Assembly: GCF_921293095.1 (NCBI RefSeq)
Contig: NC_060252.1
Span: 81,116,866 to 81,180,865 of the forward strand
Length of the DNA stretch: 64,000 nt
Source: Ischnura elegans
Taxonomy: Eukaryota > Arthropoda > Insecta > Odonata > Coenagrionidae
Reading direction: 5' to 3'
The position numbers were made by a program, and so were the translations under genes. Each line of letters begins with the position of its first letter. Within the stretch, counting starts at the first letter, position 1. Below the pieces are notes generated by a model. The model made no database searches. It saw only the letters and a list, made by a program, of their open reading frames with translations, and was not told the origin of the DNA. Below are positions 1-64,000 of the stretch, in pieces.

Positions 1-636
1 ATATTATTGTCCATATTCTTCATTGATATAAGCGAACCTTACCGCAAGTTTCTCTGTTGTAAATGTGTAATGTAATAACCGTTTGAATTTCACTAAAACA
101 TAACCGAGGTCTTCGAAATGAAGCTTTTTCGCCGAAAGCCCTCATTTTTAGTTTAAAATATCTAATAACTCACAGAAAACACCCCTAGATCAGTGGTTAG
201 CCAGTATTGGAATATATTAGTGGAATTGCTATGCCAGTATTGGCTTCCCATCTCGAGGATTTGATTTCCATGGTGTGGAGTAAAGGGTAGGAACTTCGAT
301 CGCCATTCATGTGCAATGTCGGGAACACCCAGTATTTCTTCATGTTCCAAGGAGAATTTACAAATCTGCGGTGGTGTCAGTGCTTTTATGTCACATTATT
401 TTCAATTTTTAATTAATAAAGCGTTACAGCAGTGATTTCTTAGGCTGAAATTTCCAGTCTTAATTTTTACCTCGAACTTTGAAATTTTCTTGAAGGTACA
501 TAGTTCATTACACCACAAGATTTACTGCATCCAAATTCACCTCTTCTAAGGGGCTTTGTAAATGTCTACAGTCGCTTCCGCCAGACATCTAGAGACACGA
601 ATTTTAAGCGACTAATTTTAGGAGAAGTAAAGTATA
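1..636. other. No gene; diverged repeat remnants
   Basis: AT-rich spacer. Bases 280-370 share short blocks (GATCGCCA, GAGAA.TTACAAATCT) with 2655-2745, which suggests an old dispersed repeat. I see no coding signal. Confidence 0.5.
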
Positions 637-644
637 ATTTGAGG

Positions 645-1120
645 CGGTGGCGTAACCAGGAATATGCTTTGAGGATGAAAGGGTCTGGGGCGGGGACCCC
701 CCTAACGGGGGTTATGGGAAAATTTTCGTAAAATGACATGCCTGGAAATACATTTTACATCATTTTGGCACTTAAAATTTAGCTTTAAGCAGATGCAGTT
801 GTTGTTTGTCAAAAATAGATAATAGTTTTAAATTTAAAGTATACCGGGACTAGCCGCGGTGATGACTTTTACGAGAGTCACCCGCAATGCACGATCGTGC
901 GAAAGATATACAGAGAAAAAATCATCCGCCTTCACCGGGATTCAAACCCGGATCCCAAGGAAATTCGACCGGAAATCGGGGGATCCGGGTTTGAATCTCG
1001 GTCAAGGCGGATGATTTTTTTCTCTGTGGATCTTTCGCACAATAGTTTTAAATATTTTTTTTATTTCTCTGAGGTTTGGGAGAAGGATCAATCCCCTCAT
1101 CCCCCGTAATTACGCCACTG
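645..1120. mobile_element. hAT-like MITE with 8-bp target duplication
   Basis: Terminal inverted repeats of type CAGTGGCGTAA (left CGGTGGCGTAACC, right ends ACGCCACTG). They are flanked by a perfect 8-bp duplication, ATTTGAGG, at 637-644 and 1121-1128. No coding capacity. It is interrupted by the palindromic insertion at 834-1040. The sequence resembles the element at 6041-6296. Confidence 0.8.
834..1040. mobile_element. Palindromic tRNA-like insertion inside the hAT-like MITE
   Basis: The arms 897-956 and 979-1040 are nearly perfect inverted repeats around a loop of about 22 bp. Each arm carries a tRNA B-box-like core (GGGTTTGAATC). The block is bracketed by a 13-bp direct repeat, AATAGTTTTAAAT (821-833 and 1041-1053), and is missing from the related element at 6041-6296. 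It is probably a SINE that inserted as an inverted dimer. The short frame here is not a gene. Confidence 0.65.
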
Positions 1121-1560
1121 ATTTGAGGGTTACAAAAATAATGAAAATGATTTTTAAAATTCCTTACGCTAAAATCGTAAGAAATACAACTACCGTTATT
1201 TTTTCACTGACAAGGAGAGACTTCTGAAAATTATTTAATTTAGATTGAAGTTGGGAGGAGTTTTCAGTAACCTCTGCACCGAAAAAGCAGGATGGGACGA
1301 ATTATTGGATTATTGAGCAATATTTCGTTGTGTTTAGTCAGCGGTGAATCCTTTGACAATAGTCCGTAGAGCGCGCATCTCGCCTGCCGGGATACAGCTA
1401 TTTCGTGAAGAGAATAATGTCGCCCAATCCCATATGATCTGCGTTACTTCGACCGCGAGAAAAAGTCCTTCCCCATATAAATACAAAAAACCTATCTAAA
1501 ATAGGAGGAGGCATATTTGTCGTAACTATTCCACGCAACGCTACGAATTGTAGCTTATCA
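1121..1560. other. No gene recognised
   Basis: AT-rich spacer between the MITE and the LINE fragment, with no open frame or repeat that I can name. Confidence 0.4.
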
Positions 1561-2195
1561 AATATTTAAGTTAAAAGACATAGTACCTGTTAACATAAAT
1601 TTAATGATTTATTTTGCACTGGTGGATAGTATATTAAGATATGGGATCACTGTCTGGGGAATGGCGTCAAATACTCTGTTAAATACAATTCTAAAGAACA
1701 AAAAGAGAATACTGAAGTTAATTGATACAGATGGTTTGAACTATTTTTGTAATTCTGACCTAAAATCACTGTGTACTAAATATAATACATTAACTGTGAA
1801 TAAAATGCTGAAATCCTTTTTTGAAAACTTATCTTTATAATAACATGTACGGTAAAAGGTTGCTGTAGTATGTTGTACCTCATACCTTTAATTGTATACC
1901 AAAGGCTTCATGTAATCTCAAATCTTTGGCCGACATTAAAATAAAAGTGAAAGATTGGTTAATAAGTGATATTTTAAACTTGTAATTTCTTTATTTTAAT
2001 CTGAAATGTACAAAATATATTAAATTATGATGGTTTTGCTTAAAACCCCCTAAAGTTGAAGTTGAAACTTGTAATATAAATGCTATGCTCTCAATGTGCC
2101 ACATGTTGTATTGAATAACTGGAACCTTCTGACAAGCCATATGGCTTAGAAGGACCAAGTTTGTATATGCAAATAAAGGCAATTATTATAATAAA
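1561..2195 (+). mobile_element. LINE (non-LTR retrotransposon) 3' fragment
   Basis: The frame at 1604-1840 reads like the end of a reverse transcriptase (VDSILRYGITVWGMASN..L...LKNKKRILKLI), a pattern typical of Jockey/CR1-type elements. A 3' UTR follows and ends in AATAAAGGCAATTATTATAAT near 2190. It is 5'-truncated and not functional. Confidence 0.7.
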
Positions 2196-2754
2196 CTTTC
2201 CTATTTCAGTCCCTCAGTCCTTCGAAACCCGCGCAAAACAATCCTGGGTGGGGATTTCAGTTTTGCTTAGCGCGAAATTAACTCTCAAGGACTTAAGTTG
2301 ACTCCCATGCCCTCGGATGGCAGGGACGGTTTAGTCCCTCCAATTAAGAACTTGAAGCTATCCTTTTCCCTCATCCCGAAATGATAATTTTTTTTTTTAA
2401 TTCCGAATGTTTAAATTTTAGTGGGAAATTTAGTGAGAATTTTAAAATTTAGTGGAAAATAATGAGGATGGAGGGAACGAGGGGGGATCGGCGAACTGAT
2501 CTTTCTCCCCCTGACAAAACTCCTAGTCCCGGCCCTGGTTGCCAACCACAGGTTATGAACTCTTCTCAAATACTGAGACATCTAGTTGGAATGGTGTACA
2601 GGTCATAATAGGCGAGAAGCTGAGTTCGATGGACTGGAGTTCATAAAAGGAACTCCGATCGCCACGCGCGAGCACCAAGTAAACACAAAGTACGTGGGAT
2701 AATGGCGCCGCCATGTTTTACCATGTCCCACGGAGAAATTACAAATCTCACAAT
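2196..2754. repeat. Remnant dispersed repeats
   Basis: Bases about 2250-2400 match about 3400-3565 (shared blocks such as GCGAAATTAACTC and CCCTCATCCCGAAAT). Bases 2460-2540 (AAAACTCCTAGTCCCGGCCC) match the inverse of about 34865-34970. No coding signal. Confidence 0.5.
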
Positions 2755-3391
2755 ACGGTGGTTTCCTCTTATTTTTTATTGCCTAAATTGAAAGATTATT
2801 ACTCCTGGAGTACGTATTTCACGCTTTTAGATTTTTAAATGACGATATCTATTTTTCGCGATTAAATGAAATGTGAAAATATTCAAGCGCGCGAAAACGC
2901 GACGGCTAAGTATGAATACCGGGAAAACTCCGTGTGACGACGTTCTGGTTCCCGCTGCCGCAAGTGAGGTGACCTTGGGGCGAGGCTTTGAGCGCTGATA
3001 CGACGCAGGATGCTAGCAGAGTACCCTGCTAGCTGGTAGCGCTTGGCTTAAATAAGGATTTATTAATACACTATCAAACGAAGGAAACTTTCCAACCTTA
3101 GGTAGTTTTAATAGGTGATTATTAAGACATGTTTCTTTGAGCTCTGCGCCTCATGTATGCATTGGTAATCTCAGACGATGTAAAACTCCTATCAACTCGT
3201 ATAGAAACTAGGTCCCTGTGACGTCACGGGTGCCAATCTGGCCTTTTTCAAATGAGGATAAAATTGACCATTGCCATTCGTCTAAACCGGTATTTCTAAA
3301 ACCAAATAATTTGAATATTATGAATACACTAATGATGGGTAACGAATCGAAATCAATTCCTTTCGTTTTCTTTGATGAAGGAAACTACCCT
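2755..3391 (+). mobile_element. 660-bp MITE family, copy 1
   Basis: One of five copies in the window. It begins ACGGTGGTTTCCT and ends GAAACTACCCT. The core contains CTAGCAGGGTACTC-like and AAATGAGGATAAAA blocks shared by all copies. No transposase. Copy 2 lies 450 bp away in inverted orientation. Confidence 0.8.
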
Positions 3392-3839
3392 ATTGCCTCG
3401 AAAAACAACTTGGAGCGGAAATTTTAATTTTACTTAGCGAGAAATTAACTCCCAAGGACTTACGTCGAATCCCATGCACTCGGTTTGCAGGGACGTTTTA
3501 GTCTCCTCCAATTAATGATTTGAACCCATCCTTTTTTTCCCTCATCCCGAAATAATAAGTATTTTTTTAAAAACGACTATCTCGGGCGAGCGGGCGCAAA
3601 CCCCACTCAAGTACCTCGGTCCGGGAGGCAGCCGGCGTGGGGTGGTTATCGTCATTTTCTCCCACTCACCGTTGCTGGTATATCCCACAAAGAACGCCGA
3701 GTGGGACCGAGATGAAATTATAACGCCGGCACTTAGGAGCAATTCGGCGCACTATGGCGGCGGAACTCGAAATCGCGAACGCCGACTGCATTTGGGGAAA
3801 ACTTCACCCAAAAATAGAGGCTCTCAACAATCCGACAAT
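3392..3839. other. Spacer between inverted MITE copies
   Basis: The left half repeats the 2250-2400 sequence. The right half (3580-3800) is GC-richer, with open frames on both strands, but has no recognisable protein. Confidence 0.4.
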
Positions 3840-4503
3840 AGGGTAGTTTCCTTCATCAAATAAAACGAAAGGCATTGATTGCGATTCGTTATCCACCATT
3901 ACTGTATTCATAATATACAAATTATTTCGTTTTAGAAATACCGGTTTAGACGAATGGCAATGGTCCATTTTTATCCTCATTTGAAAAGGGCCAGATTGGC
4001 GCCCATGCGATGCCACTCCACGTGACGTCACAGGGACCTAGTTTCTATACGAGAAGATAGGAGTTATACATCGTCTGAGGTTATCAATGCATGCATGAGG
4101 CGCAGAGCTCAGGGAAACATGTCTTAATAATCACTTATTAAAACTGGCTAAGGTCGGAAGGTTTTCTTCATTTGATAAGGTATTAATAATCCTTATTTAA
4201 GCCAAGCGCTACCAGCCAGCAGGGTACTCAGCTACCAGCTAGCAGCCTGCGTCGTATCAGCGCTCAACTCGCCTCAAGGTCACCTCACAGGGTGGCAGCG
4301 GGAACCAGAAATACGCCACACGGAGAGAGATTTCCCGGCATTCATACTTACGCGTCTCGTTTTCGCGCGCTTGAAAATTTTCACTTTTCATTTAATCGCG
4401 AAAAATAGATATCGTCATTTAAAAATCTAAAAGCGTGAAATACGTACTCCAGGAGTTAGAATCTTTCGATTTAGGCAATAAGAAAATAATAGGAAACCAC
4501 CCT
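3840..4503 (-). mobile_element. 660-bp MITE family, copy 2
   Basis: Inverted relative to copy 1; ends AGGGTAGTTTCC and GGAAACCACCCT. With copy 1 it forms a very long inverted repeat (2755-4503). The 75-codon minus frame inside is part of the repeat. Confidence 0.8.
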
Positions 4504-4853
4504 ATACTCCATAGAGACGGCCTCGTAGATTCTATTTTTCTACATTCGCTGTAAATTTTTTTTACTTCTTCCCAAAAGAGCGATGTTGCTAATTTCTTCC
4601 TCCAAGATTCTATGTTCTGCGCGCCACTGATTTTATTACTTTTAGTCCCGCCAAAACAATAGACCCATTAACCCTTTATCACGTCGTTCATAATAACAAA
4701 TACTCAACAAATACTCGTAGAAGGTTATCATCTAGAAAAGTTCACGAACCGTTGAAATGCCGCGCCAGCAAAGCTTCAATACTCTTCCCTTAAGAACGTA
4801 TCCATTTTAAGACAAAATTAATTGCAAGTTTTCGCTTTCAATATCCATGTAAC

Positions 4854-5131
4854 CAGGGGCGCAGCTAGGAATTAAGGCTGGGGGGGGTTCAGGTGCAACT
4901 AATACCAGGGTGTGTGGTGTATGGTATACCCACCAGGGTAAGCGAAAGGTGCGAGATAAATTAATTGCGGAATTTTAAGATAAATGGTTGAAAAGGGTGA
5001 GTTTTACGGTTTTCTGAGGGATATTTTATTAATTCTTACACTATTCTATTAGTATTTCAATCCAATTAAGTAAAATGGTCAAAGTAAAAAAAGTCAATTA
5101 AACTTCAAAACTCCTCTTCGCTGCGCCACTG
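4854..5131. mobile_element. hAT-like MITE
   Basis: The left end is CAGGGGCGCAGC and the right end GCTGCGCCACTG. A near-perfect 8-bp duplication flanks it: CATGTAAC (4846-4853) and CATATAAC (5132-5139). Non-coding. Confidence 0.7.
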
Positions 5132-5559
5132 CATATAACTTTATCATTGACTAAAATATACATCTTACGCATAAGAAGGAAAAAGCAAACAGTTTAGTTT
5201 GATTTAACAAGTGACGGCTGAGCGAACATAACAGGCATTCTGTATTTCATTACATGTCTTTCATTGACAATTCAAAAATTTGCGAGTCAAAATAACGGAT
5301 CAATCATTTATATGAATTTCAAACAATACTTGATATCATTTACTCAACTATAAACACTAAGTAATCCCACCGTACTATTCATGCTTATGAAGAGGGAAAA
5401 TTTTTAAGATATTCGAATAAAAATATTTACGAATACATAATGATCTTCAAACACAAAATAATTCATGAAAATAACTTGGCCTAATTGAAAATAGGATAAC
5501 GTAATCATTCAATAGTCACATAACGCTGATCGTAGTCACGATACTAAGGAAGTCACTAG

Positions 5560-6304
5560 AAGGGGCGGATTCAACATCAAATTTGGGGAGGTCATGACCT
5601 GGGTCCGGGGAGTATGGAATACCCCCCCCCCAAAAGAGAGGCAATTTTTACAATAGGGAGTGCTAGGCTCTGCGATAAATACAGCTCAAACTTCTTTCTC
5701 GTATGGGACATGTAGCCATACATTTGAATACGTATACACTCCCTTTCCTCCTTCGCAAGGATACAAAAGCTATTAAACCAATAAAAATTAAAATTTTTGA
5801 AAAAAATTGGGGTTGTAATGTGACATTTGACCGTTCTAAATTCGACCCTGGTCACAAGTACTAACGATAAATACCACTAAAACTTCTATCATGTTTGGAA
5901 CTTGTAGACACGAATGTACATGTACACTCCCTTTACCCCTTTACAAGGATACAAAAACTATTAAACTAAAAACAATTTAAAAAGTTAGATAATGTTTGGG
6001 GGGTGTAATGACCACTGTGACCACCCTAAATCCGCCCCTGCAGTGGCGAAACTAGGTATATGTCTTGGGGGAATAGGATGACTTGGGGTGGCGACCCCTC
6101 CCCCCCTCAATCAAAATCTGGTATAAGTTTTGAAAAATAGCATGCCTGGAAATACATTTTTCATTATTTTGGCACTAAAATTTGAACTTTAAGCAAAGGC
6201 AGTCATTACATGTCACAACTATACAATATTTTTAAATTTCTCTGGGGCTTTGGAGGTGGATCTATCCTCTCATCCCCCTCCATAGTTACGCCACTGCGCC
6301 CCTG
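5560..6304. mobile_element. hAT-like MITE A, interrupted by MITE B
   Basis: The ends are AAGGGGCGGA and TCCGCCCCTG. The 8-bp duplication GTCACTAG (5552-5559) and GTCACCAG (6305-6312) is recovered only if the nested element at 6041-6296 and its own duplication are removed. Internal tandem-like blocks (TACACTCCCTTT, near 5735 and 5925) repeat once. Confidence 0.7.
6041..6296. mobile_element. hAT-like MITE B nested in A
   Basis: The ends CAGTGGCGAAACTAGG and TAGTTACGCCACTG are flanked by a perfect 8-bp duplication, CGCCCCTG (6033-6040 and 6297-6304). The target duplicated was the last 8 bp of MITE A. Confidence 0.8.
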
Positions 6305-6383
6305 GTCACCAGCATGAGCCAAGTGACATTTCCCGCCACAAATAAGAGGAGGAACTAATCAACGACGCTCCACCCATCTTAAC

Positions 6384-6664
6384 CAAGGGTCTTCAACCAC
6401 GGCCCGCCTGCTAATTTCTTGCGGCCCCTAGAGGCTAAAGAAAATATTGTGTCGAGAACCAAATATCGACACAATCGTCAAAAATAAACAATGTCAAATA
6501 TCGCATTGATTGATTGAAATTTTTAAGCAATAAAGGTTATTGCAATTTGAAATAATATGTTTTTTATTTTTTATTTTTTTTATGTGGTGGTAAACTGACG
6601 TGGCCCTCCGGAAGATAAGAAATCGATTTTTGGCCATTGCATTGGAAAAGGTTGAAGACCCCTG
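6384..6664. mobile_element. hAT-like MITE with AGGGGTCTTCAACC termini
   Basis: Inverted termini CAAGGGTCTTCAACC and GGTTGAAGACCCCTG, of the type seen in hAT/Charlie-like elements. An imperfect 8-bp flank (ATCTTAAC and GTCTAAAC) is visible. Non-coding. Confidence 0.65.
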
Positions 6665-8437
6665 GTCTAAACCTTCAAGTCACTCGATAATTGAGAAGGC
6701 TTTTTCCGAAGGGATTCGTCCAATCGCTTCCTCTAATCGCGTCATGTGCGGGGTCGTCCCATTCTTTAGCCCCCCATCGACAACTCTGCTGCGGACTATT
6801 CCAAAAAAAAAAGTTCCCTCAGATGACACGCGTGGGGCGCTGGACCAGCGAGAAAAATATAGGAAACACGAAGACCAAAGGCACCATTCGTTTTTCTATT
6901 CCACCCTTCTCCGAGGTCGAAGGTCGTGTATCTGGCTCTCGCAGATGACAAGAGGTCCACAGCGCAGGCGTCGGTGGAACAAATAATTTCAAAACGCACA
7001 CCTTTCCTACGCATCTTACGGGAGAGGGCCATTCGATGAGTAATGGGAATTAGAATAGGGCACTAATAGATGTTTGGCCGTAAAATAAAAAGCCTTCTTG
7101 GCACACGCAGAGGTCAGATGGCGGGCGACGGCCACACAAATTGATAAGGACCTTCGTCAGGGCCAAACGCAATGCGGCCAAACGACACGCCTTAAATCAA
7201 AAGCATTTAACGCAGCCAAGGGCGTTCACAATCACCAACAGAGCAAACGGAGAAATATTTTCTTGCTACTGAAGGGCGGCGAGATATTATTATTAATGCT
7301 TTTAAAACGGAATTAAATCCAGATAATTACCACCATGGCAGACGACCACAAATTAAGGTACATACCCACATTCAAGTACAGCCACGAATAGAGCTAGCTA
7401 TCAGCTATTTTTGCATTCTTTAAACGTTTCAAATAGGCTACGGTCTAACAGCCAAGCCTAAATGAAGTAAAATTTCCCCAAAAAGCAATTCCTGCATTAT
7501 TTCATCAAGATAAAAGGAGATCACTGGGTTGACCCCGTAGTACAACATTATAGAATAGCCGAAATGCTAATTATTCAACTTGATTCTTCAAATTAGTACA
7601 ATACACCTTTTAAGTCCAATGGAACGCTTAATTACTTAGTTAAACCTATGATAAATAATGATAGTTAAACCTATGATCAAGCATGATAAACGCAGATCAC
7701 CTGATTCACATAGTGATACTTCCTTCCCAATCCACGCAGCCCGTATAAAAACAGAGAAGAATAGTAAGATGGTTAAAAAGTACACGCGGAAAATGACAGA
7801 CCGCGTAGTAATAAAAGTAATGAAAAAACAGATACATATCATCAATTTAACTGTAAAACATTAATTTCACTCTCAGCGCGCCAATGCAAAAGCCTTGAAT
7901 ACGATAAGATGATACAAAATATAATTTTATCATTTTAGTTTACCCAAAACAAGTTTAATCCACCAGCAAACTTTCCACACAGAACTGAAAGTTTCGGCCG
8001 ATTTTAAAGTTAACCTTAGATGCATCGGACTTTCCTCCGCGGTCAGACTATTTTCACAAAAGAAACTCCCTTTACCCACACCACTCATCTCTTTTTCGAA
8101 AAACTTTTTCGATCATCTCATTACTGCTTCGACGCCTGATCTTGACACTCGATTTCGCCATGAATACAGAACAGCCCCCAAGTTTGCAACTCTTATTCGA
8201 CTCGAGGGAAAAAAGTCTTCCCACCGACGTATTTATTTTTTCCCCTTCCTTTGTTAAATAATAAATATATTCAGCTTTCAATCCGTCAAAATCGACTCGA
8301 GGAACTAAAGAGCATGAAAGCAAGAACACCCTTCTAATCACTCCATTTCAATAGATCATTTCACCGAAGAGGTAGTTCTTGAAATGGTGAACCAAAGAGA
8401 ATAAACGAATATCGAGTTCCATACTCTAGATTTCGCA
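6665..8437. other. No gene recognised
   Basis: Several short open frames occur (6600-7032, 7098-7316, 7636-7864, 8072-8341), but they overlap on both strands. None shows a recognisable domain or splice structure. Confidence 0.4.
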
Positions 8438-8628
8438 GTCGAAGAGTTTTACACACCTATGACAGATAACGAAGGTGAAGATGCAGAAGGCATCTGAGAC
8501 GATATCAAAGAAGTTCTCAAACAGGTAGGTGGTAAAGAAAACGTAATTGTTAAGGTGATTGGAACGCTGTCAAGAGAGACGGTCAAGATGGAAGAACAAC
8601 TCGAATATGGATTACCAAACCGAAATTA
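8438..8628 (+). pseudogene. Decayed LINE endonuclease fragment
   Basis: Reads EFYTPMTDNEGEDAEGI*DDIKEVLKQVGGKENVIV, then EEQLEYGLPNRN*. This follows the pattern YAPT.D...FY..L...GDFNA...GLG.RN of the LINE APE-type endonuclease, with stops and the catalytic GDFNA lost. It belongs with the tail at 10485-10740. Confidence 0.5.
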
Positions 8629-10484
8629 AATATGAGAGAATCTCCTGGAAATCTCTAAATTAAAGAAGTCGTCGGTTGTAAAAAAATTAAGGATCACTTT
8701 TGAGAAGATACACGATGAAAATGCTAGGAGACTTTTAAGGAGAGTTTAAGAACCAAGTGACAGATGGCATAAGTTACCCTAGGGCAGATTCGATAGTCAT
8801 ATTAGTCTAGTAATCCGTCGTCCATGGAAAAACGAAAGCTGCCTACAGAATATTGAGGAAACATTTCAAGAAACGGAGCTAAATTGCTTTAATATGAGGG
8901 ACAATAATGTAATTTTTCGGATTAAAATCGAAGACAAGGTGAATTAAATTACTATGCACTTATACAGCACTTGTGCTTGCCCTTCTAAGTAAAAAAAAGT
9001 GTTTACATTGAATATACCTCTTTATTGTGCACGAAGGTCTCATCACATGATGTTCAAACACGCACAATGGATTGGATTAGATAACAAGTTAAAATTAAAA
9101 CCGTGCGGAACGACCATGGTAGTCAAGAAAGGTCCCTGCTGAAAATGATTATCTGTCGAGTAAAATTAATTCTCCGTAAAAGGGGAACACTTAAGGGAAT
9201 ACTTTTTTGCCTTTTTATTTAATGACTGTTGCTTACTACGTATATAGTTTTTTCTCCGCCCGAATAGCCCGACTGACATAAAAAAGCAACTCGATTTGAC
9301 AGTCTTAAATAATTTATGGATGTTTTTCAGCATTAACTCCTTAAATCATACAAAATCTCACATACATCTCTTGAAAAATATGAGATACAGCCAATATTCA
9401 ATTCTATAATCACCTTAAAAAAGCTAACGAAACGCAAGACTGCAGGTGGAAGAATTTTAGTTATCCAACACTGGAATTTCATTCATATTATCCTATTATA
9501 ATAGGAATTAAAATCCTAGAAGATAAACTTTTAAATTTTATTTCAGCCAAAACGCAGCTCCATCTAATTTTGTTTCATATCTGAAATGCTAAGTTTGTAC
9601 TGAATTGTAGCTACATTTAAAGTGAATTAGGGTTTTAAGAGTCATTTTCTGATTTACTAGTTACCCTGCAATCAGGTATCACCCCTTAAAATACATTTCA
9701 AGTTGTTTTTTAAATGGACTTTTGGCCAGGATTTATGACTAATTCCACTGCGCATCATAGACAGCATTTGTGCACTTGGAGAAGGCCTTCGATAGCGCGC
9801 GGACTGGGATTCAATACTTGGAATTATGGCATAAATAGGGAGTGTTCTACGTAGAGCGAAGAATAATGTAGTTTATTCATGAACCAAGAATCTGAGTTAA
9901 AAATTTGGACCCAGATGTGAAGAAGGGAGAATGAGGAAAGTAGTGAGACAAGGCCATGCACAGTGCCCCATAAATTTTTATGTTTCTCGAGAATGCCACC
10001 AGTAAAATCAAAGAGAAGGCGAGATTTAATATTCAGGGAAAGAATACGTGATGTGCGCTTTGTTGAAAACATAATATTGATAGCCGAGACACATAGATTT
10101 GAAGAAGATTCTGAATATCAGCTTATATTTGTCCTGTACCTATTCATCGGAATCTTCTACAAATCCTTGTGTCTCGCCTGATATCTGCTGATATTTGTCC
10201 TTTAAGATAAAGAGTGGATATCAGCAGATAATCAATAAGAAAACTACTCAATTACTGTGCAAAGAAGAGAAAAATATCAGGAAAAATTCATCCAACACTG
10301 TAAACAAAAGTCTGAAGAGGTAAAAAGGTTTTCATCGAATGCTACATATGGAGCATTGTTTTCGTGGCAGCGACGCATGGGCGTTGACAGCATCAGATAA
10401 TGCATCAGATTCGAAATGAGATAACATAAAAGAATGGTAAAAATAAATCAACTGATGAATGACAAAGTCGTGAGATTTAAGAGA
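8629..10484. other. No gene; probable LINE debris and hairpins
   Basis: Lies between LINE endonuclease and tail fragments, but no reverse-transcriptase motif is readable. At 10085-10122 and 10146-10180 there is an imperfect inverted repeat (GAGACACA.GATTTG.AGAAGATTC). At 10182-10194 and 10217-10229 there is a perfect 13-bp one (TATCTGCTGATAT). Confidence 0.4.
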
Positions 10485-10740
10485 AGCCATTTAAAACCCT
10501 TGCGATGGATTTGGACGGCATAATTGGCCACACCACGAGACATGATGGTCTGATGATGAAAATCGTCGAAGTACAAATACCAAAGCCAGGCCCCCTAATT
10601 TTTGCACCTCAAAATTCTCAATAAAAGAGAGGAAATTAGTAAAGAAAAATACGAATTAGGTGGCGTCGTAGGTTATCGAAGTGGAGAGTTGCGTCAAACC
10701 AATCTTTGGATTGTAGTACCCCTATGATGATGATCATAGC
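10485..10740 (+). pseudogene. Decayed LINE 3' end
   Basis: Frames give GHTTRHDGLMMKIVEVQIP, then, after a shift, a GGVVGYRSGELRQTNLW-like end. These match the usual C-terminal pattern of LINE proteins (GH..RHDGL...IVEG.I.G...) that ends near ASNQSLDCS. Broken by stops and frameshifts. Confidence 0.45.
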
Positions 10741-12270
10741 CAAGATAATCAAAAATTAATAAAGCAGAATGCTTCATGAGAAAATTTTGTGGTCAATCCC
10801 CTGTTTAGATCGGATTGACTACAGAAACACATACTTCAATTTTTCATACTCCATGGTAACATGCCATTAAATTTTACATAGTTCGCCATCATTTTCAACG
10901 CCAATTTCAGTTAGGACCCCTTTGTGCCCCAAAAGGTGACTGAACAAGTACCTTCTGATAGAGTAACTTTATAAATGCCACTGAGAGAAGGAAATATCCA
11001 TATGAGCCATGTTCTCCCGATGAAGAGGAAAAGCCAGGTTATGTGCTAAAAATCGTTCCCACATGATGGCGGCCAATTTAATTTTTTTACTTTACACCTA
11101 AAACTGGGCTGGACATTAAGCAAAATCGAATTCAACGGGATGAAATTATCCTGAGAACAGTTGTTGCGAAAATAACTCAAGAAACGCTGCTGGGGTATCA
11201 CCACTTCGATTTTACTCTTGAACTTTAACCTGAATCACCGGCGCGCCGGCGGCGCCGACACCTGAAGGCAATTTGACACAGAGGACCACATGACCGACGT
11301 TAGATGGACCCAGCATGACAAACAAAAGGATAATTAAAAATCCAAGTGTTGCAACGTGACCTTAATTCCGACACGAGAGAAAAAATTGAGACGATGAAAG
11401 CGTACCAGAAGTTTGCAAAGTAAAACGACGAAACCGTCTTATATTTGCTCACTTCAACTAATTTGGAAAGTTTAACTCAAAGAAGTTAAACGAAATATTT
11501 TTTCCGTGGGATCAAGGTGAAATACAAAAATGTTCCCTACTGGTTACCCTGGCAATTAAAAAAAGTTGCTCTACGGGGTGGACTTATTAACACACAGCCG
11601 AATTCGATAAAATTGGAAAACTTTGAACGAATCAACGCACTGTCTCACAAATTTTTCACAAGTGCTTCCTTCAATTCCAGTAATTTTCGATTGTTTTCCA
11701 ACTCACACAATAATTTCCTCCTTACTACATCGATAATTTGGACAACAGTATCTCCACCTATTGTTTACTGTAGAACTATGCGGGTCCATTGAAAATTTCA
11801 TCATAAATATTTGTAATAAGGATAAAACGATGAATATAAATTAATTTGACCAGAAAATAACGCAAATTATCCAATCATTTTGCAATAAAATAATTATCAT
11901 GTTACTATCAAACTATTGCGATCACACCCAAGATAAATTCCCTATAAAAACGTCATTACTGAAAATGAATACAGCTAAAAGCAAACATGGAGAAGGGCAA
12001 ATACATAAAGACGTTTCTAAAAATTCCACAGATTTTTCGTTCGTTTTATCTATGGCAAGACAAAGAGTCATTCCTTGTTAACCCAGGAGAGGGCGCGCAG
12101 CGAAAAGTAACATTAGAAGGTGCGTGGGGTACACGTGACTTTGACACCCCAAAGAAAATATATTTTTTCTCTTTCCTTGGAATGATATAGTTATGCTCTT
12201 TTTTATAGCTGTGTTCTTTTTTAAATAGGTCTACCAAATTAAATTGATGCTAATAATTATTTTTCATGGT
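10741..12270. other. No gene recognised
   Basis: AT-rich. There is a small GC patch at 11237-11260 (CCGGCGCGCCGGCGGCGCC). The open frames at 11517-12237 are unrelated to each other and have no recognisable domain. Confidence 0.4.
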
Positions 12271-12375
12271 GAAGCAAAAACCCAGTGCCGTTCTACAAAC
12301 TTTTATTTGCTATCGACTAGTTTCGACGGCTTTAGCGTCATTATCAAGGCAAACACTATGTTACATTATATATAA
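12271..12375 (-). mobile_element. Penelope-like element tail remnant
   Basis: On the minus strand it reads TTGATAATGACGC...GCCGTCGAAACTAGTCGATAGC. This is a helix-GAAA-CTAGTC arrangement, like the hammerhead-type motif in terminal regions of Penelope-like retroelements. The core is degenerate. Confidence 0.45.
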
Positions 12376-13934
12376 TTATTCTTATCAAATAAAGAAGAGC
12401 CATGGGGTGATATACACCTCACGCACCCTTTCCCGGGTTTAACAATTTAAACTATTGTCTAAAACGTTTCCAGTCTATAAATTAATTGCTTGCATTATTA
12501 AAATTAATAAGCGGTGGGCTCTTAAGTTTTAATTATCGCAGTTGCATTGCATTCTTGGATAATCATTCTATTATGTAATTGTGAGATCGCCACGGCTCGT
12601 AAAACGCTATTGTTACTGCCTACAGTTGGTAATACAAAGCATGCTATCCTGTTTCTTGACTACATTGACCGAAACGTTTTTGACTTTTTTGACGGTTTTG
12701 ACTATCAACGATATGGAAAGACTTAATTTCGAAGATCTTAAGACTTTCACAGATATAATGCAAAGGCATAATGTTACACTACAACGCAAATCCGTTTAAA
12801 ATACCCATGAACCTTTTCTAAATACTTCCGACTACTGACGGACTGTCTGATTCAAAAATAATTTCAAGGTGATTGCGACGAAATAATACAAAAAGTCATA
12901 TGATTGAACCCCTCTAAAATTGTCTAAAACCCTTGGAAAAACTGTCGTAAAACTAAATATTCTACCTATTACAGTCTTGCCAACTGCCTCTACGTCTCTA
13001 ATTTTTGTGGGAGTTTTGGGGTCAAAAATCGATGTTAATAAGAAATTTGAATATCGCGGACAAGCTTGTTGAGTCTTTACGTCAGCTATTAGTCTACACC
13101 TTGTAGTATTTCGAAAGCCTGGAAGCCAAGCACTGTTTGGCGTTCCTGGGACTAAATTTAAGTGGTTGGATATCACCGAAAAAAAGATCCTTAGGAAAGA
13201 AACGATTACCAAAAATAGTAAGAACTGCAGAATGACCCGGATCTTGTACCTAGATCCTCAGGTCAATAAAAACGATCATTGTTATTATACATTCCTGATT
13301 GAGGGAGGACCTTTTCCCTCCAAATGAGAAAGATAAAAGCATTGAAAATGTTCAAACACTTCAAAGAGTACAACCACAATGAATAAAAACAATAACCTTC
13401 ATGATCTATATTGTCTAAAGGCCTATTTACACAATACATTAACACGTACAAATTAGTGTCTAAAGGCATGAACATGAGAACACCAAAATACACCGTGCAA
13501 TCACCTAAATTGCAGGAATGAATGAACAGAAAATACTACCTCTTCTAATTAGGTTTGTGCATTTGTTCATGCTTTGTTCCAGTCCACCAAATAGATCATG
13601 CAGATGGTAACTTGTACAGGTTAATACATCCTATAACCAGGCCTTGATTCAGAAAAAAACCAGTGCGTTGGAAGATCCATGCACATCACACAGCAAATGG
13701 GGTACACATCAGCCACCATAGGTGCTGCTTATACAAATTAGGACTAATCACAATGGATAGGCAGGTAATCCTATTCCTGATAAGATGATTTAGAAAGAAA
13801 AGCTACCATAAAATCTGTTTTTTTTTGTGGTCATGCTACACCCACAGAAAGACTTCAGGATTCAAATAATTAAAAATCTCTGATATACCACACAATTGAG
13901 CGCTATTACATGACATTGAACTTTGAATGACCCA
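12376..13934. other. No gene recognised
   Basis: There is a 126-codon minus frame (13212-12832) with no recognised domain. Bases 13420-13620 resemble 18205-18320 (GGCCT.TTTACA..ATACATTAACA), an old dispersed repeat. Confidence 0.4.
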
Positions 13935-13990
13935 CCCAGATAACACGGCATTTGTATTACATCAATAATACACAAATAAAACGTGACCAA

Positions 13991-14262
13991 ATACATATGT
14001 GTAAGATGGAATACGATCGTATTACATCGGTATATTTCACGTAGAAGTGGTTCAAAAGTCCCTATGGATGTATGTATTCGTGCGTATTACAAATTGGAAA
14101 TCTGAATACCCATACATGAATTATACATATGTATACAATGGAATACAATCGTATTACGTCTGTATATTTCACGTAAAAGTGGCTCAAAAGTCCCTTAGGA
14201 TGTATGTATACATGCGTATTACAAATTGGAAATCTGAATATCCTTACATGTAATATACATAT
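13991..14262. repeat. 132-bp tandem duplication (2 copies)
   Basis: Units start at 13991 and 14123, each with GGAATAC.ATCGTATTAC, TATATTTCACGTA.AAGTGG and GCGTATTACAAATTGGAAAT. A third start at 14255 is cut short. The frames on both strands here are repeat artefacts. Confidence 0.8.
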
Positions 14263-15233
14263 GTATCTGCAGGCCCTCGTACACGAATTATACATATTGA
14301 TTTTCTGACCCACATCCACTTAATATCAATATGGATCAAACGGATGAATAAATATAAGGAAACCAGAACGTACAGATAATAAAACATTTATTCAAAGAGA
14401 AAAATAAAATAATACACACAAATAACAAGTGTGGCCATGAATATTGCTAACAAGCATTAAGGGCCAGCAAACAGTACGTGAAACTTAGTTTAAAAAAATG
14501 GCACAAAGATAAATCAAGTACAAACAATGGTTTGAGTTGGAAAATAGAAAAAAATGTTAGCACGGAACAAGCGTTGTAACCCATTGCACAAGAAGAAACC
14601 TGAATTCAGGAAACCAACTCTGCACCATTAGCCACTTTCTGAAAGGAGAAAAGAAGAAGTCAAGTTTAAAAGTCATGCAAAAATATATCTTTTTGTAAGA
14701 TCTGAATAGGAGCTCAAGGCCTTTCAATTTTATTTTTTTCAATTCATATAGGCAGTCAGTATTCTGTGAAGTCTGTAATTTTAGTACTAATTCTGTATTC
14801 TGAATGCAAATGAAAGTTTGGCTTCTCTGATAGATTCCAGACATAAGTTTTAAATTTTTTCATTTACCAATTATGTCGAGGTCCCTACTAGCACAGATTT
14901 GACCTTGTCCTTTGAGAAATCATATATTTTGGGGTTATGCTTTCATTTTACAAAATTAATAGCCTTTCTCTTAAGAAGAATGAGAAAAGATCATATGACT
15001 ACTTTTAAATATAAATTAACTAGGAAAACGTGAATCCATTGGTATGCTTATTTATTACATGATACTAATATATTACTACCATGATTTAGTAGCGGATGAC
15101 TCACACAGAAAAAATATAAACTTGTGATATCAAATTTTCAAACAAATAAATTTCATACATAACCGATAATTTCAGGCTTAACTTTAAGAAACCTCTCCAT
15201 TATGGTAAAAAAAAAATTTCCCTCAAAGCTTAC

Positions 15234-15295
15234 CTCGGTATTAACAATTCCACCTGGTCTTCTGGCTTTGCTTCGTCGTCTTTTCCGTAATCCAT
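15234..15295 (-). CDS. Putative first coding exon of an unknown gene
   Basis: The ATG has a good context (AGGAGGATGG) and starts MDYGKDDEAKPEDQVELLIP, followed by a consensus donor AG|GTAAGC at 15233. The composition is unlike the surrounding AT-rich sequence. A second frame through the same exon is also open (EEDGLRKRRRSKARRPGGIVNTE) and would join an acceptor near 14914. I cannot name the protein or find its other exons. Confidence 0.3.
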
Positions 15296-15971
15296 CCTCC
15301 TCTTGTCCAGGCCAAGCTATTTACATCGTCGCCTGCTGGGTATGCGCGAAAGAGCATGAAAAGAAAATTATAATTAATTAATTTGGCCCGTACGCACCTT
15401 TTTCTTACATATAATGACAAACTTTCGCATGAAAATTACGTATTTATCTTGTGTTAATAATAATGACGAAATGCACCTTGATTGACTGCATTTCAAGATG
15501 AAAGAAATATTACATTTTCTTTAAGGGAACCGATATTACACGACCAATACTTCTTATTCGTTAAATAATTAGAAGTAGAGGGCAAAACCGCTCGGAACCT
15601 CGAGGAATCTATTAGTGACAAGGCTACGCTGATAAGTCTACGGTCAAAGATGTTATGACTAAAGCATAGGATAACTAGGAATGCAAGAACTACAATACAG
15701 TAGGTTGTGGTAATAAACAGCGATAAAACAACTTACACGTGAACGAAAACATTCCTTAAACAATTTTTTCTGCTCTTAATTAAGAGAAGAAAAAATTTAA
15801 CTTCAGCCGCGAAGCACGGAATTACTATACGACGCATAATCTATTAATTTATACGTACAAGATTGACTTACTATGTTTTACCATATAACTTCAATGGAGA
15901 CCAGTCTCCTCGATACATAACTCAACAAAAAAGGAAAACAATAGCCAAACATAAACAATATAATTACCTCT

Positions 15972-16008
15972 ATTGGCGCAATGTGTTGACCACATTGCGC
16001 CAATAGTT
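15972..16008. repeat. Perfect 16-bp hairpin
   Basis: CTATTGGCGCAATGTG, then TTGAC, then its exact inverse complement. Function unknown. Confidence 0.7.
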
Positions 16009-16323
16009 GTATCCAAATATACTCAAATAACATAATTAATGTAGTCTATGTAGGCGTACAATACAATAAAAGATAAATCATACCTTACCTTAATAATCCA
16101 GTGACAGGAAACTGCTGGAGCTGGCTTGCACGAATCGCAATAACGTGTGGGATTGAAGCACATTTCCAGCAAAACATAGAGCACACCATCCACACGCACC
16201 GGTTATCGAGGATTAAAACACTATGTCAATTCTTCCAATAAGTATAATAATACAAACAAATATAAAATTAACTAAACATCAGTAGCTAGTTAATAACGGA
16301 TTTCCTTTTGTTTATTACCGTAG

Positions 16324-16454
16324 ATGCCGGAGGTCCTCCTACAGCACGTTCTCGTAGTCTCGAACGAAATGCCGAGGCCGAGGTTTACTGTCAACGAGAT
16401 TATAACTGTATCACTCCCACTCACTTCCCTAGCGACAGTGAGCCGCGGAATTGA
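16324..16454 (+). other. Putative terminal coding exon, unidentified
   Basis: A pyrimidine-rich acceptor (TTTGTTTATTACCGTAG) precedes a frame that reads AGGPPTARSRSLERNAEAEV and later ends at TGA. GC and codon use differ from the flanks. No partner exons or family recognised. Confidence 0.2.
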
Positions 16455-16894
16455 GAATTTAATTTTTTATCTAAACAGTTACATTAAAATATTGTTTAAA
16501 AAATCAAACTTCGCTTTTACTTTTGATCTGTGCAAGTACTATGTTTTGTATTTTTCATGTATTGTGAACCATTTTTCCATGTGTATATTTCGCGGATAGA
16601 AACTGAATTTTACATATGTAATACGTCTGTATTTCGCGTGCATTTACAAATTAACATAAATAGCCGCCATATTTACTACCCTTGCTCACATCGACCAGTA
16701 TATGATTTATTTTTAAGCTTTCTGGGTATAAATTCGAATGGATGAATGATCATTAAAATAGGGAAATCTGGCGTTTGCTGTGAACATATTATTTCTGGAA
16801 AAAATGTTTATGAACGTTTCGCAAGACGCCACGAAAATCTACCTCCCAAGTATTACAGGAAATATACATAATGTATATTTTGTGTATTTTTGAC

Positions 16895-17100
16895 CACATT
16901 TACATATGTATTTCCTCTGTATTCATACATATGTAAAAGTGGTACGTGTTACACGATAAATACATTTGTATTTTTGTGTATTTTTGACCACATTTACATA
17001 AGTATCAAAATTTCAAAATACACAAAAAATACAAATGTATTTATCGTGTAACAAGTGCCACTTTTACATATGTATGAATACAAAGGAAATACATTCAATA
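16895..17100. repeat. Long imperfect inverted repeat
   Basis: About 16901-16986 and 17018-17100 are inverted copies (TACATATGTA.., GTTACACGATAAATACA, TTTTTGTGTATTTT) around a spacer of about 30 bp. It could fold back. Confidence 0.7.
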
Positions 17101-17205
17101 ATACATATGTACTACAGATGTAATACATAACAAAAATATATATGTATGTGACCCATGAAAATACAATATATATACATATGTATATCCAAATGTGTGTTGT
17201 TGGGG

Positions 17206-19728
17206 CATTCAAGAGGACTCCATCACAGGAAGCCCGAAAACATGTGAAATAGGCTTTTTTTATGTTTCTGTTAGCTGCAAATTTTATTTGCTTGCTGTAA
17301 TTGATGGCAGAGTTGCAAAAAGTGGTATCCAATCCAGTCTGACTGTGGCCAAAGGAAGGAGCATCATGGTCACCGTTGTAAATCGTTTTTCTTTACAATG
17401 ATTTTGCGAGTTAGAGTTCTTGATTTAGTTTTTTCATGCTTCAGTGTTGAGACCTAACCACTGTTGTTCTGTACACTGGGTGTGATGGGGGCTGTGATAG
17501 TACAATCAGGAGTACCACCAAGTTGGGAATCCAGGATAAAAGCCAGTTAAAGCAAGGGTTTGTGATTCCCTTAGATGATTATGGCCACGGGGAATTATTT
17601 AAATTATTTTACCAAGCTGCGGACCAATCATGTAGATCTCTGTGTTTTGTGCACCGAATATTGAGGACCGGTCACAAGGATTTGCTTGTTTCCACATATG
17701 ATAACAAAACTTATTTTGCTTATTTTAATATAAATTACTTGTGCTTCCATTTACTTCTGGAGTATTTGCGAATGTGCTTTCACTTATTTAGAAAAGCATA
17801 CCATTAAAATTTTTAATTTTTAAGTAATTTTTAAATGAATGTACCTAATTCACTCCTACACATTAATAACATGCATGAATAGAATTTCTCTGAGTCGTAC
17901 CATGTGAAAATAACTCGGCTAAATATTACTTTTTCCTATGCAGTAACTCTATAAATTCTTCAGTTTTCTGAAAACATGAATTATATTTTTTTAGCTAACA
18001 AAGAAGAGCTATAATCAGATGGTTTTTCTTCAACCAGTGCTCATACAAAATCAATTTGTCGGTAATTCTCAGATCACTTAATGTATAGTGGTGTAAAGTG
18101 ATTAATGAAAACGTCATCACTGGATACATATTTTTGGCTGGCCTTAACACGAAACATGTTTTACGAAAAAATTACAAATCTGTGTAACATGCTGCATGTA
18201 ACATTATGTTAAGGCCTGTTTACATGATACATTAACATGTTCGAGTTAATGTCTGTTTGCATGAATGATTTTGCGGGCCGGGACGGAACATGTACAAATG
18301 CATGAACCAAATAAGAACAGGTTCTATTTTCTGTGCATCCTAATCCTGATGCTTTTGTACCATCTTAACACATTGCGTACCGGGGTAAGCTAATGTTTAG
18401 AATATAACTTTACCCAATCAAACGTTACGATTCATCAATTCATTATGAATAACGAACAACAACTGAAAACGTACTAACGAATACATATTGTTCGCTTTAA
18501 AATTGTTTAGGTTGACGAGTCTAAATGACGAGAATCTTCGTCATCCGTCCGGAACGTTCAGGGAAAAAATGACGAGAATTCTCCCCATCCGTACGCAATG
18601 TGTTAAAAGAGCCTCCATGCCTCCATGTTGTAGAAGTAAGGCTGCCATCTACCATAAGGACCCTTTGTAGTCACAACTGTTAAAATATTTGGCCCTATAT
18701 CGCTTGAGGTTACAACTGTTGAGAAAGTTATGCTGTGAAATGTTTATCAGGTCCACTTGGCCAGACCTGGTGCTATTATTTCAGACAATTCTTTAAGGAG
18801 GAATGGAATAATAATGCACACATTCCTGGGCTACCAGTGGGTTTACCTGCTCCTACTGCTCCCTCAACCCTGGACCCTGACACCCCTCGTGTCACTCGGC
18901 AGTCTGCAGTCTAGCCCAGGACCCTGTCCATAGCTGCACATTCTCCCATTGACAGTACACCGAATCCTATATATTCTATCCCTGTACAACAAGTTCCGAC
19001 AACCAGAGTGCTCCTTCCATCCGGACACTCCTTACAAATCCCATTACTACGTTTAAAGAGCTATTTGTATTCTGCTTAATTTAGTATCACCCTATGATTT
19101 TCAGCAGTGCATGTCAAATCATTAATAAAATTGATTTAAGCTCTCCCAAAAATTTGAAGAAGGGTGGTAGAGTGGTGTTTCAGATTTATGCTGGTAATGG
19201 AGATGTGTATGTTGGCAATGCTGATGTGTAGATGGTATTTTTCTGTATCCGGTTAGTGGAATAAAGATTGAGAACCTATAGAAACATAAGAGTTTGTTTG
19301 ATCCCTGAGAAGTATATTTAAGGGATGAGAGCAGATAGGTACATTACAAAAATAAAAGGAAGGTGTTTTAATATGTACTTTAAAAACACCTCGACAACCA
19401 TTAAATACATCCAAGAATCCACTCTTGGATAAATTTTTAGCAGTGACAGAAGAACCACATCTAATATTTGTAGAAAAATGACGCCAAAATTTACATCACC
19501 ACAATATAAACCGTGATAATCAAGTATCGCCATCATCTAATAGTATTTCAAGAGTTCCTTTCCAATGAGAGACCTCTTGCCAACTTCGTCAGTTGCCCTG
19601 AGGCCAATGCCTAAATCACTGATAAGAACATTCCACCACAGTGAGAGAGAGGGGGTAAGGGGTTCAAATCCCTCCACCCCTGTTTGGAAGAAAATTGTCA
19701 CGTAAAACCCTTCCTAATGCATCCACCT
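17206..19728. other. No gene recognised
   Basis: Contains a dispersed-repeat piece at 18205-18340 (GGCCTGTTTACATGATACA) and unremarkable open frames (17523-17807, 18488-18670). A proline-rich stretch near 18790-18915 is open (FFKEEWNNNAHIPGLPVGL) but unassigned. Confidence 0.35.
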
Positions 19729-19990
19729 CCGTAGGCGGATTTAGGAGGGGGTGGGGCGGGGGCACATGCTCCCCCCCCCCCAGACAAAGATAGACAAACA
19801 TTTTTGCATCGTTATCATTACGTCCGTTTTGTTTAGTGTATTGCGGACCCTCAATCATTTAATTTCATATTAAAATAAAGAGAATATTACGTAAGGTTAT
19901 TGTTATACTATCTTGTTTTTTAATCTCAAGTAAGAGAAGATCGTTTGCCTGTCAGACCTTCGTGCCCCCCAGAAAAATCCCGCCCCTGCG
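19729..19990. mobile_element. hAT-like MITE remnant
   Basis: Left GGCGGATTTAGGAGGG and right ATCCCGCCCCTG resemble the ends of MITE A (5560). There is a C-rich run at 19770-19779. The target duplication is not clear. Confidence 0.45.
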
Positions 19991-22900
19991 TGAAAACCAC
20001 TCAAAATTTAGCGCGTCATGTTCCGTTCCGGTCCACCAAAATCTTTCAACCATTCGCATTTTTAACAGAACGTGTAAATGAATAGGGAACTTGCATACAT
20101 TTCAGATATAATCAATAGCCCCAAAATTATATAAAAATATATGTTTGCATACCTCGGTGAAAGTTTTTTTTATTATTTTATGACGTGGTTTGCGATATTT
20201 AATGCATCAAAGTTCACGAGAATTTTCAAATGCAAGTGAGAAGCGAAAACGCCCGATGATTGGCTGGTAGAAAAGTGACGTCATAGTTCAGTACGAGGAG
20301 GCACGGCGGCACGGCCATAGTACTTGAATTGAATACATGCGACGGCGTGGTTATGATTCATTTATTGAAGTGCAGACGTATCGGAGTTGTTCATTGTGAC
20401 TTCAGGGCTATTATTTGATCTATTTCTCCTCCATTGAAAGCAATAGATTGCGTAAAGATGAAGGAATATGGTTATTCTGAGGCTGATCCTAGCAAGCTTC
20501 CTGTTACTGATTCCATCATGATAACAGGGTATTTTAGTGAAACTGTAGACTTCGTAGGCGCCGAAAGTCAATGCCAAGAAATGGAAAGGTAGCTGATGTG
20601 CATCTGAAATGTTTTATAGTTCATAACAAAGTGAGACTTGCGTATAATATTGGCGAAAGCGTATACCCATGTGAAATGTGTTTTGGCAGTCCGGTAGAGA
20701 GTCTTATGGTGAACTTATTTCCACATCGAAGCTGTCGATGATACTTTCAACTTAAAAATACCTTGCCTGGGGGGCGACAGGAAGCTCTGAGGAAGCCAGA
20801 CTATCAATGTTTCAATGTAGTAGCGATAATATAGACGAACCTCCAACACAATCTACCATCTTGTGACTCAAAAACCCCGAAGCCACTTCCTATTCTGCAG
20901 AAAGAATCGGTCAATCGCACTTCGATCTATATAATAAACGCAACGTCTTCAGGTGTTAATAAGTTACTTTTGTAATGAAGTCATTCCTAAATTAGCATTA
21001 AAATGTGAATGTTTTCCAAACAGAGTCTTTAATACATTTTGGGAGCTTTTCTCACGATATCTGAAACCTACTCTAAAGGCGAGCTCATCGTCATTGCGAT
21101 CGGTTGTCACTTAAAAATTCCGTATCGGAAATCCTAGAGGCATGACCTTCGACGATGACCATGATCACCTCCACTCTCACTATCACTGGAACCCGTGGTG
21201 AAAATATCATCCCAATCCTATTTCTATTTGGTTTTAACTGGGGAAAGAGCAACATAGAACTGCACATTCTTTGGGCAACATTGGGTTTGACTTTCCCTCA
21301 AACACCCCATTTCCCCTGTAGTGCACATCAGTCCTATCTTTATACGATGGCCTGACAACCTTTAAATGGATCCTTGGTTTATCCTGACAACCAACTAAAT
21401 GGAAATTGCTGATCCACACGTCTTCCTCTATCTCCACAGTTTCCAAATCAAGGGCCGCGGAACATTTTTCTAGTGACTCAACTTTTTCTGAAAAGCAAGC
21501 AACGGCGTAGAATAAAATCAAAGAATGCTGCGATTCATTTTTTGTGACCACCTCTGGATTCCATTCTTTTTCCATCTACAACTTGCTTTATCTTTCGGGG
21601 TAAACTATGGGACAAGATAATGTTTGAATATTTTCATTAATTTATAACTAAATAGAAGTTCTAAAAATACCGAAAAGCCATTTTATTAACCCGCACTGAT
21701 GAGTGTAAATTAATGTGGAGGATGAATGCTGTAGACGTAGTAGTTTTCCTTAGGTTGAGTTGCAAAGTTCATGAAGTTGACAAAACGGCTAATTTTTCGG
21801 TGCGCGGAGTCATTTATTGCACTGGCCGTGTCTACATTTTTCAATTTTTTTGTAATAAAATAAATCAGAATTTAGGATAAAATTTCCTTTAAAATGACGC
21901 ATAGTTCATTATTATAGCATGCAGTGAAGCCAGGATATAAATTTGCAAAGTACAGCGGCACATCATTTTGACGCCGACAGTAGAAGAAAACGCTGTCTTC
22001 TTGGCTGGCACTCGAATGCATGAGGATCAACATTGCTCTATATTTTCATATTTCCTCCCTTGATTTTAAACATCATGAAATTTTCTATATCCTTCCGTAA
22101 ATGAAATTGAACAAGTGCCATAAATAATTTGAGTCCATCGTAACCATCGAGAAAAACCTATCTCGATTTTTGTTGTGAAGTTCAGTTTTTATTCTACGGC
22201 GGCCGAATTATCGAAAAATCTCAGTTTCAAGTTATTCAGTCAATGAAATATGGAAATATCATTTATATTAAAGTTATCTTCGCTCACATAGCACACGGGT
22301 TTATCATTCCGTTTATTATACTCTTATTTTTCCGTAACGCTCATCCCGACAGACGGCATACATCGAGGCTTTTCTTCTAATTTTCTCCGTGGGAATGCAG
22401 ACGAAAATTTTTCTGGGGTGTTATTGCACAGAGGAACAATGCACCACTTGTAATTTTTCCTTACTTCACCCATGTTCTCCTTTAAACGCAACGTGGCTCG
22501 TCCAAACCTGCAGTTACTGGCTTACTGGGCTTGGATCTTGGACTCCTACTGAACTATGACGTCACGGCCAAAGATTAGTGGGGGCGGTATTTTTTAGCCC
22601 GCGAAACTCGGGAGACTTTTGGGAGTCATTTTCTAGTGTATAAACTGAATTTTAAGCGGAAAAAAGTATATTGCGGTACTAAGTGTTTACTGTAGTATAT
22701 CAGCATGCTGTTTATAAAAAGTATGCAATTTCCCTATTGTGAAACAGTCCACAATACATACACATGAACTTCTATATCTGATAACTGCATATACCGTAAT
22801 AGGTTGTAATCACCACTGGAATCTATTGGCATGTTGTCAAATGGCTGAAACATCTAACAAGACTACGGAAACCACCAAGATATGAAATGTGTTCATTTCC

Positions 22901-23429
22901 TTCTAATACTCAAAAGTTGACACAAATTACACTGTTTTAACTTTAACACAGGTATTCCAAACCCATGCTGTAGCAACAACCATTTTACACTCACAGTTCT
23001 CCCCGAATGTGTGCATTCAACAAGTGACAAAGCCACAACTCAGGTAGCTTAGCGGTGTAGCAAGCTAAACAGCAGCAAGCCGTAGAAAGCGCTTGAACCA
23101 CATTGACGCGGGAATTTCGAAACTTACAATAGTTGTGAGTGCAGTAGTTCGTGCAATTGGCAAGGAAAACTAGCGACTCGTGTTTCGTTTCCTGGTAAAG
23201 GAGCATTTTTCCACAACGATTTTTTCCATTTTCATTCATATGTATGGTAGCGTTTTGATGATGATCGATAGATGACGCTCGGTCTCAAAGTGTTGTAGAG
23301 CTTTCTGGCTACATGTCTGACTGAGAACTCGAATGATCAACCCGGTCAGTTCAATCGTGCGAATTTACACCTCAATTTGGTAGCTAATTTGCATTATGAA
23401 TGAACCAATGCTATTTCTTATATTTATTT
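19991..23429. other. No gene recognised
   Basis: Short unlinked frames only (20362-20577, 21155-21575, 22991-23239). None has a recognisable domain or convincing splice context. Confidence 0.4.
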
Positions 23430-24090
23430 CATCACTTTTTTATTATTGTTATTACACATTGCTGCAAGTAGACTTGCCTATGGTGGCAGCATTAGATGTA
23501 TACACATGAATAACAAATGTGTATCTATCTAATACAAAGTTTAGAAACAGAAAAGCCACCCATGGTAAAAAATAATACATTAATTCTAATCTCATACAAA
23601 TAATAATTGGACATTATCACCATAAACCAATTTCAAACAATCCATTAAATACATTAGTTCTAATATAATACAACTAACAAATGAACATTGGCCCAATTAA
23701 CCCAATTTCGCACTCTCCCTTTTAAACCACTATGTAATTAACCAATTAGTGATGAACACTTATTCCTAAAAAATTTCGCATTTGCATGGAAGATATTAAA
23801 AATAACTTCAGGTAGGTCATTCCACTCCTTTATTCATCTATGTAGGAAGGTTTTTTTCAAAATGTCTACTTGACAGATTAGAAAAAATGTCTCACATATA
23901 TTTTTTTCAAAAAACAATGTTATCCCCTTCATAGCAGTTCCCTTTTGGTAGCTATACATCCGAGGAATCGTTGTTCCCACTCTTGGTAAAGCCGGTATAT
24001 GCCCGATCGCCTGCAGTGTTTCCAGTCTCATTACTTTTCTCGCACACCTCGTATATGTACAATAACTTTCCAATTGCTTTTCTCAGGGCT
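23430..24090 (-). mobile_element. LINE 3' fragment on the minus strand
   Basis: The frame from 24073 reads RCARKVMRLETLQAIG...ILKKTFLHR and, past a stop, INEWNDLPEVIF, the usual C-terminal pattern of LINE reverse transcriptases (R.I..WN.LP..V). The 3' UTR ends in a simple AATAATAA-type tail near 23440. Confidence 0.6.
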
Positions 24091-26201
24091 TAATTTCACT
24101 TGGAATGCGCCGGTGTGGCATTCCAGCAATTAGCGTTTGTTGACCTAACTTTTGAGGCGCTGTTGGCATAGCTCAACTTCATGGTGATACAACTCTTGCC
24201 ACAAACTGGAGCTAATCTGCCATTTACTTATAGTTTTATGGTACCATCCACATTTTCATCGAAGTCTTCTATCATTTCTGAAAAGAGTCATGTGGTGAGA
24301 GGCTCCAGATTCCACAACTCTTCCCCTTCCTTTTCCCCAATCACCTTCACTTATAAAGCAAAAATATCAGATTCTGAACCTGTTATATAGTACCCATTCA
24401 ATTCAGTCTCAAGAATAACTGCTGAAAATAATCTTTCATGGGCACGTCATCCATCTTCTTTATTGTTGCTAGCTCTTCTTTCAATGTCATTAGGTGAAGC
24501 TATGAAAGTATGAGTCATAAACATGTTCAATAATAAAGTTCAATGTATCTACATAGCGATTTCTATGAGCATTTGACCAATCGTCAGTTTCATCTAAAGT
24601 ATCCATGTTCAGTAGGCCGGCCCTTATTTTTCAGAATTGCGAAAAGTTATGTTTTCCTGGTCTCAAAATGATCCAAATGAGGTTTATATTCACGTGTTAA
24701 AATTTGGTTACTTTAAAATAACGGCAACCCGTGCCCCAAGTACTAAGGACCCTCGATTGAGTTTTTTGGGTCCGAAAAAGTGCAATTCCTATGTAAAACG
24801 TTGAAATATAGGTCTTCGGGGCCGATTTTCTGTTTATTTTGACTTATCTCTAAGCGTTTAGGAGATATCGTCCGTCGTAATGCATTCCCCCCCCCCCCCC
24901 CCCCCCCCCCAGGGCGCCACCCTGCACAGCGGCACCGCTGAGGTACGGCCTGCACCACTTACTAGAGACTTCCCCTCAATCCCCTCCCCTCCCTCGACAA
25001 AGACTTAGCTCCCACTGGCAAGATCTAGGCTCTGAAGAAATGTGCTTCCCTTAGAAAGAATTTAGTTGCCATAACAATACTTCCAATCCAAGAGATCAAT
25101 TTATTTTCACTTTGTCCATGAGTTGCAGTACATATCAACCGAAATAAAATACATTTTAAGGGTATTTCTAATCTTTCACTGACACCCCATATTTGGCAAT
25201 TTAAGTGTGTTTGCGCAAGTTAGGGGTTGTGCTACGATGAAAATTCACAGTTGGTAATAAATTTTGAAAGCTCTCTTCCTTTTACGTGACTGCCTTAAAA
25301 TCTTGAATTAGTTTCACCCCTCTCACTGCACAATAATTTTCCACTTGATGACCACGAATAATTTGCAAATCGTTTTCGCATGTTCATCCCATTCTCGCAT
25401 GTGCACATCAAAGAATGCAATGCATATTTACAATGCAATAAATAGCTTTCTCGAATTAGTAATGACAAAATTTGGGATAGATACCTTAGTCATGTCTTTA
25501 TTTTTATATAATGCTTACTTCGGTGGATCATATTTTCCTTCACATGACCTCATACGGCGTATCACGTTTTTCTTTTCACACAATGAATGACAGGCCTACC
25601 AACTCCTCACTCATGCACCACAATTGGTTTGAACCTCTTTTGTGCTGCTTTCGCTATGTCCAGGTAAACACTTTCGTAATTAACAAGTCTTTTTAGGAAC
25701 TGCAGGTTGGGAGCAAATGCAGCACAAGGAGCGGAGAACCACATCTTTTCTTTCTTCTTGAATATATTGAAATCTATTCCACCAATAACTGCATTTCGTG
25801 CGCCTCTTTATTTGCGTAAGAACTAAGATATATCTAATGCCTATAACAGAGAGAGATATATCTAATAGATGCCTAAGAGGCATCCCCTACATTAACCATT
25901 TAGCCATTAACCCAACAGTTTCAAAAGGGTTCCAAAGTAGTTGGAAAGCAAATATTTTTCCCTGAGCATAAAGATGATCACATCTCCTGTCAACTCCACA
26001 ATTTGTCATGGCTTAGAACTCTTCTCGTAGGAAGCATTTACTTTGTTTATTTCTTTTAACCTTCTTTAAAACAGCATACCAGCATATCTTTTTTTTCATG
26101 TTGAAAACAAAATCAGCCTCTGGTTCTAGAAACCACTACAACTGACCCCTCTCACCTTCTATACCTTGGACAAACACATCTCAATTCTTTTCTTGTATCT
26201 A
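24091..26201. other. No gene recognised
   Basis: Includes the poly-C run (24887-24910) and scattered short frames (24181-24390, 25345-25883) without domains. Confidence 0.4.
24887..24910 (+). repeat. Poly-C run of 24
   Basis: An uninterrupted run of 24 C. Its length may be an assembly estimate. Confidence 0.9.
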
Positions 26202-28093
26202 CAGTAAAACTTCGATTTTACGCACTTTGATTTTACATCAAGTCTCGTTTTTACGCAGCGACACTCAAGTCCGGCCGGAAAGCATAGGGAATTGCAATGG
26301 TGAAACTTCGATTTTACATCTTTTCTTGATTTTACGCAGTTTTTCTATTTTGCGCAGCATAACCCCAGCCCCAAAGAGGCCGCTAATCTTGATTTTACGC
26401 AGTTGTCTTTCGACTTATTTTGAAAATACCGACTGGAGCAATATGAGGTTAGGTTATTTATTCGTCTCAATGAGTTGCAAAAATGAATACAGGAACGGTT
26501 GAAATGACGTCGCGCTGTTGAGCGTGAAGCTAAAAACATCGCGAATCTAATTATTGCTTCCCCCTGTGCCCTCTCAGTAATTCAGGCTCCTTTACGAACG
26601 CGAATATCGCTCTTAGTTCAAATCTGCCGTATAAGTATATCGAAACCTTAAACATACGGCAATCGCTGTGCATGCGTAATTACTTTTGATTAAGACAGAT
26701 GATCGCCTGAGTTGTTAACATTATCACCTTTCGTTTATTATTAGACTTATTGATCGACGCTGTTTATAACATATTTATTTAATTACAGTAAATGGTCGTT
26801 ATTCCGGAATTATGAAGTACAGAATATCTATCCCTAACGGAAGGTTTTCTAGAATTTTACCAACGCTATGTTTTCCGCCGCCCCAGCGAAATATAACGGC
26901 GAAATGAGCCGTTAAAAATCCTTCCGTGCCAAAATTTGGGCTTCCAAGTTGATCCAAAAAAGATAGTCGTACTCATGGTCGTACTTCTAGCATGGAGTAT
27001 GTCGATGGTGATTCAACACGATGGTAAAAGCAGCAGGCGTTGTCTCATTCCGCGGGCTAACCCCACATCTCCGGACTATTAATCATTTTTTTTATTTATC
27101 ACTGGCGGCATGACGGTAGTTGCGTGGTTATTTAATTAGCTCACTTAAAAAAGTGATCTTAACACCGGAAAATCTGAATATCTCGGGTCCTGTGTGCTCC
27201 GTATTATCTATGGTATGCTATTTGGAAGGAGGTAACCGACAGCTGGGGTCATTAGCGCTATGAAGTAAGGGCTGGGGGGATAGGAACCCTTTGTTGGCAT
27301 TAGCCAGGTTGTAATGATAGGCTCCAAAGGGACCAGGACTTAACGTCCCATCCGCTGGACAAAGTGGTGCACTTGAAGTGCTCTCCACATTACACTCAAG
27401 TAGGGATATGGTCATCTCTGATAAGTTTCTGCTACTGTCAGGACTTGAACCCAGGCCCACAGGGTGTAAAGCCTTCGAGATATATTAGCGAAATTTTGCT
27501 CCCAGTTAATGTGGTTAATTTGGATAACTATCCTCAGATATCTCATTTCTTCAATCTCCAATCTTTGTTTGTCTGCATGTGGTTAAACGGATTTCCTGGA
27601 AACTGCTTTTAATGAGAATATTTTCGAAAATTAGTTTCTCTGCGAGCATTTAGTATCACCATTCTGAAATTTCTCCTGGGTAACAGAAGTAATCTTAGTG
27701 CCAGAAATGCTAGCAATTCAACCATGGGAAACCTTGGTCAGGAATGCAACGTTGTTTCTCTTAAGGTAACACGTCATCTGTGGTGTTGCTTGTGAGTAAA
27801 TAATATTATTAGGCTTCATTTTCTTGCCTCCAAATGAGTAATTGAATCCGGGAAACATATATCTGACACGATTGAAAAGGATTTCATGCTCTTTTACTGT
27901 AAAGCCTCACATATGAGACTTTTTCTGGTTCCGGTTCTGGCTTAATTCAGAACTATACAAAAGTATATGACTAAGCGTTCTAAAAATAATGAGTGTTATC
28001 CTGAAAACTATACTCCTCCTCAATACAAACTCTTGATTTTACACAGTGCCCGTAATTTGGTCCCTCCAACTGCGTAAAATCAAAGTTTTACTG
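26202..28093. mobile_element. Tigger/pogo-like element, copy 1
   Basis: Inverted termini CAGTAAAACTTCGATTTTAC and GTAAAATCAAAGTTTTACTG are flanked by TA on both sides. The ATTTTACGCA motif is repeated inside the left end. No intact transposase. On the minus strand at about 27425-27470 it carries a tRNA B-box-like stretch (GGGTTCAAGTCCTG), so a SINE may be embedded. Copy 2 is at 49509. Confidence 0.8.
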
Positions 28094-31000
28094 TAGTTGT
28101 AATCTCTGGAATACTCTGCTGTCATGTATGAAAGATTCCCCATCTCTATCCAATTTCACGAAAAAAAAAGCTTTTTATTCATTACCTCAGAGAGAACAAC
28201 CGTCAATAAATTATATTTATTTTAATAGTGTGCCATCACAAGTTATCTGAAGTTTTTTATATGATTTTTCTCTTCCTCTTGTTTATGCTGCTCTCACTTT
28301 TGGGGTATTTCTTGCTTTGGTATATTTCTTTTAGTTGCAAATATAATTGACACTTAAGAGTATTTCTATTTTTTTTGTTTGAGTGTTAATTGTTGAGTGT
28401 TTGTATTTGCTCTTATGGCAAAACGCAGAGCATAAAATTTCATCCATTCATGTCTATGAGTGATTGCAGCATCAGAGACAATTTAAAGCAAAGCATGTTT
28501 TATGGAACAACACATGGAGGTTTAGAACATTTAAGTAAATTCCAAATACATATTATCAAAATTCCTAAGGACTGATTTTAGTTATCTTAACCCTTATCCT
28601 GGAATCGTAACATAACTGAGAGTAAAAAAAACTGCATTGAACAACTATCAATAAGCTTCAAATCTATTCATTCATTACTTCTTCATTAAAGAAAACTCAA
28701 TGCCATTAATGATACTCGCTTTATTTAACACAAAATATTTGTTTATCAGAGCTATTACTAATCACAAAAACTTCTTCTACCACATACATGATACTTCGGC
28801 TGAAGTACAGGTAAAGAAGTGGATCCACATAGGTAGATAAATTCAGAGATAATATCAGTCTTTATCCCAAATGGATCATACATGTAGTTAACTCAAAACA
28901 GTTTTTCATGAATGGAACACATTTATCAGGAGTTGCAATCAACTTGATGAGGCAAAACTGAACTATATCAACTTGCCCTTCCTCAGGATGTCTATTGTGA
29001 TCCTATTGTTGAAGAAAAGATAAGGTAGAGAGAATAAGTACTTGGCTTACTTGTTAATTCTACCATATGTATGCAATAAGTTTAAGAGCAAATGGGTGGA
29101 AATAAAATGGATTTGCTCAATCAACAAATGTAATTGAATTCATGATATGAAGTAGAAAAACTACCAAAATTAATGGCAATTTTAATTAAATAAGCCAAAA
29201 AAAGTCACCCTCACATCTAGCATTACCTAGCATTTACAGGTCAGCTTTCGCTGAGCTAATGATTTTCCCTGTTGCCACCAAAACAATTAAGTACTGACCT
29301 ACTCATTAAAAGACTGGAACCACCATCTTGTATGAAATCACAGTTTAGTGAAATCGATGATTATGACGTAAATATTGTTCAATCATTCCAAACAATGGTG
29401 AAGACTGATTTTTTAATGTTTTCCATGCAATATTAAGCATTCCTTAACATGGACACAATGCTCTACATGGGTTGTTGATGAAACATAAACGTACTATGCA
29501 CAACAACTACTGCTATGGGTGGTAACAAACAACTGAAGAGAAATTAGCCATTTTCGTATGGTACAGAGCATAGAATGTAATGAAGGGATAGCCTCAGGAA
29601 TGAAGTAATGGAGTTGGCATAGGCATTTACTAAAAGCGAACACCACTAAAATATAAAACCCAAAAGATGTGCCTGGCGTCCACTGCTGATGGATGCGTTT
29701 TTGGGCCCATAACTATGAGGGAACATACGGTAAACTCTTGTTAAAACAAACAATGTTATTACGAAGTTCTCATTTCTACAAAGCAAATCGTTGGTCCTGA
29801 TGAAAAGGCTAATTCAATCAATGGTAAAAGGAATGCTACTAAGAAATTACAAACCTCAGTCAGTCCCGGAGGTTAAGAAATTAACTTTCTTACAAAGTTC
29901 CAAAGATGAGCAATAGTATTTTGGTGGTTATACACTACACTACATTATAATCATTGCACAACGTTTAAGTTCTCCTCGTGAACTGTGACCAAGAGCCTCA
30001 ATTATAGTATGTACTTTCTTCAGTAGGAGATACTTCTTGTATCATCACAAGATTATATAATAAACTTTATTTCTGTGGAATCATGGTGACCCACTCATTA
30101 CCTAACGTAAATTGGTCATATATGTAGTCCTCTTCTGACGAACATTTGATTTACAAACTTCCAGAAATACAAACATTCGAAAAATTCAAGCGTGCCCAAA
30201 ATTTCAAATTTGGTGCCTTTGGAGTTGGTTGATGCGATTAGTTTTGGCGTAAAGGAACTCGCACTATGGGCACTGTCTGAACAAAGGTTCAATTCAATAC
30301 ATTGTGAAGTCAGGGACTCTTAAGCTCTTTGCCAGTTTTTCCTTCCCGCAGACAGCAAACTTTATTCGGTTCTATCCACATCATACGTGCAAGTTTGTCA
30401 CGGTTGTGAATTAACGCAAAACTGCAATGCAGAGTTGCATTCAGCAGGATACACAAACTTTTCAATTCCTTGCATAGGTTTATCAGCTTATAGCCATTTT
30501 ACACGGGGCACGGAACTGCACAGGTTAGAACTGCATTCACTTCTAAAATGGCATGGAATTTCATGAATGCATGAACAAAATCAGAATGGGCTGTTTTGCC
30601 ATTTCACGTCCACACATTCTCGCAATTGTTCTTGCAATTAACTACTTTATACGATGCAATTTTTACTGCGCCTTTGTGCACACGTCAGATTCTGCAAGTA
30701 CATGCGTTTACAAACAAGGTCACGAAACGCATCTTGCTCAAATGTCACGGAGTTACTGTACTTGTTCATAATTTAACCGTGTATATCATACACACGACTC
30801 TGAATCTATTCTGCAGCGCAAATTTAAGTACAGGTGATTGAAGAGATTACTCCTAAAAGAAACGCTCTAATGAACTTCACTATAACTAACCTCCGGTTTT
30901 CCACTCCCATAGACTTTGTAAATACGAGAGTTTACTGTAATCTTATTTTTAAGGCAGTACATGAGCCAGGATGCTAAACCAAAAGGATCCCCATCAAATC

Positions 31001-31380
31001 ACTTCTCACTCTTCTCATCACTACAATGCCTAGGAGGGACATAACAAGATTTCTTAAAGCTCTTGTTTTTATCATTGATATGCTTAAAACTCAAATGGAA
31101 CATTTCATTAAAATGACATCTTACACTAATTGTAAGTTAAGGGTTACCTTTGAAATTTTCATTTTAGATTAAAGAAACAAACAGCAAATTCCAGATTTTT
31201 TACTCACATGACCCAAGTTTCAACACTGATGACTGCGATGACTGATGATTGCATTAATGTAGCCATGACACCTAGGTCATGGCTACAGTAATGCAATAAA
31301 ATTTGCAATGCCGTTTGTTACAACCAATCATTAAAATTATGAGATGAGTAAGTTAAGAACACTCAAGTTTTAGTATTTAC
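28094..31380. other. No gene recognised
   Basis: AT-rich flank downstream of DNAJA3. A hairpin at 31249-31298 pairs ATTGCATTAATGTAGCCATG with its near-perfect inverse. Confidence 0.4.
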
Positions 31381-31386
31381 TTTATT
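31381..31386 (-). terminator. Candidate poly(A) signal for DNAJA3 form B
   Basis: AATAAA on the minus strand about 470 nt after the terminal exon B stop. Confidence 0.3.
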
Positions 31387-31853
31387 GGAACAACAGGGCT
31401 ATAAAACAAACATTTGTATTTTGGATAAAATTGCTTTACAATTCACAGAACTTGGTTGGACCAATTATCTGTGATGGGATAAACAAATACTTGCTGCATC
31501 CAAAGAAACTAGTAAGGAAAATGGATGGTCGAAGTAATTATCCACTACTTACACTGAGGTCCCAATGATTAAGTCCATCACTACCACCAAATAGATCTCA
31601 TCAACTGACTATTATTACCAACTGCTGATAGAGAAATGTGACACTAAATAAAAAGCTCCAATATCCTGCCGATGAGACAAGTTATTCACTGAGAACCTAA
31701 CATTGTCACTATGCTTTCTGCATTAGCAGCATGAAGTTTTCCCCTTATACACATAACATTAGCACACATGCTGGAAAGGGTGAACATAATAAGGGGTTAA
31801 TAGTCAGGATTTGACAACTGAGTAGAGACGAGGGAATGCTAGAGACAGGGCCA

Positions 31854-32077
31854 TCATGACATAGAGCCTCTTTTTGTGTCCGTAACCTGCTCATCCAGAT
31901 TTTCCACTATTTTCTTAATACCTAGATTAACAATATTCTCCGTATCTTTATCAACTGAGTTTTTAGTTTCCTTAGCCACAACTTTTGAATCACCTGATTT
32001 TATATCTTTGTCAAGTTCTTCTAGCACCATTCGAATAGCTTGAAGAAGACCCTCTTTTCCAGACCATTCCAATTTGC
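31854..32077 (-). CDS. DNAJA3: Candidate alternative terminal exon B of DNAJA3
   Basis: A strong acceptor (TTTTTTTCAG|GC) stands here in the phase needed to follow exon 7. Read that way it keeps Gly492 and adds 73 residues beginning KLEWSGKEGLLQ, a highly charged, Lys/Asp/Glu-rich and probably helical tail, ending at TGA (31856-31854). The isoform would be 565 residues. A minus-strand AATAAA at 31386-31381 could serve as its poly(A) signal. I see no known domain. Other animals make Tid1 forms with different C-termini, which makes this plausible, but it needs transcript support. Confidence 0.55.
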
Positions 32078-32315
32078 CTGAAAAAAAGGGAAATGGAAAA
32101 AGGCATTTATGATGCCATACTCAAGAACAACAATGCAATTACTGCTACACTTTGTGGAGGTGATTATGTCCATTAATACTGAATTTCAAGGAATTTGGTG
32201 TATAGCAAATTCATAAAAATCTTAACACTATAACATTTGCACTAGTTTTTGAATAAACCAAATTATTTTTTAACAATTAACAAAGGATGGAGAATTTAAA
32301 TGGCATCATTATTGC

Positions 32316-32321
32316 TTTATT
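32316..32321 (-). terminator. Candidate poly(A) signal for DNAJA3 form A
   Basis: AATAAA on the minus strand about 215 nt after the exon 8 stop. This is the first consensus signal downstream of it. Confidence 0.4.
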
Positions 32322-32534
32322 ATAGATCACATTCATAAACAAGAAACTATAAAACTAGCAATGCATAAAAAGTCAAGATATTCATCATTGAATACTAATT
32401 ATCAATCACTTGAAGAGCCATTCGCTTAATTTAAAGTGTGTACAAGATTATGAAGATGAAGCCTAGTCAACAACAAATTAAACAAAGCTATTAATAATTA
32501 TTTACCTTCATCACTACATTATCACCTACTTGGT

Positions 32535-32638
32535 TTAACCAAATATGGCTCTTTTAATTTTATTTAAAATTCCTTCTTCGTTTTGTTTCGCTTGGGCCTC
32601 AGAGCCTGCCATTGGTTTTTCTTTCTCAGTCTCATTTC
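32535..32638 (-). CDS. DNAJA3: DNAJA3 exon 8, terminal exon A
   Basis: The acceptor CTCTTAG|GA restores Gly492, followed by [18 protein letters not shown] and [15 protein letters not shown], then TAA (32537-32535). The end aligns with the human Tid1 tail (EEGFLSKLKKMF), so this is probably the conserved terminus. A polyadenylation signal (AATAAA on the minus strand) lies at 32321-32316, about 215 nt after the stop. Confidence 0.85.
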
Positions 32639-35600
32639 CTAAGAGGAAATAAGGAAACCACCAATTAGTTTAAGCCCTGAATATCATTCACTGCCAGAAA
32701 AGGCATACGACAGAGGGGATTTTAAAGTACATACAAAAAGAAGAATGAGCCTTATTGCAGGCCAGACATAGTTAATAATAAGAATGAAATAAAAAAGCAT
32801 TAAATAAGCACAATTTAGCCTTTAAAGTAGGCATGGAACCTTGGGAACTCAACAGACAGAGTATCCAAGCGAAACAAGACAACTTTAAACATACTACAGT
32901 AGAACCTCAACATAACGAAAATCAATGGATCCAAAATGTAGCAGATTTGTTATTGTGAAATTGGCTATTGCATAGCATAAATTTCTTTCGTAGCATTTAT
33001 CACCTAAGTTACTATGATTTTTAAGTTTGTAATTTGAGTTACAATGAGGCCGACAGAATTCACCACATTCTTCTAACTAACTTGAAAATAATGATTAAAA
33101 AAATAAGTTGTTTGTGATGAAAACATTCCTTGAACCTTCAAATCGGTTCGCACCTGGTCTATACTCTACCCCTTTTAAGATATGTAAAAAAATGTTATTA
33201 CTACGAGAAAATTATGTGTATTGGCTTTTGTATTTATTGTAGATGACTTCAACATGTATTTGTTTTGTGGCATCTGGCAGTGCACTGGCACACACCCTGT
33301 TGGTCTCTACATCAAAAATTAGGCTAAGACAACTAAAAATTGCGCTCTGGAAAATAGAAAGTGAAAAATATCGACAAGATATTCAAATCCCTCCTAATAC
33401 CAGGAAAAAATTGGAAGTTTCACGATCTGAAGCCCATGTTTCTCAGAACCATGCATCAATGGCTGCCTGATGCATGGAGGCTTGATCAAGGATCCGGGAA
33501 AGCAGTTTGCAAGGATGCATGACATCAGCGTGAAATAAGAAACAATATTGTGAGTCAAACCAGCGCACAGTTGTATTTCCCACAAGTTGCCTAGGAAGCA
33601 AATCTGATAATGCAGTTCTGAAATCACACAGCTATGGCTACTTCACGAGAGTAGGGGAAGATTTTAGTAAGACCAATCAGAATGTAATAGACAACCTTCT
33701 GAGCACTTCCATAGCTTTTCCTTCCTTCAGGGCAGAATCTTAAATCACCATACCAACTCTGAAATCATCTAATTTTCTAGTGAACTCCTGCTACTGCTTC
33801 TTCACAGCATAAACAATTCCAGCTCGTGCCTTCCTCAAACTCTTGTTGCTAATCTGACATCGGCATCAGACAGCCTTGAGTGTTCTTCTAACGCAATTTT
33901 ATGGTGCATACTGGCTCAGAATGTCGAAAGAATAAATAGAGACAATAGGCTAACTGTCAAGGCATTCATTTAGTATTGTTTGGACACTTGTTTTGTACAG
34001 CAACGATTATTTTGAGTCAGTAGAATTTGATGGTGGAAGCAATTGGAGGTAATTTCCACTGGTCGCAGCAGTACGCCAATTTCCATAGAGATGGATTTTA
34101 CGGCGTGTATTGGCCACTGGCTAATTAAAATTGAATTCTAATTGTCATGAAATACTAAACAAGGATGATATTATTAGTAAGTATCCTTGATTGAGAAAAT
34201 TTTAAGATATTTATGAAAACTTTTGAGAAGACATCCTCCACTCATTGCTTTTCTCTACAACATTCTAAGACTGATAAGAAAACTGACATAGGTTGGACCT
34301 CCTTTGTAATAGTGAAATTTTGTAATAACAAATCTTAAGTACAATTTTACATGCAAATTTTGTTGGGACAGCAGAAAGACGTTCTTAATTGCAAAACTTT
34401 GCCGCATCCATTTTCGTTATGTCGTGGTTCAACTGTTTTACAAAAATTGAGAAAATAAGTAAAAAAATTAAGTATGAAAGCATTAGTTACCATCGGCTGT
34501 ACGATTTAGACCGTAGATAGTCCCAGGAGTGTTTTCTTCGAGTTCTGCAAATGCCATCATAAGAGCTTTCTGCTTCTCATTCAGACGAGACGGTACACTC
34601 ACTTTCAAATGTACATAGTGGTCCCCATGTCCATACGTGTTGACCTTCTTCAAGCCCTTTCCATTCAAGCGTATGCGGGTATGCGATGATGTTCCAGGAG
34701 CAATCTGCAGTTAATAAGATTAAAACTTACGTACCTACACATAATTGCAGCATAAAATTTAACATCATGTATAAGAGAGACATACACAGGATACCCTAAC
34801 AAACTCTCTCAGCCATAGTGAAAATACATTTTCCCTCTAAGTTTCCTTTCTGGTTGGTGAAATATGGACTAGAGCTAGGAGTTTTGTCAGGGGGGAGTAG
34901 GGCAAAGATCAGTTTGCCCCCCACACTCCCAAATTTCTCCTCACTCCCTCCTTCCCCCACCACTAAAATTTAACACGTCTGTTAGATATTTCTTTTGAGA
35001 TATGGTAGTTGAAATGACACTGCACCCACATAGCAGAAATACGTCTCGGATACGTCTGAGACGTCTCAAATATCACATGTTACGTCTCAGAGACATTCGG
35101 AGAACTTCAGAGACATCTCTGAGATGTCACTATGTCCGAAAGATGTCTCTGAGATGTCTCATGAGACATGTCAGATAAGTCTCTGAGATTTCTCATTAGA
35201 CTTTGTACTATGGTATGCTTTAAATTTAGGCAAAAAAATAATTACATGCAAATTATACAGTTATGTCCTACTTTTCTCGATCATTTTTAGCGACAAATTT
35301 TTGATGGATGGCCTTTTGAAAATAAGAAACCCATATTAAATGTCGTGATTTTTTTACCACAACTGCAGAATTGCACCGAAAAATATATGTGGAAGGCATT
35401 GATGGCATTTAAATACGTTTTTTAAAAAAAATCCTGAATGTGTCATGATTACTCTGAAACATCTCCGAGACATATGCGATATTCGAGACATTCGAGATTA
35501 TAGTGAGACTCGCACGCTCCGCACGCTCGTTAAGGGGCTCCGCCCCTTAAGAACCCCGGTTCCGGCTTCGCCGTCTACATTTGTGGTCGCTCGAAGACTT

Positions 35601-38600
35601 TTAAAGTTCGAATAATCTCCCCTCAGCTAGGGGCCGGCTTCACCGGCCAAGGGGTAGGGAGGCGCCCCACTCATTACTCGAAACGGCTTCGCCGTACCTC
35701 GCGGAAGGGCGGCTTCGCCGCCCAGGGGTTGAATGTGAGTTGAGATGGGGGAGTCTACAGCGGCTGCGCCGCTTGAACACCGGGGCGGCTTAGCCGCCCG
35801 AGGGTTACTGAAGCTCCTCCTCGCCTACGCCAGTTACTCCTCGGAACGGCTCCGCCGTTCCTCGCTGTGGGGCGGCTTCGCCGCCTTCGGGTTGAGGAGC
35901 CCCCTCGCGGCTGCTCCGCTTAGTCCTCATTAATGCTCTTCTCCACCGAGAGGGGTGCCCAGGGGGATTCGGGGGTTTTAATGTGTTATGCATGCGGTCA
36001 CTAATCATCCACAGTGATCACGTAGCGATGATTGTAAAGGGTAGTGCAATGCGGAGTGATAGTAGCGACAAGTACCCATAGAAGAAGACTTAATGGCAAG
36101 TTTTTCATTTTTTGCGGGGGGTTCCAACGGAATACCGGGGGTTTTATACTTGTGTTAAACCAGTGGTCACAAATCGTTCTCATAAATTCCGTGCCGATAT
36201 GTCCTAGGGGTCCGGAACAGTGGTCTGACGATTCTTTTACCAGGAGAGGCGATTTATTTTGGGAGGTTTCACGGGGTTATCAGAGGTTTTAATAGGTGGT
36301 AGGGGCACCGGTTAAATTGTGACGAAAACTATTCGGAAAGGCGACTTTAAAATTTTTTTATTTTTTTTTCGGCGATGTTCCAGGAGGTGATCGGGGGTTT
36401 TCTGGTATTTTTTCCTGTATGGTTTACGGTGGCTTGCCCACACCAAATATTCCGGAGCTAGAGTTCAGAGGGGACGGGTAGTGCGGCGTAATGTTTTAGA
36501 GAAGTTCCGCAATAGGAGGCTAAATGACACATTTTACATTTGGGGGGGATTTCAGGGGGATACCGGGGGTTTTAAAGTGTGTACTCCTGGCGGTCACCAT
36601 CCGTTCACATAAGTTCCGTGGGGATGAGTCGTTGGGGGCGGTGGAATAGTCACGAAAAGTACCCAAAAAGTAGACTTATATGCAAAATTTTATTTTTTGG
36701 GATGGGGGGTGTATGTGGGTTTACCGGGGGTTTATAGGTTTTTACTGCCAGCGGTCCTCAATCGTCCACATCAATTCCGTAGCGATGAGTGGTAAGGATT
36801 GGAAAAGCAGCGGAATTGGGACGAAGAGTACCCGAAAAGGCTACTTTTATGGAAATTTTAATTTTTTAGGGGGTTTCAGGGGGTTTAAAGATGACGATAC
36901 TATATGGTGACATTCATTTACTGTCATGTCTAAAAGAAGTGTGCCCTATGACAACCATATTTCGAGAGTAATACAATAAAAAGCAAACCAGTCCCTGAAA
37001 AAAGTGAGTAGTGCCCGCCATTTTTATTTTTTCGCGGTTAAATCCATTAAATTATTTATCAAATGTTTATGTTTTCTGAAAGACAATGCATAGTTGTATG
37101 TAACTACAAAGTTTGAAAGAAATCGGTTAGGTTGAAATAGACAAAATCTTGTGTTGATCTTTTAGAAATCGTAATTTTCGGTGATTTTCGGAATATTTTA
37201 ATTTTTTTCTCAGTAAGCAAGGAGGATGAAAACAAATTGTTACCATCATTTCGTAAACAATGCTATGAGCATATATAATAATCATTTTCGTTATCTTACA
37301 CCTGAAATTAAGTCGAGGGGAGCGGAAGTTATGAAAATATTTTCGAAAAAACACTTTTTGGACGCCATTTTGGCTGCAATTTTCTTAAAATGAAACTAAG
37401 AGCATTACACAGTCACATGGCCACGTTTATCAGCTTTTAAAAATGCATTAATGATTCGTGTGGCACGCACGGTTCCCGCGCAGTAAAATAAAAACCGAAA
37501 GACGGTCCCCGGAAAAGGCGCGATTTCGGCCATTTTGTCGACCTAGCGACGACACGTGGCGGAAACTTCCGGTTTTCGGATTTTTCCTCCGGATCATTTC
37601 GGGATCCCCGCACGCCTGCCAAATTTCAGCTCTCCAGCACTTCTAGAAGTGGTCGGGAATTTGTATCCATCAGTGAGTCAGTCACCACAAGGGCTGTGTA
37701 TAGATAGGATGTCTCAGAGATGTTCATTGCTATGTGGGTACCGAATGTTTGCTATTAAGAAGTGTTATTGTTTTATAATTTGTATATTAAAAATTATTGT
37801 TAAATAATTTTATTAGAAAAATTAAAAGACTTGGCACATGGCCCCTCTGCCCTGCCATAATTCCAGGCCTGGGAGAAATATATCAGACTAGGCAATATTA
37901 AAGTGACCCTGAATATTTTAAAGGAATTCACTTCAAGGCTGCAAAAAAGTCCATAGTATTTGGACTAATTAGAGGTGTTTAAAAATGCTAAACACAAAAA
38001 ATTCAATGACAACAGTCGTCAGAAGTTTGATCTTAATAGATTTCAAAGTAAGACATGCATAATTTAATAACTTCAACAAAACTTGGCAATTTTTTCCCTG
38101 GTAATTGAATACTGATTCAATATTCTTTTCGCATGAATATGTTTCCGAAACTATGTTTGGTGACTCCCTCATAAAAAAATTTGCGAGGGAAGTTACCATT
38201 ACTATATTACTGACTTGTATTAGAAGAATTCGTATTAATTTCAGCCTACGTCATGATTTATTGTGTTAGTGATTAATTTTTGTGGAGTCTCAGAGTGAAA
38301 TATTTTTATTGACAGAAAGAATAGAAGCAAGGATGTCAAACATAACTTTTTCTAAAAACATTGCATCAACAAACACACAGCAGAATTCATAAGGTAATGC
38401 AGACCAGTAAGTGGGTGGATAGTACTAAAAGTAATAATGTCAATGCAATACCTGGATGTGATGATCTTCATAAATTCCTTGAATACGGATTGCACCACCA
38501 AGTACTGCTTGAGAGAGTGATATGGTAGCATCTGTATGCACATCAGAACCATCTCTTTTAAAGTAATCTGACTTTTCTACTTTGAATGTGATGAAAACCT

Positions 38601-41600
38601 CTTTCCGATTGCCAATTGGCATTCGAACTGTTTGACCATTTTCCACACCTAAAATCACAGATTATAAAACAATATTATGAACAAATACACTATGATATAT
38701 TCTCTTCTAATATTCCTGTATTTTCCTTCTATCAATGGACTTACACTTACAACTATGGACAAAACGGATGACTTAAAATTAGCTAGGAGAAAAAGTGGAG
38801 GGATGTTTTACTCACTCACATAAAATATCTAGCCCAACGACTAATTAGAAAGAGGCCACATATTCTTGTCCCGAAAACAACCATGGTTGTTTCCACAGCA
38901 ACTAAACCGAGGCTTTTAAACTTGGCTTCTTCATATTATTGATAACAGACACTTCGTCACTTCCACAAAATATTTATAAAAATTTTCAATGACCGGTTTA
39001 GGCTTTTACACCGTTATCAAATACAGATAATATAAAAATATGGTGGGTACAGGTGTATATATTGTAGCCGTTGCCGTTTGGCTCGGTTCATGATGTAGTA
39101 AAGAGGCATTTACGACGTAGGGAAGGCTTGCGTAAATTATGAAGGGTCGAATAAATATTGTAAAGTGTTATTTAATTTTATGTAAATGCTCATGTAATTT
39201 TGTATGAATGTGTGTGTGAATGTGAAGTGATGAATGAATGCCTAGATTTTGTATTTTCCCATCCCCCATTCCTCCCACGATTCTTCCGTCTACGAAGTGG
39301 AAAATTCCGGTGCCTACGTGATACGTGGCATGTTTCTCCCCACCCCACTGTGAAGCCGGAACACCTGCGTACGGAGATGATGAAATCCTCCAACCCCGCC
39401 CTCCACAGAAAACCACCCCCCTCCCCTACGGAAGAATAGCCGAAAAAACCCGATGCCCGGGGTTTTTCCGTCCACCCATCCCCCTCCCAGAAAGTGGCTA
39501 TATAAGCGGAGCGGACGACATGAGGAAGGAGGATTCTGCTGGAGACATCCGCCGGAGGCTCTGCTGGATTAGGTACCAGGTCTGTGAGGAGAGAGAAAGA
39601 AAGGGAGGCAGCACAATGTGGAAAAAGACGAGAGGATTGAACGGCGGTGACTTTGGAAAGAGGAGATAAGAAGGAATCTTCCTAGCACGCGCAGCAGAAG
39701 ACGTCGATCCACGGCGCCAACACAGGAGTTCTCTCATCCCACAACGATACTAGTCGCTGTATCGAGCCAGCCGAGGAAATCTCCACCAGCAAATCAGCGA
39801 GAGTGTTAAGTACTCCAGCCACCAATATCCCCAAATTTCAACAGAATCAGAAGAGCCCCACTCCCCATTCCCCTCTTTCTTCCATTCAAGAGAAGAAGAA
39901 CAGTGATATTCTCCCGTACATTTTTTTTTATATTTTTTTTTAAGTTCCCCCGTGTCCCCGTGTGTGTGTGTATGATTAATGGTAGTTAGTAAGACAATAA
40001 GAGATTATTTGGAATTGGCGATTGTCATTTATCAAGCATTTTTATAATATTTCACGCCAACAATTGTGATCAGGGTTTATTTTCTTTTTTTGTCATTTAT
40101 TAGTTGATGTTATTAGGTTCAGAACTGGCCAGTAGCAGTAATTTAATTTGTGGTATTCAAAGAGTTATTCATTTATGTATTTTGAGGAACATTTCCTATT
40201 TAAAGTGATAATTAAACGTGTTGTTGGAACTATAAACTGTTATGTAAGCCTTCATTATTTCGTACGCGCCAGCCTCCATTCAGCAAGTGAACCTACCCCA
40301 ACTTATCTTTCCATTTCCTTTTCTCCCCCCTCCCCCTCCATTTCCCCTAGCCATCGAACCACGGCCCGCTCACCTTGAGCAATCCCTCCAAGCTATCCTC
40401 CCCCACCCCTCTGAAAGTGGAACCCGAACGGACGACGGACGGGCGGGTTACAATATACTATGTTTACTAATGCAGTGGGGACGGTTACACAGTTTGGATT
40501 GGTATATTCCTGGAAGGGAAGGGGGTGGGGAAACAAAGTTAGTCATTCGGGTTGTGAGGGTGGAGGATTTGGGAGGGTGATGAGTAATAAGGGGGATGGG
40601 TTGGGAAAGGTTGTGTCGTTAGCAAGGATTCCAGTTGTTGCTATATCCTGAATTTTCAAGGCATCCATCCTCCTTCCTTTAATGGTAAAATGGAGTATTT
40701 CTGGATTGAAACTGCTTTGGTGCCCCATTTCCAAGAGGTGCCACGTGAAAGCTGACGTATCATCCTTGTTCTTCCAGCATGCCTTCTGTTCCTTCATCCT
40801 TGTATTTAAGTTTTGTCCCATTTGGCTGATATAGCATGAATCACAATTTGATAATGGTGAAATAGCCAAAACCGGTCATAGAAAATTTTTATAAATATTT
40901 TGAGGAAGTAACAAAGTGTCTTTAATTGATAATGTGGAGCCCTTCTACCAAGCTTCAAGTTTCAATTTAACTTGGATTCTCATTTGAATTTTTTTTCAAA
41001 ACATACCGTATTTGCACAAATCTAAGACGAGGTTTTTTCCCTTCCTAACTCCTGCAGAAAAGAGGGTTCGTCTTACAATTGGATGCAAAATTCTCTATGT
41101 CAATCGGGTTGCATAATTTACGTCGGAAAAATTATGGATACCTGAGTTTGCCATCTGATAGCTACACAACGAAAAACCAACGTCAAAAATAGCTGAAAAG
41201 TAATTTAGCTTATTTAATTTTGCATTCAAGTAAAAAAAATTCCATTTTTAGGCAGCATGCAAAGATTCGGTGCGTGTCGATCAGTCGCCGAGTGCACTTC
41301 TGCCGTGTCCGCGAGATCGCCTGCTTTACCCTGAGTTCGGCTCCATTCAAGTTAAAGCTTGATCAACTTACAAAATGTTCGAGGGAGTGGTTAAAATTTA
41401 CCTAAATTTTAACGTTAAAGCCTCAATGCCGTCGCGGAATAAACTGCTACAAAGTCGTTGCATTTTTCTCAGAGCAACGGTAAGAAGGCAACATGACTTG
41501 CCTCTGATTGGAGAGATCGATTCAGTTGTGATCCCGTGCCTTTCAGAGTATTACCATGGCAGAGAAAAGAAGTCATTACACTACCGCTTTCAAAAGAAAA

Positions 41601-44600
41601 GTTACACAGTGGAACCCTGATCTATCCTTTCCTATCCTCATTGATCGTTTTCCCCTTTCATCGTTGGCCGTTTCTGGTCCCAAATAAAGTTTCATATAGA
41701 CAATGTAATTTTTTCCCACATCTATCATTCCCAGAAGTATCGTTTTCCTGCATTGATCGTTTGCAGATCACAGTCCCAACATATAATTTTCCCGCATCCA
41801 TAGTTTGAATCTTCCCCAGGAGATGGAACTACCACAGGGAGAAGCTCAGTGCCATGGGAAAGTAACCTTAGCGCATTTCCCAAGATCCGCTATCCCCCTC
41901 CATTCAGCAATTGCCTCCCCCCTCTGACACTTTCCTCTTCTCCAAAATCAAACAAAAGGTCCCAGCTCGCGCAGGCATCGTATTACGAAAATCTTAGCTT
42001 TGAAAGAAAATATCAAGTTCCACAAGAACAATACTTACACGCCTCTCCCTTTCTCACCCACTGAACTTTTTCATCCTACCCACTTCAAAGTTCCCCATTT
42101 CCAGAGGTCAACTGCTGCATGAGTCACTTATTAGCCCAAAAGGTGTCTAACAATGAATTTCAGCAATTGCTATGATACTTTTATTAGATTGAAATTTTAG
42201 TAATTTTCTCCCAGTCTTTCACAGTAACTTCACCTCGTACAAGTGATTCCCTAATTTCCAGGGTGGTTTGACTTAAAACCACCTAGCGTTTTCCGTGTGG
42301 GTTTAATAAAGTCAGGTTTCATTTTCACTAGTTTAATTTTATTCCTCTTTGGACCATGTCCCCTCCGAAGAAACTATTAGTTGAATCAACAATATGACCT
42401 AAGTGTCTCGATAAAGTACTCGTATTCCTGTAATTAGCTAAAAACTTGTTTGAATCCTTGACTGAATATCGTAATTACTCGCCAAAATCCTGCATTTCCT
42501 GGGACATAGGTAACCTAGTAAAACATTCCCGCATTGTTTTTTTCCTGCATTCATCGTTTATTCGTATCGTTATTAGGATTTTTTTCCCTACTGGAGTTCC
42601 AAAAAAAGGGGGGGTCGTCATCGCATCGTGTTCGTCTTAGATTCGTGCAAATACGGTATTTCATGGCATACATATATTAAGGGACGGTTGACATACTCCT
42701 TCTCTCAATTCTCTCCCACCTAACCATCGCACTAAGCATCTGTGCCCTCCCAACCCCCCACAAATCCTTCCTTCAGCCGCCGAAAGTGCAGAAGGCATGC
42801 CCAGATACAGTAAGACGTGCCTTGGACCCTATCAAGCAGGACACACAAGCCAATAGCAGTGGGAAGACGGGCCAACGAGAAGGGGACGATGCCACGGTTG
42901 ATAGTTGGCGTTTGTACATGCATGAAGCAACACAATGCAGGGTAAGTGTGCCAGACTTGTGAGTTTCCTTTTCTGCATGATCCCTTCCCTCCTTCCGTCC
43001 AATCAAGTGGCCCGACAGCAAAAGAGCCACGGCTATAAATATATTTGATATTTTTCCACTATGGAAGTCCTTCTGAGCCAAAGGCTCATCAAGAGGTGCT
43101 CACCTCAGCAAATAATGTAAAAGCTTTGTTGGCACATAAAACTCATGCCAAAATAACAGATTCAATACCTCATTTCAATATTAGAAGAGAACAAGAAACC
43201 ATTTACAAGGTCAACATTGAAAATGCTTGCAAACAGTAAAATCAAAGGAAACTGGCATTTTGTTACAACTCTATGTAACAAGATGCCAGTTTCCTTAGTT
43301 CTTGTTACAACTTGGTTACACACAAGTTACACAATGAGACTATACCCCCAAGTCAGTAAATGTCCTGAGAAGGCTGTATCTATTCTTGAGCTTTGAGGAT
43401 TTTGATTAGGGATGACAGTGGGCATAAACCAGGATTTGAACCAAGCATGCTTTCTAAAGTTATGGCATGATATTCGCCAAAACTCACAATAAATTGAAAT
43501 TATAGAATTTTAACTTCGGGATTTCATTGATGAAAGTATAATAAATATTAAGCTGTGATTATGACAATTCATTGGTATAGGGAGAGTAGTCCAAAAACAG
43601 TAATAACATAAACAGAAGTGGGATGAAATTCACAAAGCAATGAGTAGAAAGTAATGATGTAGTGCTAACAGAATGCCATATGCATTTAATGAGAAAACAA
43701 ATTGAATGTTGCTGGGGACACTCATGAGATCTTACCATGACCCATATCCTGTTGAATGATATTCCCTCCCTCAAAATATAGTAAACTTAAACAAAAAATA
43801 ACACAATTTATTGGCAAAAATAGGTGCCGTAAGTCATTACCAAATACAGTAGAATCCTGATTTAAGGTTTTTCAGCGGGGACAAAATTTAAAACACTTAA
43901 TGCGGAAAAACACTAAATGAGGACCTGCCATTTTTTTCAGGTTTTAGGGCCTGTAATGATTGGAATGGCTTTTTATGAATAAAAAATATTATTTTAAGTA
44001 ACTAAAAGGTGCTAAATGCAGCAACAAATTCATTGATTAAATGTTCTTTGCCCAATTAAGGTTGGATAATACTTTTCAGGAATCAGCTAAAAAATGGGTA
44101 GTAAAAATAAGTAATGAGAGGATGACAATTGTTTCAATGAAATATTTTAAGAAAATTATAATATTCATCAACTTAAAAGCATTCCCACACGGAATATTAT
44201 TATGGAAATTAGTGATTCCATTTTACGCATATTTCAGTGGCCTCGAAGACATTTTAAATTTTTTTCTGTAAAAGTGACATGTAGTGACTATGGCATTTCT
44301 AATATAATAAAAAAAGGTGTAAGTAGGTACTCGAAAAATCGTCATTGCATCAGTAAAGATGAGTGAAATAAAGGGACAGCAGAAGATCGCTAATCCCGAA
44401 TTATAAACTACCGAATATATAGGAAAAGGAAGGTTTTCTGGAATTTTGCCAATTTAACGTTTTCTGTTGCCTCGGCGAAACGAGCGATTTATGAGCCTCC
44501 TGTGCGCACATTTTGGATTTCGAGGTCATCCAAATAAAGGAGAATCTTTTTTCTAGTATGCGTACAAGTCGATGGTGATTCAACTCGATGATTACACCAG

Positions 44601-47600
44601 ATTCGTTGTTATATAACCGCGGCCTCATGCAGGTCGAATGGAGCCCGGAGAAGTTGCTTACGCGGCGCGCTGATCACCTTGACTCCGACTCACCATGTTT
44701 CTCGGCAGCTTTTAATAAAATTTGGTTGGACCTTGAATAACGATTAGCTAAACTGTGTTAAGTTAAAAGGTTTAATCTTCAACAGAACTGGATTTCATCT
44801 GAAAAATTGTCAGTGCCTCTGCAGTTTTGGCAATTTCGTCCGAGTTATGGTGTCGCAGTCAAGCACCAAAGGATTCCTGCTGGATTTTCGTATTTTTCCG
44901 CGCTCATCTATTTTACCGTGATATGTGGTGATTTTTTTTCCAGCATGAGCGATTTATTTAGAGTCATGGACATGCCGAGGACAGCCGAGAAACATGGTGA
45001 GTCGGAGTCCAGGTGATCAGCGCGCCGCGTAAGCAACTTCTCCGGGCTCCATTCGACCTGCATGAGGCCGCGGATATATGACAACGAATCTGGTGTTATC
45101 ATCGAGTTGAATCACCATCGACTTGTACGCATACTAGAAAAAAGATTCTCCTTTTTTGGATGACCTCGAAATCCAAAATGTGCGCTCAGGAGGCTCATTG
45201 TCGAAACTCCGATTGTCATTCTCTTTAGACATAAAATAGCACCAGATCTTTGAATCGACAGCGATATCAACCAGCCGCATGTTGGTATCTAGGCTCCGGG
45301 ATATCTAAATTACGATGTAAAATAATGTTGTTCCGTTAGGAAAGAATGTTTTCACTCACGATCATGACAGGGGAAACACTTCCTCGGTTGACCTCGGTTG
45401 ACCTAACTGACCTTGGAATGGATTATAAAAATAATCTTCTAGTGAACTGCGCAAATGATATCGAGCCTCTTATGAAAAGAGAAAGTAGCTGACTGGAAAA
45501 ATATTGGGCTAACAATGGACTGCCCCTAGAGAGTAGAGTAGAAAGGGGCATAAGCCGTCAATTGAAAACATTACGAGGAAACCATCATTGTAGCGGCCCT
45601 CGGATGATAACTCGTGTCATCAGTCGTCACGTATCATCGAAGTTCACGAAGTGAAGGATAAGGTAGTTAGAGGTTATCAAGGGATGACTTAGCTCTATTA
45701 GATCGGATCTGATACAAAAAGTGTCTGGTGTGTTTGGATCAGAAGGGGAGCGAAACATTACGAGAGGACAAATCACCCAGCTTGGGAGTTGAAGGTCCCA
45801 GCGCTGCATTCGCGGAAGAAAGCAGTTGAAGGAGCGTTCCCCGGTAGATTCTATTGACTTTTGGTAAACTTTCATTAGAGACTTCTTGTCGATGAGCAGA
45901 AATTCGAAGATTTTGATAATCACTTGCATGAGCCGTCATGAAAAAACGTTAAATCGGGCAAAAAAATCTTGTGCGGGAAAAATTTTTACGACCATAAATG
46001 CGGAAAAACGCAAAATGCACTAAATACGGATAATTTTTACATTGTCTTAATAGGGAATGAATCGGGACCGCAAAAAATAAACGCTAAATGCGGAAAAACG
46101 TTAAATGCGAAGACATTAAATCCGGATCCGACTGTAATATGACCAAAAAATATTTAAAAAATAAATATCTGCAATGTCACTTCTTGGCCAATAAATCAGC
46201 TCATGGCATTCTTTGCCAGAGAAGCAATTTCAGCCAATTCATTTTCCTGTGTATAGATTATATTTGCCCTACAATCATTTTGTAAGTCAGGCTGCAAATA
46301 GAGATGTACTTGATAGATTAAGGAACCCACCTGCAGGTACAGGTACTGTTACTTTTTTTCTCTGCACAGTCTGCCCTTTTCCTTCACATTCACTGCATGG
46401 GAACTTGATGTACATCCTTGTTCCATGACAGTACCGACAAGTCGAACGCATAACAAAGGGTCCTGAGAAAAAGGAATTGAAGAAGAGTTTTTAAAGAAAA
46501 ACTTTACCACAATGAAGAGGCAACTAACTAGGCAGGATGTACAATTGTGAAATATAGAGAAACTTAGCTGCGATCCACTGTTGCATATCATAGAATGACT
46601 ATTTTATTACAGAATTTCAAATTATATTCAACTAGTCATTTTTGTTTTCATGCAGTCATGGTGAATTAAAAACCAAGTTGAAACCTGATGATACTTTTGT
46701 ATAAAATTACATTATGTAAATAGTTTAACCATTAAATAAACAAATATGATTAATTTATTTTATAAGAAAATACCTTCCATAAAATGGCTAGAAATAATTC
46801 ATTTGATTATAAACATTACTGATTTCTCTGAATACACTATGAAACTTATGCTAACAACTTACACGTGACATGAGAAACTGCGGGGTAACCGAGTTACCCC
46901 ACAAAGCTGTTGGCGGGAAGAAAAAAAACATGTTTGTTGTATGAGTGCAGGGATAAATGTTGAATGCAATAAATTTGATTATAACTTCAGTACAATGAAT
47001 AGTAGAGGCCTTCACGTTGTAGAAATCCATCTTACTGATTTGTGAATGAAAAACTTTGCTGTTTCTACAATTTGGAACTTTATTTTCCTGACTAGTTTCG
47101 ATACACTGTATCATATTCATAGGACTAGCTAGTCCTATGAATATGATACAGTGTATCGAAACTAGTCAGGAAAATAAAGTTCCAAATTGTAGAAACAGCA
47201 AAGTTTTTCATTCACAAATCAATAACTTCAGTAATGCCAATATTCTACATAATGGCACCTTTTTTGTACTTGTTTTCTCATAGCATATTAGTCAATGTAC
47301 AGTTACGATAGCAAAATATGAAAGATTCCTGCCATTTTGCACAAAACCAACATAAAAACCTAAATGTAGCCTATAATGTATATATAAATTATATAAAACA
47401 CAGTATTATATCATCAAAAATTTTCCATGGTGTTGAATGAAAGGAGAGACTAAAATACAACATACAACAGGGTGGTTTCCTATTATAATTTTAATGCCTG
47501 AATCGAAAGATTATTCCTCCTAGATTACGAATTTCACACTTTTAGATTTTTAAATGACTATATCTATTTTTCGCTATTAAATGAAAAGTGAAAAATTTCA

Positions 47601-50600
47601 AGCACCCGAAAATGCGACGGCTAAGAAGGAATGATGGGAAAAAGTCCGTGTGACGTATTTCTGGTTCCCCCTGCCGCCTTGTGAGGTGACCTTGGGGTGA
47701 GGCTTGAGCGCTGATATGACACAGGCTGCTAGCAGGTAGCTGAGTACCCTGCTAGCTGGTAGCGTTTGGCTTATATAAGGATTATTATTCCCCTATCAAA
47801 CAAAGGAAACTTACCGAACTTAGGTATTTTTAATGTGTGATTATTAATAGATGTTTCCCTGAGCTCTGTGCCTCATGCATGCATTGGTAATCTCAGACGA
47901 TGTAAAACTCCTATCTACTCGTATAGAAACTAGGTCCCTGTGACATCACGTGGAGCGGAATCGCATTGGCGCCAATCTGACCTTTTTCAAATGAGGTTAA
48001 AATTGACCGTTGCCATTCGTCTAAGCTGGGATTTCTAAAACCAAATAATTTGTATATTATGAATACACTAATGGTGGGTAAGGAATCACAATCATTGCAT
48101 TTCGTTTTCTTTGATGAAGGAAACTACCCTATTTATGAATTATAAATGTGAGATACCAGACACAGTCGTTTGCGTAAGTTTTCTAGGCACAGCCATGGAA
48201 GGGTTACAAGCTCAAGGAACTTATTTAACTTTCATAATACTACCCAATCGGAGTATTACTACCGAGAAATGCTAAGGGTATTTCAATAAAATATGTCACC
48301 TGAGAAAAAAATTAAGTTCAGCAATTCACTTATTGCCCAATAAATCGGCTCATGGTACTCTTTGGCAGAGAAGCAAAAGCTGATTTTCCCTGACTTTGCC
48401 CTGATTACAATTTTTTTTATTTCCCTGACTTTTTTTCAATGGCAAAGCAGTCATTTACAGGATTTTACATAAAAATACAGCAAGATATACTGTGAAATAA
48501 AAGCAAGCATTAGAACAAGTAGAAGCGCAAATAAATTCTTGCCAATTAGGGGCTATCGCTGAGCCGCCCAGCAAGGAATGCAACAGAAAGCCCACCTCTC
48601 CACTCGAATGCAGCAACACTGCATATGCTAAATTATTCTTTAAATCTTTATGCTGCACCTCTGGAGTTTTTCCTCGGCCATAACCTAATTTCTCTGACAT
48701 TTCATTGACTTCCAGACCCGATTTTTAATTCTTTGACTTAACCTGATTTCTTTCACTGCTATTTTTTTGGCTAATAAAACTATTATTATTATTATTATTA
48801 TTATGAACCCTATAAAATATAATTAGGGCATTTTTCTGACCTGATTTCTTGGGATAATATGTGATTAACAGATTAGATGTAAATACCTGTACTAATTGTC
48901 TCCATCCCAGTTCCATTGCAGTATTGGCACTTAACAGCTTTTGTTCCAGGTTCAGATCGAGATCCACAACACTTAGGACATGTATCCACAACATTTAGAT
49001 GGACATCCTTGTTCACTCCTCTGGCAGCTTGGGAGAAGGTAAGATTCATTATCACCTGAAAAAAATGATAAGTATGTTTATAAAGGTAAAAATAAGAAGG
49101 CTGCCTGCAATCAAACTAATGATCAAGCAGCTGAGAAGGCCTCCATAAAATCTGGAAGGTGATGAAGGTGGTAATGCTACTGACATTTCAAGCAGCTCAA
49201 TTCAGATGATGACCCTTTCACTGACGTTTTAGTCATTAATCATTCAAAATGATAAGTGAAAAATAAGATACAAAGAGGCTGATAAGGTTCACAACTCATA
49301 TCTTTCACAAAACCAGGCCCAAAGTTGATGGGATCCAACAAACTAGCAATCAAAACATGAACTGAAGGCTTCCATGGATATAATTAATGAATGACGCATT
49401 TTGAATATTTTCAAAGGGAAGGAAGAGGAACGTTTGAGTATGGAAGCACTTACTTTATAATTTTTTCCTAAATCTGATTTCTAATTTATCTTTATAATTA
49501 ATTATCTACAGTAAAACTTCGATTTTACGCACTTCGATTTTACATCAAGTCTCGTTTTTACGCAGCGGCACTCAAGTCCGGCCGGAAAGCATAGGGAATT
49601 GCAATAGTGAAACTTCGATTTTATATCTTTTCTTGATTTTACGCAGTTTTTCGATTTTGCGCAGCATAACCCCAGCCCCTAAGAGGTCGCTAATCTTGAT
49701 TTTACGCAGTTGTCTTTCGACTTGTTTTGAAAATCCGACTAGAGCAATATGCAGTTAGGTTATTATTTCGTCTCAATGAGTTGCAAAAATGAATACAGGA
49801 ACCGTTGAAATGACATCGCGCTGTTGAGCGTGAAACTAAATACATTGCGAATCTAATTATTGCTTCCCCGTGAGCCCTCTCAGTAATATTTCAGGCTCCA
49901 TTACGAACACGAATGTCGCTCTTAGTTCAAATTCGCCGTAGAAGGATATCGAAACCTAAAACACACGGCAATCGCCGTGTATGCGTAACTACTTTTGATT
50001 AAGACATGATCGCTGGAGATATTAACATAATCACCTTTCGTTTATTATTCGACTTATTGATCGACGCTGTTTATATCCACAATTATGAGCTACGGAATAT
50101 CTATCCCCAACGCAAGGCTTTCTAGAATTTTGCCAACGCTATGCTTTCCGTCGCCCCAGCGAAATATAACCGCGAAATGAGTCATTAAAAATACTCCCGT
50201 GCCAAAATTTTGGCTTCCAAGGTGATCCAAAAAAGATAGTCGTACTTCTAGTATCGACGTAAGTCGATGGTGATTCAACACGATGGTAAAAGCAGCCTGC
50301 ATTGTCTCATTCCCAGGCTAACCCCATATCTGCGGGACAAATGGAGGCGAGGGAACATTGCTTGCGCTGCGCGCTTATCAGAACCGACTCAACTTGTATC
50401 TCATTGTCAGACGGTTTAAGTTAAACATGGTTGGAACTTGAATAGCTATTACCTTAACTCCGCTAGGTGGCAAGCGTTTTAACGGAACGGGAGTCAATGC
50501 CCTCGGAGAATAACTCGCGTCGTCAATCGTCATGTAATCATTGAAGTCAAATTCAAGACGTGAGTGATAAGGCAGTCCCTTTAAACTCAGGAATGGCTTA

Positions 50601-53600
50601 GTACCATTAAATCGAAATACAAAAAGTGTCCGGTGTTGTCATCAGATATGGGGAAGCAAAATATTACGTGAAGCTGAGTCACACGGCTTGTGAGTCGAAG
50701 GTCCCGGCGCTGAATTCACGGAAGAATGCCGACAGAGAAGCTATTCCCGGAAGAGTCAATCTACTAATGCTAAAATTTCATGGGGAAATGCTTTTTTAAT
50801 GCATATAAATTAAAAAGAAGGAAAATTTTGCAGGACTATTAGTCATTTTTTATTCATCACGGGCGGCATGACGGCAGTTGCGTGGTCATTTAAATAGCTC
50901 ACTTTAAAAAAGTGATCTAAGCACCGGAAAAATCTGAATTTCCGAATATCCCGGGTCCTGTGTGCTCCGTATTATCTATGGTATGCTGTTTGGAGGTAAC
51001 CAACAACTGGGGTCATTAGCGCCATGAAGTAAGGGCTGGGGGGATAGGTACCCTATGTTGGCATTAGCCAGGTTGTAATGATAAGCTCAAAAGGGACCAG
51101 GACTTAACTTCCCATCTGATGGACAGAGTGGTGCACTGGAAGTGCCCTCCACATTAGACTCAAGTAGGGATAGGGTCATCTCTGATAAGTCTCTGCTACT
51201 GCCAGGACTTGAACCCAGGCCCACAGGGTGTAAAGCCTTTGTGATGTATTAGCAAAATTTTGCACCCTGTTAATGGGGTTAATTTGGATGACTATCCTCA
51301 GGTATCTCATTTCTTCAATCTCCAATCTTTGTTTGTCTGCTGGTGGTTAAACGGATATCCTGAAAACTGCTTCTAATGAGAATATTTTCGAAAATTAGCT
51401 TCTATCAGACCTTTTAGTATCACCATTCCGAAATTTCTCCTGGGTAACAGAAGTAATCTTAGTGCCAGAAAGCATTTCAACCATTTTGTTCAACCATGGG
51501 AAACACTGTTCAGGAATGCAAAGTTGTTTCTCTTAAGGTAACACGTCATCTGTGGTGTTGCTTTTGAGTAAATAAGATTATTAGGCTTCATTTTCCGAGC
51601 TATAATGAGTAAGTGTTATCCTGAAAACTATACTCCTCCTCAATACCAACTCTTGATTTTACACAGTGCCCATATTTCGGTCCCTCCAACTGCGTAAAAT
51701 CAAAGTTTTACTGTATTCTAATCTCGAGATAGATTTGGCATGTTTTAGCTAAATAGCATCACACATATGCACACTAAGCACTGGATTACTGTAAAAAAAT
51801 CTCTGTACAAAAGAACACACATTTCCCAAAGTGGTATTTTCTGTTAAGACCTATTCAAATTCATCTTACAGTCAGGGCTAAAATAATAGAAATTCCCAGA
51901 GCTTCAGGATACCACTCATCCCAAGCTAACGCACTAAAACTTTTTAGATGGAATTTCCCCAATTCCATTATGCCTTTTCAAGTTAAAAATTCGAAAATAA
52001 ATAACTCAACTTGAATCCATAAACCTGTCCCATTTTATAATGGCCGCATTATAGGCAATCAATAGGTCAGGAACTTCATACTTCCACATAATGTGGTCAT
52101 AAGGAATGGCAACCCAAAATTGGGCTGTAATTTTCCATGAGGATGCCAGGAAAAATCATTCCATTACTAGAGGGGTTTTACATAATAACTGCATCAATCT
52201 CACCTCTTGGGCACCACCAAAACCAAAAGTTGACTCAGCATATTCCTCAAAATCATTCATTCCTTGCTTGAAGCCAGCATCGCCAAATATTTTCCGAAAG
52301 AGTTCCTCTGGGTCAACAGAGGAATGAAACTGCCAAGATTGGGCATTGAATCCACCAGCCCCAGCTCTAGGGTCACCTCCCGGATGTCCTCCTCCCATAC
52401 CCATCTGCTCAGACGTCGCTCCCCATGCATCATACTGCTTCCTCTTGTTCTCGTCACTCAGCACCTTTTAAAAATAATGCACACTATAATATATCAACCA
52501 TACCAAATGACGATCTCACAATGGTTAATGGCTGCATTCAATCAGTTCTCACCAGGCAGCATACAAAAACTACAAATAACACCCTTCCACCACAGCAAAA
52601 TATTTACTCCTATAAATTTAACTTAAATAATACAAAATCCCTTGGGCTGACAACTTGGTGAAGAGCCCAAAGATCTCTCTATAGACAGTACACCCATGTC
52701 TCGTATAGCGCAATTTCGATTAGCGCAATTTCGATATAGCGCAAATTCGTTCCTCGGGGAAACATTGCAACGCAGTGTAGCCTAATCAAAAATCTTAAAC
52801 GCTCTCGCGATAAAACGTGAACTTGCGCTAAGTACACACGAAATTTCTATCAATATACGCATATTAATATTATTTCTTGCCTCAAATCTTCTTTTTTGTT
52901 TATATATTAATCGAAATTCATTGCTGCGCAATTGCCAAAAGTATTACTCGTCATTGGGTCTAGATAGCCGGCCTACCGAAGATTTATCTCGTCTCCTTAA
53001 CAGAATGATAATAAATAATTTAGATCGTTAATTAAGCGTGGGGCTAGTGGAAATGAGTTTTTTTTTCAGCAATACGGTTTGAGACGTATTTTTGCCGTCG
53101 TAGGTTACCGGGCGATTGACTTCCAGGTAGAGAGTCTACGCTGAAGCCTTCAAGGTCATCGGTATTCACGGGGGAGAAATGAAGCGGTGACGGAGTTGCG
53201 CATGAATAGCATTAACACATAAAAGGGTCCGCTATAGAGTCTTAAACACAATGGCTTCGTTCCCTCCCCGCAGTCATAGCCCTTCTGCGTCTCAGGAATA
53301 CAGTTCAGCAGAAGAAGGTGATTTAGATAGAGCCATACAGAGTAAAAACCAAGAGAATATGGCAAAAAATAGGGATGCGTGTAGAAAAGTCAAGAATTTA
53401 TCAAGAAAAACCATTAACCTAGAAGAGGACTTGAGAGAGGTTAATTGCTTTGAAAATGGAGAGCGTCAAAGCGATATTACGCGGAAGTTTAAACTCACGA
53501 TGCCTTATTCTGAATAAAGACGAAGCTAAAATATCAGTGACCTCAGCCGCACCAACTTCAACCAAGCGGTCTACACATACGGAAAGTTCATGGTGAATTA

Positions 53601-56600
53601 GTACAAAAAGACGAGAGTGGTAATCGCTCCGAGACATTAAGTGAAAGCTCCGGTTGGTTCCAGAATTTAAACGGCAATCAGGTATTTTCAGTGCGGCGAT
53701 ATCAGGTGAATCTGCAAGTGTTGATAGCGCAGCCACCACAACATTTTCTGATGAACTCCAAGCTGTTATTGAAAGTGGCTCCTTTCCCCCTCAACTAGTT
53801 TTTAGTATTGATGAGACGATATTCTTTTGGAAAAGAATGCATTCTCGTTCATTCATTTTCAGGGAAGGAAAACCTGGGTCAGGTTTCAAGGCATTTAAAG
53901 ACTGTTTCACGTAGCTGCTAATGACTCGGAGGACTTCAAATTAAAATGATTTATCATTCATAAACTCCGCTAGCTATGAAATGGCATTTAAAGTAGTATT
54001 TTCCTGTCATTTCGATGAGCGACAAAAGGGCCTGGGTGACACATAGTTGTTTTTAGACTAGTTTGAAAAATCATCAACTGCCGGCAACGCATTACGATCC
54101 CCTGAGATAGCAGATGTTAGCCCACCCGCACGACAGGATGGAATTTCGAAAGCACGTAAGAATTTTTTTTAACGTGAATAAAAGTCTTTGAATGCGTGAA
54201 TACTATCTTTAAAGATGTTTTAAACTATAAATATTTATAGAAATAATGTTTTCTAAGGCTTTTTATGGGAATATAGATGTTTTAGAGGAAATTCAATACC
54301 CAAGACCTATGCTACCAGGAACGCATCCCTATCTTCCCTATGTTAAAACGCTCTCGTATAACGCAAATTCGTATAGCGCAAAGACCCCAAGGAACGCATC
54401 CCTTGCGCTATACGAGACATGGGTGTAGGTGATCACTCGCACCAAAAAGTCACAGCGAAGGAATACAGTATTTCAAGGGCCAGGTAGTAGATTTACTTCC
54501 TTTTCCCATAGATGAATTGAAAAAATGAAAAGCACTAAATGCAAACCAAATTAAAAGTCTATCCATATCCCTATTAAAGCCCATAAGTTGTACTACATTC
54601 ACTCAAAATACAAAACCTTTTGAACCAGATACCAACCTGGTCTTTCCAGAGTAGTCATGCAGTTTACATGCATGAGAACCCCAGGATAAGCATCCAAGTC
54701 TGTTTAACACCACTTAGGTTTTCAACGGATTTTGTTATGATACAGACATAATGCTGCTTAGGTATATTTGTTCTTCATTGGACTTCTCTCAACTGCTTTC
54801 TGTACAATGGAAACAAATCCCTCTTCACACTCCAACCTAAAATTATCCTCATCAATGCTCTTAACTCTTGAAATTACTGCACGAGCAGTAAGAGTTGACC
54901 TCACACCAATACTTATTTCGGACAGATTCAAACCATTTGAAACATCATCATTGTTCAGCCGGTTGTCTTTCCTTTCCTTTTTAAGAATTGTCTGAATTCA
55001 AAACTGCCTGTACATCCTTCAGAGCTGATCATCAATGTCACCATGAATAAATGAATATTAACTTCAGCATCCGACACACTTAGAGAATTGGCTCAGGAAA
55101 TTATGCTATTGTCTAAAAGAAAAGAAGTTACAGTAGCAGAAAATCTCAAGAAGGGCTAAATGGGACAACAATTAGAAGTTTAAAGAAAATTAATTCCCCA
55201 AGGCCGTACTCTTTGATGGGCAGATTGCTAATGGGAGGTAATTGCAAACGGGAGGTAATGGCAAGATAAGACACTAACTGAAAATACAAACGTGAAACTC
55301 ACACACGCACCTCGCGGATTTGCTCAAGGGAACAAATGACCGCGTGGGACACACGCGCTCACTCACTCAGGTTTGTGGAGCCCTCGCTCACGACAGTGAC
55401 CCACTCACACAAAAGAAAAGGACAAAATGAAATAAATAAAAAACACGCTCTCAGTCACGCACCTCGCGGATTTGCTCAAGGGAACAAATGACCGCGATGG
55501 ACACACGCACTCACGCACTCAGGTTTGTGGAGCCCTCGCTCACGACAGTGACCCACTCACACAAAAGAAAAAGATAAAATAAAAACACGCTCTCAGTCAC
55601 GCACCTCGCGGATTTGCTCAAGGGAACAAATGACCGCGTGGGACACACGCACTCAGGTTTGTGGAGCCCTCGCTCACGACGGTGACCCACTCACACAAAA
55701 GAAAAAGACAAAATAAAAACACGCTCTCAGTCACGCACCTCGCGGATTTGCTCAAGGGAACAAATGACCGCGTGGGACACACGCACTCAGGTTTGTGGAG
55801 CCCTCGCTCACGACATTAGAAGTTCCATTGGCTTCAAGTAATGAAAAATATCAAGTTATTTGAGTTCATCCACTTTACCAGGGGCATGGCGGTTGGGAAC
55901 ATATGTGCTCCACTCATGATATGATTCCTGATGGCATTAATGGCGTCTTCATTCGATCAGAAAGGGAAGCAGATGGGACTGATATATTGACATAATTCTC
56001 TTCTTAGTCCTACTAGGCAAGGAAAACATAGAGGAGAACACCAACAGTACACTGCACTGCATGGCACATGGAGCCAACTAATAGGGTGGTTTCCTATTAT
56101 TTTTTTATTGCCTAAATCAAAAGATTATTACCCCTGGAGTATGTATTTCACGCTTTTAGATTTTTAAATGACGATATCTATTTTTTGCGATTAAATGAAA
56201 AGTGAGAATTTTCAAGCGCGCGAGAACGCGACGGCTAAGTACGAATGCCAGGAAAACTCCGTGTGACGTCGTTCTGGTTCCCGCTGCCGCAAGTGAGGTG
56301 ACCTTGGGGCGAGGCTTTGAGCGCTGATACGATGCAGGATGCTAGCAGGTAGCAGAGTACCCTGCTAGCTGGTAGCGCTTGGCTTAAATAAGGACTATTA
56401 ATACCCTATCAAACGAAGGAAACTTTCCGACCACAGGCAATTTTAATAAGTGATTATGAAGAGATATTTCCCTTGGCTCTGTGCCTCATGCATGCAATGG
56501 TAATCTCAGACGATGCAAAACTCCTATCTACTCGTATAGTATCTGGGTTCCTGTGACGTCACGTGGAGTGGCATCGCACGGGTGCCAATCTGGCCTTTTT

Positions 56601-58856
56601 CAAATGAGGATAAAAATTGACCATTGCCATTCGTCTAAACCGGTATTTCTAAAACCAAATAATTTGTATATTATTAATACACTAACAGTGGGTAACGAAT
56701 CGCAATCAATGCCTTTTGTTTTCTTTGATGAAGGAAACTACCCCATTCTTTATTCCTTTATTTTTAGAAAAAGATTCCGAGATCCTAGATGCTTTCTTTT
56801 CTTGTCCTTATCCAATTCCACAGCATTTCATTTTCCCTGTCTTTACGCTGATTCCATGGTTTTCAGGTACTAGGGATAGGACTCTGAGTAGAGTCGAGAG
56901 AAGAGACACTTCTAGAATAATCTAGAATAATTATTAGTCTAATTATACAACTTTACTCGTATGCGACATTTATCTTTGGCCAAAATCATCAGTTTTCATG
57001 TAAAAATCTTAAGTGGTATTAATTGAAAAAAATACAAGTACAAAGTAACAACACCGACATAATACTCAAAAGGTGAGTTTCATATGCCTAAAATGTCTTT
57101 GGATTCTCCGGATCTCAAGGGCAATAAGTCACACTCCCTATTCAACACCTATCAACTTTGCCAGTGATTGAATTTCTACCGTACATGCACTTTAAAACCC
57201 AGTTAAATAGTTAAATCGCATGTTAAGCAATTCTATTAACCAAAACAAATTTGATAACTTCCTCAGAGGACCCTTTCCTATTGTTAAAATGTGGCCTTTA
57301 TCATTCTGCAACTATCAGCAAATGGTTCTCAATTAGAGCATTAAGTTGAATAATTATTCTACGGCAGTGCAGGATTAAAAATTGTGAATTTAAAAGCCTT
57401 CATCACCTAACCTAAGTCAACTGGGTAGTAATTGAAATTCATGTGGAAGTACATAATACAAATCAGAATATTCTTTCTCGTCTTGCATTTTTATACCACG
57501 CAATTCTGTTAAGGAAACCACAGATTTGAATTATCTGCACCGAATATAATATGAAAAGATGAAGAAATCAGAACAAGGTAACCCAAATATTTCCCACTAC
57601 CGCCCTTTTTAAGGACAATATGACTAGACTGAAATATACGTTGTAGAAAAAATGAGAATTCTCACGTTTATTTGCAATGAGCAACTTCAGTTGCTATAGA
57701 ATTCGACGGATGAAGACTGAAAAGTTAGAATAAGTACGATTTTTTTCTCTGAATGCTAAGCTACTGCTCGCATTTATCTTAAATAATATGATAAAATGAA
57801 CCAATTCAATATACAAATCAATCATAATAAAATATTTCCAGCTTATTTAGATAGAAGTAACATCAAGCATAAATTTGAAAAATTCAGCATGACAAAAATA
57901 TTAAGCATAAATGGATAGAAAAGACAGCACGACCAATAGACTACAAATTCCCTACGATCACATAAATCTTTGAGAGGCAAAAAAAAACTTGGTAACCAGT
58001 GAAAAGACTATATCCCCTTCAAGAAATACAGTTGAACACGGGTTCAAATTAGAACTATTATTTCTTCGCCATGGCGCACCTACTACATCAAAGGGTTCAT
58101 GGTTTGCGATCAATTATTAATAATATTCTAATCTTACATCCTGAACTGCAGCAAATGTTTAGCATCAACAAAGAAACTTAAATGCACTTACTTCGTAGGC
58201 TTCAGACACTTCTTGAAACTTTTTCACAGCATTAGGATCACCTTTATTTCTATCAGGATGATACTTTTTGGCTAGCTGGAAGTATGAAGTCTTTATTTCT
58301 TTCGGAGAGGAATTTCGCGCTACACCAAGAATTTCGTAGTAGTCTCTCTTCTTTTGTAACAAGGTCGATGATGCATGAATAGATCTTAAATTATACCGGG
58401 AGTTCAAGGGACCTTGGATACAAAAAATCCATCATTAGGATAACATGCCAATTTGAAGTAATAAGCACAGAGTAATCAAAAGGATATCTAGTTAAATAAA
58501 TAAGTTCCTCCCAACTAGTATCAGCTAGATTAGAAGCTATGACATTAAGTACTATCTAATACTACGCAATGCTTACTTATTGAGACTGCTAATAGGTTTC
58601 TTGGCCCTAACGTAGCATTTGAACTGCTATATACTTTTCCACATGAATTACAGCGATGGAATAAGTTTTTGTGAAAGGTTTTAGGAGGCTGCCAAGATGA
58701 AAAAATAAACTTTTTAGGTAATGCCGCTCTTGACAATCCCCTCGTGGTGGCCATTTCTAGTGGAGGCAGTTGTTCAGGAACGAACGAATCGTAGAGGCCG
58801 CACGCCGCAGACGATGATGAAACAAGACAAAGACGTAACGAATTATTCGTAAACAT
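32535..58856 (-). CDS. DNAJA3: DNAJA3/Tid1 mitochondrial DnaJ co-chaperone, whole gene (8 coding exons)
   Basis: Mitochondrial type-I J-protein that stimulates mitochondrial Hsp70 in folding matrix proteins. Joined exons are 58856-58577, 58412-58192, 52464-52204, 49055-48887, 46462-46331, 38648-38452, 34704-34491 and 32638-32535. Every junction is GT..AG with matching phase (1,0,0,1,1,0,1). The 1578-nt CDS gives 525 residues (human about 480, Drosophila about 520). Domains in order are a presequence (1 to about 110), a J-domain (about 116-181, HPD at 145-147), a Gly/Met-rich linker, four CXXCXG-type zinc motifs (Cys 280/283, 297/300, 319/322, 333/336), a substrate-binding C-terminal region, and a tail ending KIKRAIFG that resembles the human end. 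The gene spans 26 kb because its introns hold many transposons. It is divergent from MTIF3 with overlapping start codons. The family assignment is firm; the exact start (Met1 or Met35) and the 3' end are inferred. Confidence 0.93.
32639..34490. other. DNAJA3 intron 7
   Basis: No exon or named repeat is visible. The frames at 33243-33627 overlap on both strands and are unassigned. Confidence 0.5.
34491..34704 (-). CDS. DNAJA3: DNAJA3 exon 7 (C-terminal domain II)
   Basis: Residues 421-491 plus one base. The acceptor CTGCAG|ATT begins [34 protein letters not shown] and [13 protein letters not shown] follow, both diagnostic of the Tid1 subfamily. The donor GATG|GTAACT is phase 1. It can join either of two downstream terminal exons (32638 or 32077). 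Confidence 0.94.
35505..35960. repeat. GC-rich block of small hairpins
   Basis: Repeated short perfect hairpins with CTTCG or CTCCG tips: TTAAGGGGCTCCGCCCCTTA near 35530, GGGCGGCTTCGCCGCCC at 35707, GGGCGGCTTAGCCGCCC near 35785, GAACGGCTCCGCCGTTC near 35844, GGCGGCTTCGCCGCC near 35871. GC content is far above the rest of the window. The open frames on both strands follow from this composition. Confidence 0.8.
35965..36895 (+). repeat. Degenerate tandem array, ~110-170-bp units
   Basis: The motif GGGGGTTTTA recurs at 35971, 36137, 36284 (variant), 36393, 36565, 36726 and 36879. Most units also share GCGGTCAC..AATCGT, CATAAATTCCGT..CGATGAGT, ACGAAAAGTACCC.AAAAGG and CAAATTTTAATTTTTTGGG in the same order. 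Confidence 0.75.
38452..38648 (-). CDS. DNAJA3: DNAJA3 exon 6 (C-terminal substrate-binding domain I)
   Basis: Residues 355-420. The acceptor is TTTTAG|GTGTGG and the donor CAG|GTATTG. It encodes [36 protein letters not shown] and [22 protein letters not shown], all characteristic of the type-I DnaJ C-terminal domain. Confidence 0.95.
39063..40452 (+). mobile_element. Solo LTR, 1390 bp, with 4-bp duplication
   Basis: Starts TGTAGCCG and ends GGTTACA, flanked by ATAT (39059-39062 and 40453-40456). A TATA box stands in GGCTATATAAGCGG at about 39497. The 4-bp duplication fits a Ty3/gypsy-type LTR. Frames inside on both strands are not genes. Confidence 0.6.
40650..40850 (-). pseudogene. GIY-YIG nuclease fragment of a Penelope-like element
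   Basis: About 65 residues aligning by eye with the GIY-YIG domain at the C-terminus of Penelope-like proteins: YIxQxGxxLxTRxKEQ, then HLLExGH. The conserved G of GIY/YIG is changed (YIS) and the reverse transcriptase is absent. Confidence 0.55.
41006..42656 (+). mobile_element. Tigger/pogo-like DNA transposon remnant
   Basis: Inverted termini of about 25 bp (CCGTATTTGCACAAATCTAA, inverse of TTAGATTCGTGCAAATACGG), flanked by TA. At 41556 a frame starts [19 protein letters not shown]. This resembles the start of the Psq/CENP-B helix-turn-helix of pogo/Jerky-type transposases, and it decays after about 25 residues. Confidence 0.7.
43246..43299. repeat. 23-bp-arm hairpin
   Basis: AGGAAACTGGCAT..TTGTTACA pairs with TGTAACAAGATGCCAGTTTCC across a 6-base loop, with one bulge. 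The size resembles a small-RNA precursor, but nothing else supports that. Confidence 0.6.
43847..46134. mobile_element. Tigger/pogo-like element with internal palindrome
   Basis: The inverted ends CAGTAGAATCCTGATTTAAG and ATTAAATCCGGATCCGACTG are flanked by TA. AAATGCGGAAAAAC and TAAATGCGGAAAA subterminal motifs recur at both ends. The interior holds a >200-bp-arm inverted repeat (about 44490-44715 and 44978-45200), whose arms resemble the 49509 element near 50090-50300. No intact transposase. Confidence 0.7.
46331..46462 (-). CDS. DNAJA3: DNAJA3 exon 5 (last two zinc motifs)
   Basis: Residues 311-354 plus one base, phase 1 at both ends. The acceptor is CTCAG|GA and the donor GCAG|GTGGGT. 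It encodes [15 protein letters not shown] (Cys319/322), CSECEGKG (Cys333/336) and [13 protein letters not shown], the start of the C-terminal beta domain. The start and end of this exon are not visible as an ATG-to-stop frame and come from splice sites and family alignment. Confidence 0.93.
46993..47221. mobile_element. Insertion containing a perfect 186-bp palindrome
   Basis: Bases 47036-47221 form an exact inverted repeat with 93-bp arms and no spacer (centre AGGACTAG|CTAGTCCT). The insertion is bracketed by a 12-bp direct repeat, ATAACTTCAGTA (46981-46992 and 47222-47233). Each arm carries GACTAGTTTCGATACACTGT, resembling terminal sequences of Penelope-like elements. It lies in DNAJA3 intron 4. 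Confidence 0.75.
47469..48130 (+). mobile_element. 660-bp MITE family, copy 3
   Basis: AGGGTGGTTTCCT ... GGAAACTACCCT, same orientation as copy 1. Lies in DNAJA3 intron 4. Confidence 0.8.
48781..48804 (+). repeat. (TAT)8 microsatellite
   Basis: Eight uninterrupted triplets, 80 bp beyond the donor of DNAJA3 exon 4. Confidence 0.9.
48887..49055 (-). CDS. DNAJA3: DNAJA3 exon 4 (first two zinc motifs)
   Basis: Residues 255-310 plus one base. The acceptor is TTTCAG|GTG and the donor ACAG|GTATTT. It encodes [14 protein letters not shown], then CPKCCG (Cys280/283) and CQYCNGTG (Cys297/300). These supply half of the two zinc centres of a type-I DnaJ cysteine-rich domain. Confidence 0.95.
49509..51713. 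mobile_element. Tigger/pogo-like element, copy 2
   Basis: Same termini and internal order as 26202-28093, TA on both sides, about 310 bp longer. The extra region (about 50090-50830) includes sequence that copy 1 lacks and that also occurs at 62100-62640. Lies in DNAJA3 intron 3. Confidence 0.8.
52204..52464 (-). CDS. DNAJA3: DNAJA3 exon 3 (end of J-domain, Gly/Met-rich linker)
   Basis: Residues 168-254, phase 0 at both ends. The acceptor AAAAG|GTG gives [15 protein letters not shown], the end of the J-domain. A Gly/Met-rich linker ([10 protein letters not shown]) and the family motif [11 protein letters not shown] follow. The donor is GAG|GTGAGA at 52203. Confidence 0.95.
52691..54425 (+). 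mobile_element. Tigger/pogo-like transposon with broken transposase
   Basis: Perfect 23-bp inverted termini (CACCCATGTCTCGTATAGCG..., 52691-52713 and 54403-54425) between TA dinucleotides. AGCGCAATTTCGAT-type motifs repeat just inside both ends. Encodes the transposase fragments at 53251-53914. Lies in DNAJA3 intron 2. Confidence 0.85.
53251..53914 (+). pseudogene. Tigger/pogo-type transposase, frameshifted and truncated
   Basis: The first frame (53251-53514) has the Psq/CENP-B helix-turn-helix pattern: [29 protein letters not shown]. After frame disruption a second frame (about 53640-53911) gives [27 protein letters not shown] and [10 protein letters not shown]. This is the Tigger DDE core around its first Asp (IDET). 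The remaining DDE residues are not readable, so the protein is dead. Confidence 0.8.
54758..54997 (-). other. Unidentified 79-residue open frame in DNAJA3 intron 2
   Basis: Open without an initial Met and ends at TAA (54760-54758). It contains [20 protein letters not shown] and [20 protein letters not shown], a balanced, non-repetitive composition. A possible acceptor (TTTTGAATTCAG) stands at its start. It could be the last exon of a nested gene or a transposon protein remnant; no family recognised. Confidence 0.3.
55306..55815 (+). repeat. Minisatellite, ~134-152-bp unit, 3.6 copies
   Basis: CGCACCTCGCGGATTTGCTC starts units at 55306, 55458, 55600 and 55734. Each contains AACAAATGACCGCG, GGTTTGTGGAGCCCTCGCTC and GTGACCCACTCACAC. 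Units differ mainly by small length changes in an A-rich linker and a CACTCA run. Confidence 0.9.
56083..56744 (+). mobile_element. 660-bp MITE family, copy 4
   Basis: AGGGTGGTTTCCT ... GGAAACTACCCC, same orientation as copies 1 and 3. The 130-codon frame from 56481 runs through it and is not a gene. Confidence 0.8.
56745..58191. other. Distal part of DNAJA3 intron 2
   Basis: AT-rich with no exon or recognisable repeat. Confidence 0.5.
58192..58412 (-). CDS. DNAJA3: DNAJA3 exon 2 (J-domain)
   Basis: Residues 94-167. The acceptor is ATCCAAG|GT and the donor GAA|GTAAGT. It encodes RDYYEILGV, then helix II ([11 protein letters not shown]) with the catalytic HPD loop at 145-147 that contacts Hsp70, then helix III (FQEVSEAYE). 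The intron that follows is 5.7 kb and holds a Tigger/pogo-like transposon, a minisatellite and a MITE. Confidence 0.95.
58577..58856 (-). CDS. DNAJA3: DNAJA3 exon 1 (mitochondrial presequence)
   Basis: Encodes residues 1-93 plus one base of codon 94. The donor reads AA|GTAAGC at 58576. An in-frame stop lies upstream (58884-58886) with no ATG between it and Met1, so 58856 is the first possible start. A second in-frame Met35 at 58754 begins a more typical basic, Ser/Arg-rich mitochondrial presequence ([16 protein letters not shown]), so translation may start there instead. No homology is expected in this part because presequences diverge quickly. Confidence 0.8.
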
Positions 58857-58886
58857 GATTTGGAGGCAATTATTACGAATTGTTCA
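58792..58886. promoter_or_regulatory. Shared bidirectional promoter region of DNAJA3 and MTIF3
   Basis: The two genes diverge with no gap: CATG at 58854-58857 contains both start codons. The interval given runs between the two upstream in-frame stops. Each 5' UTR must lie inside the opposite gene's first exon, unless DNAJA3 starts at Met35 (58754). No TATA box is obvious, as expected for paired housekeeping genes. Confidence 0.55.
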
Positions 58887-59424
58887 TCGAGAAGTAGTTT
58901 TTTGTCAGCGTATTCCAATATTTAGGCAATGTGGTTGGCTATTTGGAAATGCAAAGTTTAAAACTATCACCTGTGCTCGTCAGTCGTCTGTCTGGACCGG
59001 TGGAATTAGTAAAGGAGGTCCAACTAAAACAGAAGATACTGCGAAGGGAAGCAACGCGAAGAAAGACACAAGCCCTAAAATTACCTTGGTAAGCCCCGAT
59101 GATAAAGTCAGTGTCGTGTCTCTGGAAGAAGGGCATAATATTGCTAAAAGAAGAAATTTGAGACTCGTCAAAATGGTTGAATACGACACGAAAACACAGA
59201 GACCAGTTTACCGTATGATGTCAGTTTCTGAATATAATTTGGAACATAAGAAAGACAAAGCTTCCAAAGCCAAAACTCATAAGCGGGAAAAGCATATCAC
59301 CTTTTCCAGTCGAATCAGTGACCATGACATGCAGTCTAAAGTGAAAATGATTGATAAGTGGCTAGCCAAAGATCACGAAGTACGTGTTATTATAGCTGGG
59401 GATTCTAATGACATGAGTGGTGCG
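58855..59424 (+). CDS. MTIF3: Mitochondrial translation initiation factor IF-3, exon 1
   Basis: Mitochondrial IF-3 binds the small mitoribosomal subunit, keeps subunits apart and helps select the start codon. This exon carries 190 codons. There is an Arg-rich presequence ([14 protein letters not shown]...), a linker, the IF3 N-domain (about residues 75-125: KITLVSPDDKV...RRNLRLVKMVEYD...RPVYRMMS) and the start of the C-domain (HITFSSRISDHDMQSKVKMIDKWLAKDHEVRVII), which is close to the bacterial IF3 signature. The donor is GCG|GTAAGT at 59425. An in-frame stop at 58792-58794 with no intervening ATG fixes 58855 as the first start. The next in-frame Met is inside the IF3 domain. The start codon overlaps that of DNAJA3 on the other strand. 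Confidence 0.92.
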
Positions 59425-59530
59425 GTAAGTAAATATTCATGATTATTATCAAATTCCACTTTATTAATATTAATACATAATTATCATTGAATACTTAACA
59501 TTCTCGACTCTTTGTACACAATATTTCCAG

Positions 59531-59698
59531 GAAGAAGTTTATAAAGCACTAGAGGGTGAAATGAAGGAAAGGTCTCGATTTCTTCAAAAACGCCAGGTTA
59601 ACGCCGATATTAGATTTAGCATCAGAACTCTGCCAGGAAATAAACATGATGCTATTCAAGGAACAAAAGGTCAGCTGTCGCCCCCAGAAGACTCTTGA
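59531..59698 (+). CDS. MTIF3: Mitochondrial translation initiation factor IF-3, exon 2
   Basis: The acceptor TTTCCAG|GAA follows a 106-nt intron and is phase 0. Fifty-five codons then TGA (59696-59698) complete the IF3 C-domain (EEVYKALEGEMKERSRFLQ... VNADIRFSIRTLPGNK) and a short Gln/Pro-rich tail. The whole protein is 245 residues, a little shorter than human MTIF3 (about 278). There is no nearby AATAAA; the first is at 60573-60578. Confidence 0.9.
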   Translation, partial: EEVYKALEGEMKERSRFLQKRQVNADIRFSIRTLPGNKHDAIQGTKGQLSPPEDS

Positions 59699-59778
59699 AA
59701 TTTGAAGTGTCTATGATGTATTATAAACATTTGTGCGGGTAACACAAGGCTAGATGGTGTTTTCTAATCGACTGAGTT

Positions 59779-60039
59779 ATGAATTTCTCTCAATTACCTG
59801 AATTTAATGTTCCTCAGTATGATGTGTTGGACCCCACATTTCAGGTTGAGACGTTCATAAATAGCGGCAATAGGTATTTATGTTGTCATACTAAACTGCT
59901 TTCTAATCCTTCAGTAGACTTGGATTTATCACACTTATCCATTTCTATCTCAGTTTGTTTACAGTGTCTTGCAATCTACATAGTCTTTGAAATCGAATTT
60001 TTTATGTGGAATATTATTAGTAAAGATGTTACATTATAA
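59779..60039 (+). other. Unassigned open frame 80 nt after MTIF3
   Basis: An 86-codon frame begins MNFSQLPEFNVPQYDV. Its first 22 residues look protein-like, but then it becomes hydrophobic and AT-driven. A possible donor (TTTCAG|GTTGAG) near 59844 could join a second open stretch at 60174-60460 (GRCIILVPHGFPKGPG...), which follows an acceptor (TTTGCAG). I recognise no family. It may simply be MTIF3 3' UTR. Confidence 0.2.
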
Positions 60040-60572
60040 TTTACATTGATCAATTATTGCTCTTTTGTTCTAAACATTTTTACACTGAGATGGATATTTT
60101 TTGACAACCACACATTCATATTGTGAGAGTATGAAGCTCTACAGCTGAGAACTTTATATGCATGGTAGCAGTTTGCAGGGACGATGTATTATCCTTGTCC
60201 CGCATGGCTTCCCTAAGGGTCCAGGAGCTGCAAGAAGTGGTCTTGTGCGATGCTGGACTGCATTTGCTCCACATGATTGTGAGCATGGTGTCCATGGGCT
60301 CCATTCTCCTAACCTGCAGTCAGTGGGTGCTGTGGATAAAAAGAGTCAAGTAAATTGTGAGTTTATTCTGAACCTATTCCATCATATTGAAATGGATCGT
60401 TTGTTGGCAGTGGCTGATGATTTATTTTTTTCCGCTGAAAAATATGTTGGCCAACTTTAATGAGGGTCTTCTTTCATTTAGAATACGTGATTGTGATGAA
60501 GGCTCCTATATGGAAGTTTACATAACTATCCCAGACTCGGAGCTACTGTGAAATGGCTCACAGGGTTGACGC

Positions 60573-60578
60573 AATAAA
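60573..60578 (+). terminator. Candidate poly(A) signal downstream of MTIF3
   Basis: First AATAAA on the plus strand after the MTIF3 stop, about 875 nt away. Weaker variants (TATAAA near 59722) lie closer, so the true cleavage site is uncertain. Confidence 0.25.
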
Positions 60579-61385
60579 AAATGGCGGTTAAGTGAGCACA
60601 TAGCAGACAGAATGGCCGGCATTGCTTCCAATGGATATACAATGGGTTCACTTATTTTATTGCCCAGTGGGATAGAGTTTGAAACTTTTTTTGATCTCCA
60701 GCTATTTGCAATGAAAACTCAATGACCTTAACACTCTCCCAGATGAGTCCACGACTTCATAAATTCATGCAGTGTGAATCACCACTTTTCAGCTCCTTCT
60801 CGCCCTTGTGCATTGGTCTTGCATAGTTTTTTGTTGTTTAAACTCTCATAAGTGATCGCTTCCTTCAATGAAAGGTTCTCCCTGAACTAGAACTCTTATG
60901 ATGTTACTAACTCATGAAAATTGAGCAACTACTTTCACAATTTTTTTATTGAGAGAAAGGCAGAATGGAGGGCATTTTTTTATTGTATCTTTTCTTTTCT
61001 TTCCTCAAAAACACAACTGATAATTTTTCATTGGTATAGATAATTTGACCAAGTATAATATGTAGCCTTCACAGCAAACTTGGCCATTCAAACAAAATAT
61101 GATTGATAAACATAATGCTTATCCAGTCAAAACTGGAAGATGCCTCTTACATTAATTAGCTTTTAGCATGCTCAAAAATCTAGCCACTCCGATGATAGTC
61201 TATTTATAAAAATCAGAAAATACATAAAACTCATGAATTTCCTGGATTTGCAAATCAGGTCGTTTTTGAATTTATTTCTTGGTTTCAGTCCATCATCAGA
61301 TATACTAGTATTTTTGTGTGACAGTGATAACCTTCTGAACTTTTTATGTACCTATGTAGCCATTTTTCAATAGTTTGAATTAAAT
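60579..61385. other. No gene recognised
   Basis: AT-rich sequence downstream of MTIF3 without a substantial open frame. Confidence 0.4.
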
Positions 61386-62048
61386 GGGGTAGTTTCCTTC
61401 ATCAAAGAAAACGAAAGGCATCGCTTGCGATTCTTACCTACCGTTAGTGTATTCATAATATACAAATTATTTATTTTTAGAAATCCCAGTGTAGATGAAT
61501 GTTAATGTCAATTTTAACCTCATTTGAAAAAGGCCTGATTGGCACCCATGTAATGCCACTCCACGTGACATCAAAGGGACCGAGATTCTATACAAGTCGA
61601 TAGGAGTTTTACATCGTCTGAGATTACCAATGCATGCATGAGGCACAGAGCTCAGGGAAACATTTTTAATAATCTTCTATTAAAATTGTCTATGGTCAGA
61701 AAATTTCCTTCGTTTGATAGGGTATTAATAATTCTTATTTAAGCCAAGCGCTACCTGCTAGCAGGGTACTCTATGCTACCCTGATGCTCGGCAGCAATCA
61801 GCCTGCATCGTAGCAGCTTTCATAGCCTTGCACCCAGTAGGCCTCACACAGCAGTAGCCAGATGTCATGCAGGCTTTTCCCAGCATTCATACTTAGCCGT
61901 CATATTTTCGCACTCTTGAAAAATTTCACTTTTCATTTAATCGCGAAAAATAGATATCGTCATTTAAAAATCTGAAAGCGTGAAATATGTACTGTAGGAG
62001 TAATAGTCTTTCGATTTAGGCAATAAAAAATTAATAGGAAACCACCCT
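61386..62048 (-). mobile_element. 660-bp MITE family, copy 5
   Basis: GGGGTAGTTTCC ... GGAAACCACCCT, inverted like copy 2. Confidence 0.8.
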
Positions 62049-62099
62049 ATGGTCACCTATTGTCATATTCGAGAGATATTTTTGCAGTATAAAAGAGCT

Positions 62100-62640
62100 T
62101 TTACAGGAGCAGATCTGCGGAACGAATTGCGCTGGGGGAAAGTTTCTTATGCGCTGCATAGATCAACACTAACCCAACTTGTAACTCAGTGGGTTTGAAT
62201 GAAACATAGTTGGACCTTGAATACCTCTTAGCTTAACTATGCCTGGTGGCAAGCATTTATTTTTTAACAGAATGAGAGTTAGTGTGAATGCCCTCGGAGA
62301 ATTACTTTCATCATCAGTTGTCACATAATCATTAAAGTCAAATTCAAAATGTGAAATATGAGGCAGTTCCTTTCGACCTTAAAATGGCTTGTAAACATTA
62401 TATTGAAGTACAAAAAGTGTCCGGTATTTTTAGCGGAAATGGGAAAGTTAATAATTCCGTGAAGACAAATCACGTGGGTGGTGAGTTGAAGTTCCCGGTG
62501 CTGAATTCGCGGAAGAATGCCGGCAGAGAAGCCATACCCATTAGGCTCAATCTACTACTGCTATAATTTCATGGGAAAATTCTTTTTTAGTGCGTAAACA
62601 TTATAGAGATGGGAGATTTTTCCAAGCTCTTAATCTATTT
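62100..62640 (+). mobile_element. Diverged fragment of the 49509 Tigger-like element
   Basis: Matches about 50330-50830 in order: GGTGGCAAGC, AATGCCCTCGGAGAAT, CATAATCATT.AAGTCAAATTCAA, AAAAAGTGTCCGGT, GCTGAATTC.CGGAAGAATGCC. No termini. The 71-codon frame here follows the repeat. Confidence 0.65.
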
Positions 62641-62668
62641 TTCTTAGTTAAGGAATATCCCAAGTGCC

Positions 62669-62770
62669 AGTGGCGTAACTAGGAATATGCTTGGGGAGGG
62701 GCAATGGTTGTACCTGAGGGGCGGCTTCCCCTACCGTCCCCCCGGTACAACCATCCCCCCCCCCCCCCTC
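62669..62770 (+). mobile_element. hAT-like MITE left end
   Basis: CCAGTGGCGTAACTAGGAAT matches the left ends of the 645 and 6041 elements. C-rich stretches follow, and no right end is found. Confidence 0.45.
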
Positions 62771-64000
62771 TCCCCCCAGAGCCCACTTAGCCCCACCCCT
62801 TGTCCTTATCCTGGATCTTCCAATGGTGCTAACAAAGTTGATCCACTAGTGGGTCATACTCTTGCCAGACTGAATGGTGCCATGCAAAATGGCTGACCAT
62901 CTGCAACTCAGACCACCAGTTATGATCAGAGCCAACCTATCTGCATGCTATTTTGTATGCAATGCATACATTCATTGTGTTATACAACCCCACTGCTGAG
63001 GCCACTTCATGATGGAGTTTAACAACTCAAGTTGCTGGCACTTTCGTGGTGGCTCCATCTGACACTGGCCTCAGTCTGACACCTTAGTGATGGCAGATTC
63101 ATTATAAATATATAATCAATATGCCGTCACCAAAGTGTCACTCTGAGGCTAGTGTCAGGCAAGTGCATGTGACATTCTTGGGGCACGGTGCTGGGAGTGC
63201 CCTTTCATGAAAGGTCTCTAGCATACTGTCCTGCTGCATTGGGCCCAAAAGGTCCTCCACTTGCCGTTTGCCTTCTCTCAGGAAGGCTGTCAAGTGCAGT
63301 GCCATGTCTAGGAAGTTTTCAGAAGATGATCTTAGGTGTGACCCACCAGTGGGTCATACTGTGTGGAATGAAGTTTACCTGTGACCCTCTCGGTGAGTCC
63401 CACTGCAGTCTGAACCCAGGAAGGGATATTCGACTCTCCAATGAACATGATAAACAGTCTTCATGCTTATATCAGGGCTATCAACGTAATTATCACTCAG
63501 CATTTGTAGTGCTTATTGAGACAGTCCTGTGAGGCACTTTTAAGAGTTTAACGTTATTTTTGTATTGATTTCATAGAGTATAAATCCTCCATATTGTCTA
63601 TGTATGGGTGCAATAAATCAGTCAAAAAATATGTCCAACTACACTGGAGGATCCTTTTATTGAGTGTGGCATATAGCAAGAATTGCATTAAACAAGTGGT
63701 AGGCAGTGTACCTCCTCAAGGCCTATGATTAATGTGTAAAAAAATTGAAATAACGAGCCCAAGAAGTCGCTGCTGCAGTATGTTCTTAGTATTATGAGAT
63801 ACTTCTCTTCAGAGCAGTGCATACTTAGTAAACTTGAAGGTAAACAGGGGTTGCCCATTTTACCGATGATGATGGAAATACAACTCTAAAAACAGGTGTA
63901 TGATGTACACTTGGCCAGGCACTAAAATACATCACAGATACAATTCATGTAACTGCATGGATTAAATTGCTAGGTGCAACTCAACTGAATGACTGCTTGG
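62771..64000. other. No gene recognised
   Basis: Contains local repeats of CCA(C/G)TAGTGGGTCATACT (62840 and 63345) and several GTGTCA..CTGAGGC stretches, possibly an old inverted element (63050-63160). The frame at 63188-63532 has no known domain. Confidence 0.35.

Follow-up and report, generated by a model that had tools for sequence, protein, structure and literature searches.

Two genes for mitochondrial proteins, MTIF3 and DNAJA3, are adjacent in a 64,000-nucleotide stretch of Ischnura elegans contig NC_060252.1 (hereafter the window). They lie on opposite strands in divergent orientation, MTIF3 on plus and DNAJA3 on minus, and the first in-frame ATG codons of both fall within one CATG at positions 58854-58857. 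Does this CATG serve as a joint start of the two genes, or is the overlap incidental? The analysis described below leads to the view that DNAJA3/MTIF3 is probably a gene pair of an ordinary kind, if more compact than usual.

The two genes and their overlapping ATG codons

In-frame spliced gene models were obtained for both genes. Coding exon 1 of MTIF3 (58855-59424, plus strand) encodes a presequence-like start, the IF3_N domain and the start of IF3_C. Coding exon 2 (59531-59698, plus strand), which runs through the stop codon, comes from the gene model alone, the Pfam matches stopping earlier, at residue 181. The IF3_N match (29.9 bits) was above the cut-off of 26.9; the IF3_C match reached 26.2 bits against a cut-off of 34.8 and covered only positions 4-39 of the 86-position profile. 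The top PDB match was mitochondrial IF3 (6neq, 1.7e-07). Since the methionines that follow fall within the IF3 N-domain, the MTIF3 start at 58855 is sound.

The DNAJA3 model consists of exons 1-7, all on the minus strand; the final exon was not located. If the first methionine (Met1) is used, coding exon 1 occupies 58577-58856 and ends at a TAA/GTAAGC donor. The J domain starts in exon 2 (58192-58412) and ends in exon 3 (52204-52464), the zinc domain starts in exon 4 (48887-49055) with its remainder in exon 5 (46331-46462), and exons 6 (38452-38648) and 7 (34491-34704) follow. The J domain, the CXXCXGXG zinc domain and the DnaJ C-terminal domain are all present, and PF00226, PF00684 and PF01556 scored above the Pfam cut-off. 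Among the best 60 of 72 structure matches, the DnaJ chain 6jzb was the top whole-length match, and DNAJA3 chains 2ctt, 6iws and 2dn9 were the top zinc-domain and J-domain-only matches. An earlier note on this DNA had named the genes DNAJA3 and MTIF3, and the database matches support both names, DNAJA3/Tid1 for the former and mitochondrial IF3 for the latter.

Direct reading of the sequence placed the CATG within TAAACATGATTTG (bases 58850-58862). As that note had claimed, the MTIF3 ATG (58855-58857, plus) and the DNAJA3 ATG (58856-58854, minus) have two bases in common, and each frame contains an upstream stop with no earlier in-frame ATG: on the MTIF3 side a TAG at 58792 and then 20 ATG-free sense codons precede the start, on the DNAJA3 side a TGA at 58886-58884 and nine such codons. 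Met35, the second candidate start of DNAJA3, is indeed at 58754 (codon 58752-58754, minus), which leaves a spacer of 100 bp (58755-58854) between it and the MTIF3 ATG. Out-of-frame upstream ATGs, absent from the earlier note, were found at 58814 and 58817 on the plus strand and at 58887 on the minus strand. By-eye reading revealed a 12-codon upstream ORF on the plus strand (58814-58852), which ends two bases ahead of the MTIF3 ATG and would be part of MTIF3 mRNA only if the latter started further upstream, and a four-codon upstream ORF, MNNS, on the minus strand (58873-58887), present in DNAJA3 mRNA only if transcription began inside MTIF3.

Of the 292 CATGs in the window, five have frames open over 34 codons or more in both directions, that of DNAJA3/MTIF3 among them; the frames extend for 195 and 103 codons at DNAJA3/MTIF3, compared to 35-75 at the other four. 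When divergent pairs with a spacer of 60-160 nt were simulated, an in-frame open overlapping ATG arose with a chance of 1.2% for intron-like and 3.3% for spacer-like composition. With a chance overlap of 1.2-3.3% per tight pair, selection is not required for the CATG overlap.

The choice between Met1 and Met35 of DNAJA3

The sequence evidence favours Met35 over Met1. Assessed by residue counts and helical moment, DNAJA3 begun at Met35 has 8 K/R and no D/E over 40 residues and a maximum helical moment of 0.43; begun at Met1 it has 2 K/R, 3 D/E and a maximum moment of 0.23. Residues 1-34, ahead of Met35, contain 1 K/R and 3 D/E. Met35 lies in a GAAATGG context, with G at both -3 and +4. Met1 has A at -3 and would be usable by ribosomes loading upstream. 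The 33 codons between the two methionines gave a codon-usage log-likelihood ratio of -0.13 per codon. Lower values occurred in 7 of 61 coding windows, which overlap one another, and equal or higher values in 756 of 1,161 stop-free windows presumed to be noncoding. The first 33 codons after Met35 (-0.14) and of MTIF3 (-0.18) scored no better than the Met1-Met35 stretch. Codon usage favours neither start.

A DNAJA3 start at Met1 would give a two-base overlap of the coding sequences, and mRNA leaders that are each antisense to the coding exon of the partner. The frame is open from Met1 to the splice donor, Met1 is the first in-frame ATG, and nothing in codon usage opposes it. We nevertheless consider such a start unlikely: residues 1-34 do not resemble a presequence, and a DNAJA3 mRNA extending beyond Met1 by more than roughly 31 nt would contain the out-of-frame ATG at 58887 ahead of it. 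It is also conceivable that both starts are used: the Met1 form, whose presequence is poor, would come from transcripts begun inside MTIF3, the mitochondrial Met35 form from those begun in the spacer. The gene does have two in-frame starts in acceptable contexts and with differing targeting properties; this scheme is speculative, and we regard it as very improbable.

Preference for Met35 changes what can be said of the mRNAs. The earlier assertion that both 5′ UTRs necessarily fall within the coding sequence of the partner requires Met1, whereas the sequence favours Met35; the Met35 start, then treated as an exception, now appears the likelier case given its K/R-rich, D/E-free beginning and its context. 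A start at Met35 sets the coding starts 100 bp apart, so non-overlapping 5′ UTRs could fit within 58755-58854. Antisense overlap of the DNAJA3 and MTIF3 mRNAs is possible, and with only 100 bp separating the coding starts some overlap of their 5′ ends is quite possible.

Candidate promoter features of the spacer

The spacer is the likely core of a shared promoter. The observed/expected CpG ratio was 1.5-1.8 in tiles around it, compared to 0.80 for the window. The peak is not unique: tiles with at least 12 CpG and a ratio of at least 1.5 numbered 17 of 1,278, two of them at the spacer. Between 58740 and 58900 no TATA, exact Inr (TCAKTY), DRE, NRF1 or other core motif tried was found, nor was a three-unit heat-shock element with at most one mismatch. 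A two-unit TTCNNGAA at 58773 was the sole motif-pattern match in this interval besides a perfect 13-bp palindrome, ACGAATTATTCGT, at 58838-58850. Copies of the palindrome with two mismatches are located at 58780-58792 and 58875-58887; allowing up to two mismatches, ACGAATNATTCGT occurs at seven sites in the window (14 rows on both strands), three of them at the DNAJA3/MTIF3 junction. Two or more additional copies within 110 bp were found for 2 of 34 perfect palindromes and for 10 of 1,373 sampled 13-mers. The hexamer ACGAAT is present in four copies in 136 bp; some CpG-containing hexamer occurred at least four times in 15 of 3,000 shuffles and in 7 of 940 tiles, including the junction tile. 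Both repeats were picked after inspection, which makes these counts weak, and ACGAATTATTCGT is a weak candidate for a promoter element. Taken together, the CpG peak and the repeated palindrome are only suggestive of co-regulation through a common promoter.

A 14-nt direct repeat near TGGAGGCARTTRTT, with copies 100 bp apart, was set aside as near chance by a rough estimate; it belongs to one of seven direct-repeat families in 58600-59050. The DNA of 58755-58890 did not form an unusual hairpin (z -0.55; 55 of 200 shuffles folded as well or better), and no Rfam match reached the gathering threshold.

The closeness of the ATGs would say little about promoters if remote 5′ untranslated exons were spliced into one or both mRNAs. 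Potential splice sites lie upstream of each start: minus-strand acceptors at 59121 (10.8), 59038 (9.5), 59143 (7.6) and 58991 (7.5), minus-strand donors at 59085 (7.7) and 58971 (7.3), and, on the plus strand, one donor (58717, 5.6) and one acceptor (58811, 5.8). Their scores are in the range of sites in the gene models (seven acceptors, 2.6-13.3; eight donors, 5.1-11.2). However, the scores come from a consensus matrix, and such sites may be common. We consider remote exons quite unlikely.

A compact divergent pair and its known counterparts

The sequence suggests that the transcription start sites (TSSs) of DNAJA3 and MTIF3 are less than 1 kb apart, their coding starts overlapping or separated by 100 bp. 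With a probability of roughly 0.6, we infer a head-to-head pair with a compact bidirectional promoter, MTIF3 being translated from 58855 and DNAJA3 mainly from Met35 (58754). The short stretch that separates and flanks the two coding starts would act as the promoter within a spliced nuclear genome, and Met35 would be the beginning of a typical mitochondrial presequence. The DNAJA3 ATG in the CATG would be a by-product, a C happening to precede the MTIF3 ATG and the DNAJA3 frame being open across the spacer by chance. Of the tight bidirectional arrangement proposed earlier, orientation and tightness hold; the obligatory placement of leaders in the coding sequence of the partner is not established, as Met35 is favoured. 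There is very little likelihood that the CATG works as a joint start of both genes, at which the choice of TSS inside the partner switches DNAJA3 between Met1 and Met35 forms, and leader overlap and upstream ORFs tie DNAJA3 to MTIF3 output. Were that so, mitochondrial folding would be coupled to mitochondrial translation. The compact-promoter reading, if it holds, adds one more pair of mitochondrial-protein genes on a compact shared promoter, with a chaperone partner and a translation initiation factor as members. The locus would then also be a warning that in genes packed head-to-head the first ATG need not be the start.

Relatives were sought with the MTIF3 protein alone in two collections, viral_contigs and genome_contigs, neither described as containing eukaryote genomes. 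In viral_contigs five stretches fitted the pattern and one, L001, was ranked as a relative. This match, in which query residues 3-38 align at 44% identity (E 9e-6, calculated against the candidates only), was examined at the match region only; it falls in a 48-codon open stretch, owes its score mainly to RQCGWLFGN, and is probably due to chance. In genome_contigs, 35 pattern matches yielded no confirmed relative. A literature search judged by titles found no paper on DNAJA3-MTIF3 linkage.

The pair resembles mammalian HSPD1/HSPE1 (HSP60/HSP10), whose bidirectional promoter is described in passages of PMC7262932, in that mitochondrial-protein genes, at least one of them of the folding machinery, are arranged head-to-head. 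In contrast, the partner of DNAJA3 is a translation factor, and there is one two-unit TTCNNGAA in place of a three-unit heat-shock element. Human head-to-head protein-coding pairs with overlapping 5′ ends number 473 in one study and 582 in another, according to PMC9917990. Possible antisense overlap of leaders is what DNAJA3/MTIF3 has in common with them; the passages of PMC9917990 consulted on such genes make no mention of overlapping start codons. With Drosophila and vertebrate divergent pairs, as portrayed in sections of PMC2670823, the pair has in common opposite strands, close 5′ ends and probably a common promoter region. Divergent pairs are common in Drosophila: among 2,199 of them the 5′ ends overlap in 114 (5.2%) and do not in 94.8%; in 59.0% the TSSs are less than 400 bp apart, mostly 200-400 bp (PMC2670823). 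These are distances between TSSs, whereas in DNAJA3/MTIF3 the coding starts themselves overlap or lie 100 bp apart.

Gene models and the CATG junction

DNAJA3 (Tid1, a mitochondrial chaperone helper) and MTIF3 (mitochondrial translation factor IF3) lie head-to-head on the minus and plus strands, respectively. The DNAJA3 model comprises seven exons running from 58856 down to 34491 with in-frame joins, the final exon lying outside the model; the MTIF3 model comprises two exons (58855-59424 and 59531-59698), also joined in frame. Scored with a generic matrix, splice sites of both models gave 5.1-11.2 for donors and 2.6-13.3 for acceptors. Pfam analysis of the DNAJA3 protein revealed DnaJ, DnaJ_CXXCXGXG and DnaJ_C, all above cut-off; in the MTIF3 protein IF3_N was above cut-off and IF3_C, matched over its first part only, was below it. 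The top solved relative of the MTIF3 protein was mitochondrial IF3 (6neq). Among the best 60 of 72 DNAJA3 matches, DNAJA3 chains 2ctt, 6iws and 2dn9 were the top zinc-domain and J-domain-only matches, and DnaJ chain 6jzb the top whole-length match.

The earlier note proposed that the first in-frame ATGs of both genes overlap in one CATG. Coordinates read directly from the sequence bear this out: the CATG occupies 58854-58857, with the DNAJA3 ATG (Met1) at 58856-58854 and the MTIF3 ATG at 58855-58857. As also claimed, both frames are closed upstream, that of MTIF3 by a TAG at 58792 followed by 20 sense codons and that of DNAJA3 by a TGA at 58886-58884 followed by nine, with no further in-frame ATG between stop and start in either. 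Out-of-frame ATGs are found on the plus strand at 58814 and 58817 (a single 12-codon uORF ending at 58852) and on the minus strand at 58887 (a 4-codon uORF).

Several repeats were observed elsewhere in the window. Tandem arrays are located at 55304-55815, within a DNAJA3 intron (134-bp unit, 3.6 copies), and at 13991-14266 (132-bp unit, 2.1 copies). A palindrome, GCGGCTTAGCCGC, at 35785 is accompanied by three one-mismatch copies within 110 bp (35709-35884). ORF stretches 26146-26499 and 49498-49755 encode a near-identical peptide (YSKTSILRT...LILRSCLST) and are therefore likely a dispersed repeat. Overlapping plus-strand ORFs at 53206-53911 presumably resemble a decayed transposase; a Pfam search with three of them gave no match.

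Choice of start codons

An alternative DNAJA3 start, Met35 at 58754, had been allowed as an exception, and it appears preferable to Met1 because its presequence descriptors are better. By these simple descriptors (K/R and D/E counts, helical moment), as opposed to a trained predictor, the first 40 residues contain 8 K/R and no D/E from Met35 (moment 0.43), versus 2 K/R and 3 D/E from Met1 (moment 0.23). The ATG context is CAAATCATGT at Met1 and CTAGAAATGG at Met35. Codon usage cannot separate the two cases: the 33 codons from Met1 to Met35 score -0.13 per codon, a value undercut by 7 of 61 overlapping coding windows and reached or exceeded by 756 of 1,161 presumed-noncoding windows, and the score is no better after Met35 (-0.14) or at the MTIF3 start (-0.18).

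MTIF3 is presequence-like from Met1: its first 40 residues include 7 K/R and 1 D/E, and the helical moment peaks at 0.69. Its subsequent methionines fall within the matched IF3_N stretch (residues 73-135), so the Met1 start is sound, unless a spliced leader contributes more.

Candidate promoter signals and possible transcript 5′ ends

Most likely, judging from the sequence, DNAJA3 and MTIF3 form a head-to-head pair whose coding starts are 100 bp apart (spacer 58755-58854), one compact, putative shared promoter would serve both genes, and the upstream ATG in the DNAJA3 frame would be a coincidence. CpG observed/expected ratios of 1.52, 1.82 and 1.80 (tiles from 58701, 58751 and 58801) compare with 0.80 window-wide; 17 of 1,278 tiles have at least 12 CpG and a ratio of at least 1.5, two of them at the junction. 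This peak fits a promoter and is not unique. Within 58740-58900 no TATA box, exact Inr, DRE (one mismatch), NRF1 site (two mismatches) or three-unit heat-shock element (one mismatch) starts; the same scan found a single two-unit TTCNNGAA at 58773. A perfect palindrome, ACGAATTATTCGT, is present at 58838 with two-mismatch copies at 58780 and 58875, and three of the seven sites at this mismatch level in the window are at the junction. The window contains 34 perfect palindromes of the same type, 2 of which have at least two more copies within 110 bp, as do 10 of 1,373 sampled 13-mers. Spotted post hoc, the three copies across the junction (58780-58887) are suggestive of a candidate shared promoter element.

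The earlier note also held that each 5′ UTR must lie in the coding sequence of the partner. This necessity is not established. Overlap of the mRNAs is possible, because 100 bp is scant room for two leaders. Alternatively, either gene may have a distant 5′ exon spliced into the junction, as each start is preceded by splice-like sites whose scores fall inside the span covered by the gene models' own sites. For DNAJA3 on the minus strand the best acceptor scores 10.8 (59121) and the best donor 7.7 (59085); for MTIF3 on the plus strand a donor scores 5.6 (58717) and an acceptor 5.8 (58811). Sites of this strength may, however, be frequent by chance, and we consider such an exon unlikely.

Chance overlap and known divergent pairs

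Five of the 292 CATGs in the window, that of the junction included, have reading frames free of stops for 34 codons or more in both directions. When divergent pairs separated by 60-160 nt were simulated, 1.2% (intron-like composition) or 3.3% (spacer-like) acquired an open, in-frame ATG overlapping that of the partner. One study counts 2,199 divergent pairs in Drosophila (PMC2670823). Given these rates, a genome rich in tight pairs should contain some chance start-codon overlaps, the 2,199 being divergent pairs overall, tight or not. Judged by titles, no paper on the DNAJA3-MTIF3 neighbourhood was found, and a query of two contig collections (viral, genome) with MTIF3 only returned no usable relative. 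Divergent pairs and 5′ overlaps as such are already well described: 5′-end overlap is seen in 114 of the 2,199 Drosophila pairs (PMC2670823), and two human studies count 473 and 582 5′-overlapping pairs, respectively (PMC9917990). The mitochondrial chaperone genes HSP60 and HSP10 are known to form a bidirectional pair (PMC7262932).
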